From Rhizobium alarense (GTDB lineage: Bacteria; Pseudomonadota; Alphaproteobacteria; Rhizobiales; Rhizobiaceae), in assembly GCF_021555155.1 (NCBI RefSeq), contig NZ_JAKGBU010000010.1, forward strand, positions 1 to 64,000: a stretch of 64,000 nt of DNA. Direction: 5' to 3'. Position 1 is the first letter of the stretch. The number at the start of each line of letters is the position of its first letter. The position numbers and the translations under genes were made by a program. Positions 1 through 64,000 of the stretch are shown here, in pieces. The notes under the pieces were generated by a model that was given only the letters and a program-made list of their open reading frames with translations, had not been told where the DNA came from and made no database searches.

Positions 1-1
1 G

Positions 2-628
2 CGCGGCGGCGGGATGCTGATCGGCATGGGCCACGGCCGCACGCTCGCCGCCTGCGTCGAATATCTGCCGCGCACCTCGACCAACGGCGTGCGCTTCGTC
101 TCGCTGCTCGGCGGGCTCACGCGAAAATTCTCGGCCAACCCGCATGACGTGATCCACCGCCTCGCGGAGCGCACGGGCGCGGAGGCCTATGTCATGCCGG
201 TGCCGTTCTTCGCCAACTCGGTGGAGGACCGGAACATCCTCTTCAGCCAGCGCGGCGTGCGCGAGGTCTTCGATCTGGCCGCTGGCGCCGACCTGCTGTT
301 GGTCGGCATCGGCACCGCCGAGCGCGAGGCGTCGCTCGTCGCGACCGGCATGATCGAGAAGGGCGAGATCGAGGAGGTGAAGCGCGCCGGCGGCGTCGGC
401 GAAATCCTCGGCCACTTCTTCGACGCCAGGGGCAGGCCCGTCGAGACGTCGTTGTCCGACCGTACTTTCACGCTCGGGCGCGACCAGTTGCGCGACCGGC
501 GCATCGTCGCGGTGGCAGGCGGCAAGATCAAGCTGCCGGCGCTGAAGGCGGTGCTGGCGAGCGGCTGGCTCTCCGGCCTCATCACCGACGAGGCGACGGC
601 GCTCGCTCTCATGGGAAAGGCCGCATGA
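2..628 (+). CDS. SorC-family sugar-sensing transcriptional regulator, C-terminal part (EryD-like)
   Basis: The gene runs in from the left edge; about 208 residues of a protein that is normally near 315 are visible and the N-terminal helix-turn-helix is outside the window. What remains matches the SorC sugar-binding effector domain: the segment around GMGHGRTL near the start, the stretch ending in LLVGIGTAE near residue 100, and the G-x-I-x-G-x-FFDARG pattern near residue 130. Members of this family bind a phosphorylated sugar and control an adjacent sugar operon; EryD of Brucella is a SorC protein that controls eryABC. Its place directly before the transporter and the EryA-type kinase supports the role of local regulator. 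The exact ligand cannot be read from the sequence. Confidence 0.8.
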   Translation, partial: RGGGMLIGMGHGRTLAACVEYLPRTSTNGVRFVSLLGGLTRKFSANPHDVIHRLAERTGAEAYVMPVPFFANSVEDRNILFSQRGVREVFDLAAGADLLLVGIGTAEREASLVATGMIEKGEIEEVKRAGGVGEILGHFFDARGRPVETSLSDRTFTLGRDQLRDRRIVAVAGGKIKLPALKAVLASGWLSGLITDEATALALMGKAA

Positions 629-753
629 GGCGGGGACGCACATTTGGGCCGGCCGCGGGCGGGAAGCCCCGGTCCGGCGGGAGGAATACCGGGCTGGGTA
701 GCCGGTGACTGCTTGAATGGGCAAGAACTACCCTGGATGGAGGAGAAGACGAC

Positions 754-2199
754 ATGCATGAGAAAGAGAGAGACCTCATCGGCGCGTTCATGCGCGGCCA
801 GATGGACCGCCGCTCGCTGCTGAAGGGCCTTGGCGCGATGGGCATGACGACGGCCGGCGCCGGCACGCTCTACAATATGATGGCGACCCAGGCACTCGCC
901 GCCGATTTCGACTGGAAGGCGCATTCCGGCAAATCGCTGAAGCTGCTTCTGAACAAACATCCCTATGCCGACGCGATGATCGCCAACCTGCAGGCCTTCA
1001 AGGACCTGACGGGCATGGAGGTCACCTATGACGTGTTCCCGGAGGACGTCTATTTCGACAAGGTGACGGCGGCGCTGTCGTCAGGCTCGTCGGAATACGA
1101 TGCCTTCATGACCGGCGCCTACATGACCTGGACCTACGGCCCGGCCGGCTGGATCACCGACCTCAAGGAATGGATCAACGATCCGGAAAAGACCAACCCG
1201 CAATATGCCTGGGACGACTTCCTGCCCGGCGTGCGCGACAGCTGCGCCTGGAACGGCCAGCCGGGCGGCGCGCTCGGCTCGGAAGACGCCAAGCAGTGGT
1301 GCATTCCGTGGGGTTTCGAGCAGAACAACATCAGCTACAACAAGGGCATGTTCGACAAGGTCGGCGTCTCGGTTCCGAAGAACATCGACGAGATGATCGA
1401 GATTTCGGCCAAGCTCACCAAGGACGTCGGCGGCGGCGTCTACGGCATCGGCGTCCGCGGCTCGCGCTCCTGGGCGACGATTCATCCGGGCTTCCTGTCG
1501 GGCTATGCCAATTTCGGCCAGAAGGACCTGAATGTCTCGGCAGACGGCAAGCTGTCGGCGGCGATGAACACGGCGGACTCCAAGTCCTACCACTCGAAGT
1601 TCGTCCAGATGATCCAGGAGAGCGGCCCGAAGGACTGGTCGACCTATACCTGGTATCAGGTCGGCACCGACCTCGGCGCCGGCGCCTCCGCCATGATCTT
1701 CGACGCCGACATCCTCGGCTACTTCATGAATGGCGGCGACAACAAGATGGCCGGCCAGCTCGCCTATGCGCCGTTTGCCGCCAATCCGGATGCCGACGCC
1801 CCGACGCCGAACATCTGGATCTGGTCGCTCTCCATGTCCAACTTCGCGAAGGACAAGGATGCGACCTGGTACTTCCTGCAATGGGCATCCGGCCTCGAGC
1901 ACGCCATCTTCGGCGCGACGAAGATGGACTTCGTCAACCCGGTCCGCCAGTCGGTCTGGAAGGATCCGGCCTTCACGGAGCGGCTCAACAAGAGCTATCC
2001 GGGCTATGTCGACATGTTCAACGTCTCGGCTCCCGGCGCCTCGATCAAGTTCACGGCGCAGCCGCTGTTCTTCGACGTCACGACCGAATGGGCGGCGACG
2101 CTGCAGCGCATGGTCGCCAAGGAAGTGCCGGTGGACGAGGGTCTCGACCAGCTCGCCGAGAGCATCGACCGGCAGCTCAAGGAAGCCGGCCTCGGCTGA
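754..2199 (+). CDS. ABC transporter substrate-binding protein, CUT1-type (extracellular solute-binding family 1)
   Basis: 481 residues with a Tat-like N-terminus (MDRRSLLKGL near residues 22-31) and a hydrophobic stretch ending near ALA-ADF, so it is predicted to be exported to the periplasm. The body has the shape of a family 1 solute-binding protein. It is the first gene of a complete importer (binding protein, two permeases, two ATPases) that leads straight into sugar kinase genes, so it should bind the polyol or sugar used by this locus. A good ribosome site (GGAGGAGAAGAC) sits just before the ATG. The protein is longer than a typical MalE (about 400). The ligand is unknown; erythritol or another short polyol is an inference from the neighbours. 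Confidence 0.85.
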   Translation: MHEKERDLIGAFMRGQMDRRSLLKGLGAMGMTTAGAGTLYNMMATQALAADFDWKAHSGKSLKLLLNKHPYADAMIANLQAFKDLTGMEVTYDVFPEDVYFDKVTAALSSGSSEYDAFMTGAYMTWTYGPAGWITDLKEWINDPEKTNPQYAWDDFLPGVRDSCAWNGQPGGALGSEDAKQWCIPWGFEQNNISYNKGMFDKVGVSVPKNIDEMIEISAKLTKDVGGGVYGIGVRGSRSWATIHPGFLSGYANFGQKDLNVSADGKLSAAMNTADSKSYHSKFVQMIQESGPKDWSTYTWYQVGTDLGAGASAMIFDADILGYFMNGGDNKMAGQLAYAPFAANPDADAPTPNIWIWSLSMSNFAKDKDATWYFLQWASGLEHAIFGATKMDFVNPVRQSVWKDPAFTERLNKSYPGYVDMFNVSAPGASIKFTAQPLFFDVTTEWAATLQRMVAKEVPVDEGLDQLAESIDRQLKEAGLG

Positions 2200-2221
2200 T
2201 GGCGAACGCGCGAATGTGCAG

Positions 2222-2245
2222 GGACCCGGTCGAAAGGCCGGGTTC
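2222..2245 (+). other. Hairpin between binding-protein and permease genes
   Basis: ACCCGG and CCGGGT (2224-2229 and 2238-2243) can pair around an 8-base loop in the 155-base gap after the binding-protein gene. No T-run follows. Such hairpins commonly protect the binding-protein part of an ABC operon mRNA so that more of this protein is made than of the permeases; that role is inferred. Confidence 0.45.
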
Positions 2246-2354
2246 CACCCCCAAGAACACTTGACCGGACCGATGTCTCGCGGACTGCGGAAGCGCGCTT
2301 CCGCCGCAACGCGCGCGTACGGCTACGGCGACGAACACGAAGCGGAAATGCACC

Positions 2355-3278
2355 ATGGCTTCACCGGCAACCTACCAGAACAAGGCGTCCGGCTTCCGGA
2401 TCTCGCGACGGGCGCTGCCCTATGTGCTCAGCCTTCCCGCACTCCTCGTCTGCATCGGCATCCTCATCCCGTTCTTCACGGCGGTCATATACTCGTTCCA
2501 GCGCTATCGCCTGTCGCAGCCCTGGGCGCGGCAGTTCAACTGGGGTGAGAACTATCTCAACTTCTTCACCGATCCGGCCTTCTGGAACACGCTCAAAGTG
2601 TCGCTGATGTATGCCGGCTTTACCGTGGTGCTGGAACTGCTGCTCGGCCTCGGCATCGCGCTGCTGCTCCAACGCCGCTCGACGGTCAACAATTTCATCT
2701 CGATCATGCTGCTCCTGCCGCTGATGATCGCGCCGGCGCTCGCCGCGCTGATGTGGAAGCTGATGACCAATCCGGGCTTCGGCATCCTCAGCTATCTCGC
2801 CAGCCTGATCGGGCTTGAGGATTTCCGTTGGGCCTCCTCGCCGAACACGGCGCTGCTGACGGTCGTGCTCGTCGACATCTGGGTCTATACGCCCTTCATC
2901 ATGATCCTGCTTCTGGCCGGCCTGCGTTCGCTGCCGACCCAGCCCTTCGAGGCGGCGGCGCTCGACGGCGTGCCGCGGCTCTTCGTCTTCTTCAGGATCA
3001 CCCTGCCGATGCTGACGCCCTATATCCTGACGGCGACACTCTTCCGGCTGCTCGACAGCATCCAGCAGTTCGACATCATCTATGCGATGACGCAGGGCGG
3101 GCCGGGCAACACGCTGACCGTCTTCCAGGTCGAGGCCTATCTGAACTTCTTCCAGTCGACCAATGTCGGGCGCTCGGCGGCACTGCTGATCATCCTGTGG
3201 GCGATCACCTACATCCTCTCCAACATTTTCATCAAGAACTGGCTGCGGCTGCGCGAACGCGCCCGCGGCGAGGCGTGA
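2355..3278 (+). CDS. ABC transporter permease, MalF/UgpA type
   Basis: 307 residues with about six membrane segments, the first near residues 22-45. The cytoplasmic EAA loop is visible as EAAALDGVPRLFVFFRITLP near residue 200, which docks onto the ATPase subunits. It is the first of two permeases of the CUT1 importer and is followed after 10 bases by the second. The family forms the transmembrane pore for sugars, polyols and glycerol phosphate. Start chosen at the ATG in AATGCACCATGGCT; no strong ribosome site is visible, so the N-terminus is slightly uncertain. Confidence 0.88.
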   Translation: MASPATYQNKASGFRISRRALPYVLSLPALLVCIGILIPFFTAVIYSFQRYRLSQPWARQFNWGENYLNFFTDPAFWNTLKVSLMYAGFTVVLELLLGLGIALLLQRRSTVNNFISIMLLLPLMIAPALAALMWKLMTNPGFGILSYLASLIGLEDFRWASSPNTALLTVVLVDIWVYTPFIMILLLAGLRSLPTQPFEAAALDGVPRLFVFFRITLPMLTPYILTATLFRLLDSIQQFDIIYAMTQGGPGNTLTVFQVEAYLNFFQSTNVGRSAALLIILWAITYILSNIFIKNWLRLRERARGEA

Positions 3279-3288
3279 GGGCAAAGTC

Positions 3289-4146
3289 ATGGAAACCATG
3301 TCCCCCATCGAAAGGACGCTGCGCTTCGTCGCGCTCAGCCTCGTCGTCCTTTTCTTCATGTTTCCGATCGTCTGGATCTTCCTGATGTCGTTCCAGACGA
3401 ACGAAACGATCCTGCAGATCCCGCCAAAGCTGTTCTTTGCGCCGACGCTCGAAAACTACGCGGCGCTGATCACCGGCAAGCTGACGACGGCGGCCGGCAC
3501 GCTCGACATCGCCTTTATGAAGAACCTCGGCAATTCGGTCTTCCTGTCGGTGACGTCCGTCGCGGTGGCTCTGCTGCTCGGCGTACCGGCTGCCTATGCC
3601 TTCGCGCGCCACAAGTTCAAGGGCTCGGAAGACATCGCCTTCACGCTGCTCTCCTTCCGCTTCGCGCCGCCGCTCCTGGTGCTGCTGCCGCTGACCCAGT
3701 ATTTCCAGTGGCTCGGCCTCGCCAACACCTATATCGGCCTCATCTGGGTCTACCAGCTGATCTGCCTGCCGCTGATCCTCTGGATCGTGCGCGGCTATTT
3801 CGAGGACATCTCGGCCGACGTCGAATATGCCTATCGCATTGCCGGCCACTCCTGGTTCGCGACGTTCCGGAAGATCGCGCTGCCGCTTGCCGGTCCGGGC
3901 ATCGCGGCGGCCGGCCTGCTCGCCTTCATCTTCGCCTGGAACAATTTCGTCTTCGCGCTGGTGCTGGCATCGGCCGACAAGCAGCCGGTAACAGTCGGCG
4001 CGCTCGCCTTCGTCACCTCGTCAGGCATCCAGTACGGCCAGATCGCCGCGGCGATCGTGCTCTCCGTCACGCCGACGCTCGCACTCGCACTCTACGCCCA
4101 GCGCTACCTCGTCGAAGGCCTGTCGCTCGGTGCGGTGAAGGGGTAG
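3289..4146 (+). CDS. ABC transporter permease, MalG/UgpE type
   Basis: 285 residues, about six membrane segments (first near residues 14-35), with the EAA-like loop at EYAYRIAGHSWFATFRKIAL near residue 183. It pairs with the preceding MalF-type permease. The gene ends 4 bases before the first ATPase gene, so the five transporter genes form one unit. The protein belongs to the binding-protein-dependent transport inner membrane family; the substrate is set by the binding protein and is not evident here. Confidence 0.88.
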   Translation: METMSPIERTLRFVALSLVVLFFMFPIVWIFLMSFQTNETILQIPPKLFFAPTLENYAALITGKLTTAAGTLDIAFMKNLGNSVFLSVTSVAVALLLGVPAAYAFARHKFKGSEDIAFTLLSFRFAPPLLVLLPLTQYFQWLGLANTYIGLIWVYQLICLPLILWIVRGYFEDISADVEYAYRIAGHSWFATFRKIALPLAGPGIAAAGLLAFIFAWNNFVFALVLASADKQPVTVGALAFVTSSGIQYGQIAAAIVLSVTPTLALALYAQRYLVEGLSLGAVKG

Positions 4147-4150
4147 GACC

Positions 4151-5269
4151 ATGACCACGCTCACACTCGACACCGTCGTCAAGCGCTACAAGGGCCAGGC
4201 CGTGCTCGACCATCTGTCGCTCGACGTCGCCGACGGGGAAACGCTCGTGCTCTTCGGCCCCTCCGGCGCCGGCAAGTCGGTGCTGCTGCGCCTCGTCGCG
4301 GGCGTCATCGAGCCGGACGAGGGCAAGGTGCTGATCGGCGGCAAGGACATGACCGACGTCGATGCCGAACACCGCGGCATCGGCATGGCGTTCCAGAATT
4401 TCGCGCTCTTCCCGCATATGGACGCGTTCAAGAACATCGCGACGCCGCTCGAAGCGACGCGCTCCTCCGGCGACGCGATCAAGGCCGGCGTGCAGAAGGT
4501 GGCGAAGCTTCTCAAGATCGACCACGTCCTGACGCATCATCCCAAGGCATTGTCGAACGGCCAGAAGCAGCGCACGGCACTTGCCCGCGCGCTCGTCGGC
4601 GCGCCGCCGCTGCTTTTGCTCGACGATCCGCTCCGCAACGTCGATGCGAAATTGCGCTTCGAGATGCGGCTCGAACTGCCGCGGCTGCTCGCAGCGCAGG
4701 GCGCGACGGTCGTCTATGTGACGCAGGACTACAAGGAGGCGATGGCGCTCGGCGACCGGATCGCCGTGATGGCCGCCGGCCGCATTCACCAGATCGGCAC
4801 GCCGGAGGAAATCTACACGGCGCCGGCGACGATCGAGATCGCCCGGCTCTTCGGCGATCCGACCATCAACCTGCTCGACGTGACGCCGAAGCCGGAGGCG
4901 GGCGGTGTGTCCGTGCAGCTTTCCGACGTGCGGATCGTGCTGCCGGACATTCCGGCCGCGGTCGCCGGCAAGGCCTGCGTGCTCGGGCTCCGGCCGGAAG
5001 CGGTGACCTTCGTCGCGGCGGATAAACCCGGCGCCATTCCGGTGAGTGTCGAGGCGGAGACGCCGCTCAACGAAAAGACTGTGACGCTCGTGCTGACGGC
5101 GCGCGGGCGTGAAATCCTGGTCTCCCGGCCGGCCGGCACACCCGGCCCCAATTCGGGACCGGCGCATATCGCCGTCGACGGCAGCCATGCCTTCCTCTTC
5201 GACAAGGCGTCGGGCGCGCTGATCGCCCGCGAAGGCAATTGTTCAGGAACACGGGGAGAAGCGGCATGA
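4151..5269 (+). CDS. ABC transporter ATPase with degenerate catalytic motifs (GlpS-like position)
   Basis: 372 residues with a MalK-type layout: nucleotide-binding domain to about residue 240, then a TOBE-like regulatory domain. Walker A is GPSGAGKS (36-43) and the Q-loop FQN has Gln82. Three key sites differ from the family norm: the signature reads LSNGQ (134-138) not LSGGQ, the catalytic Glu after the Walker B Asp is Asp159 (LLLLDDP), and the switch His is Gln192 (VTQD). Such changes usually make a nucleotide site slow or inactive. A second, largely canonical ATPase follows with an ATGA overlap, so the two probably form an unequal heterodimer, as in rhizobial glycerol importers that also carry paired ATPase genes (GlpS/GlpT). 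Confidence 0.88.
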   Translation: MTTLTLDTVVKRYKGQAVLDHLSLDVADGETLVLFGPSGAGKSVLLRLVAGVIEPDEGKVLIGGKDMTDVDAEHRGIGMAFQNFALFPHMDAFKNIATPLEATRSSGDAIKAGVQKVAKLLKIDHVLTHHPKALSNGQKQRTALARALVGAPPLLLLDDPLRNVDAKLRFEMRLELPRLLAAQGATVVYVTQDYKEAMALGDRIAVMAAGRIHQIGTPEEIYTAPATIEIARLFGDPTINLLDVTPKPEAGGVSVQLSDVRIVLPDIPAAVAGKACVLGLRPEAVTFVAADKPGAIPVSVEAETPLNEKTVTLVLTARGREILVSRPAGTPGPNSGPAHIAVDGSHAFLFDKASGALIAREGNCSGTRGEAA

Positions 5270-6390
5270 GCGGCGCGGCACTTCAGATCAACGGCGTCGA
5301 CAAGTTCTACGGCCCCGTCGACCACGGCGTCCATGCCGTCAGGAAGCTCTCGATGCATATCGAGAAGGGCGAGATCGTCGCGCTGCTCGGCTCGTCCGGC
5401 TGCGGCAAGACCTCGACGCTGCGCATGATCGCCGGCTTCGAGCCGGTGTCGCGCGGGCAGATTTCACTCGCCGGCCGCGAGATCCACACCTTTGCGCCGG
5501 TCAGGCGCAATGTCGCCATGGCCTTCGAAGGCTATTCGCTCTATCCGCCGCTGACGGTGCGCGAGAACATCGCCTTCGCGCTGAAGGCCGCCAGGCTGCC
5601 GCAGACTGTCGTCGACGAGAAGGTCGCGCATATCGCCAAACTGCTGGAGATCGAGGACATTCTGGGGCGGTATCCGAGCTCGATCTCGGGCGGCCAGCAG
5701 CAGCGCGCCTCGCTCGGCCGGGCGCTGATCCGCGACGCCGACCTGCACCTGCTCGACGAGCCGATGGGCCAGCTCGAGCCGCAACTGCGTGCCGTTCTGC
5801 GCGGCCGCATCAAGCACTATATCAAGGAGAACGGCCTGACGGCGATCCTCGTCACCCATGACCAGACCGAGGCGAACGCGCTCGCCGACCGCATTGCCGT
5901 CATGGAGGGCGGCGTGCTGCAGCAGTTCGATACGCCGCAGATGATCAAGGAGCGGCCGGCGAACCTCTTTACCGGCACCTTCGTCGGCGAGCCGCCGATG
6001 AACGTTTTCGAGGCGGGCATCGCCGCAACCGGCGATACGATCGTGTTCGGCCTCGGCGAAGGCGCGCGGCTCGAATACCAGGCATCCGATTTTTCCGCCG
6101 CCGTGCTCGGCGAACTCCGGAACCGCAAGAAGGTGGTGCTCGGCATCCGGCCCTATTCGGTCCGGCGCGAGGAGGGCGGCGTGCCGGCCAGGGTCGCCGT
6201 CAGCCAGTGGCTCGGCGACCAGACCCATATCGCCGTCGATTTCGCCGGCGGCACCATGGTGCTCGTCGAACACGACCGGGTGAGGTTGGAGCATGGCGAC
6301 ACGATCGGCCTGACGCTCGACGCGGGCGCGCTGCATGTCTTCGATGCGGAGACCGGCAAGGCCGTCAGCCACGGACCGGAGCTCGCCTGA
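5266..6390 (+). CDS. ABC transporter ATPase, catalytic partner (GlpT-like position)
   Basis: 374 residues, MalK/UgpC type with C-terminal TOBE region. Walker A GSSGCGKT (42-49), signature SGGQQQR (141-147), Walker B ending HLLDEP with Glu165, and switch His198 (VTHD) are intact. The Q-loop, normally FQN or FQS, reads FEGY with Glu88 in place of Gln. The ATG at 5266 overlaps the previous stop as ATGA and follows GGGAGAAGCGGC, so it is preferred over an upstream in-frame start at 5239. It should supply the working ATP site in a heterodimer with the degenerate ATPase before it. Confidence 0.88.
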   Translation: MSGAALQINGVDKFYGPVDHGVHAVRKLSMHIEKGEIVALLGSSGCGKTSTLRMIAGFEPVSRGQISLAGREIHTFAPVRRNVAMAFEGYSLYPPLTVRENIAFALKAARLPQTVVDEKVAHIAKLLEIEDILGRYPSSISGGQQQRASLGRALIRDADLHLLDEPMGQLEPQLRAVLRGRIKHYIKENGLTAILVTHDQTEANALADRIAVMEGGVLQQFDTPQMIKERPANLFTGTFVGEPPMNVFEAGIAATGDTIVFGLGEGARLEYQASDFSAAVLGELRNRKKVVLGIRPYSVRREEGGVPARVAVSQWLGDQTHIAVDFAGGTMVLVEHDRVRLEHGDTIGLTLDAGALHVFDAETGKAVSHGPELA

Positions 6391-6391
6391 G

Positions 6392-7951
6392 ATGCGCGAT
6401 GTCCTGATCGGCATAGATGCGGGAACCTCCGTCATCAAGTCGGTCGCCTTCGACCTGAAGGGCCGGCAGATCGCCAGTGCGGCGATCCCCAATGCCTATG
6501 AGACGGTAGGTCGTACAGGCGCGGTGCAGGACATGGACCGCACCTGGGCCGATACCGCGCGCACGCTGGTCGAGCTTGCCGGCAAGGTCGATAACCTCGC
6601 CTCCCGTGTCGTCGCGATCGCGGTGACGGGGCAGGGCGACGGGACCTGGCTGGTCGACAGGGACGGCCAGCCGGTCGGCAAGGGCTGGCTCTGGCTCGAC
6701 GCGCGCGCCGGCGACACGGTGGCGCGGCTGCGCGAAACCGGCGGCGATGCGGAGCGCTTCCGCCACACGGGATCCGGCCTCGCCGCCTGCCAGCAGGGCC
6801 CGCAGCTACGCTGGATGCTCGACAATGCGCCGGAGATGCTCGATGGCGCTGCGACGGGCTTTCATTGCAAGGACTGGCTCTATTTCAAGCTGACCGGCCG
6901 GCGGGCGACCGACCCGTCCGAGGCCTGCTTCACCTTCGGCAATTTCCGCGAACGCGCCTATTCGGATACGGTCATCGACTTCCTCGATCTTCGCAAGCAG
7001 ACCTACCTGCTGCCGGAGATCGTCGATGGCGCGACGACGCATCATCCGCTGTCCGAGGCCGCCGCGGCCCTGACGGGCCTGCCATCCGGCACGCCGATCG
7101 TGCTCGGCTATGTCGATGTCGCCTGCACATCGCTGGGTGCCGGGCTCTACGATCCCGGCACCGACATCGGCTGCTCCATCGTCGGCTCGACCGGCATGCA
7201 CATGCGGCTTGCGACCAGCGCCGACGATGTCAGGCTGAACGCCGACCGCACCGGCTACACGATGTGCCTGCCGATCCCCGGCGTCTATGCGCAGATGCAG
7301 TCCAACATGGCGGCGACGCTCAACATCGACTGGATCCTGTCGGTCGCCGGCGGGCTTTTAAAAAGCATGGGCATCGGAAAATCCAAGGCGGAGCTTCTGG
7401 CGCATCTCGACGGCTGGCTGGCCGAGGCGAGCGACCGGCCACCGATCTTTCACCCCTATATTTCCGAAGCCGGCGAGCGCGGGCCTTTCGTCGATGCCTC
7501 GGCGCGGGCGTCCTTCGTCGGCCTCTCGGTCGCGAGCGGCTTTCCCGACATGGTGCGCGCCGTCTTCGACGGGCTCGCGCTCGCCGCCCGCGACTGCTAC
7601 CTCGCCATGGGGCCGCTGCCGGCGCGCGTCAGGCTGACGGGTGGCGCGGCGCGCAGCGCCTCGCTGCGGCGCATCCTCGGCGGCGCGCTCGGGGCGAGCG
7701 TGCAGACCAGCGAGCGCGAGGAGGCGGGTGCGGCCGGTGCCGCGATGATCGCCGCCGTCTCGCTCGGGCTCTACGGTTCGATGGCCGATTGCGTGGCGGA
7801 ATGGGTGCGCCCCTGCCAGCGCCCGGCGGAACCGGCGGACGAGGCGCTCGTCCGGCATTTCGAGGCGGTCTTCCCGGCCTATCGCCAGTCGCGCGAGGCG
7901 CTCCGGCCGGTCTGGCAGGCGATGACACGACAACAGGACGACGTTCGATGA
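6392..7951 (+). CDS. eryA: FGGY carbohydrate kinase, erythritol kinase-like
   Basis: 519 residues, the same length as Brucella EryA. The FGGY N-terminal phosphate loop GIDAGTSVIKSVAF (7-20), the stretch VTGQGDGTW near residue 75, KDWLYFKLTGRRATDPSEA near residue 160 and the C-terminal RLTGGAARS near residue 416 are characteristic. The family transfers the gamma phosphate of ATP to a terminal hydroxyl of a polyol or ketose; EryA makes L-erythritol 4-phosphate. Start set at 6392, just after the ATPase stop. The protein resembles EryA more than xylulokinase in the segments I can recall, but D-threitol or another polyol cannot be excluded as substrate. Confidence 0.8.
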   Translation: MRDVLIGIDAGTSVIKSVAFDLKGRQIASAAIPNAYETVGRTGAVQDMDRTWADTARTLVELAGKVDNLASRVVAIAVTGQGDGTWLVDRDGQPVGKGWLWLDARAGDTVARLRETGGDAERFRHTGSGLAACQQGPQLRWMLDNAPEMLDGAATGFHCKDWLYFKLTGRRATDPSEACFTFGNFRERAYSDTVIDFLDLRKQTYLLPEIVDGATTHHPLSEAAAALTGLPSGTPIVLGYVDVACTSLGAGLYDPGTDIGCSIVGSTGMHMRLATSADDVRLNADRTGYTMCLPIPGVYAQMQSNMAATLNIDWILSVAGGLLKSMGIGKSKAELLAHLDGWLAEASDRPPIFHPYISEAGERGPFVDASARASFVGLSVASGFPDMVRAVFDGLALAARDCYLAMGPLPARVRLTGGAARSASLRRILGGALGASVQTSEREEAGAAGAAMIAAVSLGLYGSMADCVAEWVRPCQRPAEPADEALVRHFEAVFPAYRQSREALRPVWQAMTRQQDDVR

Positions 7952-8988
7952 CGAAGACGATAGCGATTGCCGGCGACCGGTTCATGCTGCCGCAGGTGTT
8001 CCGCGACAAGCTGGTGGAGGCGGCCGGCGACGGACACGAGATCCGCATGCTCGAACTGCCCTGGCCGGACGTGCCGATGGAGCACGGCTATGCAGTCGAG
8101 GGCATGGACGGGCTGAAGGAATATCTCGGCTCGGCCGACGAGATCGTCGATTTCATCGGCGACGCGGAGATCTTCATCACCCAGCTCGCGCCGCTGTCGC
8201 GCGGCATGTTCGAGCGGCTGCCGGGGCTGAAATTCGTCGCCGTCTCGCGCGGCGGGCCGGTCAATATCGACATGGCGGCGGCGCGCGAGGCAGGGGTTAC
8301 CGTGGTCAACACGCCGGGCCGCAATGCGAGTGCCGTCGCCGAATTCACCATCGGCGCGATCCTCGCCGAGACGCGGCTCATCCGCACCGGCCATGAATCG
8401 CTGCGCCGGGGCGAATGGCGCGGCGAGCTCTACCGCGCCGACGTGACGGGCCGCGAACTTTCCGAAATGACGGTGGGCGTGATCGGCTACGGCAATATCG
8501 GCACCAAGGTCGTGCGGCTGCTGCGCGCCTTCGGCACCAAGGTCCTGGTGCACGATCCCTATGTGCAGCTTTCGGCCGAGGACCGCAATGCCGGCGTCGA
8601 GCATGTGGCGCTCGACGACCTGCTGTCGCGCTCCGACATCGTCACGTTGCATCCGCGCGTGACGGAGGAGACGCGCAACATGGCGAATGCCGAGGCGTTT
8701 GCGAAGATGAGGCCGGGCGCGCTTTTCGTGAACACGGCGCGCGGGCCGCTCTGCGACTACGACGCGCTCTACGATGCGCTTGTCGGCGGCCATCTCGGCG
8801 GCGCCATGCTGGAGACCTTTGCCGTCGAGCCGGTGCCGGCGGACTGGCCGCTCCTGCAACTGCCGAACGTCACGCTGACGCCGCATATCGCCGGCGCGTC
8901 CGTGCGCACCGTCACCTATGCCGCCGAGATGGCGGCGGACGAGGTGCGCCGCTACATCGCCGGCGAGCCGCCGGTCAATCCGTGCTGA
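7948..8988 (+). CDS. D-isomer-specific 2-hydroxyacid dehydrogenase (SerA-like)
   Basis: 346 residues. The NAD-binding Rossmann motif GYGNIG lies at 180-185, the substrate-loop segment SRGGPVNID near 100-108, the catalytic Arg in NTARGPLCDYDAL near residue 257, and the catalytic His in LTPHIAGAS near residue 313. The family interconverts D-2-hydroxyacids and 2-ketoacids using NAD(P). Its ATG overlaps the kinase stop (ATGA). In a tetritol or pentitol locus it may oxidise or reduce an aldonate-type side intermediate such as a tetronate, but this is an inference; the classical erythritol pathway needs no such enzyme. Confidence 0.83.
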   Translation: MTKTIAIAGDRFMLPQVFRDKLVEAAGDGHEIRMLELPWPDVPMEHGYAVEGMDGLKEYLGSADEIVDFIGDAEIFITQLAPLSRGMFERLPGLKFVAVSRGGPVNIDMAAAREAGVTVVNTPGRNASAVAEFTIGAILAETRLIRTGHESLRRGEWRGELYRADVTGRELSEMTVGVIGYGNIGTKVVRLLRAFGTKVLVHDPYVQLSAEDRNAGVEHVALDDLLSRSDIVTLHPRVTEETRNMANAEAFAKMRPGALFVNTARGPLCDYDALYDALVGGHLGGAMLETFAVEPVPADWPLLQLPNVTLTPHIAGASVRTVTYAAEMAADEVRRYIAGEPPVNPC

Positions 8989-8995
8989 GGACGCC

Positions 8996-9661
8996 ATGAA
9001 CGAGCTTGCCATCCGCCAGTCGATCATCGACCACTGCCGGGCCATGAACGCCTCCGGCCTCAACCAGGGCACATCCGGCAATATCTCCGTGCGCTTCGGC
9101 GAACGCATGCTGATCACGCCGTCCGGCATCCCCTATGACACGATGACGCCTGAGATGATCGCGTCGCTGCCGCTTTCGGGCGACGGAGACTATGACGGTC
9201 CGAAGAAGCCTTCGGTCGAATGGCCCTTCCATCTCGCGATCCAGAAGGCGCGGCCGGATGTCGGCGCCGTCGTGCACACACACTCGACCTTCGCGACGAT
9301 CCTTGCAATTGCGCGAAAGCCCATTCCCGCCTGCCACTACATGGTCGCGGCCTTCGGCGGCAGCGATGTTCGCGTGGCGGACTATGCGCGCTACGGCACG
9401 ACGGACCTCTCGGACAACATCATCCGCGCGATGGACGGCCGCTCGGCCTGCCTGATGGCGAACCACGGCATGATTGCGACCGGCGCGACGCTGGAAAAGG
9501 CGATGTGGGCGGCGGTCGAGCTCGAGACGCTGGCGAAGCAATATTACCACGCGCTGCTGATCGGCAATCCGGTGATCCTGCCCGACGCGGAGATCGCCGG
9601 CGTGCTCAAGGGTTTCGCGACGTACGGTCTGCAGGACGGAAAAGGCGGCAAGGCCGCGTGA
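8996..9661 (+). CDS. Class II aldolase/adducin family protein (L-fuculose-phosphate aldolase-like)
   Basis: 221 residues, normal for FucA/AraD-type aldolases. The phosphate-binding GTSGNIS (25-31), metal-site HTH (His94, His96), likely catalytic Glu75 and third metal His157 in MANHG are present. These zinc enzymes cleave or epimerise ketose 1-phosphates, releasing dihydroxyacetone phosphate in the FucA reaction; other members decarboxylate 3-oxo-tetronate phosphates (OtnC). It starts 7 bases after the dehydrogenase stop and precedes the GlpD-like gene, so it belongs to the operon. The substrate is not known. Confidence 0.85.
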   Translation: MNELAIRQSIIDHCRAMNASGLNQGTSGNISVRFGERMLITPSGIPYDTMTPEMIASLPLSGDGDYDGPKKPSVEWPFHLAIQKARPDVGAVVHTHSTFATILAIARKPIPACHYMVAAFGGSDVRVADYARYGTTDLSDNIIRAMDGRSACLMANHGMIATGATLEKAMWAAVELETLAKQYYHALLIGNPVILPDAEIAGVLKGFATYGLQDGKGGKAA

Positions 9662-9691
9662 GGCGGCGGCCGGACGGACAGGAGAAGAGAC

Positions 9692-11218
9692 GTGACAGCG
9701 GAAACCGGCATATACGACCTGCTCGTCATCGGCGGCGGCGTCAACGGTGCGGGCATCGCGCGCGACGCGGCGGGCAGGGGGCTTTCCGTGCTGCTCTGCG
9801 AGAAGGACGATCTGGCGCAGGGAACCAGCTCACGCTCCGGCAAGCTGGTGCATGGCGGGCTTCGCTATCTCGAATATTATGAGTTCCGGCTGGTGCGCGA
9901 GGCGCTGATCGAGCGCGAGGTGCTGCTGGAGGCAGCACCCCACATCATCTGGCCGATGCGCTTCGTGCTGCCGCACAATCCCGAGGATCGTCCGGCCTGG
10001 CTCGTGCGGCTCGGCCTTTTCCTCTACGACCATCTCGGCGGCCGCAAGCGCCTGCCGGCAACGCGCACGCTCGATCTGAAGACGGCCCCGGAGGGCGCGC
10101 CGATCCGCAACGAATACCGCAAGGCCTTCGAATATTCCGACTGCTGGGTGGATGATTCCCGGCTTGTCCTGCTCAATGCGTTGGATGCCGAAGCGAAGGG
10201 CGCGAAGGTGATGACCCGCACCGCCTGTTCGGTCGTGCGGCGCGATGGTCCGCTTTGGACGGCCGAACTGACAGATACATTGACGGGCGAGAAGCAGGCG
10301 GTCACGGCGCGCTGCCTCGTCAACACGGCCGGTCCCTGGGTCAACGACGTGATCGGCCGCGTCGCCGGCCTCAACTCGGCGCGCAACGTGCGGCTCGTCA
10401 AGGGCAGCCACATCATCGTGCCGAAATTCTGGGAGGGGCGGCAGGCCTATCTGGTGCAGAACCCGGACAAGCGGGTGATTTTCATCAACCCCTACCAGAA
10501 CGATCTGGCACTGATCGGCACGACCGATATTCCCTACGAGGGCCGGCCGGAGGACGTGGCGGCGGACGGCAACGAAATCGCCTATCTCTTGAAATCGGTG
10601 AACCGCTATTTCAAGCAGCAGCTCGTCGAAAGCGACATCATCCATTCCTTCTCGGGTGTCCGGCCGCTCTATGACGACAATGCGGAAAACCCGAGCGCGG
10701 TGACGCGCGACTACATTTTCGAGGTCGACGGCGACGACGGGAAGGCGCCGCTGCTCTCCGTCTTCGGCGGCAAGATCACCACCTTCCGCAAGCTGTCGGA
10801 ACACGCCCTGGAGAAGATCAGGCCGTTCTTCCCGGCGATGGGACCTGCCTGGACGGCGAAGGCCAGCCTGCCCGGCGGCGACATTCCGGATGCCGATTTC
10901 GATCAGTTCCTCGGCGAGCTTCGCGCCCGCTACCGTTTTCTGCCGCCCGATCTCGCCAAGCACTATGCCCGCCTCTACGGCACCCGGGCCTATCAATTGA
11001 TCGGCGATGCGGCCACCATTGCCGACCTTGGCGAGAGCTTCGGGCCTTATCTCCGGGAACGGGAGGTGCGTTTCCTCGTCGAGACCGAATGGGCCGTGAC
11101 ACCGGAGGACATTCTCGAGCGCCGTACCAAACACGGCCTGCACATGAACGAGGCGGAGAAGATAGCCTTCGCCGCATGGTTCAGCGGAGCCGAACAGAGA
11201 TTGAGAGCCGCGACCTGA
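9692..11218 (+). CDS. FAD-dependent polyol-phosphate dehydrogenase, GlpD/EryB family
   Basis: 508 residues starting at GTG with ribosome site AGGAGAAGAG. The FAD-binding motif is at 14-19 (GGGVNG), followed by GTSSRSGKLVHGGLRYLEYYE (about 45-65), the hallmark of glycerol-3-phosphate dehydrogenases. C-terminal DAO domain continues to about residue 500. GlpD and EryB are membrane-associated flavoproteins that pass electrons to quinone. Because the locus also holds EryA- and EryC-type genes, oxidation of L-erythritol 4-phosphate to a tetrulose phosphate (EryB) is likely. Sequence alone does not separate EryB from GlpD safely, so I give no gene symbol. Confidence 0.82.
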   Translation: MTAETGIYDLLVIGGGVNGAGIARDAAGRGLSVLLCEKDDLAQGTSSRSGKLVHGGLRYLEYYEFRLVREALIEREVLLEAAPHIIWPMRFVLPHNPEDRPAWLVRLGLFLYDHLGGRKRLPATRTLDLKTAPEGAPIRNEYRKAFEYSDCWVDDSRLVLLNALDAEAKGAKVMTRTACSVVRRDGPLWTAELTDTLTGEKQAVTARCLVNTAGPWVNDVIGRVAGLNSARNVRLVKGSHIIVPKFWEGRQAYLVQNPDKRVIFINPYQNDLALIGTTDIPYEGRPEDVAADGNEIAYLLKSVNRYFKQQLVESDIIHSFSGVRPLYDDNAENPSAVTRDYIFEVDGDDGKAPLLSVFGGKITTFRKLSEHALEKIRPFFPAMGPAWTAKASLPGGDIPDADFDQFLGELRARYRFLPPDLAKHYARLYGTRAYQLIGDAATIADLGESFGPYLREREVRFLVETEWAVTPEDILERRTKHGLHMNEAEKIAFAAWFSGAEQRLRAAT

Positions 11219-12276
11219 TGATACGCAGTCCCGAATTCGAAGCCCTCATCGCGCTTTCCGCCCGGATCGGCGCCGACCCGGCGCTGGTGCAGGGCGCGGG
11301 CGGAAACACCTCGATCAAGGAGGGCGGTACGCTCTGGATCAAGGCCTCGGGCCTCTGGCTGCGCGATGCGCTGAGGCGCGACCTGATGGTGCCGGTGGCG
11401 CTGGAGCCGCTGCTCGACGCGCTCGACCGCGACGATCCTTCGGCCGAGAAGGCACAGGACTATGTCGTCAAAGAGAAGAACCCCTCCGGCCTGCGCCCCT
11501 CCATCGAGACGACGGTGCATGCGCTGATGGAGCAGACGGTCGTGGTGCATGTGCATTGCGTCGAGACCATTGCACACGCGGTGCAGCAGAACGGCGAGAT
11601 CATCGCGGCCGAAAAGCTCGACGGGTTGGCGCATGCCTTCGTGCCCTATGCGCGTCCCGGCCTGCCCTTGGCGCGGGCCATCGCGTCGCGGATTGCGCCG
11701 GAGACCAGCGTTCTGATCCTCGGCAATCACGGGCTTGCGGTCGCCGGTGAGACGGTAGCGGAGGCGGCGGCGCTGCTGGAGGAGGTCTCGCGCCGGCTGG
11801 CGCTGCCGGCGCGACCCTTCGTCAGGCCGGATGTGCCGGCGCTGGAGCGGCTGGCGCTCGACAGCGCCTACCGGCTTCCCGACGATCCCGCCATCCACGG
11901 CGTGGCAACCGATCTTGCGAGTTGCCGGCATGCGGCCGGCGGCAGCCTCTATCCGGACCATGTCATTTTTCTCGGCAAGGGCTCCGTCATCGTCGAACCC
12001 GGCGGCACGGCGCTCGATATCGAGAAACAGCATGTCGAGGAGAGCCGGGCACTCCCTCCGGCGATCCTCTTCCCCGGCAAGGGCGTCCTCGTTTCAAAGG
12101 AAGCGAGCGAGGGGGCCCTTGCCATGGCGCGCTGCCTGTCGGACGTGGCCTCCCGCATTCCGGCGGCAGCGCGCCTGCGTTACTTTACCGAGGCGGAGAA
12201 TGGCGAACTGCTCGGCTGGGATGCGGAAAAATACCGGCAGGCGCTGAACCGGCCGGCAAACGGGGTGCTGCAATGA
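11218..12276 (+). CDS. Class II aldolase-family protein, RhaD-type N-domain alone
   Basis: 352 residues; its ATG overlaps the previous stop (TGATG). It resembles the aldolase half of the long bifunctional aldolase/short-chain-dehydrogenase proteins, with LVQGAGGNTSIK (24-35), Glu97, metal pair HVH (His111, His113) and LGNHGLAV near residue 175. The dehydrogenase half of those fusions is absent: the reading frame stops where it would begin. The protein should be a metal-dependent aldolase or epimerase acting on a sugar phosphate. A second class II aldolase just upstream suggests two different C-C bond or epimerisation steps in this pathway. Confidence 0.8.
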   Translation: MIRSPEFEALIALSARIGADPALVQGAGGNTSIKEGGTLWIKASGLWLRDALRRDLMVPVALEPLLDALDRDDPSAEKAQDYVVKEKNPSGLRPSIETTVHALMEQTVVVHVHCVETIAHAVQQNGEIIAAEKLDGLAHAFVPYARPGLPLARAIASRIAPETSVLILGNHGLAVAGETVAEAAALLEEVSRRLALPARPFVRPDVPALERLALDSAYRLPDDPAIHGVATDLASCRHAAGGSLYPDHVIFLGKGSVIVEPGGTALDIEKQHVEESRALPPAILFPGKGVLVSKEASEGALAMARCLSDVASRIPAAARLRYFTEAENGELLGWDAEKYRQALNRPANGVLQ

Positions 12277-13550
12277 GCACGCCCGTCGTCGCCGGCATCG
12301 ACATCGGCACATCCGGCGTACGCGCGGTCGCGATGACGGAAGCGGGCGACGTCGTTGCATCGGGCGCGACGAAACTCGCGGCATTTTCCACCGATCACCG
12401 CGATCCCGCCGTCTGGCGTCGGGCGATGCAGATCGCACTGGCCGGGATGCTGGGCGCGTTGAACGACGAGAGGATCGTCGCAGTCGCGATCGACGGGACG
12501 TCCGGCACGCTGCTGCCGGTCGATGAAGAGGGGCGGCCGCTGGCTGTGCCGATGATGTACAACGATCCCGTCACCGATGCCGCGATCCTCGAAGCCGTGT
12601 CGGCCAATGCTGCGCGCGAAAGTGCCGCGCACGGACCGACCTCCGGGCTTGCCAAGGCGATCGGCTTCCAGAGCCTTCCGGGTGTCGCGCGGGTGATCCA
12701 CCAGGCGGACTGGTTGTCCGGGTTGCTGATTGGCCGTTTCGACGTCTCCGACGAGAACAATGCCCTGAAGACCGGCTACGATCCGGTCGACCGCCGCTGG
12801 CCGGACTGGATCGCCGCGACGGGTGCCCGGCCGGAGTTGCTGCCGCAGGTGCTGCCGGCCGGATCGCCGGTCGGTCCGGTTGCGGCCCAGGCGGCCGCCG
12901 AATTTGGCCTTCCGTCCGGCGCGCTCGTCGTCACGGGCACGACGGACGGCTGCGCCTCCTTCCTTGCGACCGGCGCCGACCGGCCGGGCGACGGCGTGTC
13001 GGCGCTCGGCACGACGCTGACGGTGAAGATGCTCTCCGACCGGCCGCTCTTTGCGCCGGACTACGGGCTCTACAGCCACCGCATCGGCGACATGTGGCTG
13101 GCCGGCGGCGCCTCGAACACCGGCGGCGTCGTACTGGCACAGCATTTTTCCGGCGAGCGTATCGCGGAACTCTCGGGCCTCATCGATCCGGAGACGGATA
13201 CGGGGCTCGACTACTATCCGCTGCCGAAGCCCGGCGAGCGGTTTCCGGTCAGTGATCCGGTGCTTCCCCCGCGCATGACGCCGCGTCCCGACAGCGATGC
13301 CGAATTTCTGAAGGCGATCTTCGAGGGCATCGCCGGCATCGAAGCGCTCGCCTATCGACGGCTGTTGGACCTCGGCGGACCGCAGCTCGGCTCGATCAGA
13401 AGCGTCGGCGGCGGCGCTGCCAATGCCGTCTGGCAACGCATCCGCCAGCGACGGCTCGGCGTGCCCTTCCTGCCGGTTCTCTCGGAAGAGGCGGCGGCCG
13501 GCACGGCGCGGCTGGCTCTGGCAGGTGCCAGAAAGGCGGGTGTGCTGTGA
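12273..13550 (+). CDS. Short FGGY kinase of the cyanobacterial/plant D-ribulokinase (SePSK) type
   Basis: 425 residues, about 80 shorter than usual FGGY kinases and almost the same as the Synechococcus D-ribulose kinase SePSK (426). Matching segments are DIGTSGVRA (10-18), AIDGTSGTLLPVDEEGRPL near residue 70, DENNALKTGYDP near 160, TGTTDGCASFLATGA near 218, GASNTGGV near 275 and LPKPGERFPVSDP near 318. The family phosphorylates D-ribulose and possibly related ketoses at O5. ATGA overlap with the aldolase gene places it in the same transcript. A second kinase of a separate family branch means a second free ketose is phosphorylated in this pathway. Substrate by homology only. Confidence 0.8.
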   Translation: MSTPVVAGIDIGTSGVRAVAMTEAGDVVASGATKLAAFSTDHRDPAVWRRAMQIALAGMLGALNDERIVAVAIDGTSGTLLPVDEEGRPLAVPMMYNDPVTDAAILEAVSANAARESAAHGPTSGLAKAIGFQSLPGVARVIHQADWLSGLLIGRFDVSDENNALKTGYDPVDRRWPDWIAATGARPELLPQVLPAGSPVGPVAAQAAAEFGLPSGALVVTGTTDGCASFLATGADRPGDGVSALGTTLTVKMLSDRPLFAPDYGLYSHRIGDMWLAGGASNTGGVVLAQHFSGERIAELSGLIDPETDTGLDYYPLPKPGERFPVSDPVLPPRMTPRPDSDAEFLKAIFEGIAGIEALAYRRLLDLGGPQLGSIRSVGGGAANAVWQRIRQRRLGVPFLPVLSEEAAAGTARLALAGARKAGVL

Positions 13551-14386
13551 ATGTGCCCGTAAAGATCGCCGGGCTCGGCGCGGTGGCCGACCGTTTCGAC
13601 TGTTTCCTCGTCGACCAGTTCGGCGTGCTGCGCGACGGGCGCGGACCCTATCCGGGTGCCGCCGAAACGCTGTCGCGCCTGAAGGCGGCGGGCAAGCGCG
13701 TCATCATCCTGTCGAATTCGGGGAAGCGCGCGGCGGAAAACAGCCGGCGGCTTGCGGCAATCGGCTTCGACGAGGCGAATTGGGATCTGTTCCTCACGTC
13801 GGGCGAGACGGCCTGGCGTATCCTGAAGGCCGAAATGGCGGACGGTATCGAGCGGCGCTGCCTGCTGATCAGCCGTGACGGCGACACCTCGGCGATCGAC
13901 GGGCTCGGTTTGGTGCAGACGGCAACGGGTGCCGACGCCGACGTGGTGATGATCTCTGCCAGCGAAGGCGACCGCTATCCGCTCGACCATTACCGCACTC
14001 TGCTGGAGCCGGCCGCCCGGCGTGGCGTCGCCTGCTTCTGCACCAATCCCGACAAGGTCATGCTGACGCGCGACGGCGAGGCCTTCGGGGCGGGGCGCAT
14101 CGCGGACCTCTACGCGGAACTGGGCGGCACCGTGCGCTGGATCGGCAAACCGTTCTCCGACATCTATGCCGAGGCAATGCGGTTCCTCGGCGCGCCGGAC
14201 CCGTCGCGCGTCGTCTGCATCGGCGACAGCATCGAGCATGACATCGCGGGTGCCCAAGGCGCCGGCCTTGCCTCGGTCCTCGTTGCGACCGGCATCCTGG
14301 CCCGTGCAGACGATGCCGAGCGGGCGCGGCTCTACCGCGAGCACGGCGCGATGCCCGACTTCATCCTCCCGCAGTTTCTCTGGTAG
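13547..14386 (+). CDS. HAD-IIA hydrolase, TIGR01459-like (NagD-like phosphatase family)
   Basis: 279 residues, GTG start overlapping the kinase stop (GTGA). Motif I is VDQFGVL near residue 21: the nucleophile Asp is kept but the usual general acid at +2 is Phe, a replacement by an aromatic that this subfamily (often DVWGV) tolerates. Motif II Ser lies in VIILSNSG near 60; motif III Lys in WIGKPFSDIY near 203; motif IV is CIGDSIEHDI near 224. Likely a sugar-phosphate phosphatase, or a repair enzyme that removes dead-end phosphates made by the kinases; this role is inferred from its position between two kinase-type steps and EryC. Confidence 0.78.
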   Translation: MNVPVKIAGLGAVADRFDCFLVDQFGVLRDGRGPYPGAAETLSRLKAAGKRVIILSNSGKRAAENSRRLAAIGFDEANWDLFLTSGETAWRILKAEMADGIERRCLLISRDGDTSAIDGLGLVQTATGADADVVMISASEGDRYPLDHYRTLLEPAARRGVACFCTNPDKVMLTRDGEAFGAGRIADLYAELGGTVRWIGKPFSDIYAEAMRFLGAPDPSRVVCIGDSIEHDIAGAQGAGLASVLVATGILARADDAERARLYREHGAMPDFILPQFLW

Positions 14387-14403
14387 GCGCAAGGACTTCG
14401 CCC

Positions 14404-15330
14404 ATGCCCTTCACGCTCTCGCTCAACACGAACCCGCTGGTGAACCGCTTCGCCGAGGCCGACGACCTGATCGACACGATCGCCGAGACAATCCGTGTCT
14501 GTCATGTCCAGCTTACCCATGAATTCGTCAATCCGGGCTGGCCGGCCGCGACAATTGCGAAACAGCTGCGCGCCTTCCGCCGGGCACTCGACCGGACGGG
14601 CGTCAAGGTGACCTCCGGCATGACCGGGCCCTATGGCCGGCTCAACCATTTCGGCCATCCGGATGCCGATGTCCGGCGCTACTATATCGACTGGTTCAAG
14701 ACCTTTGCCGACATTTCCGCCGAACTCGGCGCGGCCGGCATGGGCACGCAGTTCGCGATCTTCACGCACAAGGATTATGACGACCCGGCGCGTCGCGAGG
14801 ACCTGATGACGGTCGCCATCGACTGCTGGGCGGAGGTCGCCGAGCACGGCAAGGCGGCAGGACTCGACTATATCTTCTGGGAGCCGATGTCGGTCGGGCG
14901 CGAGTTCGGCCATACGATCGCCGAATGCCGGGCGCTGGACACGCGGCTGGCGGCATCGGGCCTGGCGCTGCCCTTCCTGATGATGGTCGATATCGACCAT
15001 GGCGACGTGACCTCGCCGGACCCCGCCGACGTCGACCCCTATGCCTGGGCAGAGGCATTTCCGCCGCGCTCGCCGATCATCCACGTCAAGCAGTCGTCGA
15101 TGAACAAGGGCGGCCACTGGCCGTTTACCGCGCAGTACAACGCGGACGGACGCATCCAGCCGCAAAGGCTGCTCGACGCCGTCCGGCGGGGCGGCGGCAC
15201 GGACAACGAGATCTGCCTCGAACTGTCGTTCCGCGAACGCGAGCCGACCGACCATCGCGTGGTCGAGATGATCCGGGAGTCCGTCGAATTCTGGGAGCCC
15301 CATATCGACACCGGCTTCAACCGGCACTGA
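14404..15330 (+). CDS. eryC: L-3-tetrulose-4-phosphate isomerase/racemase-like protein (EryC)
   Basis: 308 residues, TIM-barrel sugar isomerase/epimerase. It closely follows the Brucella EryC sequence as I know it: SLNTNPLVNRFAE near residue 5, TSGMTGPYGRLNHFGHPD near 72, GTQFAIFTHKD near 114, FWEPMSVGREFG near 158 and NEICLELSFRERE near 272. EryC converts the product of EryB toward L-erythrulose 1-phosphate in the erythritol route. The gene follows the HAD gene after 17 bases and ends this transcript. The match is the strongest sign that the locus handles a four-carbon polyol. Confidence 0.85.
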   Translation: MPFTLSLNTNPLVNRFAEADDLIDTIAETIRVCHVQLTHEFVNPGWPAATIAKQLRAFRRALDRTGVKVTSGMTGPYGRLNHFGHPDADVRRYYIDWFKTFADISAELGAAGMGTQFAIFTHKDYDDPARREDLMTVAIDCWAEVAEHGKAAGLDYIFWEPMSVGREFGHTIAECRALDTRLAASGLALPFLMMVDIDHGDVTSPDPADVDPYAWAEAFPPRSPIIHVKQSSMNKGGHWPFTAQYNADGRIQPQRLLDAVRRGGGTDNEICLELSFREREPTDHRVVEMIRESVEFWEPHIDTGFNRH

Positions 15331-15377
15331 CCTTCCCCGCGGGGGAGCGTTTTAGAGACGGCGCTCATCCGCTCTTC

Positions 15378-15416
15378 GCCCCTGTTCCCGTTGCCGGCGG
15401 GGCAGGGGTGCTTTTT
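15378..15416 (+). terminator. Rho-independent terminator-like hairpin after eryC
   Basis: CCCCTG (15379-15384) pairs with CAGGGG (15403-15408), followed by TGC and five T residues (15412-15416). It lies between eryC and the AT-rich control region of the DeoR gene, so it probably ends the long kinase/aldolase transcript. Confidence 0.55.
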
Positions 15417-15452
15417 GTTGGCGTCACGGTAAATCTTCACATTATCGACTTA

Positions 15453-15485
15453 TGTAACATTGAAAAGTCACATGTTAATGTTACA
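15453..15485 (+). promoter_or_regulatory. AT-rich inverted repeat, likely DeoR-type operator
   Basis: TGTAACATT (15453-15461) and AATGTTACA (15477-15485) are perfect 9-base inverted repeats 15 bases apart. ATGTTA also occurs twice head to tail (15472-15477, 15478-15483). The block is strikingly AT-rich in a GC-rich region and lies about 80 bases before the DeoR-family gene. Likely the binding site for that regulator and the promoter for the DeoR-tpiA-rpiB unit. Confidence 0.6.
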
Positions 15486-15563
15486 TTGCGACCGTGGACG
15501 GGAGAAATCTCACGGCCACGCCATCGGATCGGAAGGGCGCGCCCTGAAGGCTGCGAAAGTCGC

Positions 15564-16349
15564 ATGAAACCGGAAGACAGACGCCAGAGCCTCATGGACC
15601 TCCTTCTGGAGGCGGGCAGTGCCTCGGTCGAGGACATGGCCAACCGGTTCGGTGTCTCCCGCATGACCATCCACCGGGATCTTGACGACCTCGAACAGGC
15701 CGGTCTCCTGCGCAAGGTCCATGGCGGCGCATCGATCGAGTCGAGCCCGCAGTTCGAAAGCGATTTCCGCTACCGCGAACGCATCGGTCTTGCCGAGAAG
15801 CGCGCCATCGCGGCACTCGCCGCCGGCCTGATCGAACCCGGCCAGATCGTCATCCTCGACGACAGTTCGACGGTCGGTGCGATGGCGCCGCTGCTGCTCG
15901 GCCTTCGTCCGCTGACTGTCATCACGAACAATCTTTCTGTCATGAACACGCTTGCCGGCATCGCCGGCATCACGCTGATTTCGCTTGGCGGGCAGTTCAG
16001 CAAGAAGTTCAACGGCTTCTTCGGCATCGTCGCGGAGGAGGCGCTGAAGACGCTGCGCGCGGACGCGGCCTTTCTCTCGACATCGGCGATCGAGGGCGCG
16101 CAGGCCTTCCACCAGGACCAGGAGGTCATCCAGATCAAGCGGCAGATGCTGCGTTCGGCGCGGCGGCGCTACCTGCTCGCCGACCATGAGAAGTTCGGGC
16201 GGCAGGCGCTGCATTTTTTCACGGGTCTCGACGCCTTCGACGCAGTGCTGACGGGAGCGGCGGTGAGCAATGCCGCCCGACAGCCGCTCGCCGAGGCCGG
16301 CGTTGCCCTCATGACGACGGACAGGGACACATCGGAGCAGGCGGCATGA
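15564..16349 (+). CDS. DeoR-family transcriptional regulator (EryR-like)
   Basis: 261 residues. N-terminal DeoR helix-turn-helix at about 6-58 (RFGVSRMTIHRDLDDLEQAG) is followed by the DeoRC sensor domain, which is related to ribose-5-phosphate isomerase A, with VILDDSSTV near residue 93 and YLLADHEKFG near 202. DeoR proteins sense a sugar phosphate and usually repress. In Brucella and rhizobia a DeoR protein lies directly before tpiA2 and rpiB of the erythritol route, exactly as here. The start at 15564 gives the expected N-terminus; the frame is open further upstream but without a family match. Confidence 0.85.
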   Translation: MKPEDRRQSLMDLLLEAGSASVEDMANRFGVSRMTIHRDLDDLEQAGLLRKVHGGASIESSPQFESDFRYRERIGLAEKRAIAALAAGLIEPGQIVILDDSSTVGAMAPLLLGLRPLTVITNNLSVMNTLAGIAGITLISLGGQFSKKFNGFFGIVAEEALKTLRADAAFLSTSAIEGAQAFHQDQEVIQIKRQMLRSARRRYLLADHEKFGRQALHFFTGLDAFDAVLTGAAVSNAARQPLAEAGVALMTTDRDTSEQAA

Positions 16350-17113
16350 CGAAACCGGACCTCTGGGTCGGAACGAGCTTCAAGATGAACAAGGTTCTGG
16401 CGGAGGGGCTTGCCTTTGCCGCGGCGCTCAAGGCGGCCGACGGTGAACGCGACGCCCGCGTCCAGCGCTTCGTCATCCCGCCGTTCACCGCCGTGCGCGA
16501 GGTGAAGACGGCGCTTGCCGGCACCAGCGTCAAGGTCGGCGCGCAAAACATGCACTGGGACGATGCGGGCGCCTGGACCGGCGAGGTCTCGCCGGTGATG
16601 TTGACGGATTGCAAGCTCGACATCGTCGAACTCGGCCACAGCGAGCGGCGCGAGCATTTCGGCGAGACGGACCGGACCGTGGGACTGAAGACGGCAGCCG
16701 CCGTCCGCCACGGCCTGATCCCGCTCATCTGCATCGGCGAGACGCTTGCCGAGCGCGAGGCGGGCAGCGCCGACGCGGTGCTCCGCCGGCAGGTCGAAGG
16801 CGCCCTGGAATGGCTCGAAGGCGAGGCGAGGGTGGCCGAGATCCTGCTTGCCTACGAGCCGGTCTGGGCAATCGGCGTCAACGGCATTCCCGCCACGGCC
16901 GGCTATGCCGACGAGCGCCATGCGATGATCGCCGAGGTCGCCGAAGGCGTGCTCGGGCGCCGCATTCCGGTGCTCTACGGCGGCAGCGTCAACCCCGGCA
17001 ACTGCGAGGAGCTGATCGCCATGCCGCATATCGACGGCCTCTTCATCGGCCGTTCGGCCTGGGCGGTCGAGGGGTATCTCGACATCCTCTCCCGCGTTTC
17101 CAAAGCCATCTAG
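16346..17113 (+). CDS. eryH: Triosephosphate-isomerase-like L-erythrulose-1-phosphate isomerase (EryH/TpiA2)
   Basis: 255 residues, ATGA overlap with the regulator. The TIM catalytic set is kept: Lys13, His98 in ELGHSERR, Glu171 in AYEPVWAIG and the phosphate loop YGGSVNPGN near 212. The N-terminal NWKMN of true TIM reads TSFKMN, so the conserved Asn before the Lys is changed, as in the erythritol-specific paralogues. EryH converts L-erythrulose 1-phosphate to D-erythrulose 4-phosphate. The gene context (DeoR before, RpiB after) agrees with the second tpi copy of Rhizobiales, not the glycolytic one. Confidence 0.85.
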
Positions 17114-17141
17114 TTCAACGGTATCAGGAAGGAACCATCCC

Positions 17142-17582
17142 ATGAAAATCGCCATCGGAGCCGACAGCGCCGGCAAGCCGCTGCTCGACGTCATCGAAGC
17201 CCATCTCGCCACGAAGACGGACGTCACTGTCGCCAATCTCAGTCAGTCCGGCTTCTACGCCGACCTGTCCAAGAAGCTCGCCGAGACCATCGTCGCGGGC
17301 GAGAACGAGCGCGGCATCCTCGTCTGCGGCACCGGCATCGGCGTTTCGATCTCGGCCAACAAGGTCCCCGGCATCCGCGCCGCGCTGACGCATGACACCT
17401 ATTCGGCCGAGCGGGCCGCCAAGTCGAACAACGCGCAGATCATCACCATGGGTGCCCGCGTCATCGGCCCGGAACTCGCCAAGGCGATCGTCGACAAGTG
17501 GCTGGAATCGGAATTCGATCCGAACGGCTCGTCGGCCGACAACGTCAAGGCGATCGACCGGCTGGATACAGGCAAGGCCTGA
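17142..17582 (+). CDS. eryI: RpiB-type D-erythrulose-4-phosphate isomerase (EryI)
   Basis: 146 residues, normal RpiB length. The start [14 protein letters not shown] and the loop [15 protein letters not shown] with catalytic Cys62 are classic for ribose-5-phosphate isomerase B. In erythritol users the paralogue EryI turns D-erythrulose 4-phosphate into D-erythrose 4-phosphate, which enters the pentose phosphate pathway. A ribosome site AGGAAGGAACC precedes the start, 28 bases after eryH. Plain ribose-5-phosphate isomerase activity is the alternative. Confidence 0.83.
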
Positions 17583-17621
17583 GGCGCCGGACGGGGATTC
17601 TCTCAGGCATGCCTGACACAA

Positions 17622-17647
17622 AACGCCAGGCAGCGATGCCCGGCGTT
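17622..17647 (+). terminator. Possible terminator or mRNA-end hairpin after rpiB
   Basis: AACGCC (17622-17627) can pair with GGCGTT (17642-17647), with inner GGC/GCC pairing extending the stem. The downstream bases are TCTCGATT, so the T-run is poor. It is 40 bases after the rpiB stop. A 14-base palindrome TCAGGCATGCCTGA lies just before it. Confidence 0.35.
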
Positions 17648-17749
17648 CTCGATTCTGGAATCTGGAAAGGATTTCAGCCGGTTGGCGCCGTCGTCTGCAA
17701 GGTTGATTCCGCTTGTTGATGTGGTGATTCACATTCCGCACTGTGGTCG

Positions 17750-17907
17750 TGCCGCCCCCTCATCCCGCTGCCGCGACCTTCTCCCCGGTGGGGAGAAGAG
17801 GCCCGTTGCGATGCCGTTGCCGACGGCTGACGTTGTGCCGGACGGTCCGGTGTGGGTTCTTCTCCCCGGCGGGGAGACGGTGCCGGCAGGCGGATGAGGG
17901 GGCGGCA
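17750..17907. repeat. RIME-like intergenic palindromic repeat
   Basis: The ends are a perfect 16-base inverted repeat: TGCCGCCCCCTCATCC (17750-17765) and its complement (17892-17907). Two inner hairpins share CTTCTCCCC-GG-(T/C)GGGGAGA sequences near 17778 and 17855. This mosaic of palindromes, with the CCCTCATCC and TTCTCCCC modules, resembles RIME elements of rhizobial intergenic regions. It sits between two convergent genes, the usual place. The rest of the 363-base gap holds only the weak terminator-like hairpin. Confidence 0.65.
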
Positions 17908-17945
17908 ACCGCTTCGTCCGCGAATATGGTTCCCGACCGCGAACG

Positions 17946-18449
<504 letters not shown>

Positions 18450-18514
18450 TCAACGGTGCCCTTGGGCGAACATGCAGGGAGGCTTAACCCGCATGGCGCG
18501 CGGGGGCCTTCTGC

Positions 18515-18675
18515 CTGCTCTCTTTCATCCGGACTGTAACCGTCGGCTCCGGCATCGCACCGGATCTGCTGACCCTTCCGTTTCACCGGAAGGCGCTCGC
18601 GGGCTCCGGGCGCAACATGGCGACATGCCTTGCCCGATACCGCCGGTGGGGAATTTCGCCCCGCCCTGAGAACGA
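18515..18675 (-). promoter_or_regulatory. FMN riboswitch (RFN element) controlling ribH2
   Basis: Read on the minus strand, the conserved RFN blocks appear in order: TCAGGGCGGGGCGAAATTCC and CCACCGGCGGTA near the 5' end, AGCCCGCGAGCG in the middle, then GGTCAGCAGATCCGGTG, GCCGACGGTTACAGTCCGG and ATGAAAGAG at the 3' end. This aptamer binds FMN and lowers expression of riboflavin genes. Between it and ribH2 a CCCGC...GCGGG hairpin could act in the expression platform; no clear T-run is seen, so control may be at translation. The assignment is firm from sequence. Confidence 0.95.
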
Positions 18676-18723
18676 CGGCAAGCTAAATTGTGTGCTTTGC
18701 GAAATCAAGCTTGGAATCAATAG

Positions 18724-19074
18724 TCATTCGATAGGGGATTTTCCACAAAGTGTAATTATAGATGAAATGCTAAACATCAATAAGTATGCTAGAATACAAA
18801 TTAAAATAAAAGAAAATTTTTGCAGAATGCCGTTCGATAGATAATAGTATAAGGCCGAACTTCCGACTCCAGTCAGGGACAATAACAAAAATATGATTAT
18901 TTTCGATCGAGGACAAAAGCTTATATTCAGCATTTCTGCCGATATGCCGTATCCGGAGAGCAGGCCAATTGCTGATATGTAGTGTATTATCTCGAGACCA
19001 TTTGGAACTGGGAGGCTTATTTGACTAAAAAAATAGCCGCACGTCGCTACAATCGTAAATAAAAAAGTTTTCAT
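18724..19074 (-). CDS. Small polytopic membrane protein of unknown function
   Basis: 116 residues, strongly hydrophobic, with about four predicted membrane segments (roughly 3-22, 30-50, 58-78 and 84-108). Its ATG overlaps the stop of the secreted-protein gene before it (ATGA), so the two are translationally coupled. Codon use is AT-rich, as in its partner and unlike the rest of the window. I do not recognise the family. A small membrane partner of an exported protein could be an immunity, tethering or export factor, but nothing in the sequence proves any of these. Confidence 0.6.
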   Translation of the reverse strand: MKTFLFTIVATCGYFFSQISLPVPNGLEIIHYISAIGLLSGYGISAEMLNISFCPRSKIIIFLLLSLTGVGSSALYYYLSNGILQKFSFILICILAYLLMFSISSIITLCGKSPIE

Positions 19075-19976
19075 TTTAATACTGGGAGGGTGATTGTGCC
19101 GGTCGTTACTGGCTTATTATTGCTATCTAAAATTATCACATCCCTTTGTGCGTTCTCAATGGAGATCTTTCCATTTATGTTGTCGATCGCTTTTCCATAT
19201 ACTACGAGGCTGGTTTCATTTTTTTTACTTATCGGCGATTCTTTGAGCCATCCTGCCCAGTCCTCCAGATAATTATCCCCAATCCCAAATTTCTCGTTTC
19301 CAATAAAATAAAATTCGCCAATTTGATTTGTATTTCTGCTAGAAATTTCATCTATTGCCTCATGGGACCAAATTTCAGAAATATTTTGCACTACTCCATA
19401 ATAACCGCTGTCAGAAATTAATTCAAAATTTGAGATATACCCACCTTCGGATACGTCATAGTTGGCGTAAAAACTAACTGTTATTGTTTGTCCGTTGCGA
19501 GTGTAGCTTGTCGTAATCGAGCTTCTATTTCTATTAATTTCAGATTTTTCTACTTCCGCCTTTTTGTAAACTGCCGTATTCTGAACAGTGTTGTTGGCTC
19601 CGTATATAAGTGGAGCGTCGTCGTCAATTTCGGACTCGCTTGTGTTGGAGATAGGATATGTATTGCAATATATTCCGCCTGGCGAGAGTGGCGATGCTAT
19701 AGGAATCTTAATGTTTGCCTTCGGCCAGCTTACGTTTATGTGGGAGGATTTATGGCTGTTGAGAATGTAATTCCATACCCAACTAACTGAAGTGCTTTTG
19801 TCTACATCAGAGGCCCACGTGAATTCGGCACTCCCGCTGTTAACGTGTCCAACAATTGCGCTAGGCGGGGTCGCATCGAACTTAGTCGTATCACAAGCTT
19901 CCGCACACACAGGCGTCAGGTTGGTCCCGAACATGGCCAACGAAACAAACCAAATTGAACAAGCCTGCAACGACAT
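19071..19976 (-). CDS. Secreted protein of unknown function in AT-rich insert
   Basis: 301 residues from the ATG at 19976, which follows AGGGGGACC at good spacing. The N-terminus is a Sec signal peptide (hydrophobic to about residue 24, cleavage likely after CAEA or nearby). The mature part is rich in Asn, Ser, Thr and Ile with alternating hydrophobic patterns that suggest a beta-rich fold, and has two Cys (in EACDTTKF and IYCNTY) that could form a disulphide. No catalytic motif or known domain is apparent to me. It is the first gene of a two-gene coupled unit with the membrane protein after it. Confidence 0.65.
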   Translation of the reverse strand: MSLQACSIWFVSLAMFGTNLTPVCAEACDTTKFDATPPSAIVGHVNSGSAEFTWASDVDKSTSVSWVWNYILNSHKSSHINVSWPKANIKIPIASPLSPGGIYCNTYPISNTSESEIDDDAPLIYGANNTVQNTAVYKKAEVEKSEINRNRSSITTSYTRNGQTITVSFYANYDVSEGGYISNFELISDSGYYGVVQNISEIWSHEAIDEISSRNTNQIGEFYFIGNEKFGIGDNYLEDWAGWLKESPISKKNETSLVVYGKAIDNINGKISIENAQRDVIILDSNNKPVTTGTITLPVLK

Positions 19977-20041
19977 GTTTGGTCCCCCTGCTTCCAATCA
20001 ACTGTAGCACGAGTATGTTGATCTTAGAAGGGCGGGCTTGC

Positions 20042-21103
20042 TCAGTCGCGGATCACAAGCAGTTCGCTTGCGGTGAATTTCAGCGCCACCGTCTGGCCGG
20101 CAGACGGCGGGGCGATACCCGGATTGTTGAACATGTCGAACGAGATGACATGGCCGCCGACGTCCATGCGCGTGCGGATGACTGAGCCGAGGAAGTTCGA
20201 GGAGACGACCTTGCCCGACAGGGCGGTATCGCCCTTGGCGTCGGGAGCGATCGATCCGCTTTCTGGGCGAAGCGCCAGCGACAGCGTGTCACCGGCCTTG
20301 GCGCCGCCGATCGATTCGCGCAGCGTCACGCCCTGATCGCCGATCGTGACGCGGTTGGCGGCCGGATCGACCACCTTCGCCTCGATGAGGTTCAGCGTGC
20401 CGACGAAATTGGCGACGAAGCGGGTCGCCGGCCGGTTGTAGATCTCCGCGGGCTTGCCGATCTGGTCGGCGCGGCCGGCATTCATCACGACGATGCGGTC
20501 CGAGATCGACAGGGCCTCTTCCTGGTCGTGCGTCACGAAGACCGTGGTGATGCCGAGCTGCTGCTGGATCATCCGGATTTCCTCGCGCAGCGAGACGCGG
20601 ATCTTGGCGTCGAGCGCCGACAGCGGCTCGTCGAGCAGCAGCACCTGCGGCTTGGGCGCGAGCGCCCGGGCGAGCGCGACGCGCTGCTGCTGGCCGCCGG
20701 ACATCTGGAACGGGTAGCGCTCGGCGAGATGGTCGAGGTGGATGAGGCTCAGCATCTCCTTGACGCGGGCATCGATCTCGGCTTTCGGCCGGCCGGCGAT
20801 CTTGAGGCCGAAGGCGACGTTGTCGGCGACGTTCATATTGGGAAACAGCGCATAGGCCTGGAACACCATGCCGATGTTGCGCTGGTTCGGCTTCAGGTTC
20901 TGCTGGCTCTTGCCGTCGATGGCGATGGTGCCGCCCGACGGGCTCTCGAAGCCGGCGATCATGCGCAGCACGGTGGTCTTGCCGCAGCCGGACGGCCCGA
21001 GGAAGGAGACGAACTCGCCCTTCTCGATCGTCATGTTGAAGTCCTTCACGACCTGCACCGGCCCAAACGACTTTTGAATATTGCTCAGCGTCAAAAAGCT
21101 CAT
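20042..21103 (-). CDS. ABC transporter ATPase, PotA/FbpC type
   Basis: 353 residues. Walker A GPSGCGKT near 36-43, Q-loop FQAYALFP near 83, signature MSGGQQQR near 133, Walker B VLLLDEPLSALDAK near 155 and switch His in FVTHDQEEA near 192 are all canonical. A C-terminal TOBE region follows from about residue 230. It ends the operon of a binding protein and two permeases on the minus strand. Such systems carry polyamines, iron, phosphonates or opine-like amines. The adjacent RpiR regulator and amine-type catabolic genes suggest a small amine-containing substrate. Confidence 0.88.
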   Translation of the reverse strand: MSFLTLSNIQKSFGPVQVVKDFNMTIEKGEFVSFLGPSGCGKTTVLRMIAGFESPSGGTIAIDGKSQQNLKPNQRNIGMVFQAYALFPNMNVADNVAFGLKIAGRPKAEIDARVKEMLSLIHLDHLAERYPFQMSGGQQQRVALARALAPKPQVLLLDEPLSALDAKIRVSLREEIRMIQQQLGITTVFVTHDQEEALSISDRIVVMNAGRADQIGKPAEIYNRPATRFVANFVGTLNLIEAKVVDPAANRVTIGDQGVTLRESIGGAKAGDTLSLALRPESGSIAPDAKGDTALSGKVVSSNFLGSVIRTRMDVGGHVISFDMFNNPGIAPPSAGQTVALKFTASELLVIRD

Positions 21104-21115
21104 ACGAAAAAATCC

Positions 21116-21898
21116 TCAGGCCTGGCGCGGCGCGGTTTTCTGGAAACGGGAGACCAGCTGGATCAGCCCGAGGCAGCCCCAGGTGATGCCGAAGGCGATG
21201 ACGGCAAGTGCCGCCGGCTCGTAGGCACGGTTGGCGCCGAGAAGCTGCATGTAGGGACCGAAGGCCGGCCTGTTGAGCAGCGCCGCCATGGTGAACTCGC
21301 CGATGACGATGGCGAAGGTCAGGAAGGCGCCGGACAGCACCGCGACCAGCACGTTCGGCAGGATGATGCGGGCAAGGATCGTCGTCCAGCCCGCGCCGAG
21401 GCTCTGCGCCGCTTCCGTCAGGGTTGCGACGTCGATGGTGCGCAGGCCCGTGTCAACCGCCCGGTACATGTAGGGCAGCGCCAGCGTCGCATAGCCGAAC
21501 ATCAGGAGGATGTTGGTGCCGATCGTCGAGCCGGTCAGCGGCAGCCAGCTCGAGGTGTTGTAGAGCCGGATATAGCCGAAGACGATGACGATCGCCGGAA
21601 TGACGAGCGGCAGCAGCGTCACGAACTCGATATAGGGCCTGAGACCCGGCAGCTTGAGGCGCACCCAGTAGGCGGTCGGCACGACGAGCAGGATGCCGAA
21701 GACGATGGTGAAGAGCGCCTGCATCACCGAGTAGCCGAAGGTCTCCTGGAAGCGCGGATCGCCCAGCACCTTGGCATAGGCGTCGAAGGAATATTCGCCG
21801 CGCCGCATCTTGAGCGAGAAGTTGGTCATGCCGACGAGCGGCAGGGTGAAATAGAGGAGGCCGAATATGAGCGCTCCCCAGGCCCAGAGCTTCTTCAT
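21116..21898 (-). CDS. ABC transporter permease, PotC type
   Basis: 260 residues with about six membrane segments. The EAA loop reads LTEAAQSLGAGWTTILARII near residue 175. The start at 21898 overlaps the stop of the other permease (ATGA); longer upstream extensions of this frame have no family resemblance. It partners the PotB-type permease. Confidence 0.87.
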   Translation of the reverse strand: MKKLWAWGALIFGLLYFTLPLVGMTNFSLKMRRGEYSFDAYAKVLGDPRFQETFGYSVMQALFTIVFGILLVVPTAYWVRLKLPGLRPYIEFVTLLPLVIPAIVIVFGYIRLYNTSSWLPLTGSTIGTNILLMFGYATLALPYMYRAVDTGLRTIDVATLTEAAQSLGAGWTTILARIILPNVLVAVLSGAFLTFAIVIGEFTMAALLNRPAFGPYMQLLGANRAYEPAALAVIAFGITWGCLGLIQLVSRFQKTAPRQA

Positions 21899-22785
21899 TT
21901 GAGCCACCTTTCGCTGCGGGCGCGCAGCCAGATGTAGATCGCGTTGGCGATGCCGGTCACGACGATCATGCCGAAGGCGAGCGCGTAGCCGAGATGGGGG
22001 TCTCCGAGCACGTCGCCGCGGATCTGGGCGAAGAGCAGGATGGGCACGATGGAGAGCGACGAGCCGGTGAGCGCGATGGCGGTCGCGACCGCTCCGAAGG
22101 CGTTGGCGAAGAGCAGCGCCAGCGTGCCGAGCAGCGACGGCAGCAGGATCGGGAAGGCGACCAGCCGCCAATATTGCGCATTGGTGGCGCCGAGGATGGA
22201 TGCCGCTTCTCTCCACTCCCGCTTCAGCCCGTCGAGCGCCGGCGTGATGATGAGGATCATCAGCGGGATCTGGAAGAACAGATAGGTGATCGTCAGCCCC
22301 CAGAAGGAGAGCAGGTTGAAGCCGAGCAGGCGCAGGTCGATGCCGAGCTGGGTCTTCAGGAAGACCGTGACGAGACCGACGGGGCCGAGCGTCGCCAGAA
22401 AGGCGAAGGCGAGGGGCACGCCCGCGAAGTTCGAGGCGACGCCGGAGAAGGTCAGCAGCGGCCCGCGGATCGCCTGGGGAAGACCGCCCAGCACCACCGC
22501 CGATGCGACGGCGAAGCCGATCGCGCAGCCGAGCACTGCGGATGCGATGCTGATCTTGATCGAGATCCAGTAGGCGGCGAGGATCGAGTCCGTGAAAAGA
22601 CCGCGGATATTGGCGAGCGTGAAGCTGCCGTCCGGCGTCTGGAAGGCGCCGAGGACGATCCGCATCGTCGGCAGGATCAGAAACAGGAGAACAAAAATTG
22701 CAAAAGGGAGAATGCCGAGCCAGTGCAGCGGGAGGCGGAAGGGTGCTTTCGACGGCTGGTCGGGTTTTATGTTTTGCAAAGACAT
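21895..22785 (-). CDS. ABC transporter permease, PotB type
   Basis: 296 residues, first membrane segment near 22-44 after a short polar N-terminus (MSLQNIKPDQPSKAP). The EAA loop is REAASILGATNAQYWRLVAFP near residue 200. The start at 22785 is chosen because the 29 upstream in-frame codons translate a GC-rich hairpin region, not protein-like sequence. First permease gene of this operon. Confidence 0.86.
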   Translation of the reverse strand: MSLQNIKPDQPSKAPFRLPLHWLGILPFAIFVLLFLILPTMRIVLGAFQTPDGSFTLANIRGLFTDSILAAYWISIKISIASAVLGCAIGFAVASAVVLGGLPQAIRGPLLTFSGVASNFAGVPLAFAFLATLGPVGLVTVFLKTQLGIDLRLLGFNLLSFWGLTITYLFFQIPLMILIITPALDGLKREWREAASILGATNAQYWRLVAFPILLPSLLGTLALLFANAFGAVATAIALTGSSLSIVPILLFAQIRGDVLGDPHLGYALAFGMIVVTGIANAIYIWLRARSERWLK

Positions 22786-22838
22786 AAACTTTGCCTCGTA
22801 TCCGCGCCCCTCATGGGCGGGCTTATCGGGAGGGGAGA

Positions 22839-22864
22839 ACCGCCCCGGCCGAAACCGGGGCGGT
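22839..22864 (-). other. Strong intercistronic hairpin after binding-protein gene
   Basis: ACCGCCCCGG (22839-22848) and CCGGGGCGGT (22855-22864) form a 10-base-pair perfect stem with a 6-base loop, just after the binding-protein stop and before the permease gene. No T-run follows. It most likely protects the upstream mRNA so that the binding protein is made in excess. Confidence 0.6.
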
Positions 22865-22878
22865 GAAGGCATCGGCGC

Positions 22879-23985
22879 TTACTGGACGTTGGCGCCGACG
22901 ACCGAGTCCCAGCCGCCGGTCACGGCTGCCTTGTTGGCGTCGACTTCTTCCAGCGTCGGGAAGTAGGCCTTTTCGTAGGATTCGGCCGGCGGCAGCTTGT
23001 CGAGCATTTCCTGCGGAACCTTGCCGGCCTTGACCATGGCGTTGAAGCGTGCCGGGTGGCAATAGCCCTTCAGCCAGCCGAGCTGGCCGTCGTCGGAATA
23101 GAGGTGTTCCATCCAGAGCTTGGCGGCGTTCGGATGCGGTGCGAAGGCCGAGATGCCCTGAACATAGACGCCGGCGAGCACGCCCGATGCCGGAACGACG
23201 ACCTCGACCGGCGGGTTGCCGGCAAGCGTGTCCTTGGCGGCAAGCGCGTTGTAGTCCCACATGACGACGATCGGGGTTGCGCCCTGGGCGAGCGTGCCGG
23301 ACTTGCCGATGACCGGAACGAAGTTGCCGGCCTTGTTGAGGTCGCCGAAGTACTTCAGGCCCGCCTCGCCGGCATCCTTGCCGGCGGCCGCGCCCGAAGC
23401 CATGCCGGCGGCGAGAACGCCGAGGATCGCCTGGTTCGAGGCGCGCGGGTCGCCTGCGAGAGCCACCTGGCCGGCATATTCCGGCTTCAGGAGATCGGCC
23501 CAGTCAGCCGGCGTGTTGGAAACCAGGTCCTTGTTCACCAGCAGCGACATCACGCCATAGTAGTCGCCGTACCAGTAGCCTTCGGCGTCCTTGACGTTTT
23601 CCGGGATCTCGTCCCAGGTCGAGACCTTGTAGGGCTGCAGCAGGCCTTCGGCCTTCATCTGCGGGCCGAAGGCGAGACCGACGTCGACGACGTCCGGCGA
23701 CTGCGGGCCCATATTGTCCTTGTTGGCCTTGATGGCTTCCACTTCGTCGGCGGAGCCGGCGTCGGGGTTCAGTTCGTTGACCTGGATCTCCGGGTACTTC
23801 GCCTTGAAGGACTCGATGACGGCGCCGTAGCCGCACCAGTCGTGCGGAAGTGCGATCGTCGTCAGCATGCCTTCTTTCTTGGCGGCTTCGATGAGCTCGG
23901 CGCTCGGCTCGGCGAAGGCGGCGGTGGAGGACAGGGCCATGCCGATGGCCGTGGAGAGGCAAAGCAGGCGTTTGGTCTGTGACAT
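22879..23985 (-). CDS. ABC transporter substrate-binding protein (PotD/FbpA-like class)
   Basis: 368 residues with a clear Sec signal peptide (MSQTKRLLCLSTAIGMALSSTAAFA, cleavage near residue 25). The mature body fits family 1 periplasmic binding proteins that serve PotA/FbpC-type importers: DVVDVGLAFGPQMKAEGLLQPYK near 98 and VVMWDYNALAAKDT near 240. Start set at MSQTKR; upstream codons are not signal-like. The ligand is not evident. The gene is the first of the operon and faces away from the RpiR gene's start. Confidence 0.85.
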   Translation of the reverse strand: MSQTKRLLCLSTAIGMALSSTAAFAEPSAELIEAAKKEGMLTTIALPHDWCGYGAVIESFKAKYPEIQVNELNPDAGSADEVEAIKANKDNMGPQSPDVVDVGLAFGPQMKAEGLLQPYKVSTWDEIPENVKDAEGYWYGDYYGVMSLLVNKDLVSNTPADWADLLKPEYAGQVALAGDPRASNQAILGVLAAGMASGAAAGKDAGEAGLKYFGDLNKAGNFVPVIGKSGTLAQGATPIVVMWDYNALAAKDTLAGNPPVEVVVPASGVLAGVYVQGISAFAPHPNAAKLWMEHLYSDDGQLGWLKGYCHPARFNAMVKAGKVPQEMLDKLPPAESYEKAYFPTLEEVDANKAAVTGGWDSVVGANVQ

Positions 23986-24096
23986 CACGGGTGTTCTCCT
24001 TTTGCGTGTCATTCCATGTCGGCGAAGCTGATAGCGGTGGCAGATGAACCTTATGTGACAGTAATATTTCGGTTTTTCCCGTCCGGCATTCCCGGC

Positions 24097-24975
24097 TCAG
24101 CGCGGCCTCCGGAAGAGCCTGCTCGCCTCGAACAGGCCCTCCAGCTCCTTCATGCGGTCGCGGGTGTCATCCCAGCTCGCGCTCTGGACCGTTTCGATCA
24201 GCGCCTCGACGATGAACAGGGTGACGACGGACGAGTCCCAGGCCGACGGCGCCTCGATCTGGACGCGGAACACGCGGGTCGCCGCCTTGGCGACGGGCGA
24301 CGCCCACTGGTCCGTGAAGAGCACGATCTCGACGCCCCGTTCCCGCGCGATCCGGCCGAGCGTCTCCATCTCCTGTTCGTACCGGCGGATGTCGAAGATC
24401 ACCAGCACGTCGCCCGGCACCATGTTCAGCACGTATTGCGGCCAGGAGCTGGGGTTGGAGGCGATCTGCGTCACGCCGGGGCGAACCACCTGCAGGTGGG
24501 TGAAGAGATAGTCGGCCAGCGCCTTGGTGATGCGGCCGCCGACGATATAGACGCTGCGATTGCGGTCCGCGATGAGGTCAGCGGCACCGTCGAAGTCGGC
24601 GGCGTCGAGCTGCGAGAGCGTTCGGCGCAGGTTGCTGGTGATCGCGTCGGCGAAGCGGTTGAGGATATGCGTTCCGGGTGCATTGCTCGCCCAGCGGTCA
24701 TGCTTGGTGATCGGGTTGGAAAGCGTCGCCTCAAGTTCGTGGTGCAAGCGGGTCTGAAAATCGGGAAAGCCGCGAAAACCGAGCTTTTGCACCATCCGCG
24801 CGACGGTCGGCGTCGAAACGCCGGCGTTCTCGGCCACCGTCGTGATGCTTCCGAGGCCGGAGACCGGATAGTTGTCGAGCAGCGATCCCGCCAGCTGCTT
24901 CTCGGCGCGTGTCAGCGCGTCGTAGCGGGCATTGATCACATCCGACACCGTCATGGATGCCTGATCGAGCGTCAA
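24097..24975 (-). CDS. RpiR-family transcriptional regulator
   Basis: 292 residues from a TTG start that has AGGGGAAC at suitable spacing; an ATG at 24954 is the alternative. The N-terminal RpiR helix-turn-helix (about 20-75, TVAENAGVSTPTVARMVQKLGFRGFPDF) is followed by a SIS domain (about 120-265). SIS domains in regulators bind phosphorylated sugars or other metabolites. It lies between the ABC operon and the divergent amidohydrolase/TRAP operon and probably controls both. Confidence 0.88.
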   Translation of the reverse strand: MTLDQASMTVSDVINARYDALTRAEKQLAGSLLDNYPVSGLGSITTVAENAGVSTPTVARMVQKLGFRGFPDFQTRLHHELEATLSNPITKHDRWASNAPGTHILNRFADAITSNLRRTLSQLDAADFDGAADLIADRNRSVYIVGGRITKALADYLFTHLQVVRPGVTQIASNPSSWPQYVLNMVPGDVLVIFDIRRYEQEMETLGRIARERGVEIVLFTDQWASPVAKAATRVFRVQIEAPSAWDSSVVTLFIVEALIETVQSASWDDTRDRMKELEGLFEASRLFRRPR

Positions 24976-25053
24976 AATTGTTCCCCTGCGTCCGGTCTTT
25001 GCCGGATTTTCTAAAATTAAACATCGCTGCCCCGATCGGAGTCAATGCTTTTT

Positions 25054-25116
25054 TTGAAGAGAATTTTTCAGAACACCGTTGACAGATGCCCAAATGTTGA
25101 AGAATTCTTTTCAGAA
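25054..25116. promoter_or_regulatory. Two near-identical 20-base repeats, likely RpiR operators
   Basis: TTGAAGAGAATTTTTCAGAA (25054-25073) and TTGAAGAATTCTTTTCAGAA (25097-25116) differ only in the centre. Each holds TGAA...TTCA half-sites, and their starts are 43 bases apart, about four helical turns. They lie in the AT-rich divergent promoter region between the RpiR gene and the amidohydrolase gene, as expected for RpiR binding sites. Confidence 0.6.
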
Positions 25117-25145
25117 ATGGACGGCCGATCAAGGGGAACGGCTTC

Positions 25146-25910
25146 GTGGGAATTCTGAGCGTCGAGGAAGGCGATCCGGTCGCCATCGAGAATGCGGACG
25201 GCCGCAGCAGGGTGATCCTTGTCTGCGAACATGCGTCACGACGCATGCCGCAGTCGCTCGGCACGCTCGGTCTGTCGGGAGAAGCGCTCGAAAGCCACAT
25301 CGCCTGGGATCCAGGTGCATTGGCCGTTGCGCGCCTGATGGCCAGGAGCCTCGACGCGACCCTCTTTTTCCAGCGCTTCTCGCGCCTCGTTTACGATTGC
25401 AACCGCCCGCCGGAATCGCCCGCCGCCATACCGGAGACGAGCGAGGTCTATGCGGTGCCGGGCAATGCGAAGTTGGGCGTTGCCGACCGGCAGGCCCGCA
25501 CGGATGCCCTCTACGTCCCGTTCCGGGGAGGGCTTTCGGCGCTCGTGCGCCAGCGCATCGCCGCCGGCCGTGCGCCGGTCATCGTCACGATGCACAGCTT
25601 CACACCCGTCTATTTTGGGCGCAACCGCACGGTGGAGATCGGCATCCTGCACGATGCCGACAGCCGCCTTGCGGACGGCATGCTCGCCGCTGCCGGCGAA
25701 AACATGCTCTACGACATCCGCCGCAACGAGCCCTACGGGCCGGAGGACGGCGTCACGCACACGCTGAAGGAGCACGGCCTTGCAAACGGCCTGCTCAACG
25801 TCATGATCGAGATCCGCAACGATCTCATCAAGGAAGAAATTGGCCAGGGGGTCGTGGCCGACTATCTGACCGGACTGCTCGTGGCGAGCATTCCGGCGGA
25901 TCAATCATAA
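25146..25910 (+). CDS. N-formylglutamate amidohydrolase family protein
   Basis: 254 residues from a GTG with AAGGGGAAC upstream. The metal-site motif LVCEHASRRMP near residue 27, RFSRLVYDCNRPPES near 78 and VTMHSFTPVYFG near 145 are typical of the HutG/FGase family. Known members hydrolyse N-formyl-L-glutamate to formate and glutamate. No other hut genes are present; instead it leads a TRAP transporter and a glutamine-synthetase-like gene, so cleavage of another N-acyl or gamma-glutamyl amide is plausible. This is an inference from context. Confidence 0.8.
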   Translation: MGILSVEEGDPVAIENADGRSRVILVCEHASRRMPQSLGTLGLSGEALESHIAWDPGALAVARLMARSLDATLFFQRFSRLVYDCNRPPESPAAIPETSEVYAVPGNAKLGVADRQARTDALYVPFRGGLSALVRQRIAAGRAPVIVTMHSFTPVYFGRNRTVEIGILHDADSRLADGMLAAAGENMLYDIRRNEPYGPEDGVTHTLKEHGLANGLLNVMIEIRNDLIKEEIGQGVVADYLTGLLVASIPADQS

Positions 25911-26045
25911 AAAGACCCGTGGGAACGACATGTCCGAGGAGACGAGGATGAACAGAAACTGGAAGGGCCGAGCAGATGCTTGTGTTGTATCACCGGGGGA
26001 TTTGCCCGGCAGTTGATCCCGTTCCCATCGAAGGGGGCAGGGGCA

Positions 26046-26555
26046 ATGCCTGAATTCGTCAAGAGCTATGTCCGCATCGTCGACACGGTCAACCGCCGGG
26101 TCGGACGCGCGACCATGTACCTCATCGTCGTGATGATGGGCATCCTGATTTATTCGTCCGTTTCGAAGACGTTCCTTCTGCCGTCGATGTGGACGCTTGA
26201 GATGGCGCAGTTCGTGATGGCCGCCTATTACCTGCTCGGGGGCGCCTATTCGCTGCAGATGGACAGCCATGTCCGCATGGACCTGGTCTATGGCCGGTGG
26301 TCCCCCAGGACGAAAGCCGCCGTCGATGCCGTGACCATCGTCATGCTCTTCGTCTATCTCGGTTTCCTGCTCTACGGCAGCATCGCGAGCACGACCTACG
26401 CCATCCAGTTCAACGAGACGAGCTACTCGGCCTGGTCGCCTTACATGGCGCCGATCAAGATCATCATGACGATCGGCATCACCCTTACTCTGCTTCAGAC
26501 AACGTCGATCTTCATCAAGGATCTGGCCGTCGCAATCGGGAGGCCGATCCAATGA
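26046..26555 (+). CDS. TRAP transporter small permease, DctQ-like
   Basis: 169 residues with four predicted membrane segments (about 22-42, 55-72, 95-115, 138-158). The start at 26046 is preceded by a weak purine-rich stretch. It overlaps the large permease gene (ATGA). DctQ joins the DctM permease in tripartite periplasmic transporters, which use a sodium or proton gradient and a binding protein to import acids and related compounds. Confidence 0.85.
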   Translation: MPEFVKSYVRIVDTVNRRVGRATMYLIVVMMGILIYSSVSKTFLLPSMWTLEMAQFVMAAYYLLGGAYSLQMDSHVRMDLVYGRWSPRTKAAVDAVTIVMLFVYLGFLLYGSIASTTYAIQFNETSYSAWSPYMAPIKIIMTIGITLTLLQTTSIFIKDLAVAIGRPIQ

Positions 26556-27877
26556 GCTATGAAATGATCGCGCTTTTCATGTTCCTGTCGATGCTGCTGA
26601 CCATGCTGACCGGTCAGCGCGTCTTCGGGGCGATCGGTTTCGTCGCCGTGGTGGCCGCTGCGTTTCTGTGGGGCAACGGCGGGTTCGAACTGGGTTTCTC
26701 TGCTTCGATGAAGCTGATGAAATGGTATCCGCTGCTGACCCTGCCGATGTTCGTCTTCATGGGCTACATGCTCTCCGAATCCGGTATCGCGGAAGATCTC
26801 TACAAGATGTTCCATGTCTGGATGGGCGGCATTCCGGGCGGGCTTGCCATCGGCACGATCGGCCTCATGGTCATCATTTCGGCGATGAACGGCCTGTCGG
26901 TCGCGGGCATGGCGATCGGCGCGACGATCGCGCTGCCCGAACTGCTCAGGCGAGGTTACGACAAGATCATGGTGTCCGGTGTCATCCAGGCGGGTTCGTC
27001 ACTCGGCATTCTGGTTCCGCCGAGCGTGGTGCTCGTCCTATACGGCATGATCGCCCGCCAGCCGGTCGGCAAGCTTTGGCTCGCCGGCGTGTTTCCGGGG
27101 CTGCTGCTGGCGGCGCTTTTCATCATCTATGTCGTGATCCGCTGCCGGCTTCAACCGCAGCTCGGGCCCGTTCTTCCGAAGGAGGAGCGTGACATGCCGC
27201 TTGCAGAGAAGCTGAAGTTGCTGCGTGCCGGCATCCTGCCCTTCATGATCTTTTTTCTGATGATGGGCCTGTTCCTGCTGGGTGTGACGAGCCTCGTGGA
27301 AAGCTCCGCGGTCGGCGCTCTCTCGGCGCTCGCGGCCGCTGTCTACAAGCGCCGCCTTACGAAGAAGATCTGGAACAGCACGATCGAGCAGACGCTCGGG
27401 ATTTCCTGCATGTTCATGTGGATCATCATGGCCGCGCTCTGCTTCGGCGCAGTCTTCGACGGTCTCGGCGCGGTGAATGCGATCAAGTTCCTGTTCCTCG
27501 ACACCTGGGGTCTTGGCCCATGGGAAGTCCTGATCCTGATGCAGATCTCCTATCTGATCATGGGGACGTTCCTGGACGACACGGCGATGCTCGTGATCGT
27601 CGCGCCGCTCTACATTCCGCTCGTCGGCGCGCTCGATTTCGATCTCATCTGGTACGGCGTGCTCTACACGATCACCTGCCAGATCGCGTACATGACACCG
27701 CCGTTCGGGTACAACCTGTTCCTGATGCGGGCGATGGCCCCGCCGGAGATTTCGCTCATCGACATTTATCGTTCGATCGTGCCGTTCGTCATCATCATGA
27801 TGATCGGGCTGGCGATCGTCATGGCCTTCCCGCAGATCGCGCTCTGGCTGCCGGAGCACGTTTACGTGCGGGGATAA
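26552..27877 (+). CDS. TRAP transporter large permease, DctM-like
   Basis: 441 residues with about twelve membrane segments. Conserved DctM features include LLTLPMFVFMGYMLSESG near residue 62, GSSLGILVPPSVVLVLYG near 150 and GTFLDDTAMLVIVAPLY near 340. It is the ion-coupled channel of the TRAP system. The gene ends 103 bases before the binding-protein gene, with no terminator between them. Confidence 0.9.
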   Translation: MSYEMIALFMFLSMLLTMLTGQRVFGAIGFVAVVAAAFLWGNGGFELGFSASMKLMKWYPLLTLPMFVFMGYMLSESGIAEDLYKMFHVWMGGIPGGLAIGTIGLMVIISAMNGLSVAGMAIGATIALPELLRRGYDKIMVSGVIQAGSSLGILVPPSVVLVLYGMIARQPVGKLWLAGVFPGLLLAALFIIYVVIRCRLQPQLGPVLPKEERDMPLAEKLKLLRAGILPFMIFFLMMGLFLLGVTSLVESSAVGALSALAAAVYKRRLTKKIWNSTIEQTLGISCMFMWIIMAALCFGAVFDGLGAVNAIKFLFLDTWGLGPWEVLILMQISYLIMGTFLDDTAMLVIVAPLYIPLVGALDFDLIWYGVLYTITCQIAYMTPPFGYNLFLMRAMAPPEISLIDIYRSIVPFVIIMMIGLAIVMAFPQIALWLPEHVYVRG

Positions 27878-27980
27878 TGCCCGGAGTTAAGGTACCCGGG
27901 TCGAGAATTTCAGCCGCGCCCGCAGCCGACAATAAAAAGACCGGCGGCAGCGCATCCAACCAACAGAGGGAAAGAAGACA

Positions 27981-29033
27981 ATGACCAACAGACGCGAATT
28001 TCTGAGAAAAGCCGGTACCACCGCCGCGTTGGCCGGCCCCGCTATGCTTGCCTCGCCCTATGTCAAGGCGCAGGACAAGAAGATCACCTGGCGGCTGCAG
28101 ACCTATGCCGGTGCTGCTCTGGCCGAGTTTGTCATCAAGCCGTCCGTCGACGCCTTCAACAAGGCGGCGAATGGCGAGATGGAAATACAGCTCTACACCG
28201 CCGACCAGCTCGTGCCGACCGGCGAACTTTTCCGCGCCATGCAGGCCGGAACGATCGACGCAGTCCAGTCCGACGACGATTCGATGAACTCGCCGGTCGA
28301 CATCAAGGTCTTCGGCGGCTACTTCCCCTTTGCGTCGCGCTATGGCATCGACGTGCCGACACTGTTCTACGAATACGGCCTGGCCGAGATCTGGGATGAA
28401 GCCTATTCGGAAGTCGGCGGCGTCAAGTGGCTGTCGGCCGGCGCCTGGGATCCGTGCAACTTCGCCACCAACAAGCCGGTCAAGAGCATGGAGGACCTGA
28501 AGGGTCTTCGCGTCTTCACCTTCCCGACAGCCGGCCAGTTCCTCGCCCAGTTCGGCGTCGTACCGGTGACGATCCCCTTCGAGGACGTTCCGGTCGCCAT
28601 GCAGACGGGTGAAATCGATGCCATCGCCTGGTCGGGCATCACCGAGGTCTTCACCTCGGGCTGGGTGGACGTCACCAAGTACTTCCTGACCAACAATGTG
28701 TCCGGCGGCTGGTGCGGCTCGTTCTTCGCCAATGCCGATCGCTGGGCCGAAGTGCCGGAACATCTGAAGACACTCTGGCAGATGTGCATGGATTCCTCGC
28801 ACTATCACCGCCTGCACTGGTACTGGGGCGGTGAGGCCAAGCTTCGCGCCGCGGGCGGTCGCCTGGAGCTCACCAGCATTCCGGACGCCGAATGGAAGAC
28901 GGTCGAGGACGCGGCCCATGTCTTCTGGGAAGAGGTTGCCAAGCAGACGCCGCGCACCGCGAAGGTCGTCGAGATTCTCAAGAAATACAATGCCGACATG
29001 GAAAAGGCCGGCAAGCCCTATCGCTACGGCTGA
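27981..29033 (+). CDS. TRAP transporter substrate-binding protein, DctP-like
   Basis: 350 residues. A Tat signal is evident (RREFLRKAG at residues 4-12, cleavage after VKA near 30). The DctP-type binding-site Arg lies in LKGLRVFTFP near residue 177, and the second signature VAMQTGEIDAIAWSG lies near 207. That Arg usually clamps a carboxylate, so the ligand probably carries one, for example an amino acid derivative or keto acid. The ribosome site is GAGGGAAAGAAGAC. Confidence 0.88.
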   Translation: MTNRREFLRKAGTTAALAGPAMLASPYVKAQDKKITWRLQTYAGAALAEFVIKPSVDAFNKAANGEMEIQLYTADQLVPTGELFRAMQAGTIDAVQSDDDSMNSPVDIKVFGGYFPFASRYGIDVPTLFYEYGLAEIWDEAYSEVGGVKWLSAGAWDPCNFATNKPVKSMEDLKGLRVFTFPTAGQFLAQFGVVPVTIPFEDVPVAMQTGEIDAIAWSGITEVFTSGWVDVTKYFLTNNVSGGWCGSFFANADRWAEVPEHLKTLWQMCMDSSHYHRLHWYWGGEAKLRAAGGRLELTSIPDAEWKTVEDAAHVFWEEVAKQTPRTAKVVEILKKYNADMEKAGKPYRYG

Positions 29034-29050
29034 TCGGGCTGTCTCTCAAC

Positions 29051-29075
29051 GGATCCGGGGCGCGGCCCCGGATCC
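29051..29075 (+). other. Perfect 11-base-pair hairpin between dctP and the ligase gene
   Basis: GGATCCGGGGC (29051-29061) and GCCCCGGATCC (29065-29075) form a perfect stem closed by three bases (GCG). There is no T-run, so it is less likely to be a full terminator and more likely a stabiliser of the TRAP mRNA or a partial attenuator before the ligase gene. Confidence 0.55.
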
Positions 29076-29135
29076 GGCAATGCAAACCTCCGACCGAAGA
29101 CGTCGCAACGAGCGAACCTGCCGGGATAAAGCCGC

Positions 29136-30503
29136 ATGAGCACGACCTACACATTCGAAGACCTGAAGAAGGATGTTGCCGAGGGGCGCATCGATACCGT
29201 GCTCGCCTGTCTGGTCGACATGCAGGGCAGGCTGATGGGCAAGCGCTTCCAGGCGCAGTTTTTCGTGGAAAGCGCCTGGGAAGAGACGCACAGCTGCAAC
29301 TACCTGCTGGCGACCGACCTCGAGATGGAAACCGTGTCGGGCTACCGCTCCTCGAGCTGGGAGGCGGGTTATGGCGACTATGCGATGAAGCCGGACCTTG
29401 CGACGCTGCGGCGGGTGCCGTGGCTCGAGGGCACGGCGCTGGTGCTCTGCGACGTGCTCGACCATCATACGCATGAGGAGGTGCCGCATTCGCCGCGCGC
29501 CATTCTCAAGAAGCAGGTGAAGCGGCTGGAGGCCCTGGGTCTCAAGGCCTTCATGGCGAGCGAGCTCGAATTCTTCCTCTTCGACCAGACCTATGACGAC
29601 GCGCGCGAGAGCGGCTACCGGGATCTCCGCCTCGTCAGCGGCTACAACGAGGACTACCACATCTTCCAGACGACCAAGGAAGAAGACGTGATGCGGGCGA
29701 TCCGCAACGGCCTGCAGGGCGCCGGAATTCCCGTCGAGAACTCCAAGGGCGAGGCCTCGCCGGGCCAGGAGGAAATCAACGTGCGCTATGCCGAGGCGTT
29801 GACGATGGCCGACCGGCACACGATCATCAAGAACGGCTGCAAGGAGATCGCCTGGTCGCGCGGCAAGGCAATCACCTTCCTTGCCAAGTGGAACTACAAT
29901 GCCGCCGGTTCCTCGTCGCACATCCACCAGTCGCTGTGGAGCCTCGACGGCAAGCCGATGTTCTTCGACAAGGATGCCAAATACGGCATGTCCGACCTGA
30001 TGCGCAACTATGTGGCTGGCCTGCTCGCCCATGCCGGCGAGATCACCTATTTCCTGGCACCCTACATCAATTCCTACAAGCGCTTCGTCGCCGGCACCTT
30101 CGCGCCGACCAAGGCGGTCTGGAGCAAGGACAACCGCACGGCGGGCTACCGGCTCTGCGGCGAAGGCACCAAGGGCATCCGCATCGAATGCCGCGTCGGC
30201 GGATCCGACCTCAATCCCTACCTTGCCATGGCGGCGCTGCTCGCCGCCGGTATCGCCGGCATCGAGCAGAAGCTGGAACTCGAGCCGCCTTTCGTCGGCG
30301 ACGCCTATGGCGGCAAGGACATCCGCGAGATTCCGAAGACGCTGCGGGCGGCGGCATCGACCATGAACGGCTCGAAGATGCTGCGCGAGGCCTTCGGCGA
30401 CGACGTGATCGACCATTACACCCGCGCCGCGCACTGGGAGCAGGAAGAATACGACCGGCGCATCACGGACTGGGAAGTGGCGCGCGGCTTCGAGCGTGCT
30501 TAG
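29136..30503 (+). CDS. Glutamine-synthetase-family ligase (gamma-glutamylamide synthetase-like)
   Basis: 455 residues with GS beta-grasp and catalytic domains. The metal/glutamate segment ASELEFFLFD near residue 141, the ATP-site GSSSHIHQSLW near 261 and RLCGEGTKGIRIECRVGGSDLNPYLAMAA near 337 are visible. It lacks the adenylylation-site tail typical of GlnA and is closest in form to PuuA/GlnT-type ligases, which attach glutamate to amines such as putrescine, ethylamine or alaninol. The neighbouring alcohol and aldehyde dehydrogenases support a gamma-glutamylation route. True glutamine synthesis is less likely in this context. Confidence 0.82.
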   Translation: MSTTYTFEDLKKDVAEGRIDTVLACLVDMQGRLMGKRFQAQFFVESAWEETHSCNYLLATDLEMETVSGYRSSSWEAGYGDYAMKPDLATLRRVPWLEGTALVLCDVLDHHTHEEVPHSPRAILKKQVKRLEALGLKAFMASELEFFLFDQTYDDARESGYRDLRLVSGYNEDYHIFQTTKEEDVMRAIRNGLQGAGIPVENSKGEASPGQEEINVRYAEALTMADRHTIIKNGCKEIAWSRGKAITFLAKWNYNAAGSSSHIHQSLWSLDGKPMFFDKDAKYGMSDLMRNYVAGLLAHAGEITYFLAPYINSYKRFVAGTFAPTKAVWSKDNRTAGYRLCGEGTKGIRIECRVGGSDLNPYLAMAALLAAGIAGIEQKLELEPPFVGDAYGGKDIREIPKTLRAAASTMNGSKMLREAFGDDVIDHYTRAAHWEQEEYDRRITDWEVARGFERA

Positions 30504-30562
30504 TGTCATTGTTGATTTGATCGCAACGCGATGATAAAATCACAACGTTCAGGAGGTGTCTC

Positions 30563-30991
30563 ATGATCGACAGTGCGTGGTTTTATCAACAGCTCGACAA
30601 GGAAGGCCGATCGCTGCGCGCCATGGCGCGGGCGCTCGGGCTCGATCCGAGTTCGGTCTCCCGCATGCTGCGCGGCGAGCGGAAGATGACGGCGGACGAG
30701 CAGGACGGGATATCCGCCTATCTCGGTGTTCCGTTGACGGAAGTTGCGGCACGGCGGCGGGGAGAGGCAACGGGATTTGCGGAAAGAGGGCAGGAGCCGC
30801 TGACGATGGACGGGAAGGGGCTGCCGGTCGCTGGAACCGAGGCCGAGCCTGCGGCAGGCGACAATTTCTACGATCGCATTCGCGGGCGCATGAAGGGAAC
30901 GATAACGATCGCGCCGGGTGTGGATCTGACCGCGCCGGTCGATCCCGAATGGGCACGGGTCTACGATGACGACTACCCGGTATCTCTTTGA
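30563..30991 (+). CDS. HTH antitoxin-like protein of a PIN toxin pair
   Basis: 142 residues with two parts. Residues about 5-55 form an XRE-like helix-turn-helix (SLRAMARALGLDPSSVSRMLRG). After a flexible linker, residues 100-142 (FYDRIRGRMKGTITIAPGVD and following) resemble the toxin-binding tail seen in VapB/Phd-like antitoxins that pair with PIN proteins. It overlaps the PIN gene by 26 bases. The ribosome site is AGGAGGTGTC. It should repress its own operon and neutralise the toxin. Confidence 0.75.
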   Translation: MIDSAWFYQQLDKEGRSLRAMARALGLDPSSVSRMLRGERKMTADEQDGISAYLGVPLTEVAARRRGEATGFAERGQEPLTMDGKGLPVAGTEAEPAAGDNFYDRIRGRMKGTITIAPGVDLTAPVDPEWARVYDDDYPVSL

Positions 30992-31385
30992 TACCTGCCT
31001 GATCCTGTATCTCGCGCGAACAGAGCCCTTGGCGCCGGGTGCGGAGCGGGTGCTGCGGGAGAGAAGCGGAGGTCCGGGCAGCCTGTACATGAGTGCGTTT
31101 TCGGCCTGGGAAATCGGGATGCTGGTGGCAAAAAGGCGCTTGAGTCTGACGCAGCCGCCCCTGCCGTGGTTCTGGAATTTCGCAAGCGAGCAGGAGCTTT
31201 CGGTGCTCGATGTCACCGCCGACATCCTCGTCTCCGCATCCTTCTTGCCGGAACCGCTGCATGCCGGCCCCGCCGACCGTATTCTCATCGCGACGGCGCG
31301 CGAACACGACTTGACGATCATCACCCGCGACCGCGCCATTCTGGCCTATGGCGCGGCGGGACATGTGAAGGTACTGGCCTGCTAG
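30966..31385 (+). CDS. PIN-domain toxin, VapC-like
   Basis: 139 residues. The four acidic residues of a PIN nuclease are present: Asp9 (LFDTCLIL), Glu49 (SAWEIGML), Asp104 (GPADRILIA) and Asp122 (ITRDRAIL). PIN toxins cut specific RNAs, often tRNA or rRNA, in a magnesium-dependent way. The start lies inside the antitoxin gene (26-base overlap), which couples their translation. The pair sits between a ligase and an aldehyde dehydrogenase gene of a catabolic operon, an unusual location. Confidence 0.85.
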   Translation: MTTTRYLFDTCLILYLARTEPLAPGAERVLRERSGGPGSLYMSAFSAWEIGMLVAKRRLSLTQPPLPWFWNFASEQELSVLDVTADILVSASFLPEPLHAGPADRILIATAREHDLTIITRDRAILAYGAAGHVKVLAC

Positions 31386-31422
31386 GCAAAGAATGCCTTC
31401 CGGGGCCGAAGGAGAAAGACGA

Positions 31423-32811
31423 ATGACGAAAATGATCCAATGCATTTCCCCCGTCGACGGCTCGGTCTATGCCGAGCGGCCGGCGATGCCGCTGGAGGCT
31501 GCGAAAGCGGTCGTGGCGCGCGCCAGGAAGGCGCAGAAATCCTGGGCGAAGCGACCGCTCGATGAGCGCGTGCAACTTGTCCTGAAGGGTGTCGCGCGGC
31601 TGAACGAAATGGTCGACGAGGTTGTGCCGGAGCTTGCCTGGCAGATGGGCCGCCCGATCCGCTATGGCGGCGAGTTCAAGGGCTTCAACGAGCGCTCCAA
31701 CTACGTGGCCGAGATCGCCGGTTCTTCACTGGCGCCGATGATCATCGAGGAAAGCGACCGCTTCGAGCGCCGCATCGAGCGCGAGCCGCATGGCGTCGTC
31801 TTCGTCATCGCGCCGTGGAACTATCCCTACATGACGGCGATCAACACGATCGCGCCGGCCCTGATGGCCGGCAACACGGTCATCATCAAGCATGCCAGCC
31901 AGACGATCCTCGTCGGCGAACGCATGGTCCGCGCCTTCGTGGAAGCCGGCGTGCCGGATGACGTGTTCCAGAACATCTTCCTCGACCACGACACGACCTC
32001 GGCGCTGATCGCCGCGAAGGGCTTCGACTTCGTCAATTTCACCGGTTCCGTCGAGGGCGGGCGCTCGATCGAGCGGGCAGCCGCCGGCACTTTCACGCCG
32101 CTCGGGCTCGAGCTCGGCGGCAAGGACCCGGGTTACGTGATGGAGGATGCCGACCTCGATGCGGCCGTCGATACCCTGATGGACGGCGCCACCTACAATT
32201 CCGGCCAGTGCTGCTGCGGCATCGAGCGCATCTATGTGCATGAATCGCTCTACGACGCCTTCGTCGAGAAGTCGGTCGCCTGGGTCTCCAACTACAAGCT
32301 CGGCAACCCGCTCGACGCCGACACGACGCTCGGCCCGATGGCGCACAAGCGCTTCGCGGCGACCGTGCGTGCGCAGATCGCGGATGCCGTGTCGAAGGGC
32401 GCAAAGGCGCTGGTCGATCCCAAACTCTTCCCGGCGGATGATGGCGGCGCCTATGTCGCGCCGCAGGTGCTCGTCGATGTCGACCATTCGATGGAGTTCA
32501 TGACGGAAGAAACCTTCGGCCCGGCCGTCGGCATCATGAAGGTGAAGAGCGACGAAGAGGCGCTCGCCCTGATGAACGATTGCAAGTACGGCCTTACCGT
32601 TTCGCTCTGGACGAAGGACGAGGAGCGCGCCGCCCGCCTCGGCCGCGACCTCGAGACCGGCACCGTCTTCATGAACCGCGCCGACTATCTCGACCCGGCG
32701 CTCTGCTGGACCGGCGTCAAGGAAACGGGCCGCGGCGGCTCGCTCTCCGTCATCGGCTTCCACAATCTCACGAGACCCAAGTCCTACCACCTCAGGAAAG
32801 CACTCGCATGA
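31423..32811 (+). CDS. NAD(P)-dependent aldehyde dehydrogenase
   Basis: 462 residues, start at 31423 with GGAGAAAGACGA before it. APWNYPYMTAINTIAPALMAG near residue 132, catalytic Glu in LELGGKDPGYV near 228 and the nucleophile in NSGQCCCGIER near 262 define the ALDH fold. It oxidises an aldehyde to the acid. An ATGA overlap ties it to an iron-dependent alcohol dehydrogenase, so the two probably act one after the other, alcohol to aldehyde to acid. Exact substrate is unknown. Confidence 0.88.
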   Translation: MTKMIQCISPVDGSVYAERPAMPLEAAKAVVARARKAQKSWAKRPLDERVQLVLKGVARLNEMVDEVVPELAWQMGRPIRYGGEFKGFNERSNYVAEIAGSSLAPMIIEESDRFERRIEREPHGVVFVIAPWNYPYMTAINTIAPALMAGNTVIIKHASQTILVGERMVRAFVEAGVPDDVFQNIFLDHDTTSALIAAKGFDFVNFTGSVEGGRSIERAAAGTFTPLGLELGGKDPGYVMEDADLDAAVDTLMDGATYNSGQCCCGIERIYVHESLYDAFVEKSVAWVSNYKLGNPLDADTTLGPMAHKRFAATVRAQIADAVSKGAKALVDPKLFPADDGGAYVAPQVLVDVDHSMEFMTEETFGPAVGIMKVKSDEEALALMNDCKYGLTVSLWTKDEERAARLGRDLETGTVFMNRADYLDPALCWTGVKETGRGGSLSVIGFHNLTRPKSYHLRKALA

Positions 32812-33953
32812 CCATCACCGCCAATTGGAGCTACCCGACCGCCATCAAGTTCGGGGCAGGGCGCATCAAGGAACTCGCCGATCATTGCAAGGCCGTCGGC
32901 ATGAAGAAGCCGCTGCTCGTGACCGACCGCGGCCTCGCGCCGATGGCGATCACGCAGAACGCTCTCGACGTCCTCGACGCCGCCGGCCTCGGCCGGGCGA
33001 TCTTCGCCGAGGTCGATCCGAACCCGAACGACCGGAACCTGGATGCCGGTGTGAAGGCCTTCAAGGACGGCGGCCATGACGGCGTCGTCGCCTTCGGCGG
33101 CGGCTCTGGCCTCGACCTCGGCAAGGCGGTCGCCTTCATGGCCGGCCAGACCCGTCCGGTCTGGGACTTCGAGGATGTCGGCGACTGGTGGACACGGGCG
33201 AGCGTCGAGGGCATCGCCCCGATCGTCGCCGTGCCGACGACGGCCGGCACCGGCTCGGAAGTCGGCCGTGCCTCGGTCATCACCAATTCCGTGACGCACA
33301 CGAAGAAGGTGATCTTCCATCCCAAGTTCCTGCCGGCGGTCACGATCTGCGATCCGGAACTGACGGTCGGCATGCCCAAGGTCATTACTGCCGGCACGGG
33401 TATGGACGCCTTCGCCCATTGCCTCGAAGCCTATTGCTCGCCCTTCTATCATCCGATGAGCCAGGGCATCGCGCTGGAAGGCATGCGTCTCGTAAAAGAA
33501 TACCTCCCGCGTGCCTACAAGGACGGCACCGATATCGAAGCGCGTGCGCACATGATGTCGGCCGCCGCCATGGGTGCCGTCGCCTTCCAGAAGGGGCTCG
33601 GCGCGATCCACTCGCTGTCGCATCCGGTCGGCGCCATCTACAACACGCATCACGGCATGACGAATGCCGTCGTCATGCCGCCGGTGCTCGCCTTCAACCG
33701 CCCGGCGATCGAGGACAGGATCGCGGCAGCGGCGGCCTATCTCGGCATTTCCGGCGGTTTCGACGGCTTCTACGACTATGTCCTGTCGCTCAGGGCAGGG
33801 CTCGCCGTGCCGGACAAGCTCGCAGCGCTCGGCGTCGGCACCGACCGGATCGACGAGATGGCGGCGATGGCGATCGTCGACCCGACGGCCGGGGGCAACC
33901 CGGTCGAACTGACGCTCGAGGCGGCAAAGACCCTGTTCGCCGCTTCGATCTGA
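32808..33953 (+). CDS. Iron-containing alcohol dehydrogenase
   Basis: 381 residues. NAD-binding GGGSGLDLGKA near residue 97 and PTTAGTGSEV near 145 are followed by the metal ligands in GTGMDAFAHCLEAY near 195 and GAIHSLSHPVGAIYNTHHG near 265. This group III enzyme oxidises primary or secondary alcohols, or reduces aldehydes, with NAD(P). It is the last gene of the operon and is followed by a strong terminator. Confidence 0.9.
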   Translation: MTITANWSYPTAIKFGAGRIKELADHCKAVGMKKPLLVTDRGLAPMAITQNALDVLDAAGLGRAIFAEVDPNPNDRNLDAGVKAFKDGGHDGVVAFGGGSGLDLGKAVAFMAGQTRPVWDFEDVGDWWTRASVEGIAPIVAVPTTAGTGSEVGRASVITNSVTHTKKVIFHPKFLPAVTICDPELTVGMPKVITAGTGMDAFAHCLEAYCSPFYHPMSQGIALEGMRLVKEYLPRAYKDGTDIEARAHMMSAAAMGAVAFQKGLGAIHSLSHPVGAIYNTHHGMTNAVVMPPVLAFNRPAIEDRIAAAAAYLGISGGFDGFYDYVLSLRAGLAVPDKLAALGVGTDRIDEMAAMAIVDPTAGGNPVELTLEAAKTLFAASI

Positions 33954-33978
33954 GCTGCGGAATCCAGCAAGCGTCCCG

Positions 33979-34008
33979 GACGGCGGCCTCGGCCGCCGTC
34001 GTCTTTTA
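33979..34008 (+). terminator. Rho-independent terminator after alcohol dehydrogenase
   Basis: GACGGCGGC (33979-33987) and GCCGCCGTC (33992-34000) form a perfect 9-base-pair stem with a CTCG loop, followed by GTCTTTTAAG. It ends the amidohydrolase-TRAP-dehydrogenase transcript. Confidence 0.85.
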
Positions 34009-34043
34009 AGTCCCAAGGATTGCTAGTTGCATGCCGGACTCTT

Positions 34044-34070
34044 TGTCATCAAGATGTCACCGAGCCGTCA
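34044..34070 (+). promoter_or_regulatory. Pho-box-like triple direct repeat
   Basis: TGTCA occurs at 34044-34048 and 34055-34059, and CGTCA follows at 34066-34070, all spaced exactly 11 bases. The 18-base piece TTGTCATCAAGATGTCAC matches the consensus CTGTCATAAATCTGTCAC at 14 positions. It lies about 70 bases before the first ParA-like gene and after the upstream terminator, where PhoB would bind. Confidence 0.5.
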
Positions 34071-34137
34071 TGGTCCGCTTCGCGAGATCGATGAGGCAGT
34101 GCTCGGGGCGTGAGAGTCGGGAAGGCATCGAAGGCCG

Positions 34138-34890
34138 ATGGCCGTCATCGCGGTTGCGAATTCCAAAGGTGGGTCGGGCAAGACCACGACGGCGGTGCTG
34201 CTGGCCACCGAGTTCGCGCGTTGCGGGATGCCGACGACACTTCTCGACTGCGACGACCTGAAACTTGCGTCCGCCTGGGCGAAAACCTCGGGTCTCGGCG
34301 GAAACCTGTCGGTGGGCGACGGCGGCACCGTCGCGAGCCTCACCGATCATCTCCGTCGCCTTCGTCATCTCCCGGGGCATGTCATTGTCGACCTGTCGGC
34401 CGCGCGCGACGTTCTCGTGGCGCTGGCGATCGGCCTGTCCGATCTGGTGCTCGTGCCGGTCCAGGGATGCGCGATGGACAGCCGGGGCGCTCTGAACGTG
34501 CTCGAACTCGTCGACTTCGTCGGATCGAATGCGCGCATCCGCGTCAATCGCGCCGTCGTCCTGTCGCGCGTTCATCCGTTCGTGACGACGCGTGCCCTGC
34601 TGGGCGTCAAGTCCCTGCTTGCGTCGCACGGCGTGCCGGTCGTCGCCACGCCGGTCATCGAGCGCAGTGTCTATCGCGACATGTTCGGCACCGGCGGAAC
34701 GCTCTACGACATGGACGGACGCCGGGTGAGCAATCTCGCGAAGGCGCAGGCCAACATGCAGAGCTTTGCGCGCGATGTCGCCGAACTGGTGCTGAACGGC
34801 GCCGAATCTGCCGGCCGCGCACCCTTTGCGCGGATGTGCTACGACCGCGCCCGGCGGGAACCGGACCTGTCAGCCGCTTCTGCGAAATAG
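34138..34890 (+). CDS. ParA/MinD-family ATPase, divergent orphan paralogue
   Basis: 250 residues. The deviant Walker A is KGGSGKTT (10-17) with signature Lys10. In the next motif, which is DxDPQ in most ParA proteins and in the paralogue that follows, it has DCDDLK (37-42), so Pro-Gln are lost. A further segment VIVDLSAARDVLVALAIGLSD near residue 82 replaces the usual DxPP motif with DLSAARD. No parB or parS-like site accompanies it, so plasmid partition is unlikely. It may position a cell-surface or other cargo, as other orphan ParA proteins do. Confidence 0.8.
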   Translation: MAVIAVANSKGGSGKTTTAVLLATEFARCGMPTTLLDCDDLKLASAWAKTSGLGGNLSVGDGGTVASLTDHLRRLRHLPGHVIVDLSAARDVLVALAIGLSDLVLVPVQGCAMDSRGALNVLELVDFVGSNARIRVNRAVVLSRVHPFVTTRALLGVKSLLASHGVPVVATPVIERSVYRDMFGTGGTLYDMDGRRVSNLAKAQANMQSFARDVAELVLNGAESAGRAPFARMCYDRARREPDLSAASAK

Positions 34891-35110
34891 CCCGATTCAA
34901 GGCCCGCTGCACTGTCGCATGGTCTGATCGAGGCCTTTGCGGCTCGCCTTGAAACCTGTTGTTCGTCAAGTACATCGCTAATCTTCGCGAGAGCCGTCTT
35001 TCCATTTCGTTAACCATGATCTGTAAGGTTTCGTTAAGCGGGCATCATTGCGAGCCGGATGCACGACGAGGGCGATGACCACGCTCGAACCATTCCGAAA
35101 GAGGAAAGAC

Positions 35111-35830
35111 ATGCCGGTAATCACATTTGCCAACGCAAAGGGCGGCGCGGGCAAGACCACCGCGGCCCTGATCCTTGCCACGGAGCTGGCGACGCAGGGC
35201 CATCGGGTGACCATTCTCGATGCCGATCCGCAGCGCTGGATCACCAGCTGGCACGAGGTCACGGGCCGACTTCAGAACGTGCAGGTCATCTCCGAAGTGT
35301 CGATGGGATCGCTGCAGAGCCATCTGCGCGAGAATCGCGACCAGACCGACTATTTCATCGTCGATCTCGCCGGCGCGCGTGACGCGCTCGTCGCCACCGC
35401 CATCGGCTTGTCCGACCATGTCTTCATTCCGATTCAGGGCTGTGCGATGGACGCGAAGGGCGGCGCCCAGATCCTCGAACTCCTGAAGCAGCTCAAGGAG
35501 AAGGCCGGCATCGCGATCAGCCATTCGGTGGTGCTGACGCGCATGAGCTCCGTCGTGACGACACGCGCGATGACGGCGATCAAGGCGCTTCTGGCGGAAC
35601 GCGGCGTTGCCGTCCTCGACACGCCGATTGCCGAACGCGTCGCCTTCCGCGACATCTTCGACTGTGGCGGCACCCTCTACACCATGGACGAGGGCAAGGT
35701 GTCGAACCTCGACAAGGCGCGCGAAAACGCCCGGGCCTTTGCGGCGGAAGTGCTGCGTCTCGTGCCGGCACGCGCATCGCGCGCCGGATCGCTTCGCGGC
35801 GCATTCCGCACGCTTCGCCGCGCGGCCTGA
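35111..35830 (+). CDS. ParA/MinD-family ATPase, orphan
   Basis: 239 residues from the ATG at 35111, preceded by AAAGAGGAAAGAC. Walker A is KGGAGKTT (10-17), then DADPQ (37-41) and [34 protein letters not shown] near residue 80. The whole chain aligns with the preceding gene product without gaps over most of its length, so the two arose by tandem duplication. A basic tail ([19 protein letters not shown]) could touch DNA or membrane. No ParB partner is nearby. The 220-base gap before it holds TTAACCAT (35010-35017), a CtrA-type half-site. Confidence 0.82.
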
Positions 35831-35900
35831 CGGCGGACGTGCCGGCGCCCGGCTGCGGGCAGACGGGGCGGAGATGGTGGCCGGGTTCCGGTTGCGATCG

Positions 35901-37298
35901 TTATGATTTCACCAGCTTTGCGAGGGTTGCCAGGACGCGCGCATTGTCGGTCTGGGCCACGTTGAAGCGCATGAATGCGGTGGCCGTTTCCGAGACGCTG
36001 AAGACGTTGCCGGGTGCAAGCACGACGTCCTCGGCGAGCGCTGCCTGCGCCAGCGCGCCGGCATCCTGCCCGTCAGGCAGCCGGCACCAGAGATAGAATC
36101 CGCCGCGCGGCATCAGCCACGGCTCGATGCCGATCGCACCGAGCTTGCCGGCCGTCTCGCGTCGCGCCCGGCCGAGTCTGGCCCGCAACTCTTCCATGTA
36201 TTTCCGGTATCCGCCGCTCGAGAGCACGTCGGTGATCACGGCGGTCGCGACCGGGCCCGGACCGCCGAAACTTGTCGCGACCTGGAGGTCGACGAGGTCG
36301 TCGATCCAGTCGCTGCGGGCAGCGATATAGCCGCAGCGCACGGCGGCGGACAGCGTCTTGGAGAAGCTGCCGATGCGGATGACCCGGTTCAATCCGTCGA
36401 GGGCGGCAAGGCGCGGCGAAGGCTCGGGCTCGAAATCCGCGAAGATGTCGTCCTCGACGATCGTCAGGTCGTGCGCCGCGGCGGCGGACAGCAGGCGATG
36501 CGCCGTCGTCAGCGAGAGCGTCGCGCCGGTCGGGTTGTGCAGGGCGGAATTGGTGATGTAGAGGCGCGGCCGCTCGGCGGCGAGCACGGTTTCGAAACGG
36601 TCGACATCCGGACCGGCCGGCGTATAGGGCACGCCGACGATCGTCACCTGATGCGCCCGCAGGAGGGCCCGGAAATTGAAATAGCAGGGATCGTCGACGA
36701 GCACGGTGTCGCCGGGGCGGAGGAGGAAGCGGCACACGAGATCGATCGCCTGCGTGCCGGATCCGGTGAGCAGGATCTGGTCGGCGGTGGCGGCGATCGA
36801 GTTCTCGGCAAGGCGCGCCAGCAGCAGGCGGCGAAGCGCCAGCGGTCCGCGGGTGGAGCCGTAGTCGGTCAGCACGCCGTCATCCGCACGCGCGACGGCG
36901 CGGAAGGCGCGGCGCAGCGCCGCCTGCGGCATCCAGTCCGGCGGCAGCCAGCCGCAGCCGGGCTTTCGCATGCCGTTTCCCGCATCGAGCGATTGCCGCG
37001 AGACCCAGAAGGGGTCGACTTCGCGTTTCCGGCAGGGTTCGGCTTTTGCAAGCGCCAGCGGCGGCGGCGCGCTCGCCGAGACGTAGAAGCCCGAGCCACG
37101 GCGGGCGCGGATCAGGCCCTCCGCCGCCAGCCGGTCATAGGCTTCGACGACGGTCGAGGAGGAGACGCCCATCGACGCGGCGAAGCCGCGGATCGACGGC
37201 AGGCGGTCGCCGGTGGCCAGCACGCGCGCGGCGATCCGGTCGCGGATGGCGCGCATCACCTCTGCCGTTCGCGTGCCTTCCCGCACGTTGGCCATCAT
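35901..37298 (-). CDS. MocR/PdxR-type regulator (GntR HTH plus aminotransferase domain)
   Basis: 465 residues. The GntR winged helix occupies about 1-75 (DRLPSIRGFAASMGVSSSTVVEAYDRL), and a fold-type I aminotransferase domain follows from about 115. The PLP Lys is in IGSFSKTLSAAVRCGY near residue 310, and HNPTGATLS lies near 250. MocR proteins use PLP and an amino compound as effector. The divergent DMT transporter gene is the likely target, with export or import of an amino acid. Two tandem ATGs (37298, 37295) are possible starts. Confidence 0.9.
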   Translation of the reverse strand: MMANVREGTRTAEVMRAIRDRIAARVLATGDRLPSIRGFAASMGVSSSTVVEAYDRLAAEGLIRARRGSGFYVSASAPPPLALAKAEPCRKREVDPFWVSRQSLDAGNGMRKPGCGWLPPDWMPQAALRRAFRAVARADDGVLTDYGSTRGPLALRRLLLARLAENSIAATADQILLTGSGTQAIDLVCRFLLRPGDTVLVDDPCYFNFRALLRAHQVTIVGVPYTPAGPDVDRFETVLAAERPRLYITNSALHNPTGATLSLTTAHRLLSAAAAHDLTIVEDDIFADFEPEPSPRLAALDGLNRVIRIGSFSKTLSAAVRCGYIAARSDWIDDLVDLQVATSFGGPGPVATAVITDVLSSGGYRKYMEELRARLGRARRETAGKLGAIGIEPWLMPRGGFYLWCRLPDGQDAGALAQAALAEDVVLAPGNVFSVSETATAFMRFNVAQTDNARVLATLAKLVKS

Positions 37299-37306
37299 TC
37301 CATCCT

Positions 37307-37338
37307 CAATTGTATTGCTCAGTATATCGATACAGTTG
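37307..37338. promoter_or_regulatory. Inverted repeat operator between MocR gene and DMT transporter
   Basis: CAATTGTAT (37307-37315) and ATACAGTTG (37330-37338) are inverted repeats with one mismatch, in an AT-rich block just upstream of the MocR start and 74 bases before the divergent transporter gene. Position and form fit a MocR binding site that also covers the promoters. Confidence 0.55.
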
Positions 37339-37411
37339 TCTGAAATTGTAGCGAATTGTGGATGGCGTCGCCACCGCAAACGTCTGAATGAAGTCTCGAA
37401 AGCGAGGCGAC

Positions 37412-38272
37412 ATGAAAAGTGCGAGCGACGGTTGGGCCAGCGGACTGCTGGGTGTCATCATCTTCAGCGGATCGTTGCCGGCGACGCGCGTCGCAGTCGC
37501 CGACTTCTCGCCGCTGTTCCTGACGGCGGCGCGCGCCGTCATCGCCGCGCTGCTGGCGGCGGTTCTGCTCGCCATCCTGCGCCAGCGCCGGCCCGAGCGC
37601 GGCGATGTCATCCCGCTTGCCGTCGTGGCGGCGGGCGTGGTCGTCGGGTTCCCGCTGCTGACGGCACTCGCGCTCCAGCACATCACCTCGGCGCATTCCA
37701 TCGTCTTCGTCGGCCTGCTGCCGCTGGCGACGGCCGTGTTCGGCGTGCTGCGCGGCGGGGAACGGCCGAGGCCGCTGTTCTGGCTGTTTTCGGTGCTCGG
37801 CGGCGCGACTGTCGCGGGCTTCGCCTTTTCGAACGACGGCGCGGTGTCGCTTGCGGGCGACCTGCTGATGGTCGCGGCCATCCTGCTCTGCGGGCTCGGC
37901 TACGCGGAGGGCGCACGCCTGTCGCGGCGCCTCGGCGGCTGGCAGGTCATTTCCTGGGCGCTTGTGCTGGCCCTGCCGCCCATGCTGCTGGTGGCACTGG
38001 CGACGCTGCCCGCATCATGGGTCGGAATCGCACCGCCGGCCTGGGTCGGCCTCGCCTATGTTTCGGTCTTCAGCATGCTGGTCGGTTTCATCTTCTGGTA
38101 TCGCGCCCTGGCGCTCGGGGGCACCGCCAGCGTCGGCCAGCTTCAGCTTCTCCAGCCGTTCTTCGGGCTGGCGCTCGCCGCCGTCCTCCTGGGCGAGCCG
38201 GTGGCCTGGACGATGGTCGCGGCGACGGGCGTCGTGGTCGTCTGCGTCGCCTTCGCCCGCCGCTTCGCCTGA
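37412..38272 (+). CDS. DMT-superfamily (EamA) transporter
   Basis: 286 residues with about ten membrane segments in two EamA repeats; the second repeat begins near GDLLMVAAILLCGLGYAEGA at about residue 150. The start at 37412 is favoured by AAGCGAGGCGAC before it; an in-frame ATG at 37388 exists. EamA proteins export amino acids and other metabolites. Divergence from a MocR gene suggests induction by an amino compound. Confidence 0.85.
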   Translation: MKSASDGWASGLLGVIIFSGSLPATRVAVADFSPLFLTAARAVIAALLAAVLLAILRQRRPERGDVIPLAVVAAGVVVGFPLLTALALQHITSAHSIVFVGLLPLATAVFGVLRGGERPRPLFWLFSVLGGATVAGFAFSNDGAVSLAGDLLMVAAILLCGLGYAEGARLSRRLGGWQVISWALVLALPPMLLVALATLPASWVGIAPPAWVGLAYVSVFSMLVGFIFWYRALALGGTASVGQLQLLQPFFGLALAAVLLGEPVAWTMVAATGVVVVCVAFARRFA

Positions 38273-38291
38273 GCCCCCGTCAGATCCGGGA

Positions 38292-39749
38292 TCAGTCGAC
38301 GAATTCGACGGTGACGCCGGTCTTGACCATCTTGGCGAGTTCCGTCGCGTCCCAGTTCGTCAGGCGGATGCAGCCGTGGCTCTGGGTCTTGCCGATCTTC
38401 GACGGTTCCGGCGTGCCGTGGATGCCGTAGGTCGGCTTCGACAGCGCGATCCAGACCGTGCCGACCGGGCCGTTCGGACCAGGCTGCAGGGTCAGGACCT
38501 TGTCGTTGTTGCCCTGCTTGAAATTGACCTTCGGATTGTAGGTGTAGTTCGGGTTGAGCGCGATGCGCTCGACCGAGACGATGCCGGAGGGCGAGGGCGT
38601 GTCGGCGGAACCGATGCTTGCCGGATAGGCGGCGATCAGGCCGCCGGCCTCGTCATAGGCGAGCATCTGCTTGCGGCCCTTGTCGGCGACGATCCTGGCG
38701 ACGCTGCCCTTCCGGGCGGGGCCGACATTGATCACCTTGACGATGGTGCCGGGGATGGTGAAGTCGACGCCCGGGTTCATCTCCTTGAGATAGGCCTCGT
38801 CCATGTGGAACCTTTCGGCGAGCATTTCCGTCGTCGACGTGTAGGAGAGCGCCGGCAGCGCCGCCTTGTGCGCATAGTCCTCCGGGATCGAGGCGACATA
38901 GGGCCCCGCGGCGTCGGCCGCGGTGATCTCGTAGGTCGTGAACGGCATGCCGCCGTTCAGCCGGAGGCGCTCCAGGACCGTCTCGGTGTCGTTCGGATCG
39001 AGCGTTTCGCCGGTCGCCTTCTGCCACGCCTCGATCGCCTTCGTGACGTTCGAGCCCTTCTTGCCGTCGATGACGCCCGGCGAGAAACCCTCGCGGTCGA
39101 GGAACACCTGCAGCGCGGTCACTTCCGCCGACGATTTGTCGCCGATGGCGATGGCCGGCTCGAAGGTCGGGCCGGGCACGAATTCGCCGGTTCCCTGTCC
39201 GGAGAGGTCCGGCAGAGCCGCCAAGTCGCCGTCTTCCGCCTGGGTGCCGGGCAGCGGCTCGTATGTGGGTTCCCCGAGGCCATCGGCAGGTGCCCCCATG
39301 CCGGGCAGGCCGCCGCGCTCGACGGTCCCCGGGGCCTGATCACGGAATTCCGGAACCGAGCCGGTGCTGAGATCACGATAGTCGTCTTCCGGCGCCGGCG
39401 GGTAATAGTCGGGATTGGTTTCGGGAAACCCCTCGACCGGGCGGTAGCGGTCGCGACGCCATTCGCGGCGTTCAAGGCGCGCGAAATACTGCTCCGCCGG
39501 CATGGCGACGGCGATGGTGTTGCCCCAGCTGTCGACCACGACGCGGCGGCCTGCGGTGTCGCGCGCGATCCGGGCGTCGTCGGGCAAGTAGTCGAGAAGC
39601 TCGCCCTGGGCGGTGACGAGCACGGTCCTGCCGGCAAGGCGGCTTCTCAGATCCTGCGCATGCGCCGGCGCCGCGACCGCCAGCAGCGTCGCGATAGCGG
39701 CTGCGGAAGCCACTGATCTGTAAAGCGTATTCACGATTCGATCCGTCAT
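38292..39749 (-). CDS. L,D-transpeptidase with peptidoglycan-binding and LysM-like region
   Basis: 485 residues. A signal peptide covers about 1-31 (cleavage after AHA). A long Pro/Glu/Asp-rich linker (about 105-195) is followed by a PG_binding_1 domain (about 205-260, VFLDREGFSPGVIDGKKGSN), a LysM-like stretch near 300-340 (LAERFHMDEAYLKEMNPG) and the YkuD catalytic domain. The catalytic motif is SHGCIRLTNWD with His458 and Cys460, and IHGTPEP lies just before. The enzyme makes 3-3 crosslinks or attaches proteins to peptidoglycan, which is important in polar-growing Rhizobiales. A CtrA-type TTAACCAT half-site lies about 65 bases upstream. Confidence 0.9.
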   Translation of the reverse strand: MTDRIVNTLYRSVASAAAIATLLAVAAPAHAQDLRSRLAGRTVLVTAQGELLDYLPDDARIARDTAGRRVVVDSWGNTIAVAMPAEQYFARLERREWRRDRYRPVEGFPETNPDYYPPAPEDDYRDLSTGSVPEFRDQAPGTVERGGLPGMGAPADGLGEPTYEPLPGTQAEDGDLAALPDLSGQGTGEFVPGPTFEPAIAIGDKSSAEVTALQVFLDREGFSPGVIDGKKGSNVTKAIEAWQKATGETLDPNDTETVLERLRLNGGMPFTTYEITAADAAGPYVASIPEDYAHKAALPALSYTSTTEMLAERFHMDEAYLKEMNPGVDFTIPGTIVKVINVGPARKGSVARIVADKGRKQMLAYDEAGGLIAAYPASIGSADTPSPSGIVSVERIALNPNYTYNPKVNFKQGNNDKVLTLQPGPNGPVGTVWIALSKPTYGIHGTPEPSKIGKTQSHGCIRLTNWDATELAKMVKTGVTVEFVD

Positions 39750-39811
39750 TTCTCTCTCGTTGCGCGGACACAACACTCCAATTCCGACCTTAATGTGGAA
39801 AAAGTGAAGCG

Positions 39812-39819
39812 ATGGTTAA
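39812..39819 (-). promoter_or_regulatory. CtrA-type half-site upstream of L,D-transpeptidase
   Basis: On the minus strand TTAACCAT lies 63 bases before the transpeptidase start. It matches the half-site of the alphaproteobacterial cell-cycle regulator CtrA. A single 8-base half-site can arise by chance, so this is only suggestive. Confidence 0.3.
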
Positions 39820-39938
39820 CCTTTGAATAACGGGACCACACGCCGCGAATTCCCTGCCGATAGCGGTGAAACGCAAGCATGGTGGCGTTGTTTCCCGCAG
39901 AGCGATAAAAAGGCCGCGCAGACATCATGGAGGATTCG

Positions 39939-40790
39939 ATGACCCTGGCGCTCACCGCCGAGACCGCAGCCCATTCCTTCGATCTCGCGCTCGATCCGGC
40001 CTCCGTTCTCGATGTTCGCGACGCGATCTTCCACGGCGTCAACCTGGCGCCGGGAGCCGCCGTTCCCTCGGACGGCGATCCGCGCATCGACCGGGCGCTG
40101 CCGGGTTTCCTCTTCACCTGCGGCCCCGATCATATCCGGCATCCGGAGCCCGTCGAACACGCGGAGGGGAGGCGCTATCCGTTGCACGGATCGATCTCCT
40201 CGCATCCCGCGATGGATATCCTGATCGAGGAGGACGAGGGCGAGGCCGTCTGCTCGGCGCGGGTGCCGGTACAGCTTGCCAACGGCGAGACGGCGGAGCT
40301 GCTGCGCACCTGGCGGGCCGACCGCAAGTCGGGACGCGTGACGCTCGACGACGCGGTGAGCAATACGGGCGGCCGGCCCTGGCCACCGGTCGCCATGTAT
40401 CACATCAACATCAACACCCGCCTGTTCGACGATGCGACGCGGCTGACGGGGGCGATGCTGGAGGGCGGCAGCCTGCCCTGGCGCTTCGCCGACGGCGACA
40501 TGTCGATCTTTTGCGTGCCGGCCTTCGAGACGGCGCGGCACGGCTGGGCGGAGATCGCCATCGGCCCGATCGCGCCGCTCGGCGGCCGCAGCCTCGTCAT
40601 CCGCTTCCGGGTCGACACGCTGCCCTACCTGCAGGTGTGGCGCAACCAGTCGCCCGGTTGCCATGTCATGGGCATCGAGCCGGTGACGCATCGGCTGGCG
40701 GGCCGGGCGGAGCTGATCGCGACGGGTGAGATGCGCCCTTTCGAACCGGGCCAGTCGGTTGGCTACGGCCTGGCCATCGCGCTGCGATAA
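39939..40790 (+). CDS. DUF4432-type aldose-epimerase-like protein
   Basis: 283 residues. The start at 39939 has GGAGG six bases upstream; the ATG at 39927 lies within that region. The sequence PLHGSISSHPAMD near residue 83, MYHININTRLFDD near 153 and FRVDTLPYLQVWRNQSPGCHVMGIEP near 225 fit the galactose-mutarotase-like fold of DUF4432 proteins, with the His residues of the epimerase site. The family likely interconverts anomers of a sugar. No sugar operon is directly next to it. Confidence 0.7.
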   Translation: MTLALTAETAAHSFDLALDPASVLDVRDAIFHGVNLAPGAAVPSDGDPRIDRALPGFLFTCGPDHIRHPEPVEHAEGRRYPLHGSISSHPAMDILIEEDEGEAVCSARVPVQLANGETAELLRTWRADRKSGRVTLDDAVSNTGGRPWPPVAMYHININTRLFDDATRLTGAMLEGGSLPWRFADGDMSIFCVPAFETARHGWAEIAIGPIAPLGGRSLVIRFRVDTLPYLQVWRNQSPGCHVMGIEPVTHRLAGRAELIATGEMRPFEPGQSVGYGLAIALR

Positions 40791-40865
40791 CGCCGGGCCG
40801 CGATTGACGCCTCCCGCCACGCCGCATACATCCACGTGAGCAACCTATTCCGAAAGGGCATCGCC

Positions 40866-41204
40866 ATGGACATCCGCCAGATCGACGACGAATATTCCGT
40901 ATCGGGCCAGATCACCGTCGAGGAACTGGACGAGATCAAGGGCATGGGGTTCAAATCCATCGTCTGCCACCGTCCGGACCACGAGGCGCCCGACCAGCCG
41001 GATTTCGACCTGATTGCGGCGCGAGCGAAGGAGCTGGGGCTGGAGATCGCCCATATCCCGGTCGGCCCGATGGGCGTCACGGCCGATGCGGTGCGCGGCA
41101 TGGTGGATGCGCTGGACGAGCTGCCGCGGCCGATGCTCGGCTATTGCCGTTCCGGCGCCCGCTCGACGAACATCTACGCCCAGACACAACACCTGCGCGG
41201 CTAG
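40866..41204 (+). CDS. TIGR01244-family phosphatase-like protein (Blh/DUF442 domain)
   Basis: 112 residues from 40866, which follows CCGAAAGGGCATCGCC. The fold resembles a small cysteine phosphatase: IVCHRPDHEAPDQPDF near residue 32 and the active-site loop GYCRSGARSTNIYA near 92, where the Cys is followed by a phosphate-binding loop like rhodanese and dual-specificity phosphatases. In other bacteria this domain is linked to sulfide or biofilm functions. Here it stands alone, so the substrate is unknown. Confidence 0.75.
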   Translation: MDIRQIDDEYSVSGQITVEELDEIKGMGFKSIVCHRPDHEAPDQPDFDLIAARAKELGLEIAHIPVGPMGVTADAVRGMVDALDELPRPMLGYCRSGARSTNIYAQTQHLRG

Positions 41205-41302
41205 GCCCGCCGAAAGCGGCACGCCCGCCTCTGGCGCCAGCCCGTCGAGGTACTCGACAGACGTTGCACCGTGATGCACTCTCGCTTTCACGGAGGTGAG
41301 CC

Positions 41303-41824
41303 ATGCGCGTCATTGCCATGATCGTGACGATGCTGCTGGCGGGGGCGACCGTGGACGCCGAAGCACAATCGAGCGCGACCGAATCCGGCCCGCAAGGGCC
41401 ACGGACCGGGCAAGACCAGGGCACGTCTTCCGAGCAGGACGAGATCAGGCGGCTGCGCGAGCAGCTGGATGGCCTGACGCGCAAGCTCGAAGGCTTGTCG
41501 AAGGAGAGCGTGCCGGTGGGTGCGGACAGCCTCGCGGGGACGTGGAGCGGCGCGGTTTCCTGCCGCAACCGCCACTATGCGGTGGTTCTGACGATCAACG
41601 AGCAAACCGGAAGCATCGGCAAGGGCGACTGGTCCTACACCGGTTCCGGCTCCGGAACGGATATCGCGACGCTCAGCCCTATGGCGTCCGAGGGCAACCG
41701 CTACGTGCTGGTCACGGCAAAAAGCAATACCTATGACTACGACGTGACGATCGACGGCGACCGCATGGATGGCATGTCGACGCGTGACAAGTGCCAGATC
41801 TTCATGGAGCGCGCCAAACGGTAG
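41303..41824 (+). CDS. Secreted hypothetical protein with short coiled coil
   Basis: 173 residues with ribosome site GGAGGTGAG. A signal peptide spans about 1-21 (cleavage after AEA or near). A charged stretch (about 44-68, QDEIRRLREQLDGLTRKLEG) should form a coiled coil. The C-terminal half (from SLAGTWSGAVSC near 77 to the end) looks like a small beta-barrel with two Cys that could pair. No known family is recognised. Likely periplasmic. Confidence 0.65.
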   Translation: MRVIAMIVTMLLAGATVDAEAQSSATESGPQGPRTGQDQGTSSEQDEIRRLREQLDGLTRKLEGLSKESVPVGADSLAGTWSGAVSCRNRHYAVVLTINEQTGSIGKGDWSYTGSGSGTDIATLSPMASEGNRYVLVTAKSNTYDYDVTIDGDRMDGMSTRDKCQIFMERAKR

Positions 41825-41859
41825 CGGCGGTCCCGGATCTCGGCGTCAGGCGATCTGCG

Positions 41860-43509
41860 TCACGTCCCGCTGCGGATCTGCGACAGCGTGCGGGCCGGGG
41901 TGATTGCCTCCGGGTCCAGTTTCAGTTCGAGGATCGCCGGCCTGCCGCTGGCGCGGGCGCGCTGAAAGGCGGGCGCAAAGTCCTCGGTGCGCTCCACCCG
42001 CTCGCCATGGCCGCCATAGGCGACGGCAAGGGCGGCGAAGTCGGGATTGGTGAGATCGGTTGCGCTGACGCGGCCGGGATAGTCCCGTTCCTGATGCATG
42101 CGGATCGTGCCGTACATGCCGTTGTTGACGACGAGCGTGATGATCGGCAGGTGGTAGCGCACGGCGGTGGCGAATTCCTGCCCGTGCATGAGGAAACAGC
42201 CGTCGCCGGCAAAGCAGACGACCTCTCGTTCCGGATGGAGATGTTTGGCGGCGACCGCCGCCGGCAGCCCGTAGCCCATGGAGCCCGAGGTCGGCGCGGC
42301 CTGCGTCGCGAAACGGCGGAAGCGGTGGAACCGGTGCAGCCAGGTCGCATAGTTGCCGGCGCCGTTGGTGAAGATCGCGTCCTCCGGCACGTTCTCCTCG
42401 ATCCAGGCCATGATCGGCCCCATGTGCAGGTCGCCCGGCCCGCCTGTCGGCGGCGTCGACCAGGCACGGTAGGCTTCGTGCATCGCGCGGGTGCGCTCCG
42501 CCCAGCGCGGCGGACCGGCCGGCCGAAGGCCGTCGAGCGCCGCGACGAAGTCGTCGGGGCTGGCACAGACCGGCAGCTCGGCGCGATAGACGCGGCCGAG
42601 CTCCGATGGATCCGGATGCACGTGCACCAGCGTCTGGCGTGGATAGGGGCTGTCGATCAGCGTGTAGCCGGACGACGGCATTTCCGAGTAGCGGCCGCCA
42701 AGCAAAAGCACGAGGTCCGCTTCGCGGATCGCGCGACCGAGCGCCGGGTTGATGCCGATGCCGGAATCACCCGCATAGTTCGGGTGCAGGTGGTCGAACA
42801 GCATCTGGCGGCGGAAGGAACAGGCGACCGGCAGCGCCCAGCGTTCGGCGAAGGCGCGGAAGCCGGCGACGCTCGCCTCCGACCAGCGGCTGCCGCCGAG
42901 AATCGCGACCGGCCGTTCGGCCTTTTCCAGCAGTCGGCCGAGCCCGGCGATCTGCCCGGCACCGGGATGGGCCGGGACGGGGACGCAGGCGCGCGCCGCG
43001 GGCGCCTCGACCGTCTGCGTCAGGATATCCTCGGGCAGCGCCAGCACGACGGGGCCGGGCCGGCCGGAGGTCGCGACCGCGAAGGCGCGCGTGACGAATT
43101 CCGGGATGCGGGCCGGATCGTCGATCTCCGCCACCCATTTGGCGACCTCCGTGAAGGCGCGGCGGTATTCGATCTCCTGGAAGGCCTCCCGTTCGCGGGC
43201 CTCGCGCTGCACCTGGCCGATGAAGAGGATCATCGGGATCGAATCCTGCCTTGCGATGTGCAGGCCGGCCGAGGCATTCGTGGCGCCCGGGCCACGCGTC
43301 ACCATGCAGATGCCGGGTTCGCCCGTCAGGCGGCCCCAGCAATCCGCCATCATCGCCGCGCCGCCTTCCTGGCGGCAGACGACGACGTCGATGTCGGTGT
43401 CGTGGAGGGCGTCGAGCACGGCGAGGTAGCTTTCGCCGGGAACGCAGGAGATCCGTTTCACCCCGTTGGCGACGAGGGCGTCGACGATGAGCTGTCCGCC
43501 GGTTCTCAT
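41860..43509 (-). CDS. Thiamine-diphosphate-dependent enzyme, acetolactate-synthase-like
   Basis: 549 residues with the three POX-type domains. Catalytic Glu48 is in CRQEGGAAMMADCWG, and the TPP/magnesium motif runs from GDGCFLMHGQEFATA to VVNNGMYG in the last third. The family includes acetolactate synthase, oxalyl-CoA decarboxylase and sulfoacetaldehyde acetyltransferase. Its ATG overlaps the stop of a class III CoA-transferase gene upstream, which invites comparison with the oxalate pair Frc/Oxc, but the residues I can read do not identify an oxalyl-CoA site. The reaction is unassigned. Confidence 0.82.
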   Translation of the reverse strand: MRTGGQLIVDALVANGVKRISCVPGESYLAVLDALHDTDIDVVVCRQEGGAAMMADCWGRLTGEPGICMVTRGPGATNASAGLHIARQDSIPMILFIGQVQREAREREAFQEIEYRRAFTEVAKWVAEIDDPARIPEFVTRAFAVATSGRPGPVVLALPEDILTQTVEAPAARACVPVPAHPGAGQIAGLGRLLEKAERPVAILGGSRWSEASVAGFRAFAERWALPVACSFRRQMLFDHLHPNYAGDSGIGINPALGRAIREADLVLLLGGRYSEMPSSGYTLIDSPYPRQTLVHVHPDPSELGRVYRAELPVCASPDDFVAALDGLRPAGPPRWAERTRAMHEAYRAWSTPPTGGPGDLHMGPIMAWIEENVPEDAIFTNGAGNYATWLHRFHRFRRFATQAAPTSGSMGYGLPAAVAAKHLHPEREVVCFAGDGCFLMHGQEFATAVRYHLPIITLVVNNGMYGTIRMHQERDYPGRVSATDLTNPDFAALAVAYGGHGERVERTEDFAPAFQRARASGRPAILELKLDPEAITPARTLSQIRSGT

Positions 43510-44702
43510 GCCGACCTCCTTTCCGCATCGAGCCGGTCGAGTTCTGCGAGCACCTCCTCGCTGTGCTCGCCGAGCCGGGGACTAGGCCGGTCGTAGACGA
43601 GCGGCGTCCCGGAAAAGACGATCGGCGTGCGCACGCCGGGGATGAGCGTGCCGTCGCGATCCGCGAGATCGACCCGAAGCCCGCGCGCCTTGACCTGCGG
43701 GTCGTCGAACATGTCCTCGATCGAATTGATGGGGCCGACGGGCACCGCATTCGCCTCGCAGGCGGCCAGCAGGTCCTTCTTCGCCCATTCCTTCATGCGG
43801 CCTGCCAGGAGCGTGTGCACCGCGACACGGTTGGCGACCCGCGCCGCGTTGGTCGCGAAGCGCGGATCGGCGGCCGCCTCCGGCATGCCGAGCAGCGCGC
43901 AGAGCCGCTGGAACTGCCCGTCGTTGCCGACCGCGAAGATGAGATGGCCGTCGCCGGTCGCGAAGACCTCATAGGGCGAGATGTTCGGATGATTGTTGCC
44001 GAGGCGCCTGGGCGCCTCGCCGGACACCAGGTAATTCATGTTCTGGTTGCCGAGCACGCCCGCCTGGACGTCGAGCAGCGCCATGTCGATATGCTGGCCC
44101 TCGCCGGTCTTCATGACGTGGATCAGGGCGGCCTGGATCGCCGTCACCGCGTAGATGCCTGTGAAGATGTCGGCGATCGCGACGCCGGCCTTCATCGGAT
44201 GGCCGTCCGGTTCGCCGGTGATCGACATGAAGCCGGACATGCCCTGGACGATGTAGTCGTAGCCGGCGAAGCCCGCATAGGGGCCGGTCTGGCCGAAACC
44301 GGTGATGGAGCAGTAGACGATCTTCGGGTTGTCGCGCGCGAGGCTTTCGTAGTCGAGGCCGTATTTCTTCAGGCCCCCGACCTTGAAATTCTCGATGACG
44401 ACGTCGGCGCTGCGGACCAGGCGGTGCACCGTCTCCTGGCCGTCCTTCGATTTCAGGTCGACGGTGATCGAGCGCTTGCCGCGATTCGTCGAGTGATAGT
44501 AGGCGGCCGACAGGTTCTCGCCGTTCGCCCCCTCCACGAAGGGCGGCCCCCAGGCCCGCGTGTCGTCGCCGCCGGCCGGGTTCTCCACCTTGATGACGTC
44601 GGCGCCCATGTCGGCGAGCATCTGGCCCGCCCAGGGCCCGGCGAGCACGCGCGCCAGTTCGATCACCCGGATGCCGGCGAGCGGCAGCCTGCTTCTGTCC
44701 AT
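43506..44702 (-). CDS. Class III CoA-transferase (CaiB/BaiF family)
   Basis: 398 residues from 44702, with GGGAGAGACC before it; a start at 44726 is possible. The N-terminal GIRVIELARVLAGPWAGQMLADMGADVIKVE (10-40) and WGPPF (51-55) are family hallmarks. The catalytic Asp that forms the acyl anhydride is Asp178 (VAIADIFTG). These enzymes move CoA between carboxylic acids, with substrates such as oxalate, carnitine and glutarate. The form with DDTRAWGPPF is typical of the glutarate/SUGCT-like branch. It is coupled to the TPP-enzyme gene. Confidence 0.85.
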   Translation of the reverse strand: MDRSRLPLAGIRVIELARVLAGPWAGQMLADMGADVIKVENPAGGDDTRAWGPPFVEGANGENLSAAYYHSTNRGKRSITVDLKSKDGQETVHRLVRSADVVIENFKVGGLKKYGLDYESLARDNPKIVYCSITGFGQTGPYAGFAGYDYIVQGMSGFMSITGEPDGHPMKAGVAIADIFTGIYAVTAIQAALIHVMKTGEGQHIDMALLDVQAGVLGNQNMNYLVSGEAPRRLGNNHPNISPYEVFATGDGHLIFAVGNDGQFQRLCALLGMPEAAADPRFATNAARVANRVAVHTLLAGRMKEWAKKDLLAACEANAVPVGPINSIEDMFDDPQVKARGLRVDLADRDGTLIPGVRTPIVFSGTPLVYDRPSPRLGEHSEEVLAELDRLDAERRSA

Positions 44703-44861
44703 CGGTCTCTCCCTCGCCGTCGGCATGGCGTCGTGCGTTGGTACCAAAATCGGCCCGCGCGAGATAGACGCAAGCCGTCATGAGGTGATGAGCGCAGGAA
44801 TTGAACGCCGGCCGGCCTGACATGGATCAGCGGCCTGAGCCCGAGCGCATGGCGCGCGGGT

Positions 44862-45797
44862 TTATCGCTGGACGGCGCTGCGGCACCAGGTGATGAAGTC
44901 GTCCCTCGCCCTGTCCCTCGTGGGGGCGATCTCGTTCAATGTCTCATGCCGGGCCTCGGGGTAGACGATGGTGGTGACGTTCTCAAGGCTTGACTTTTCG
45001 AGCCGTTCGGCGAGGCGGCGGATGGCCCGGCCCCTGTCGGTCGCCGGATCCTCGCCGCCGGCGACGAGATGGATCGGCAGGCGGCGCGGCAGCCGTGCGA
45101 TGTTTGCCGCATCGATGCCGCCATAGATGAGGTCGAAGAGGTCGATCCAGAGCGACACGCTGGCGTCGAAGCCGCAGCGCGGATCGGCGACATAGGCGGC
45201 GACCGCCGCCGGATCGTGCGACAGCCAGTCGAACGCGCTGCGCCGGTCGGCGATCGACCGGCCCCAGGCGCCGAAGGTGAGGCGCGGCAGCAGCGCGCTC
45301 GGCACGTCCGAGCCCTTCAGCATGCGTTCGGCAAGCAGGATGGCCTGGCCGGCACGGCCGGCAAGGCCCGCATCGAAATTCGAATTCCACACCGCGAGGG
45401 CATCAAGCCTGTCTGGGTAGGTCTCAGCGAAATTGAGCGCGATCAGCCCGCCCATCGAATGACCGAAGACGACGACGGGGAGGCCGGGATGACGCTCGAC
45501 CGCCGCATTGCGCACCGCGAAGAGGTCGTCCTGCACCGCCCGCGCGCCGGCGCGCTGCGCGAAGCGGCCGAACGGCGCATCTGGCGCGGTCGTCTCGCCG
45601 TGGCCGCGATGGTCGTGCGCATAGACGTGAAAGCCCGCTTTCGCCACGCGTTCGGCGAAGCGGCGGTAGCGGCGGGAATGCTCCGAAAGTCCGTGGGAAA
45701 GGAGGAGGATGCCGATCGCCGGGCCTTCTGCCGGTGCGCGATGGCACGCAAGCAGAGCCCCCGTCGGGCTCGCAAGCCGAAACATGTCGTCGAACAT
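44862..45797 (-). CDS. Alpha/beta hydrolase, monoacylglycerol-lipase-like (serine aminopeptidase S33 fold)
   Basis: 311 residues from 45797, preceded by GGGAGGATCG. The oxyanion region LLSHGLSEHSRRY near residue 34, the nucleophile elbow GHSMGG near 113, the acid in VAGGEDPATD near 248 and the base His in YPEARHETLNE near 280 form a full catalytic set. The family cleaves monoglycerides or lysophospholipids. No signal peptide, so it is probably cytoplasmic or membrane-associated. Confidence 0.85.
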   Translation of the reverse strand: MFDDMFRLASPTGALLACHRAPAEGPAIGILLLSHGLSEHSRRYRRFAERVAKAGFHVYAHDHRGHGETTAPDAPFGRFAQRAGARAVQDDLFAVRNAAVERHPGLPVVVFGHSMGGLIALNFAETYPDRLDALAVWNSNFDAGLAGRAGQAILLAERMLKGSDVPSALLPRLTFGAWGRSIADRRSAFDWLSHDPAAVAAYVADPRCGFDASVSLWIDLFDLIYGGIDAANIARLPRRLPIHLVAGGEDPATDRGRAIRRLAERLEKSSLENVTTIVYPEARHETLNEIAPTRDRARDDFITWCRSAVQR

Positions 45798-45898
45798 CGA
45801 TCCTCCCAGCCTTGCGGCCGTGGCAGTCAAACCGAAGCGTGGCGCAAAAGCAATGTGGCCGGCAGCGGAAATCGCCGATTTCTTTGCGAAACCCCTAG

Positions 45899-45927
45899 AA
45901 ATCGAGAGTTGTTTATAGTCTCGATTT
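45899..45927. promoter_or_regulatory. Perfect inverted repeat upstream of RNase T2-like gene
   Basis: AAATCGAGA (45899-45907) and TCTCGATTT (45919-45927) are perfect 9-base inverted repeats 11 bases apart, in the AT-rich divergent region between the hydrolase and RNase T2-like genes. The arms end 41 bases before the plus-strand ATG. Either a repressor site or an mRNA leader hairpin is possible. Confidence 0.5.
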
Positions 45928-45967
45928 GTTCTCATTTGTTCCTGTTTTATTCCGATCGGGTGCGGTC

Positions 45968-46822
45968 ATGCGGACATATTTTTCCATACTTGCCCTGGTG
46001 CTGTCTTTCCTTCCGGCGCGCGGCATGGAGGCGAATGGCGTTCGGCAAGACGTCGCGCCGACCGGGCAGGCCACGCGCCTGGTCCTTTCGCTCACCTGGC
46101 TGCCCGGCTTCTGTGCGAGCAGGACCGGTCGGCAGGAATGCGACAGGCCCGGCGCGGACGATCGGGCCGCGGCGGCATTCGCGCTGTACGGCCTCTGGCA
46201 GCCGCGCCGATCCTATTGCAGCCTCGACGCGGGCGTGGCGGAGACGGCGCGGAAGGCGCGGTGGACCGACCTGCCTCCGCTGGCGCTCGATGCGGCGCTG
46301 GCGGCGCGGCTGTCACAAGCCATGCCGGGCGTCGTGTCGGGACTCGACCGGCATCAGTGGCTGCGCAACGGGACCTGCGTTGCAGCGTTGCCGACCGACT
46401 ACTACCGTCAGGGCCTCGGCCTGCTCGATGCGGTCAACGCTTCGGCCGTGCCCGGCGTCCTTGCCGCACGGGCGGGCGGCGCGGTGACGCTCGCGGAGGT
46501 CCGGGCGGCCTTCGACGCGAGCTTCGGCCGCGGCGCCGGCGAGCGCGTGCGGCTTGCCTGCCGGACGGTGGAAGGCAGGACCTTCGTGGTCGGCCTGACC
46601 ATCGGTCTCGGCGCCGGCGCCGGCGACCTCGCGGCACGTCTCGCTGCGGCAAAGCCGACGCGCTCGCGCTGCGCGGCCGGCCTGACGGGCGGCGGCCGCA
46701 CACATGGCACGACACATGGCGCGACACATGGCGCCAGGGCAGGCGACGGGCTGACGGCCGACGCGGCGGGCAAGGATGCCGCGGGCCTGGACGGCAACGG
46801 GAACCCTGCGCCGCAGGATTGA
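45968..46822 (+). CDS. RNase T2-family protein lacking catalytic histidines
   Basis: 284 residues with a signal peptide (about 1-20). The T2 fold is recognisable from LVLSLTWLPGFCAS (38-51) and the Cys pattern. The two active-site blocks are altered. CAS I, normally F-x-x-H-G-L-W, reads FALYGLW with Tyr74 for the catalytic His. CAS II, normally HEWxKHGTC, reads HQWLRNGTC (129-137), so only the first His remains and Glu, Lys and second His are Gln, Arg and Asn. RNA cleavage is therefore unlikely. The tail has a short repeat (THGTTHGATHG) from three copies of a 12-base unit near 46700. It may be a binding protein now. Confidence 0.75.
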   Translation: MRTYFSILALVLSFLPARGMEANGVRQDVAPTGQATRLVLSLTWLPGFCASRTGRQECDRPGADDRAAAAFALYGLWQPRRSYCSLDAGVAETARKARWTDLPPLALDAALAARLSQAMPGVVSGLDRHQWLRNGTCVAALPTDYYRQGLGLLDAVNASAVPGVLAARAGGAVTLAEVRAAFDASFGRGAGERVRLACRTVEGRTFVVGLTIGLGAGAGDLAARLAAAKPTRSRCAAGLTGGGRTHGTTHGATHGARAGDGLTADAAGKDAAGLDGNGNPAPQD

Positions 46823-46924
46823 CGGCGGGCCGTACCGTCCGGCGCGAAACCCAATCTTAAACTAGTCTTTCTACCGTGCGGCTGGAACTGCCCCGCGTTT
46901 TGCGCGGCCGGGCTGGAGGCGAGG

Positions 46925-48733
46925 ATGGCGGACGGGATTTGCGAGACAGGCTGCCGGGCGGATGTCCGGACCCGACTGTCGCTCCTGCAATCATCCCTCA
47001 TCGTCTATGCGACCGCCCTCGTCGTCGTCCTCGTCGACATTGCCGACGGCCGGGGCTTCCACGCCGATGTCGACGACCAGCTGCGCGGATTGCAGATCCG
47101 CTACCTGCTGTCCGGCGCGGGGCACTGGTACGATCTGACGCTGCCCTTCATCGCGACGCCGGAACCCTATGTCTCGCCCTGGTCACGGCTCGTCGACCTG
47201 CCCTACGTCCTGATCGCCAGGGGGGCGTCGCTCTTTCTCGCGCCCGAGATGGCGCTGAAGGGGGCGTTCTGGGTCTGGCCCGTGCTGATGCTTTCGATCT
47301 TCAGCGTGCTGTCCGCCTTCATCGCGCGGCGCCTTGGCGAAGCCCTGCCGCTGTCGCGGCTTGCGCAGGGGCTTTCGCTCGTTGCGATGACCTTCGTCAT
47401 GGTGATCGCCGTCGTCGAATTCACGCCCGGCCGCATCGACCATCACAATGTGCAGATTCTCGCCCTGCTGCTGATTGCGGCCGGCATAGTGCGCTGGGAT
47501 GCGGCCGGTGGCGCGCTGATCGGCGCGGGAAGTGCGATTTCGGTCGTGGTCGGCCTCGAGTGCCTGCCCTTCGTAGTGCTGGTCTATGGCGGGCTCGTCG
47601 CCTGCCATGTCTTCGGCCTGCGCGCTGCACGCGGCATTCTGATCGCCGCCTCGGTTGCGATGGCGGCGACCACGCTGCTGTGTGCCGGCGCCTTCCTTGG
47701 AGCGGCCGGCGCGCTCGCGACCCGGTGCGACGCCTTTTCCGCGCCCTATATCCTTCTCATGACGGGGTTTTCGCTGATCATCGGCCTTTGCGTCGCCGTC
47801 ACGCCGGCAGCGCTGCGGCCCGCCGGGCGGGCGCTGGTGCTCGCGGTTCCCGGCGTCGCGCTCCTCGCTCTCGCCGCCGCCCTGTTTCCCGCCTGCCGCG
47901 CCGGTCCCTACGCCGTCATCGATCCGCTGTCGCGCCTCTACTGGTTCGACCGGATCTGGCAGGAGCACAGCGTGCTCTATCTCTTTGCCAATCAGCAAAG
48001 CGACGTGGTCGCCCTCGTCGCGCTGCTTGCGCTGACGCTCGCAGCCACGCTGCCGTCCATCATGGAGAAGGCCCGCAACCGGGCGGCCCCGTGGCTCCTG
48101 CTCTATGCGACCGCCGTCGTCGCCTTCGTGCTCACGCTGCTCCTCACCCGCTATGTCCGCTTTCCGGCGGCGCTTGCGCCGCTCTTCCTGCCGGCCGTGG
48201 CGGGCTGGTTCTTCGATCCCGGCCGCAACGGGCGCGGCCGGACGGTGCTGACGGCGGCGACCGCGCTCTGTCTCTCGGGCATCGTCGCGCTGCAGGTCCT
48301 CGTCCCCCGCTTCGTCTGGCGCTTCGATGCCGCGGACTACATGACCTTCGACGAATGCCGGACTGCCGACTTTTCCGTGCTGTCGACCGTGCCGCCGGGA
48401 CGCATCGCGCTGCCGAACGGCATGGCGCTCTCCGTTCTTTTCGCCGCGCCGGCCGGCTTCTCGGTCGGCGCCGTGCCCTTCCACCGTGCCGCGCCGGGCA
48501 TGAAGCGCATGTACGAGGCGTTCCTGTCGGGTGATCCGGCCGTGCGAAAGGCCGCCCTGGCGCCGTTCGACTATGTCGCGGTCTGCCGTTTCCCGCTCGC
48601 GTCCGACCCCGCGGCCGCGCCGCTTTATGCCGCCCTGTCCGCCGGCGGCGATTGGCCCGGGCTCGCGCGCGTCGCAGCACCGGTCGAGACGCCGTTCCAG
48701 CTCTTCCGCATCGACCACGCGGCGCTGCGATAG
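46925..48733 (+). CDS. Large polytopic membrane protein, possible GT-C-type glycosyltransferase
   Basis: 602 residues with around twelve membrane segments and a periplasmic C-terminal part (about 470-602). The ribosome site is GGAGGCGAGG. The first periplasmic loop has an acidic motif (FHADVDDQLRG near residue 45) and a PWSRLVDLPY segment near 86, and a GRIDHHNVQ segment lies near 169. These are reminiscent of GT-C enzymes such as STT3/AglB oligosaccharyltransferases and PMT proteins, which use lipid-linked sugars. No glycan gene cluster is adjacent. The family call is tentative; the membrane topology is clear. Confidence 0.6.
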   Translation: MADGICETGCRADVRTRLSLLQSSLIVYATALVVVLVDIADGRGFHADVDDQLRGLQIRYLLSGAGHWYDLTLPFIATPEPYVSPWSRLVDLPYVLIARGASLFLAPEMALKGAFWVWPVLMLSIFSVLSAFIARRLGEALPLSRLAQGLSLVAMTFVMVIAVVEFTPGRIDHHNVQILALLLIAAGIVRWDAAGGALIGAGSAISVVVGLECLPFVVLVYGGLVACHVFGLRAARGILIAASVAMAATTLLCAGAFLGAAGALATRCDAFSAPYILLMTGFSLIIGLCVAVTPAALRPAGRALVLAVPGVALLALAAALFPACRAGPYAVIDPLSRLYWFDRIWQEHSVLYLFANQQSDVVALVALLALTLAATLPSIMEKARNRAAPWLLLYATAVVAFVLTLLLTRYVRFPAALAPLFLPAVAGWFFDPGRNGRGRTVLTAATALCLSGIVALQVLVPRFVWRFDAADYMTFDECRTADFSVLSTVPPGRIALPNGMALSVLFAAPAGFSVGAVPFHRAAPGMKRMYEAFLSGDPAVRKAALAPFDYVAVCRFPLASDPAAAPLYAALSAGGDWPGLARVAAPVETPFQLFRIDHAALR

Positions 48734-48865
48734 GGCGGGCGCGACGGCCCGCACCGCCTCCGCCCGGGCGTCCGCCTTTGCGGGCCACCATCCATTCCCG
48801 CATTGCCGCCCCGCGAGAATTCCCCTACATAGCGGGCACATTTTTCCGATGCGGAGCGCGTTTGC

Positions 48866-50515
48866 ATGGCACGTCAGTTCATCTATCACATGGCCGGTCT
48901 CAACAAGGCCTACGGCAACAAGAAGATCCTCGAGAACATCCATCTGTCCTTCTATCCGGATGCCAAGATCGGCATTCTCGGCCCGAACGGCGCCGGCAAG
49001 TCGACGGTGCTGCGCATCATGGCCGGCCTCGACAAGGAGTTCACCGGCGAAGCCTGGCTCGCCGACGGCGCGACGCTCGGCTACCTGCCGCAGGAACCGC
49101 AGCTCGATGCCTCGAAGACCGTGCTCGAGAACGTCATGGAGGGCGTTGCCGACAAGAAGGCGATCCTCGACCGCTACAACGAACTGATGATGAACTATTC
49201 CGACGAGACGGCGGACGAGGGCGCCAAGCTGCAGGACGTCATCGACAGCCAGAATCTCTGGGATCTCGAAAGCCAGGTCGAGATGGCGATGGACGCGCTG
49301 CGCTGCCCGCCGGGCGATGCCGCCGTCGACAATCTCTCGGGCGGCGAGAAGCGCCGCGTCGCGCTCTGCAAGCTGCTTCTGTCGCAGCCCGACCTGCTGC
49401 TGCTCGACGAGCCGACCAACCATCTCGATGCCGAGACGATCGCCTGGCTCGAAAAACACCTGCGCGAATATCCGGGCTCCGTGCTGATGATCACCCACGA
49501 CCGCTACTTCCTCGACAATGTCACGGGGTGGATCCTCGAGCTCGACCGCGGCCGCGGCATTCCCTATGAGGGCAACTATTCGGCCTATCTGCAGGCGAAG
49601 GCCAAGCGCATGCACCAGGAAGGCCGCGAGGAGGCGGCCCGCCAGAAGGCGCTGACGCGCGAACAGGAATGGATCGCCTCGAGCCCCAAGGCGCGCCAGG
49701 CGAAGTCGAAGGCCCGCATCCGCGCCTATGACGAACTGGTGCAGGCGGCGGCCGATCGCCGGCCCGGCGATGCGCAGATCGTCATCCCGGTCGGCGAGCG
49801 TCTCGGCCAGGTCGTCATCGAGGCCGAGAACCTGTCGAAGGGCTATGGCGACCAGCTGCTGATCGACGGCCTGAGCTTCAAGCTGCCGCCGGGCGGCATT
49901 GTCGGCGTCATCGGTCCGAACGGTGCCGGCAAGTCGACGCTCTTCCGCATGATCACCGGGCAGGAGAAGCCCGACAACGGCGCGATCACCATCGGCGAGA
50001 CGGTCGATCTCGGTTATGTCGACCAGAGCCGCGACTCGCTCGACGGCAACAAGACCGTGTGGGAGGAGATCTCCGGCGGCAACGACGTCATCAAGCTCGG
50101 CAAGCACGAGGTCAACAGCCGCGCCTATTGCGGCGCCTTCAACTTCAAGGGCGGCGACCAGCAGCAGAAGGTCGGCACGCTGTCGGGCGGCCAGCGCAAC
50201 CGGGTGCATCTTGCCAAGATGCTGAAGGCGGGCGGCAATGTCATCCTGCTCGACGAACCGACCAACGACCTCGACACCGAGACGCTGGCAGCGCTCGAGG
50301 ACGCGCTGGAGAATTTCGCCGGCTGCGCCGTCATCATCTCGCACGACCGCATGTTCCTCGACCGCCTCGCCACCCATATCCTCGCCTTCGAGGGCGACAG
50401 CCAGGTCGAATGGTTCGAGGGCAATTTCGAGGACTACGAGAAGGACAAGATCCGCCGCCTCGGCCCGGATTCGGTCAACCCGAAGCGGGTCACCTACAAG
50501 CGGCTGACGCGCTGA
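48866..50515 (+). CDS. ettA: Energy-dependent translational throttle protein EttA (ABC-F)
   Basis: 549 residues, close to E. coli EttA (555). There are two ABC domains with Walker A GPNGAGKS near residues 40 and 352, signatures LSGGE (first domain, near 154) and LSGGQ (second, near 440), and [12 protein letters not shown] and [11 protein letters not shown] Walker B motifs. The acidic/Lys linker between the domains ([20 protein letters not shown] near 246) is the ribosome-contact region. EttA binds the ribosomal E site and gates the first peptide bond by ADP/ATP ratio. Highly conserved, followed by a terminator. Confidence 0.95.
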
Positions 50516-50567
50516 CCGTTGATCCGCGAGCCGGGTTCCGTCCTCCGGTCGGGGCACAGCTCGTTTC

Positions 50568-50595
50568 AAACCCCGGTCCGCCGGGGTTTTTCTTT
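50568..50595 (+). terminator. Rho-independent terminator after ettA
   Basis: AAACCCCGG (50568-50576) and CCGGGGTTT (50581-50589) form a 9-base-pair stem around TCCG, followed by TTCTTTGTTT. It ends the ettA transcript. Confidence 0.88.
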
Positions 50596-50680
50596 GTTTG
50601 CGACGGTGGCATGATGGGTATGGCTCCCGCCGTCGTGCGCGCGGGGCGCGCGTTCCTTCACACAAAGCACTTGCCTCATT

Positions 50681-50720
50681 TGATTTAATCACATAAACAT
50701 ATCTTTATGTGATTAAATCA
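50681..50720. promoter_or_regulatory. Perfect 17-base-arm palindrome, ArsR-type operator
   Basis: TGATTTAATCACATAAA (50681-50697) and its exact complement (50704-50720) are separated by six bases. The block is AT-rich and ends 17 bases before the ArsR-methyltransferase start, covering the promoter. Its size fits one or two ArsR-type dimers. It is very likely the autoregulatory site controlling the methyltransferase-metF unit. Confidence 0.75.
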
Positions 50721-50736
50721 GTCGCGCGGTGACCGA

Positions 50737-51756
50737 ATGAATGCTCTGGGCCTTGAGGATCTGGTCGAAGTACTGAAAGCCGCGGGCGAGCCGACGCGGT
50801 TCCGCCTGCTTGCGCTGCTCGCGCGCGGCGACCTGACGGTCAGCGACCTGACCGACATCCTCGGCCAGTCCCAGCCGCGCATCTCCCGGCATCTGAAGCT
50901 CCTGGCGGAGGCGGCGCTGATCGACCGCTACCAGGAGGGCGCCTGGGCCTATTTCCGCCTCAGGCAGGACGACGGTCCCGTTGCCGTCGTGCGGCGGCTG
51001 CTGGAGACCACGGATGCCGGCGACGCGGTGCTGCAGCGGGACGGCGAGCGGCTCGCGGCGCTGAAGCGCCTGCGTTCGGAGAAGGCGCAGGCCTATTTCA
51101 GCCGCAATGCGGCGGAATGGGACGCGCTGCGCCAGCTTCACGTCAGCGAGGCGAAGGTGGAAAGCGCGCTCAAGGACCTTGTCGGCCCGGCGCCGGTCGA
51201 TGCCTTTCTCGATCTCGGCACCGGTACGGGGCGCATCCTGCAGCTTTTCGACGGTCTCTATCGCCGCGGCGTGGGGGTCGATGCGAGCCGCGACATGCTG
51301 GCCGTCGCCCGCGCCAATCTCGACCGGGCCGGCATCACCCGGGCGGCGATCCGGCACGGTGACATCTTCAACCTGCCGCTGGAGCGCGACGAGTTCGACA
51401 TCGTCACGGTGCACCAGGTGTTGCACTTCCTGCAGGAGCCGGAGGCGGCCATCGCCGAGGCGGCGCGCATGCTGCGCCCGGGCGGCCGGCTGGTGATCAT
51501 CGATCTCGCGCCGCACGGCCTCGAATATCTGCGCGACGACCACGCGCATGTGCGCCTCGGCTTCTCGCACGAGATCATGCGCGACTGGCTCGAAAAGGCC
51601 GGCCTGCGTGTCGAGGATGTCACCGACCTGCCGCCGGCCGAAAAGAGCGACACCGGCCTGACGGTGACGCTCTGGCTGGCGCGGGACCAGCGGCCCGCCG
51701 GCGCGGTCGGCGCGATGGAAACACTCAATAATGTGGCAACCGGCGGGAGGGCGTGA
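50737..51756 (+). CDS. ArsR-family regulator fused to SAM-dependent methyltransferase
   Basis: 339 residues. An ArsR winged helix (about 8-80, SQPRISRHLKLLAEAALIDRYQEG) is joined to a class I methyltransferase domain with motif I AFLDLGTGTGRI (156-167), a motif IV-like DIVTVHQVLHFL near 222 and ARMLRPGGRLVIIDLAPH near 244. It precedes metF with one base between stop and ATG. Fused proteins of this kind are found before metF in alphaproteobacteria. The methyltransferase domain may sense SAM or SAH rather than methylate a substrate. It probably represses metF when SAM is abundant. Confidence 0.85.
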   Translation: MNALGLEDLVEVLKAAGEPTRFRLLALLARGDLTVSDLTDILGQSQPRISRHLKLLAEAALIDRYQEGAWAYFRLRQDDGPVAVVRRLLETTDAGDAVLQRDGERLAALKRLRSEKAQAYFSRNAAEWDALRQLHVSEAKVESALKDLVGPAPVDAFLDLGTGTGRILQLFDGLYRRGVGVDASRDMLAVARANLDRAGITRAAIRHGDIFNLPLERDEFDIVTVHQVLHFLQEPEAAIAEAARMLRPGGRLVIIDLAPHGLEYLRDDHAHVRLGFSHEIMRDWLEKAGLRVEDVTDLPPAEKSDTGLTVTLWLARDQRPAGAVGAMETLNNVATGGRA

Positions 51757-51757
51757 G

Positions 51758-52669
51758 ATGACGGGACCGGCAAAGGCAGGGGACATCAGGCTCTCCTTCG
51801 AGTTCTTTCCGCCGAAGACGGAGGAGGCGGCCGAGCAGCTCTGGCGAACGGCCGACGTGCTCGCCGGCTATGCGCCGCATTTCGTGTCGGTGACCTATGG
51901 TGCAGGAGGGTCGACCAAGGCGCCGACGCTCAGCACCGTGGCGCGGCTCCTGCGCGAGACGCCGCTCAACGCCGCCTCGCACCTGACCTGCGTCGGTGCG
52001 ACGAAGGATGAGGTTCACGCGGTCGTGGACGAATTCCGGGCCGTGGGCGTCCGGCATTTCGTGGCGCTCCGCGGCGATCCCGCGGGCGGCGCCGGGGCGG
52101 CCTACACGCCGTTTCCCGGCGGTTATGCCAACGCGGCGGAGCTTGCCGGCGGGCTCAGCGCGCTCGGCGATTTTGAGATATCCGTCTCCGCTTATCCGGA
52201 AAAGCATCCCGAAAGCCCGGACGTCGCGGCCGACATCGACATGTTGAAACGCAAGGTCGATGCGGGCGCCACCCGGGCACTGACGCAGTTCTTCTTCGAA
52301 AACGACGATTTCGCGCGCTACCGGGAGCGGGTCGAGGCCGCCGGCATCACCATCCCCATCGTGCCCGGCATCCTGCCGGTGCACAATCTCGCGCAGGTGC
52401 AGAAATTTGCCGGCCTCTGCGGTGCGAGCGTGCCGGCCTGGCTTGCGGCCCGGCTTGGTCCGATCGACGACGATCCGGAGGAGCGCGCCAGGGTTGCCGC
52501 CGACCTCGCTGCCGAGCAGGTGCGCGGGCTGATCGCGCTCGGCGTCACGGAATTCCATTTCTACACGATGAACCGCTCGCAGCTCGTCAGCGCCGTCTGC
52601 GATGCCGTCGGGTTTCCGCGGAGCGGCGTCAGCCATCGCGGCAGGGCGGCCACCGGCGCCGCGGCCTGA
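51758..52669 (+). CDS. metF: Methylenetetrahydrofolate reductase
   Basis: 303 residues. The N-terminal SFEFFPPKTEEA (13-24), the FAD-binding HLTCVGATKDEV near 78, ALRGDP near 105 and the C-terminal PGILPVHN near 206 identify MetF. It reduces 5,10-methylene-THF to 5-methyl-THF, the methyl donor for methionine synthase. Start at 51758 with GGGAGGGCGTG before it; an upstream in-frame ATG at 51731 lies inside the previous gene. Co-transcribed with the ArsR-methyltransferase regulator. Confidence 0.93.
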   Translation: MTGPAKAGDIRLSFEFFPPKTEEAAEQLWRTADVLAGYAPHFVSVTYGAGGSTKAPTLSTVARLLRETPLNAASHLTCVGATKDEVHAVVDEFRAVGVRHFVALRGDPAGGAGAAYTPFPGGYANAAELAGGLSALGDFEISVSAYPEKHPESPDVAADIDMLKRKVDAGATRALTQFFFENDDFARYRERVEAAGITIPIVPGILPVHNLAQVQKFAGLCGASVPAWLAARLGPIDDDPEERARVAADLAAEQVRGLIALGVTEFHFYTMNRSQLVSAVCDAVGFPRSGVSHRGRAATGAAA

Positions 52670-52708
52670 GCCTTTCGAGCGGCCGGAGATCGGGCCGGAC
52701 CACAAATG

Positions 52709-52748
52709 AAAACGCATGGCGCCATTTCGGAGCCATGCGTTTTCTACG
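52709..52748 (+). terminator. Terminator after metF
   Basis: AAAACGCATGGC (52709-52720) and GCCATGCGTTTT (52732-52743) form a 12-base-pair stem with an 11-base loop and T-rich end. The symmetry suits termination from either side, so it could also serve the small minus-strand gene downstream. Confidence 0.85.
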
Positions 52749-52810
52749 AACTTCGGTGGCTGTTTCTTGTTTTTTGTTGTCCCGCCCGAAGCGGGAGTGG
52801 CGCCGTCGCC

Positions 52811-52888
52811 TCAAATGAAAAGCATCGTGGCGACGAAGAGGAACGCTGCACTGATCATCAGAACATTCAAGGAATGTGTGAGTCCCAT
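52811..52888 (-). CDS. 25-residue single-pass membrane protein
   Basis: ATG at 52888 reads 25 codons to TGA at 52811: MGLTHSLNVLMISAAFLFVATMLFI. AAGGAGGT sits six bases before the ATG, the strongest ribosome site in the window, on the minus strand. The peptide is one hydrophobic helix (about residues 7-25) after a short polar N-terminus, like small membrane proteins such as YnhF. It is too short for routine gene finders. The 12-base-pair hairpin after metF lies about 70 bases downstream and could end its transcript. Function unknown. Confidence 0.75.
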   Translation of the reverse strand: MGLTHSLNVLMISAAFLFVATMLFI

Positions 52889-53167
52889 GGCTTACCTCCT
52901 TGCGTTACGGGGCGGATATTACGTCCGTTAAGCCGTCCTTGAAAAGCCGATATTGTGCTGCACTGCGGAAACCCCCACGGGCATGTGCGTTTTCCACATG
53001 GATAAGTATTTGATATATAATGAGTAATTTTCTCGTCACAAATTTTTCCCACTACCGCCGCTTTGGTTAATGCGTGCAAAGTGCATTCCTAAACGGCACA
53101 GCACTTCACCGGTTCCAATGTCCTGAAATAATTCGTGATTCGGTTTTCGCGCCGTGCCGGACGCGTG
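52889..53167. other. Intergenic region between small membrane protein and DMT transporter
   Basis: No gene of either strand is evident. An AT-rich patch at about 53005-53045 (with TATAAT at 53016 on the plus strand) contrasts with the GC-rich surroundings and may carry the promoter of the small minus-strand gene. No hairpin of note. Confidence 0.4.
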
Positions 53168-54100
53168 TCAGCGCCGAAACAGCCGTCCGTCGAGGACGAC
53201 CAGGCCGGCGAGCACGAGCACCATGCCGGCTGCCGCCGAGAGGCTGATTTGCTCTCCGAGCAGGACGACACCGGCAAGGATTGCGCTCGGCGGCACGAGG
53301 AGCGTCACGAGGGACGTGTTGGTGGCGCCTGCCTGCGCCATGATGCGGAAGAACAGGATATAGGCAAAGGCGGTGGAGACGAGGGCAAGCGCCAGCACGC
53401 AGGCGAGCGCGCCGGCAGACGGCACCGGCAGGCTCCACGGCGTATCGAGCGTGAGGGCAACCGGCAGCATCAGGATGGTCGATGCGGTGAGCTGTCCCGT
53501 GGCGGTGACGGGCGGCGGTATGTCGCGGAAGCGTTTGCCGTAGGTGCCGGCAAGTCCGTAGCTCGCAGCTGCGGCAAGCGGCAGCAACACCGCCCAGAGC
53601 GGCGGCCCGTCCGTTCCCCCGGCAAGCGGTGCCAGCGCACTCGGCCCGATCAGCACCACTGTTCCGGCAAAGCCCAGAAGACAGCCCGCGATCTTGGCGG
53701 GCGTCATCTTCTCGTCCTCCGTCAGCCGGTTGGCGATGAGCACGGTGAAGATCGGCGTCGTCGCATTGAGGATCGCGGCAAGCCCGGCGCCGATTTGCGT
53801 CTGGCCGGTGAAGATCATCATGTGGGGCAGGGCGTTGTTGAAGAGGCCCATGACGGCGAATTCGCGCCAGCGGGCCGCGAAGATCGGATAGAGGCCGTGG
53901 CGCCCGGCGAGAAAGAGGTGAAGCGCCAGCGCCGCGAGACCGAGGCGCAGCAGGACGAGGGTCGCCGGCGGCACCTCGGCGACCGCGACCTTGGCGAAAA
54001 AGAACGACCCGCCCCAGATCAGCCCGAGGAGGAGGAGAAGCGTCCAGGTGCCGGCGTCCATGAGGGGTTGCGGCCGGACCGCGGGTGTCGTCGAATTCAT
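53168..54100 (-). CDS. DMT-superfamily (EamA) transporter
   Basis: 310 residues with about ten membrane segments in two EamA repeats (LLGLIWGGSFFFAKVAVAEVPPATL near 25; second repeat from SYGLAGTYGKRF near 188). The ATG at 54100 follows GAGGTCAGCAG. Exporter of amino acids or other metabolites; substrate unknown. It is divergent from the antiporter gene. Not closely similar to the EamA protein at 37412. Confidence 0.85.
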   Translation of the reverse strand: MNSTTPAVRPQPLMDAGTWTLLLLLGLIWGGSFFFAKVAVAEVPPATLVLLRLGLAALALHLFLAGRHGLYPIFAARWREFAVMGLFNNALPHMMIFTGQTQIGAGLAAILNATTPIFTVLIANRLTEDEKMTPAKIAGCLLGFAGTVVLIGPSALAPLAGGTDGPPLWAVLLPLAAAASYGLAGTYGKRFRDIPPPVTATGQLTASTILMLPVALTLDTPWSLPVPSAGALACVLALALVSTAFAYILFFRIMAQAGATNTSLVTLLVPPSAILAGVVLLGEQISLSAAAGMVLVLAGLVVLDGRLFRR

Positions 54101-54183
54101 TCTGCTGACCTCTTGCTGCCGCATTCGGGACGTCTGCTTGGCATATCGCGCAAGTTCTTGCGTTGCCACCCGAATTCCGCATC

Positions 54184-55566
54184 ATGGCCGAAATGCACAC
54201 CGACCCGTTCATCACGCACAGCATCGCCGAGTCCGCCGCGCACGGCCCCTCGATGGTCCCGATCGCCCTCGTCATCGGCGTGGCGGCGCTGCTCGGCCTC
54301 CTGTTCCTCTGGCTGCGGCAGCCGCCGCTCGTCGGTTTCATCCTGGCCGGCGTCGCGCTCGGCCCGACGGGACTAGGGGCGATCGGCTCGTCGGAAAACG
54401 TCGCGCTGCTGGCGGAGATGGGCGTGGTCGTCCTCCTCTTCTTCATCGGCATGGAACTGTCGATCAAGGCCTTCATCCTGTCGCTCCGGCAGGCGCTTCT
54501 CGTCGCCGGCAGCCAGATCGCGGTGGCGCTCCTCGTCGGGGCGGCGGCGGGCTATCTCCTGGATTCGACCGTGGCCGAGGCGATCATCCTCGGCTTCATC
54601 TTCGCCATGTCCTCGACGGTGGTCGCGATGAAGATGCTGGACGAGATGGGAGTGCTGCGCGCCGAGGCGGGCCGTATCGCGGTCGGCGTGCTGATCGCGC
54701 AGGACATCGCGGTCGTGCCCATGCTCATCTTCGTCACGAGCCTCGGCGGCGAGGAGACCCGCATTGCGGCGCTCGTCACGAAGACGGTGATTGCCCTCGC
54801 GCTGCTCGGCGGCCTGCTCTGGTGGTTCGGCCGGCACAACAAGCTCCGGATCCCCTTTGCGGAAGCGGTGCAGGACAAGATCGAGATTCTGGCGCTTGGC
54901 TCGCTCGCCATCTGCTTCATCGCGGCGGCGCTCTCCGGTGCCCTCGGGCTTTCGGCTGCCTATGGCGCGTTCCTGTCCGGTCTCGTCGTCGGCAACACCA
55001 ATCTCAGGAGCCGCGTGATCCCGGTCATCGAACCGATCCAGAGCGTATTGCTCGTCGCCTTCTTCCTGTCGATCGGACTGCTGATCGATCTCGACTTCAT
55101 CTGGGGCAACCTTTGGGGCGTGCTCGCGGTGTCGCTCGTCGTCATCGCGGCGAAGACGGTGCTCAACGTCTTCCTGCTGCGGCGGACCGGCGCCTCGCAG
55201 CAGACGGCGCTGGTGGCCGGCCTGTCGATGGCGCAGATCGGCGAGTTCTCCTTCGTCCTGGCGTCCGCCGGGTTCTCGGTCGGCGCGCTCGGCTACGACA
55301 ACTATCGGGTCGCCATCGCCATCACCGCCGTCACCCTGCTTCTGTCGCCGTTCTGGACGGCCGTCATGCATCGGCTGGAGAACATGGCGTCGACGCATCT
55401 CGAGACCTATCGAGAAGCGATCGCCATCGCCTATGCCCGGGAGTTCCAGGTGGTCGGGCGCCAGCGCATCCTGGTCCTGGACGCGGTCTGGGCGGTCAAG
55501 GTGCGCTACAGGGCCGTGCGCAAGGCGCTGCGCAAGGGGCGCCGGCAACGGCACCAGGAGCTTTGA
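54184..55566 (+). CDS. Monovalent cation:proton antiporter, KefB/CPA2 family
   Basis: 460 residues with about twelve membrane segments to residue 400. CPA2 features include the acidic membrane site in VLIAQDIAVVPML near residue 173, GIGMELS-like LLFFIGMELSIKAF near 90 and AAYGAFLSGLVVGNTNLR near 258. The C-terminal TrkA-N domain of long KefB/KefC proteins is missing; only about 60 basic residues follow the last segment. Likely a potassium or sodium/proton antiporter. Start at 54184 is chosen; 54193 is also possible. Confidence 0.85.
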   Translation: MAEMHTDPFITHSIAESAAHGPSMVPIALVIGVAALLGLLFLWLRQPPLVGFILAGVALGPTGLGAIGSSENVALLAEMGVVVLLFFIGMELSIKAFILSLRQALLVAGSQIAVALLVGAAAGYLLDSTVAEAIILGFIFAMSSTVVAMKMLDEMGVLRAEAGRIAVGVLIAQDIAVVPMLIFVTSLGGEETRIAALVTKTVIALALLGGLLWWFGRHNKLRIPFAEAVQDKIEILALGSLAICFIAAALSGALGLSAAYGAFLSGLVVGNTNLRSRVIPVIEPIQSVLLVAFFLSIGLLIDLDFIWGNLWGVLAVSLVVIAAKTVLNVFLLRRTGASQQTALVAGLSMAQIGEFSFVLASAGFSVGALGYDNYRVAIAITAVTLLLSPFWTAVMHRLENMASTHLETYREAIAIAYAREFQVVGRQRILVLDAVWAVKVRYRAVRKALRKGRRQRHQEL

Positions 55567-55586
55567 AGCGCCTGCTGCCGATGCCG

Positions 55587-56780
55587 TCAGAGCGCATTGA
55601 GAAGCGCGGGGGTTGCCCAGCCGTCGGCCGGCACGCCGAGCCGCAACTGCTCCTTCTGGATCGCAGCACGGGTGCCCGATCCGAGAATGCCGTCGATCTT
55701 GCCGACGTCATGGCCGAGGCCCTGCAGCTTTACCTGAAGCGCCTTCATCTGCTCGTCGCCGAGACCCTGCTCGGGCTCGCCCCTGGCATAAGGCGGCGCG
55801 CCGGCGAGCCGCGTCGCGAAATAGGCGGCCGACGTCGTGTAGATGAAGGACTGGTTCCATTCGAGGTAGATGTTGAAGTTCGGGTAGGTGATGAAGGCCG
55901 GCCCCATTCGGCCCTGCGGCAGAACCAGCGAGGCGCCGAGGCTGGCAAAGGAGGTGTCGCCGTCGCGCGGCGCGACGCCAAGGGCAAACCAGTCGCCGGC
56001 GGTCATGCCGGGCTGCAGGCCGGTCTTCTCGAAAGGCAGGCTCTCGGGCAGTGTCACTTCCTGGATCCAGGGCTCGCCGCGCTTGAAGCCGAGATGCTGG
56101 ATAAATTTGGCAGCGGTCAGGATGGCATCCGGCGAGCTTGCCTTGACGTTGACATGGCCATCGCCGTCGCCGTCCACGCCAAAGGCGATGATGTCCTCGG
56201 GCAGCATCTGCACCTGGCCGACTTCGCCGGCCCAGGCGCCCGTCGTGCCGCGCGGGTCGAGGTCGCCGTGCTCGACCATGCGGATGGCGGCGATGAGCTG
56301 CGGACGGAAAAGCTCGGGGCGACGGCAGTCATGCGCAAGCGTCACCAGGGCGTTGCGCGTGTTGAAATCGCCCTGCACGACGCCGAAGTCGGTTTCCATC
56401 GCCCAGAAGGCGGCGATGACGGGACCGGGCACGCCGAATTCCTGTTCGGCGCGCTGGAAGACCGACGAAAGCTCGTTGAGCTTGGCGCGGCCGATGTCGA
56501 GGCGCGCCTGGCTTACCGTCCGGCGGGAAAACTCGAGGAAGGTCTGGCGGAACACGCCTTGCGCGCGGTCGCGCGACAGCACCTTCTGGTCGATCGCGGC
56601 GCCGGCAAGCGCCTGGTCGACGGCCGCCGCGGGGATGCCGGCGGCGACCGCCTCGGCCCTGACGCCGGCAAGAAAGGTCTGCAGATCGCCGCCGCAGGCA
56701 GGGCTTTGCGCCCATGCGGACCCCGCTGAAAGCAGGGCCAGCGTCGCTGCCGCCAACGTAAGGATGCGCGCTTTGGCCAT
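55587..56780 (-). CDS. Lytic murein transglycosylase, MltB family
   Basis: 397 residues with a signal peptide (cleavage after AWA near residue 24). The SLT_2 domain has catalytic Glu129 in AFWAMETDFG, with WAGEVGQVQMLPEDI near 185 and HVNVKASSPDAI near 212. A C-terminal PG_binding_1 domain follows (about 335-395, LQGLGHDVGKIDGILGSGTRAA). The enzyme cleaves the glycan strand with anhydro-sugar formation. It has no lipobox, so it is likely a free periplasmic form. Confidence 0.9.
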   Translation of the reverse strand: MAKARILTLAAATLALLSAGSAWAQSPACGGDLQTFLAGVRAEAVAAGIPAAAVDQALAGAAIDQKVLSRDRAQGVFRQTFLEFSRRTVSQARLDIGRAKLNELSSVFQRAEQEFGVPGPVIAAFWAMETDFGVVQGDFNTRNALVTLAHDCRRPELFRPQLIAAIRMVEHGDLDPRGTTGAWAGEVGQVQMLPEDIIAFGVDGDGDGHVNVKASSPDAILTAAKFIQHLGFKRGEPWIQEVTLPESLPFEKTGLQPGMTAGDWFALGVAPRDGDTSFASLGASLVLPQGRMGPAFITYPNFNIYLEWNQSFIYTTSAAYFATRLAGAPPYARGEPEQGLGDEQMKALQVKLQGLGHDVGKIDGILGSGTRAAIQKEQLRLGVPADGWATPALLNAL

Positions 56781-56902
56781 CGGATGCTCCGTAATGAGGG
56801 GTTGTGGTCCGGCTCTCTCAGAAGATTGTGACCGAAGCAAGAAAAAGATGAGGATGCGTTGTTCTTTCGGGTGTCTCCGACGCCGGCCGGCGATCGACGC
56901 TG

Positions 56903-57682
56903 CTACTTTGTGTAGGCCGTCATCCATTTCTGCCAGGACTTGGGCGACCCTGCGAAGACATTGATGTCGGTGTCTCCCGAAATGCCCGGCACCACACCGG
57001 TCGACGTATATTGCCAGAATGCCCAGCGCCGCGTGGCGTAGATGTTTTCCGGATGGTCGGCGACCGAACGAAGCCAGAAGTGATGGCCCTCGAAATGACC
57101 GACGAGATTGTCGCGGTGGAAATCGACCGTCGTGTAGATGATCGGCCGCTTGCCGTAGTGCGCCTCCAGCCGGTCGAGGAAACGCTGCAATTCGCTTCGC
57201 ACGGTTGCCGGGTCGGGTCGCGTCTTGCAGGTCGGCGAATGGCTGTTCCATTCGGCATCGAGTACCGGCGGCAGTTGCACCGCTTCCCTGGGCACGTTGC
57301 GGATGAACCAGTCCGCCTGGTCGTCCGCCGTCGAGCAGAAATAGTAGAAGTGGTAGGCGGCGGTGGGGATGCCGGCCGCCCGCGCGCCGCGCCAGTAGTC
57401 ATGGAACCGTGCATCCAGTCGGTCCGTGCCTTCCGTCGACTTGGCGAAGACGAAGGAAACGCCGGACGTCCTCACCGCCTGCCAGTCGATGTCGCCGTTC
57501 CATTTGGAGACGTCGATGCCGTGGATAGGGTGGTTGTGCGGCGTGCGGGCGCCGAAATCCTGCGGATCCTTGTCCTCGAAGCGCGGCGGGATCGCGGCGG
57601 TGGATACGAGATCGTAATCGGTGGTCGAGCACGCGGCCGCAAGAAGGGCGAGGGGCAGGAGTGCCAGAATCAGCCGACGCAT
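56903..57682 (-). CDS. GH25 family lysozyme, putative lipoprotein
   Basis: 259 residues. The signal sequence ends in LLAAACST with Cys18, a lipobox-like site (Ala at -3 is less usual than Leu). The GH25 domain runs from HGIDVSKWNGDIDW near residue 53, with catalytic pair in VLDAEW near 138 and YTTVDFHRDN near 178, to WQYTSTGVVPG near 230. It is an N-acetylmuramidase. Located right after the MltB-type gene on the same strand, so the two may work together in wall turnover. Confidence 0.87.
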   Translation of the reverse strand: MRRLILALLPLALLAAACSTTDYDLVSTAAIPPRFEDKDPQDFGARTPHNHPIHGIDVSKWNGDIDWQAVRTSGVSFVFAKSTEGTDRLDARFHDYWRGARAAGIPTAAYHFYYFCSTADDQADWFIRNVPREAVQLPPVLDAEWNSHSPTCKTRPDPATVRSELQRFLDRLEAHYGKRPIIYTTVDFHRDNLVGHFEGHHFWLRSVADHPENIYATRRWAFWQYTSTGVVPGISGDTDINVFAGSPKSWQKWMTAYTK

Positions 57683-57831
57683 GAATGTCCCGTGTCTTAG
57701 ATCGTTCTGATAGTGCCTGACACGGGCGCATCGGTAAAGGGGCCGCACGCCTTGCGCGAACCCTTGCGGGAACAACCTGGGATCAATCTGCTGCGGGGCG
57801 AACGGGGAGGCTCGCCTGCCTCCCCGAAGGA

Positions 57832-58482
57832 TCAGAACTTCCAGCTGACGCCCATCATGACGGCATTGCTGTCGAGATCCGTCTTGACGCCGTTGATGCG
57901 CTTGTCCTGGTAGTCGGTGTAGCGGTATTCGAGCCTGCCCGTCATGTTGTCGGTGATGGCGTGCTCGACGCCGGCGCCGATCGTCCAGCCATGCAGTGTC
58001 TTCGAATCGTCGTCGCCGGTCGTGCGGTTCGTGACCTCCGCGTTGGTAAAGGCCCAGCCGCCCGTCGCATAGAGAAGCGTGCGGTCGAAGGCGTAACCCG
58101 CACGGGCGCGAACGGAGCCGCCCCATTCCGTCTGTGCTTCGTAGGGCGTGCCGGCAACGCCGAAGCGCTGGTCGTTGAAGTCGTGCTTGATGTCGGCTTC
58201 GACGCCACCGACCCAGTTTCCGCTCTGGTAGTTGTAGCCGGCATGCAGCCCGGCGAGCCAGCCGTCGAGACTGGGATCGGACGAGGCGCCGCCGGCGCTG
58301 AAATCGCCGTCCGTCCAGCCGTAGCCGACGTTGCCGCCGACATAGAAGCCGTTCCAGTCGTAGATGCCGCTTACCTCGGTGATCGGCGCCTCGGTGGGCG
58401 GTTCGGCAACCGCCATATCGGCGGCGCGCGCTGACAGCGTCGTTGCGGCGAGCATCGCCGTGCCGAACAATAGGAATTTCAT
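57832..58482 (-). CDS. Outer-membrane beta-barrel protein, Omp25/Omp31-like
   Basis: 216 residues. Signal peptide about 1-20 (cleavage after ARA). The mature part starts with DMAVAEPP and GFYVGGNVGYGWTDGDF near 54, alternates hydrophobic and polar residues in eight or so strands, and ends in MMGVSWKF with a terminal Phe, the usual outer-membrane insertion signal. This matches the Rhizobiales Omp25/31 porin-like family (OMP_b-brl). Structural role or small-solute channel. Confidence 0.88.
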   Translation of the reverse strand: MKFLLFGTAMLAATTLSARAADMAVAEPPTEAPITEVSGIYDWNGFYVGGNVGYGWTDGDFSAGGASSDPSLDGWLAGLHAGYNYQSGNWVGGVEADIKHDFNDQRFGVAGTPYEAQTEWGGSVRARAGYAFDRTLLYATGGWAFTNAEVTNRTTGDDDSKTLHGWTIGAGVEHAITDNMTGRLEYRYTDYQDKRINGVKTDLDSNAVMMGVSWKF

Positions 58483-58660
58483 GGCATGTCTCCTGTGCAA
58501 TTCGGCATCCCACGCCGTCCGCTGGACGGTAAAGAACTCCGGGTGCCTTCGGTCGCAAGTCGCGCGGGAATGAACTCCCCCGCGATGTCGCCGGAACGCG
58601 CGGAATGCGATCCGGTTCCGCGAACAGGACTAGGTGATGATTGCCACCGAAAGAGGGCCG

Positions 58661-59332
58661 TCAGATCGCTCGCGCAATCGTGATCGTCGCGACCCAGGCG
58701 TAGCCGCCGGCCACCTTGCGGAAATCCAGTGCCGCGCCGCGGCGGGACGCGGCCGCTTCGAGCACGGATTTGAGGCCGGCGCGCGGCGTGACGTGGAACC
58801 TGGAGAGCCAGAGATGCAGCGAGCGGCGGAACGCCGCCGGCAGATTCTCCTGCTGGCCGAAATCGACGACATGCAGCGATCCGCCGGGATTGAGTGCATC
58901 GACCGCGCGATCGATGGCCTGCTCCCAGTCGGGGATCATGGAGAGGGCGTAGGAGACGACGATTCGGTCGAACCCGCTGACGCCGAAGTCCGACGCAGTG
59001 AAGGTCGTCGCGTCGAGGACCCGCAGGCCGGGCAGGCGGGCGCGGCCGGAAAACTTCCGCTCGGCCGTTGCCAGCATCTCCGCGGATATGTCGAAGCCGA
59101 AGAGGCGCGCCCCGGGGTAGCGGCGCGCGATCTTCTCAAGGTTGCGGCCCGTTCCGCAGGCGACCTCGAGAACGCTGCCGCCCGCCGGCGGCGCGAGGCG
59201 GGCGATCACGCCGTCCCGGCCGAGCAGGTAATATTTCCGCGTCGCATCGTAGATGTGGCGCTGGTAGCGATACATGCGGTCCATGCGGCGAGCATGTGCC
59301 GCATCGATGGGGGCCGGGTCCGGAAGCGCCAT
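58661..59332 (-). CDS. btaB: Betaine lipid N-methyltransferase BtaB
   Basis: 223 residues with a class I SAM-methyltransferase fold: motif I SVLEVACGTGRNLEKIARRYP near 53, DRMYRYQRHIYDATRKYYLLGRD at about 18-40 typical of BtaB, and a motif IV-like IVVSYALSMIPDWEQAI near 122. BtaB methylates the amino group of diacylglyceryl-homoserine three times to give DGTS. It starts two bases after the btaA stop. This pair replaces phospholipids under phosphate starvation in Rhizobium and Rhodobacter. Confidence 0.93.
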   Translation of the reverse strand: MALPDPAPIDAAHARRMDRMYRYQRHIYDATRKYYLLGRDGVIARLAPPAGGSVLEVACGTGRNLEKIARRYPGARLFGFDISAEMLATAERKFSGRARLPGLRVLDATTFTASDFGVSGFDRIVVSYALSMIPDWEQAIDRAVDALNPGGSLHVVDFGQQENLPAAFRRSLHLWLSRFHVTPRAGLKSVLEAAASRRGAALDFRKVAGGYAWVATITIARAI

Positions 59333-59334
59333 CG

Positions 59335-60582
59335 TCAGCCCTTCTTGCGATAGATGTGGAAGCCGCCGTAGATCGCCGACCGGTCGCGCGCGCCGAGCGC
59401 ACGCGACCGGTCGCGGTCGTAGTCCCACAGGTCGAGCACTGCTCCGGAGACCCGGCCCTCGAGGATGCTGGCTTCGGCGGCCGTGCGGAAGATCACGATT
59501 GCGCCGTCGGTTGCCGTGCGGCTGATCTCGCTCCACAATGCATTGAGCTGCGCGTCGGTCATCCAGTCCTGTGCGTCGAGCAGGACGAAGCGGTCGACGG
59601 AGTTCGCCGGCTTGCCGGCAAGCAGCTCGGTGAAGTTCGCATGGTGCACCGCGACATTGGTGCTGTTGTCGCGGATGCGTTCGTAATTCGCTTCCGCGAG
59701 ATAGTCCGGCAGGCTGCCCTCGTGCGGCAGCGGATAGCGGCGTGCGAAGGCCTGCCAGGCGAAATAGTTGTCGCGCAGCGGGAAATGGCAGGTGAGCTTT
59801 TCGAGCCGCTGGCGCAGCACCGGGGCCAGTGACTTGCCGTCGCTGAGGCTCGCCAGTTCGTCGAACTGCTGCGGCGGAATACCGAGGCCGAAGAGCGACG
59901 CCTTGCGGGAGGTCATCCAGCGGATGAGCGGCCGGTCGAAGAGCGGCGCGATGCGGGTGTCGAAGAACTGCCGCTGCTCGCGCATCGAGCGCGTCTCGGC
60001 AAATTCCCGCGGATCGACGCCATGCAGCCGCGCCATCACGTGGCCGAGGGTGATGAAGCGGCCGAGCAGGCCGGTGCGATAGATGTTCCGGTTGAAGACG
60101 CCGATGCGCCGGCGGCCGAAGAGGTCGCGGCTGCTCCAGTACTGCTGCGTCGCGGCGTCGAGCTTCGGCTCGATGAAGAGCTCGTAGGTCTGGCGGTTGG
60201 TGACCGTGACTTGGCCGGACAGGAAACGCACGACATCCGCGTGGGACGGCATGTGGCGGAAGACCGCAAGCTTCAGGCGATTGAGCGCGATGTGGTGCGG
60301 ATTGAGGTCGACGACGTCGATGCGGGCCGGCGAGCGGCTGAGATAGGCGAGCATGTTGCAGCCGCCTGAACCGATGGTCACGATGCGGTGGCCGGGGGCG
60401 AGCGCCATGGCATCGATGTCGACGGCCGGATCCTCCCATATCTGCGGATAGACGAGACCCGAGAAAAGCAGCCCGAAGAGGCGTTCGGAAAGGCCGCTCG
60501 CCGAGAGCGGCTTGTGCTGGAGCAGCGCTGTCTTCAGTTTCCGGTTCTTGCGGTAGCCGGCATCGGGTGCGAGTTCGGTCAT
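59335..60582 (-). CDS. btaA: S-adenosylmethionine:diacylglycerol 3-amino-3-carboxypropyltransferase BtaA
   Basis: 415 residues, the usual BtaA length. VYPQIWEDPAVDIDAMAL near residue 45, RIVTIGSGGCNMLAYLSR near 66 with the SAM-binding loop, and DVVDLNPHHIALNRLKLAVFR near 89 match BtaA. It moves the 3-amino-3-carboxypropyl part of SAM to diacylglycerol. The frame is open upstream of 60582, but only this ATG gives the family N-terminus. A Pho-box-like site is 45 bases upstream. Confidence 0.94.
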   Translation of the reverse strand: MTELAPDAGYRKNRKLKTALLQHKPLSASGLSERLFGLLFSGLVYPQIWEDPAVDIDAMALAPGHRIVTIGSGGCNMLAYLSRSPARIDVVDLNPHHIALNRLKLAVFRHMPSHADVVRFLSGQVTVTNRQTYELFIEPKLDAATQQYWSSRDLFGRRRIGVFNRNIYRTGLLGRFITLGHVMARLHGVDPREFAETRSMREQRQFFDTRIAPLFDRPLIRWMTSRKASLFGLGIPPQQFDELASLSDGKSLAPVLRQRLEKLTCHFPLRDNYFAWQAFARRYPLPHEGSLPDYLAEANYERIRDNSTNVAVHHANFTELLAGKPANSVDRFVLLDAQDWMTDAQLNALWSEISRTATDGAIVIFRTAAEASILEGRVSGAVLDLWDYDRDRSRALGARDRSAIYGGFHIYRKKG

Positions 60583-60626
60583 GGCGGTGTCATCCCCTGA
60601 GGTTTCGGCTGCATTAGCCGCTTCGC

Positions 60627-60644
60627 GCAACAGTTTGATGACGT
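60627..60644 (-). promoter_or_regulatory. Candidate Pho box upstream of btaA
   Basis: Read on the minus strand, ACGTCATCAAACTGTTGC matches the Pho-box consensus CTGTCATAAATCTGTCAC at 12 of 18 positions, with GTCAT and CTGT half-sites 11 bases apart. It lies 45 bases before the btaA start, where PhoB activates btaAB in other rhizobia. Confidence 0.45.
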
Positions 60645-60715
60645 GGCCTGGGGACTGCCGGAACGACGAACGCGCCGGCAATGCCGACGCGTTCGCGATG
60701 GGAGGATGGCATCGA

Positions 60716-61879
60716 TCAGAGGATGAAGTCGGTTTCCTTGATGTCGAACGCCTTGTCGATCGAAAAGACCAGATCGGCCACTTCGTCGCCATCCAGATCG
60801 GCAAGCACGCGGGTCTGGCCGCCGACGATCTTGTAGCGCACCTGGCCCTCCTCGCCGCTGAAGGCATCCTTGCCGAGGAACGTGAAGGCCTGGTCGCCGG
60901 CCGTCGACGTGCTGGCATCGATGAGGGACAGGTCGATCTTGTCGGCCTGACCGCGGAAGAAGTCGGTGATGAGGTCGCGCTGTGCGGGAACCTGCTTGCT
61001 GTCGTTGATCGTCTCGAACACGAACAGGTCGCGGCCGAGACCGCCGGTCAGGATGTCCTTGTCGAGGCCGCCGATCAGCGTGTCCTTGCCCTTGCCGCCC
61101 TTGATGGTGTCGTTGCCGGCACCGCCGTCGAGCGTGTCGTGCAGCAGTGCGCCGTTCATGATGTCATCGCCGGCGCCGCCGTCGAAGAAATCCTTGAAAT
61201 TGCCGCCCTTCAGGGTATCGATGCCGTCGCCGCCGAAGACCGTGCCGACAATCTTGCCGCCGCCGGCCGTGTTGAAGAGGTCGTTGCCGCCCTCCAGGTC
61301 GATGTCGCCGTTCATGAGACCCTTGTTGCGGATCTCCTCCACCGCCGTCGTGCCGTTGGCGTCGAAGGCGAAGACGTCGCCGTTGATCGTGCCGGTGTTG
61401 AAGATCGTCAGCTTCTCGGTCGACGGGTTGAAGCGCGTGATGCCGTCGTCGTTCTTTCCGGTAATGGTGCCGGAATTGACGATCGAGCTCGTCGTCGTGT
61501 CGTTGATGCCGCCGATGATGACGCCGAAGCTCTCGCCAACGACGCTGCCGGCATTGTCGATCAGGCTGTCGAAGCTGCGGATGCGCAGGCCGTAGTGGTC
61601 GGAACTGCGGATCTTGGCCGTGCTCGACAACAGCACTTCGTTGTTGCTGTCGGCTGACTGGGAATCACCGAGATCGATCACGCCGCCGCCGGCCGAAACG
61701 GTGCCTTCGATTTCGGCGGTGTGATTGCTGCCGGTGCCGACGATGGCGCGGTCGAAAAAGCCGACGCCGTCGGTGCGGCTGACCGTGACGCCCGCGTTGA
61801 CGATCACGTCGTCGGTCGTGCCGAGATTGGCCCGGATGCCGGCGCCGATCGAGTTAAATGCAAAGGTTTGCAATGCCAT
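60716..61879 (-). CDS. RTX-type calcium-binding secreted protein
   Basis: 387 residues; start at 61879 with GGAGATTGTC before it. There is no Sec signal. The N-terminal half (to about 215) is a repetitive beta structure with IVNSGTITG and IFNTGTINGD elements. Five or so glycine-aspartate nonapeptides of the RTX type (GGDGIDTLKGG, GGAGDDIMNG, GGAGNDTIKGG, GKGKDTLIGG, GGLGRDLFVF) lie at about 218-290. The tail fits a type I secretion signal with the peptidase M10-like end (DLITDFFRGQADKIDLSLID). It should be exported by a type I secretion system, none of which is adjacent. Function unknown, perhaps adhesion or biofilm. Confidence 0.82.
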   Translation of the reverse strand: MALQTFAFNSIGAGIRANLGTTDDVIVNAGVTVSRTDGVGFFDRAIVGTGSNHTAEIEGTVSAGGGVIDLGDSQSADSNNEVLLSSTAKIRSSDHYGLRIRSFDSLIDNAGSVVGESFGVIIGGINDTTTSSIVNSGTITGKNDDGITRFNPSTEKLTIFNTGTINGDVFAFDANGTTAVEEIRNKGLMNGDIDLEGGNDLFNTAGGGKIVGTVFGGDGIDTLKGGNFKDFFDGGAGDDIMNGALLHDTLDGGAGNDTIKGGKGKDTLIGGLDKDILTGGLGRDLFVFETINDSKQVPAQRDLITDFFRGQADKIDLSLIDASTSTAGDQAFTFLGKDAFSGEEGQVRYKIVGGQTRVLADLDGDEVADLVFSIDKAFDIKETDFIL

Positions 61880-62197
61880 GACAATCTCCAATGGGATTCG
61901 GGACCATCGAGTGGTCGCTCTCTAGATTTGGTTATGCCCCTCAGCCTGCTCTTATTTCTGCTGCGCAAGTGAAACGCGGCTGCTCACCGATTTATTCTTC
62001 GCTGGCCCGCACTTTTTTCTTCCGGCCTACATCGGCGCCTGCGCGTGTCGTTGCGCGGGGCGATCGCGCGGACCGCTTGCCCGGCGGCCGACATCGTCCG
62101 CCGCACCGGGACTACGCCCAGATGTTGCATTAACGAAGTGTCATACATTCCCGAATAGAAACGGCGTGGGGGCAGTTCGCCCTTTCACCCTGTTGTC
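61880..62197. other. Divergent intergenic region with no clear gene
   Basis: Between the RTX gene and the GGDEF-EAL gene. Composition is mixed, with a GC-rich centre (62040-62110) and AT-rich edges that may carry the two divergent promoters. I see no terminator, repeat or RNA gene. Confidence 0.4.
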
Positions 62198-63784
62198 ATG
62201 ATAGCAACTGTCTCGGGTAACATGATGTTAAAGGCTGTCCTGCCGCGCATTGAGCAGCGCTACGCCCTTGCGGGCTTCATCTTCGGTTCGTTCCTGCCTG
62301 CCATCTGCCTCGTCGTCCAGGCATTTCTCTGGAGCGGCGAGCAAGGCGGCTTCACCGCCTTCTCCTTGCCGGCGGCCACGGCGCTCGGCCTGATGCCCTT
62401 CTTCTTCTCCGTCGGATTCTTCCAGATCGGGCGATCCAGGGCCCAGTTGCTCGCGGAGCTGCAAAACCGCCGCCATACGGAGGAAAGGCTGAGCTTCGAG
62501 GCCTATCATGACCGGTTGACGGGCCTTTCGAACCGGTTCAGCCTGGAGCGCGATATCGGCGGGCTGGCGGCATCGGGCGATGCGGAGCGGGGCATTGCCC
62601 TGCTTCTCCTCGATCTCGACCGGTTCAAGTTCGTCAATGACAGCCTTGGGCACGACGTGGGGGACCAGCTCCTCGTCGCCATCAGCAACGCGCTTCGTGA
62701 GATCCTCTCGCCGTGCACCCGCATCTATCGGCTCGGCGGCGACGAATTCGTCGTGATGATCGCCGGCCACCCGTCGCCGGGCAAGATGGAGGACATCTGC
62801 CGCACCGTGTGCCGCCGCTTCGGCGAACCCTTCGTGCTCGCGCGTCATACCGTCCTCAGCGGCTGCAGCATCGGCATCACCTACATGGAACGGGCGGACG
62901 AGGGCATGTCGACGCTGCTGAAGCGGGCGGACGTGGCGCTTTACGAGGCGAAGTCGGCGGCCGGCAATACCCATTGCTTTTACGACAGCAGGCTCGCCGA
63001 CGAGACCGACCGGCGGACGCTCATCGAGAACGACCTCGCCCGCGCGCTCGCCAACGGCGAGTTCTTCCTCGAATACCAGCCGATCATCGGCGTCGACAGC
63101 CGTGCGGTCCGCTCGTTCGAGGCGCTGGTGCGGTGGCGGCACCCGGAGAAGGGTGTCATCGCCCCGGGCGATTTCATCCCGATCGCCGAGAAGACAGGCT
63201 TCATCATGCCGCTCGGCGACTGGGTTCTGGAAACGGCCTGCCGGGAGGCGGCCGGCTGGCCGGCGCCGACCGGCGTCGCCGTCAACGTCGTCGGCGACCA
63301 GTTCAAGGGCCGTGATTTCATCGACCATATCAAGCGCTGCCTGGCAATGACCGGCCTGGCACCCGGCCGGCTGACGATCGAAGTGACCGAATCGATCTTC
63401 TCCGTGGAGGAATCCGTGGTGCGCGAGGCGCTGGCGGAACTGCGCGCCTTCGGCGTGCGGGTGGCGCTCGACGATTTCGGTGTCGGTTTCGCCTCGATCA
63501 GCAATCTCAGAACCTTCCCGCTGGACCAGCTCAAGGTTGACCGCTCCTTCGCCGGGGCGATGCTTTCCAGCAAGCGGGACGCCGATCTCGTGGACATCAT
63601 CCTGAAGCTCGGCAGGACGTTCCAGGTCGACACCACCATTGAAGGAATCGAGACGGAGAGCCAGCTCGACTTCATCCGCGCGCGGGGTGCCGACGAAGCG
63701 CAGGGCTTCCTGATCTCCCGTCCCGTGCCGGCGAATGGCGTGCTTGCGTTCCTCGCGGGGCCGCAGGCCGCGCTGTCCGCGTGA
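62198..63784 (+). CDS. Membrane-anchored GGDEF-EAL cyclic-di-GMP protein
   Basis: 528 residues. Two membrane segments (about 23-46 and 56-78) are followed by a GGDEF domain with intact GGDEF (180-184) and no RxxD inhibitory site just before it. The EAL domain has EAL (308-310), IEVTES near 394, DDFGVGFASISNL near 424 and EGIETESQ near 486, so the metal and catalytic residues look complete. Both synthesis and breakdown of c-di-GMP are possible; which one dominates cannot be told. No ribosome site is obvious before 62198, and the ATGs at 62222 and 62225 are alternatives. Confidence 0.88.
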   Translation: MIATVSGNMMLKAVLPRIEQRYALAGFIFGSFLPAICLVVQAFLWSGEQGGFTAFSLPAATALGLMPFFFSVGFFQIGRSRAQLLAELQNRRHTEERLSFEAYHDRLTGLSNRFSLERDIGGLAASGDAERGIALLLLDLDRFKFVNDSLGHDVGDQLLVAISNALREILSPCTRIYRLGGDEFVVMIAGHPSPGKMEDICRTVCRRFGEPFVLARHTVLSGCSIGITYMERADEGMSTLLKRADVALYEAKSAAGNTHCFYDSRLADETDRRTLIENDLARALANGEFFLEYQPIIGVDSRAVRSFEALVRWRHPEKGVIAPGDFIPIAEKTGFIMPLGDWVLETACREAAGWPAPTGVAVNVVGDQFKGRDFIDHIKRCLAMTGLAPGRLTIEVTESIFSVEESVVREALAELRAFGVRVALDDFGVGFASISNLRTFPLDQLKVDRSFAGAMLSSKRDADLVDIILKLGRTFQVDTTIEGIETESQLDFIRARGADEAQGFLISRPVPANGVLAFLAGPQAALSA

Positions 63785-63886
63785 GCCGGCGAACGGCACC
63801 CCGTCGCGGCGGCGCGCTCGCCAGGGTGCTTTTCTTGGGGGCCGATTCCTGATTGTGTACGGGCCGGACGAGGACGGAGAAGGATC

Positions 63887-64000
63887 ATGACCCGTTTCGG
63901 TCGCTATGTCATGCGCCTGCTGGCGGTGCTTGCCGCGCTTGTCGGGATCGGGGCCGCATGGCTGATCGTCCGTCCGCCGGAGTTGCTCAGCGTCGGCGCG
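63887..64000 (+). CDS. Start of an exported or membrane-anchored protein, cut by the window edge
   Basis: Only 38 residues are visible, preceded by GGAGAAGGATC. They form a signal peptide or anchor (hydrophobic about 10-27) followed by LIVRPPELLSVGA. This N-terminus is reminiscent of beta-lactamase-like serine hydrolases of Rhizobiales, but too little is seen to name the protein. Confidence 0.5.
   Translation, partial: MTRFGRYVMRLLAVLAALVGIGAAWLIVRPPELLSVGA

Follow-up and report, generated by a model that had tools for sequence, protein, structure and literature searches.

The polyol importer encoded in the analysed window (i.e. positions 1 to 64,000 of Rhizobium alarense contig NZ_JAKGBU010000010.1) is probably powered by a pair of unequal ATP sites, to which its two CUT1-type ATPases contribute functional residues that depart from the canonical set. 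Judging by these residues, we favour, with rather better than even confidence, a reading in which the first ATPase (ATPase A, MptD) and the second (ATPase B, MptE) form the obligate heterodimer of MptABCDE with one fast site (site 2) and one slow or dead site (site 1). This reading builds on the observed residues and how well they are conserved, on the fact that the two genes always occur as a pair and on the syntenic identity of the locus.

An Mpt-type importer with two altered ATPases

A cluster of 17 genes (14-17582) matched a region of Sinorhizobium meliloti Ak57 (L141) in 17/17 genes and in the same order, with best segments of 65-95% identity (Table 1). By its gene content the Ak57 region appears to be the locus of 17 genes published for S. 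meliloti, in which erythritol, adonitol and L-arabitol are transported via MptABCDE and which also encodes EryA, EryB, EryC, EryD, EryR, TpiB, RpiB, FucA, LalA and RbtABC (excerpts of PMC3599248). The likeness to the S. meliloti transporter comprises a solute-binding protein, two permeases and two ATPases lying inside an eryD-to-rpiB locus. Because five mpt genes face five transporter genes, ATPases A and B were equated by position with MptD and MptE, the letters D and E being assigned from gene order. An importer of this kind works in cells, since strains mutated in the permease gene mptB are unable to use erythritol (excerpts of PMC10433430). By analogy with the function reported for S. meliloti, the window importer would carry erythritol, adonitol/ribitol and L-arabitol. 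Directly beyond rpiB, a short lumazine synthase-like protein was recognized by eye on the minus strand (17946-18446).

Table 1. Genes of the polyol cluster and diagnostic residues of the two ATPases (window positions; names 'by position' follow the S. meliloti locus)
Feature	Coordinates	Strand	Details
SorC-type sugar-binding regulator (EryD-like), cut by window start	14..628	+	Pfam Sugar-bind 3.7e-59; 78% to Ak57
Solute-binding protein (MptA by position)	754..2199	+	Pfam SBP_bac_1; 86% to Ak57, 444/481 aa
Permease 1 (MptB by position)	2355..3278	+	Pfam BPD_transp_1; canonical EAA loop 2949-3008
Permease 2 (MptC by position)	3289..4146	+	Pfam BPD_transp_1; altered EAA loop 3823-3885
ATPase A (MptD by position), S-type	4151..5269	+	372 aa; Pfam and MalK fold
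ATPase A signature LSNGQ, residues 134-138	4550..4564	+	Asn136 in 97/97 rows
ATPase A Asp159 at catalytic Glu position	4625..4627	+	codon GAT; 97/97 rows
ATPase A D-loop RNVDA (Ser to Arg162)	4634..4648	+	Arg162 in 96/97 rows
ATPase A Gln192 at switch His position (YVTQD)	4724..4726	+	codon CAG; 97/97 rows
ATPase B (MptE by position), T-type	5266..6390	+	374 aa; Pfam and MalK fold
ATPase B Q-loop Glu88 for Gln (AFEGY)	5527..5529	+	codon GAA; 94/94 rows
ATPase B signature ISGGQ, residues 140-144	5683..5697	+	Ser141, Gly143 and Gln144 in 94/94 rows
ATPase B D-loop GQLEP, residues 168-172	5767..5781	+	Glu171 in 94/94 rows
ATPase B intact switch His198 (LVTHD)	5857..5859	+	codon CAT; 94/94 rows
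FGGY kinase (EryA by position)	6392..7951	+	78% to Ak57
2-hydroxyacid dehydrogenase family protein (RbtA by position)	7948..8988	+	annotation and Ak57 match
Class II aldolase (FucA by position)	8996..9661	+	annotation and Ak57 match
GlpD-family polyol-phosphate dehydrogenase (EryB by position)	9692..11218	+	annotation and Ak57 match
Class II aldolase-like protein (LalA by position)	11215..12276	+	annotation and Ak57 match
Second FGGY kinase (RbtB by position)	12282..13550	+	annotation and Ak57 match
HAD phosphatase (RbtC by position)	13547..14386	+	annotation and Ak57 match
Sugar-phosphate isomerase (EryC), DeoR regulator (EryR), triose-phosphate isomerase (TpiB) and RpiB, by position	14404..17582	+	annotation and Ak57 match

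The ATG start codon of ATPase B (5266) overlaps the end of ATPase A by 4 bases. Both proteins are CUT1/MalK-type ATPases by domain content and fold: the Pfam domains ABC_tran and OB_MalK were present in each and TOBE_2 in ATPase B, and AlphaFold2 single-chain models built from family alignments (mean pLDDT of 89.8 for A and 90.5 for B) superimposed on MalK 2awn for A (Z 40.1, rmsd 2.6, 364 aligned residues, 35% identity) and on MalK 3rlf for B (Z 38.9, rmsd 2.8, 359 aligned residues, 33% identity). The two proteins lie outside the UgpC subfamily, having scored 299 (A) and 308 bits (B) with a model (NCBIfam NF008653) whose cut-off is 432 bits and which gave 545 bits on a canonical relative (L136).

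The motif departures reported for ATPase A by the initial annotation (i.e. Asp159, Gln192 and LSNGQ) were all read in the sequence. Its numbering runs with that of MalK, such that Lys42, Gln82, Asp159 and Gln192 are equivalent to MalK Lys42, Gln82, Glu159 and His192, and Asp159 and Gln192 stood opposite the Glu and His of a solved CUT1 ATPase in an alignment. The Walker B motif reads LLLLDDP (residues 154-160) with Asp158 and Asp159. ATP binding by ATPase A is expected because its Walker A motif is intact and the A-loop aromatic residue (Tyr or Phe13) was conserved in 97/97 aligned proteins. For ATPase B, Glu88 and an intact Walker B (LHLLDEP, with the canonical Glu165) and switch His were likewise found as described, but its portrayal as a canonical partner failed as both the Q-loop and the D-loop are altered, the latter being GQLEP in place of the SNLDA of canonical CUT1 ATPases. 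Three further departures had been overlooked, namely this D-loop, Arg162 of ATPase A and the altered EAA loop of permease 2.

The EAA loop of permease 1 is canonical, with Glu199 and Asp204 in 95/95 rows. That of permease 2 (EYAYRIAGHS) had Ala or Gly for the Asp in 94/95 rows, and the second permeases of five other loci (L083, L092, L081, L082 and L137) retained DG in the aligned loop. In MalFGK2 the Q-loop lies next to the docked EAA loop, and by analogy Glu88 of ATPase B and the lost Asp of permease 2 might be matched to each other. Mean conservation over 84 loci was 90% for the permeases and 82% and 86% for the nucleotide-binding domains (NBDs) of A and B, falling to 64% and 63% in their respective C-terminal parts. 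The permeases were more conserved than the NBDs, the reverse of the usual remark, as made in PMC7756269, which gives the NBDs first place in conservation.

Fixation of the departures among relatives

The distribution of these residues was examined in 80 loci with ATPase A identities of 70-84%, obtained by scanning a single genome from each species, and in 16 further distant loci of the same class (51-79% identity to ATPase A by local alignment). All 80 close relatives carried LSNGQ, DDP, RNVDA and TQD in ATPase A and AFEGY, DEP, GQLEP and THD in ATPase B, S. meliloti 4H41 (L034) being among them. The 16 distant loci had the full motif set except for Cys162 in one ATPase A and, in ATPase B, SAGQ in three and SQLEP in two. 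Conservation was counted on rows covering at least 85% of the protein, with the window as one row; of the 96 loci, three lacked a row for ATPase B and two for each permease. Two canonical loci (L136 and L137) retrieved together with the distant loci were excluded from the 96. On this basis Asp159, Gln192 and Asn136 were invariant in ATPase A (97/97) at identities of 50-84%, Glu88 and Glu171 were invariant in ATPase B (94/94), and position 142 of the ATPase B signature was Gly in 91 rows and Ala in three. ATPases A and B co-occurred in 96/96 loci, and A was followed directly by B in every locus with listed positions.

The codons varied whilst the residues did not: Asp159 was encoded by GAT (73) or GAC (24), Gln192 by CAG (93) or CAA (4) and Glu88 by GAG (66) or GAA (28). 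A single third-position change would convert Asp to Glu or Gln to His, and neither change was seen at Asp159 or Gln192 in 97 rows. As the codons vary only silently, even though one base would restore Glu or His, the pattern is read as purifying selection for the non-canonical state. Invariance alone is not unusual, as 82/235 NBD columns of ATPase A and 96/241 of ATPase B were invariant; what sets these positions apart is that they are functional ones at which a non-canonical residue has become fixed. Outside the family, among 30 CUT1 ATPase loci retrieved by a search with a related protein (L092), DEP, THD and LSGGQ were found in 30/30 and a Q-loop Gln with SNLDA in 29/30.

Close homologues of ATPase A with Glu and His, named at the outset as the sign of a local mutation or error, were sought and none occurred in the 80 and 16 loci. 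The earlier view of an unequal CUT1 ATPase pair has gained from this, the pair being old, under selection and no error, since it is fixed in relatives. Local mutation and sequencing error are ruled out by departures fixed across relatives at ~50% divergence; together with a decaying gene, which the lack of internal stop codons in either ATPase gene of the 80 relatives also opposes, they form an explanation with next to no credibility. Relatives at ~41% identity to ATPase A (L136 and L137) were canonical, and no intermediates between ~50% and 41% were found among the relatives read. Occurrence was patchy: the pair was detected in 16/121 genomes of the family of the window (Rhizobiaceae) and, at class level, in 6/385 genomes, 8/385 having passed the threshold before two canonical matches were removed.

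Composite ATP sites and their proposed working

In MalK-type dimers each ATP is sandwiched by the two subunits, one of which provides the Walker motifs and the other the signature. The MalK of MalFGK2 is one canonical protein used twice; its fold is common to ATPases A and B over nearly their whole length, whereas MptD and MptE are two proteins. In the predicted A-B heterodimer, site 1 would combine the intact Walker A, Asp159 and Gln192 of ATPase A with the ISGGQ signature and GQLEP D-loop of ATPase B, and site 2 would combine the likewise intact Walker A, Glu165, His198 and Glu88 of ATPase B with LSNGQ of ATPase A. The initial annotation had likewise paired the defects of A with the signature of B and the reverse, an assignment that is sound by homology to MalK. 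Judged by these residues, site 1 would have poor catalytic residues and a good signature, whereas in site 2 the catalytic residues would be good and the signature and Q-loop altered. In the favoured reading, MptD and MptE would function only as a heterodimer, in which the two composite sites are unequal; site 1 would bind ATP, with slow or no hydrolysis, and hold the dimer together, site 2 would perform most of the hydrolysis and each import cycle would cost about one ATP.

Known exporters share one part of this arrangement. Degenerate sites of human exporters always have an altered partner signature, replacement of Glu by Asp comes second in frequency and H-loop changes often accompany it (excerpts of PMC7756269). 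ATPase A is like TAP, TM287/288 and the human ABCB/ABCC proteins in its Walker B change of Glu to Asp, which in those proteins is often joined by an H-loop change (same excerpts). The exporter analogy drawn at the outset holds for the Walker B and H-loop but breaks down on the signature: in human exporters the altered signature faces the degenerate site (PMC7756269, available text), whereas in the Mpt pair the signature facing site 1 (i.e. that of ATPase B) was intact in 91/94 rows and the altered one, LSNGQ, is that of ATPase A itself and lies on the other site. In the placement of its motif defects, the pair does not follow the exporter type with a single degenerate site. Among importers, RbsA and NupO of Bacillus subtilis resemble it in having one degenerate site and differ in their fused NBDs, the loss of the Walker A Lys and their membership of another importer class (excerpts of PMC11466899).

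Two other workings of the pair have to be set against that with one fast site. Both sites could hydrolyse, Asp159 and Gln192 being tuned but functional, with an asymmetric sequence and a nearly symmetric mechanism. Glu-to-Asp sites of exporters retain some hydrolysis, although much slower than the transport cycle, as the favoured reading proposes for site 1, and changes of the switch His in NBS2 of ABCC1 abolish transport with the exception of Gln (excerpts of PMC7756269); by analogy Gln192 may be tolerable in ATPase A, which counts against the one-fast-site reading, and the intactness of the ATPase B signature, unlike that facing degenerate human exporter sites, likewise speaks for hydrolysis at both sites. 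The two catalytic residues were, however, changed together with no reversion in 97 rows, and Glu and His were both kept in 30/30 CUT1 ATPases outside the family; we give hydrolysis at both sites about one chance in four.

The preferred role of site 2 as the fast site is itself weakened, as this site is non-canonical (LSNGQ and Glu88). A motor in which the defects are split, with site 1 weak in catalysis and site 2 in signature and Q-loop, might instead fire sequentially or jointly and have no dominant consensus site. The fixation of LSNGQ (97/97) and Glu88 (94/94), both on site 2, points this way, as does the fixed unusual EAA loop of permease 2, the docking partner of one ATPase. Asn at the third position of LSGGQ, a glycine position, may however be nearly neutral, and such a motor appears improbable, more so than hydrolysis at both sites.

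The Mpt transporter is already known and the asymmetry of its ATPases seems undescribed. The ATPase residues were undiscussed in the available parts of the published MptABCDE descriptions (PMC3599248 and PMC10433430), and a survey of the open-access literature, a scope outside which the original mpt and glpST papers lie, found no description of ATPase asymmetry in CUT1 importers, including Mpt and GlpS/GlpT.

GlpS/GlpT and the origin of the pairs

The same genome also carries a glp locus (L083, C13) in which a tandem pair of ATPases (5431-7595) accompanies GlpR and GlpD, and the names GlpS/GlpT were given to the pair from this neighbourhood. Glp-type matches were obtained in 60 of 150 genomes of the order, and 30 Glp loci, one of them from this genome, were read. 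GlpS lacked the fourth-position Gly of Walker A and had Thr, Ala or Ser for the switch His in 30/30 loci whilst retaining the Walker B Glu, and the GlpT signature was LxAD in 30/30. GlpS/GlpT (glpSTPQUV) resemble MptD/MptE as tandem S-type then T-type CUT1 ATPases serving a polyol. By their motifs, nearly all GlpS/GlpT defects would fall on one composite site, an exporter-like layout in a glycerol importer, whereas those of MptD/MptE are spread over both. The window pair is not GlpS/GlpT under another name: the proteins formed separate clades, the Glp motif defects occurred in 0/96 window-type loci and the pair sits in an ery-type locus without the GlpR/GlpD neighbourhood of a glp operon. On the evidence of these motifs, two asymmetric CUT1 motors with different defect layouts coexist in one genome.

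Work on degenerate ATP sites has mostly concerned exporters, many of them human. Here two asymmetric importer motors occur together, in the class of the symmetric MalK, one of the ABC motors that are understood best. A comparison of GlpS/GlpT with MptD/MptE would test directly if two hydrolysis events are required for import and if it matters which side of the dimer carries a defect, and the Mpt system is genetically workable in S. meliloti.

A tree of 88 rows and 191 columns, with the motif columns omitted, resolved ATPase A, ATPase B, GlpS and GlpT as one clade each with 100% bootstrap. ATPase A grouped with GlpS (99/81) and, on adding the first ATPase of L092, at 99/87. ATPase B grouped with GlpT and the second ATPase of L092 at 93/93, a value below the level starred by the tool, and on long branches. 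The order S-type then T-type is common to the Mpt, Glp and L092 pairs. Forcing A and B into one clade was marginally rejected (AU p 0.047) and forcing GlpS and GlpT into one clade was not (p 0.316). A recent local duplication of A giving B was discarded on the separate 100% clades and the marginal rejection of an A+B clade. These topologies suggest that one ancestral pair likely lies behind the Mpt and Glp ATPases, a reading kept tentative because the GlpS+GlpT clade was not rejected, support for the second grouping was 93/93 and the branches are long. A broader proposal, which we consider possible but rather less probable than its negation, is that the polyol importers of Alphaproteobacteria go back to a single ancient S-type plus T-type CUT1 heterodimer whose symmetry was lost twice and differently, in an exporter-like manner in GlpS/GlpT and in a split manner in MptD/MptE, leaving MptABCDE without a fully canonical ATP site.

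The L092 locus (159-2430) encodes two tandem CUT1 ATPases, each with a Q-loop Glu and the second also with DEV for DEP, the Walker B Glu and the switch His being kept, and on these motifs it is a possible intermediate between the canonical and the Mpt/Glp types. It stands alone in this respect because the 30 loci read from a search with its S-type protein were canonical except for L193. A degenerate DNA pattern for a Q-loop Glu matched 5/240 genomes of the class; three matches belonged to the Mpt-type family and the others were L206, the same gene as L193 (with LSGGQ and THD), and L207. L193 and L207 were included in the 88-row tree. L193 combines a Q-loop Glu with an unusual D-loop, IAHLDA, and a Q-loop Glu coincides with an altered D-loop in L193, L092 and ATPase B of the window. 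Other unusual CUT1 ATPases were an S-type-like protein (L090, 1378-2562) with Pro for the switch His (YATPDE) and a Walker A of GPSSVGKT, and, in the genome of the window, two tandem CUT1-like pairs (L081, C122, and L082, C131) with the signatures LSGGD/LSGGE or LAGGD and with Glu and His intact.

What the first reader, a model, noticed from the sequence alone, without database searches (positions are those of the whole stretch)
18680..20010. AT-rich insert coding for an unknown secreted protein coupled to a small membrane protein
Both genes have foreign base composition, overlap by ATGA, and match no family I know. A signal-peptide protein followed by a four-pass membrane protein is a layout seen in effector/immunity, bacteriocin and surface-anchoring pairs, but none of these is shown. 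It is the clearest candidate here for an undescribed two-gene system. It sits next to the riboswitch without visible mobile genes.
Basis: partly seen in the sequence, partly recalled or inferred. Interest (0 to 1): 0.7.

Follow-up and report, generated by a model that had tools for sequence, protein, structure and literature searches.

The report
Rare mobile two-gene cell-envelope module
An AT-rich piece of DNA inserted next to a vitamin-B2 switch carries two partner genes, one for an exported protein and one for a small membrane protein, that match no known family but travel together through unrelated rhizobia, twice beside anti-virus defence genes, so they may form an undescribed cell-envelope defence or exclusion system.

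Summary
On the minus strand, gene 1 (19071-19976, 301 aa, probably exported, beta-rich) and gene 2 (18724-19074, 116 aa, four predicted helices) overlap by ATGA inside a 40% GC insert (window 65%, about 6 SD). Two genomes from other genera of the same family have the empty site: the ABC operon is followed within about 120 bp by the FMN riboswitch and ribH, so the pair was inserted there. Neither protein has a significant Pfam, NCBIfam, PHROGs, PADLOC or PDB match. Only three distant relatives were found: Mesorhizobium sp. AR07, M. camelthorni and a Microvirga lotononidis plasmid. All carry both genes in the same order, and held-out profiles confirm homology of both. One pair adjoins Gabija; one lies beside a STAND (Avs4/PDC-M54A-like) protein, an integrase, a transposase and PRTase-CE genes; one is on a repABC plasmid by a resolvase. 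It is a real, undescribed, rare, horizontally moving envelope module. Phage defence or DNA-entry exclusion at the envelope is my preferred function (about 0.4), inferred from neighbourhood and topology only. Secreted toxin/immunity and surface modules remain open.

The parts
19071..19976 (-). Gene 1: 301-aa exported protein; N-terminal signal peptide, Ig-like beta-sandwich about residues 40-144 (low-confidence model), second beta-rich part; conserved Cys28/Cys104 and a DDxxPxxYG motif
18724..19074 (-). Gene 2: 116-aa membrane protein, four predicted helices (2-19, 28-50, 56-80, 85-110); conserved VPxGxExxH motif in the first loop
19071..19074 (-). ATGA overlap of gene 1 stop and gene 2 start (translational coupling)
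18678..20041 (-). Inserted or replaced stretch between the ABC-transporter stop and the FMN aptamer: 1364 bp here, about 117-119 bp in two relatives
20016..20028 (-). CCCTTCTAAGATC, 13-bp word that in the relative L069 lies about 10 bp before the riboswitch (its likely -10 region); here it lies before gene 1
   Evidence: 0 of 3000 shuffles share so long a word
18513..18677 (-). FMN riboswitch of ribH, directly downstream of the insert (host feature, not part of the module)
17946..18446 (-). ribH (lumazine synthase), host gene controlled by the riboswitch
20042..21103 (-). ABC transporter ATPase, last gene of the host operon on the other side of the insert

Best explanation
The pair is a rare, horizontally moving two-gene module of the cell envelope. 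Gene 1 is exported to the periplasm or surface and folds into beta-sandwich domains that bind something; gene 2 is a four-helix inner-membrane partner whose most conserved loop (VPxGxExxH) probably faces the periplasm and meets gene 1. The most likely role is defence against phages, or exclusion of incoming DNA, at the envelope: gene 1 senses or blocks a phage or mating component outside the inner membrane and gene 2 anchors it or acts on the membrane. Shown: the two genes, the insertion, joint conservation, absence of known families, defence or mobile neighbours. Inferred: export, topology, interaction, defence function.
For: All four loci found carry both genes in the same order with 2-9 bp gaps or an overlap. 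Held-out profiles confirm both families. The pair is AT-richer than its surroundings in all four loci, has an empty site here, and was found in 2 of 395 sampled genomes of the family (window genome included) and 1 of 146 of the AR07 genus, as expected of mobile cargo. In AR07 it lies about 300 bp from a GajA/GajB pair (PADLOC E 1e-228 and 1e-183), and related genomes lack the whole stretch beside the same transporter gene. In M. camelthorni it lies about 400 bp from a 1712-aa STAND-like protein (PDC-M54A 1e-10, Avs4 3e-7), followed by an integrase, a transposase and PRTase-CE genes. In Microvirga it is on a repABC plasmid by a resolvase. Positive charges of gene 2 cluster in the loop between helices 2 and 3, which puts the first and third loops outside.
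Against: No activity is known. Only four members exist in the data, so the defence association rests on two loci, and islands carry many unrelated cargo genes. In the window the pair stands alone without any defence gene. Structures are low confidence (pLDDT 52 and 60) and show no specific fold. The window's signal peptide is weak.
Confidence: 0.4

Rival explanations
1. Surface or matrix module: gene 1 is an adhesin- or matrix-like protein held or exported by gene 2, carried as niche cargo on islands and plasmids with no part in defence.
For: The N-terminal model resembles common Ig/FnIII-like sandwiches, with Vibrio cholerae RbmA (a matrix protein) on top at Z 6.7, though tied with unrelated rows. 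Exported beta proteins are often binding proteins. All hosts are soil bacteria, rhizobia or their kin.
Against: Z below 8 from a low-confidence model is not diagnostic. No sortase, WxL, type I or type V secretion partner is next to it. It lies beside defence genes in two of three other loci.
Confidence: 0.27
2. Secreted toxin with membrane immunity protein: gene 1 acts on competitors or on the periplasm, gene 2 protects the producer.
For: Order, coupling and membrane nature of gene 2 fit; both genes always together.
Against: No toxin family, no catalytic signature, no secretion system or export genes beside it, conserved residues are mainly structural (Cys, Pro, Gly, Tyr). The N-terminal region of gene 1 is its best conserved part, whereas polymorphic toxins vary at the C-terminal end (general knowledge).
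Confidence: 0.15
3. Conjugation entry-exclusion or superinfection-exclusion cargo of a plasmid or prophage that was left behind in the window genome.
For: One member is on a repABC plasmid by a resolvase, one is in an island with an integrase. Exclusion systems commonly pair an envelope lipoprotein with an inner-membrane protein (TraT/TraS; general knowledge).
Against: No conjugation genes next to any copy; nothing found in 50,697 phage records or 2.9 million viral contigs; the plasmid is typed non-mobilizable.
Confidence: 0.13
4. Degenerate or non-functional island debris.
For: Alone in the window, few relatives, weak signal peptide.
Against: Both frames are intact and their folds and key motifs are conserved across about 25-34% identity; a strong ribosome-binding site is kept.
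Confidence: 0.05

Closest known systems
Gabija (GajA/GajB) and STAND (Avs-like) defence islands
   Same: The pair sits next to these genes in two of the three other loci.
   Different: No sequence relation to any PADLOC model: best E 0.0014 for gene 1 (C3a181, unrelated diadenylate cyclase model) and 0.037 for gene 2 (ZorA).
Plasmid surface/entry exclusion pairs such as TraT/TraS
   Same: One envelope protein plus one small inner-membrane protein, carried on mobile DNA (resemblance from general knowledge).
   Different: No conjugation locus beside it, no sequence match, gene 1 is not a recognisable lipoprotein.
Phage superinfection-exclusion membrane proteins such as P22 SieA (PMC10883804)
   Same: Small envelope-acting cargo that would stop phage DNA at the membrane.
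   Different: SieA acts alone and is prophage-borne; here two proteins, no prophage, no homology.
Vibrio cholerae RbmA (FnIII-type matrix protein)
   Same: Top row, tied with others, of the second-look structural comparison for residues 41-136 (Z 6.7, rmsd 2.8, 83 aligned).
   Different: Below the level that means relationship; RbmA has no membrane partner gene of this kind.

Membership tests
Known protein families (Pfam, NCBIfam, PHROGs, PADLOC) | Score above the curated cut-off or clearly significant E-value | tested here: not met
   Best: PF16158 14.5 bits (cut-off 28) for gene 1; nothing for gene 2; likewise for the relatives.
Families with a solved structure | Sequence match in the PDB | tested here: not met
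   phmmer best E 0.5 (FosB, 28 residues), chance; gene 1 only.
Ig/FnIII-like beta-sandwich fold (gene 1, residues 40-144) | Structural match well above background | tested here: inconclusive
   Foldseek no E below 0.001; VIA-align Z up to 6.7; model pLDDT 52.
Known four-helix membrane protein families (gene 2) | Structural match well above background | tested here: inconclusive
   Foldseek best E 0.46; VIA-align rows are generic helical bundles; model pLDDT 60.
Two-gene anti-phage defence system | Located with defence genes | tested here: met
   Two of four loci (Gabija; STAND plus PRTase-CE), not in the window itself. No enrichment test was possible with four members.
Two-gene anti-phage defence system | Protects against phage when expressed | not testable with these tools
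   Experiment needed.
Two-gene module (obligate pair) | Gene 1 and gene 2 always together | tested here: met
   4 of 4 loci; the two solo gene-2 hits inspected proved to be chance, one inside an ISAs1 transposase, one an MgtC-like protein.
Secreted toxin/immunity pair | Recognisable toxin domain or delivery system | tested here: not met
   No toxin family in Pfam, NCBIfam or PADLOC; no delivery genes adjacent.
Conjugative entry exclusion | Encoded within a conjugation gene cluster | tested here: not met
   No conjugation genes near any copy; Microvirga plasmid typed non-mobilizable.

The most novel reading that the evidence does not exclude
An undescribed two-component envelope immune or exclusion system of Alphaproteobacteria: a periplasmic beta-sandwich sensor or blocker plus a four-helix inner-membrane partner, moving as a 1.25-kb cassette between defence islands, plasmids and bare chromosomal sites.
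Probability: 0.35. Interest if true: 0.75.

Novelty: new variant of a known kind. Interest (0 to 1): 0.5.

Why it matters
Most known bacterial defences work in the cytoplasm. A transferable pair that works outside the inner membrane would add to the few known systems that stop phage or plasmid DNA at the envelope, and it would do so with protein families that no public library describes. Even if the function proves to be different, the pair is a clean, testable case of an unknown two-gene cargo with a defined empty site.

Tried and rejected
Solo gene-2 homologues: the Azotobacter plasmid hit (E 3e-3) lies inside an ISAs1 transposase and the G185 hit is an MgtC-like protein, both chance; weak plasmid hits of the M. 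camelthorni gene 2 (E 0.1 and 0.8) were not followed. The C3a181 (E 0.0014), N_BRCA1_IG, FosB and ZorA hints are below cut-offs and are not repeated in the relatives. Viral contigs and phage records gave no relative. A further 397 order, 385 class and 190 phylum genomes gave no relative beyond the window's own. A direct or inverted repeat flanking the insert was sought and not found. The structure searches gave only generic beta-sandwiches (gene 1) and generic helical bundles (gene 2), among them NINJ1/NINJ2 and MLKL rows that stand no higher than designed helical bundles, so no pore function is claimed. Prophage nature of the Microvirga plasmid: replication genes and one DNA-ejection-protein-like gene (phrog_4287), no virion structural gene recognised among the ten proteins scanned, undecided. 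A consensus sigma-70 promoter directly before gene 1 was not found.

Full report
Observation. Gene 1 is 19071-19976 on the minus strand (301 aa from the ATG with a strong ribosome-binding site) and gene 2 is 18724-19074 (116 aa), sharing ATGA. The two genes are 40.1% GC; 1250-bp pieces of the window average 65.1% with an SD of 4.0, and no other part falls below 50%. The FMN riboswitch of ribH is at 18513-18677.

The insert is an insertion. In two genomes of other genera of the same family (G003 = L069, G044 = L070) the same ABC operon (binding protein, two permeases, ATPase; 80-93% identical proteins) is followed directly by the same FMN riboswitch and ribH: the aptamer starts 117-119 bp after the ATPase gene. 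In the window the distance is 1364 bp. In both relatives the gap begins with a strong GC-rich hairpin (-24.9 and -23.7 kcal/mol, better than all 200 shuffles); in the window no such hairpin follows the ATPase gene. A 13-bp word, CCCTTCTAAGATC, lies about 10 bp before the aptamer in L069 but right after the ATPase gene in the window, before gene 1; 0 of 3000 shuffles of the two gaps share so long a word. The simplest reading, inferred, is that the cassette landed between the promoter of the riboswitch and its aptamer, so that gene 1 may now use that promoter or be read through from the ABC operon. No target duplication or flanking repeat was seen.

No known family. Neither protein, nor any relative, reaches a cut-off in Pfam, NCBIfam, PHROGs or PADLOC, and gene 1 has no PDB sequence match.

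Relatives. Searches of 395 genomes of the family, 397 of the order, 385 of the class, 190 of the phylum, 146 of the AR07 genus, 84,980 species genomes by pattern, 72,556 plasmids, 50,697 phages and 2.9 million viral contigs found only three more loci: Mesorhizobium sp. AR07 (L025), M. camelthorni (L026, the same contig as G226) and the 41-kb repABC plasmid of Microvirga lotononidis (L003). Each has gene 1 (292-359 aa) followed at once by gene 2 (120-126 aa), with gaps of 2-9 bp. Identity of gene 1 proteins to one another is about 24-34%, of gene 2 proteins about 20-25%. Profiles built from three members find the fourth far above 2000 shuffles: gene 1 at 78-175 bits (shuffles at most 9.0), gene 2 at 27-34 bits (shuffles at most 14.7). 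So both are true families and they travel as a pair. Two apparent solo gene-2 hits are chance. The pattern scans reach only fairly close relatives, so four members is a lower bound.

Neighbourhoods. In AR07 the pair lies divergent to and about 300 bp from GajA and GajB (PADLOC E 1e-228, 1e-183). Genomes that share the transporter gene on its right (86-90% identical DNA) share nothing to the left of a point about 330 bp after gene 2, so the pair is at the edge of variable DNA. In M. camelthorni the pair is followed by a 1712-aa protein with weak but significant PDC-M54A and Avs4 similarity, a phage-type integrase, a DDE transposase and a split PRTase-CE gene. In Microvirga it is between a resolvase and the rep genes of the plasmid. 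In the window it stands alone. The pair is AT-richer than its locus in all four cases.

Anatomy and mechanism. Gene 1 has a signal peptide that is clear in the relatives and weaker in the window (no Lys/Arg before the hydrophobic stretch), two invariant cysteines (28 and 104 here) that could form a disulfide, and an invariant core around D118-P122-Y125-G126-Q132. AlphaFold2 with three sequences gives a low-confidence model (pLDDT 52) of beta-sandwich type; residues 40-144 resemble Ig/FnIII-like domains at Z up to 6.7, which is not diagnostic. Gene 2 is modelled as four helices (pLDDT 60); its positive charges lie mainly between helices 2 and 3, so by the positive-inside rule (general knowledge) the first loop, which holds its conserved VPxGxExxH motif, faces the periplasm, where gene 1 would be. 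The proposed working is a periplasmic binding protein that meets a membrane partner. The preferred use, envelope-level defence or exclusion, is inferred from two defence neighbourhoods, a plasmid and the topology. It is not shown.

Verdict. A genuine, undescribed, rare, mobile two-gene envelope module. The small number of members limits confidence.

Noticed in passing
window 52709-52909 (-): Rhizobiales sRNA Atu_C9 (RF02503, 95.6 bits).
   Followed up: no
window 17946-24012 (-): ABC operon followed by FMN riboswitch and ribH is conserved with G003 and G044, so the transporter and this ribH copy may belong to one flavin-related locus.
   Followed up: partly
L038 7731-14347: M. camelthorni island: phage-type integrase, DDE transposase and a PRTase-CE gene split over two frames.
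   Followed up: partly
L034 16971-20450 and 20921-23443: Microvirga lotononidis plasmid proteins of 1160 and 841 aa without any Pfam or PHROGs match, near a primase and helicase; the plasmid may be an unusual replicon or phage-plasmid.
   Followed up: partly
G000 C24:66222-66644: A second, diverged ribH copy in the window's genome, 29% identical to the riboswitch-controlled one.
   Followed up: no
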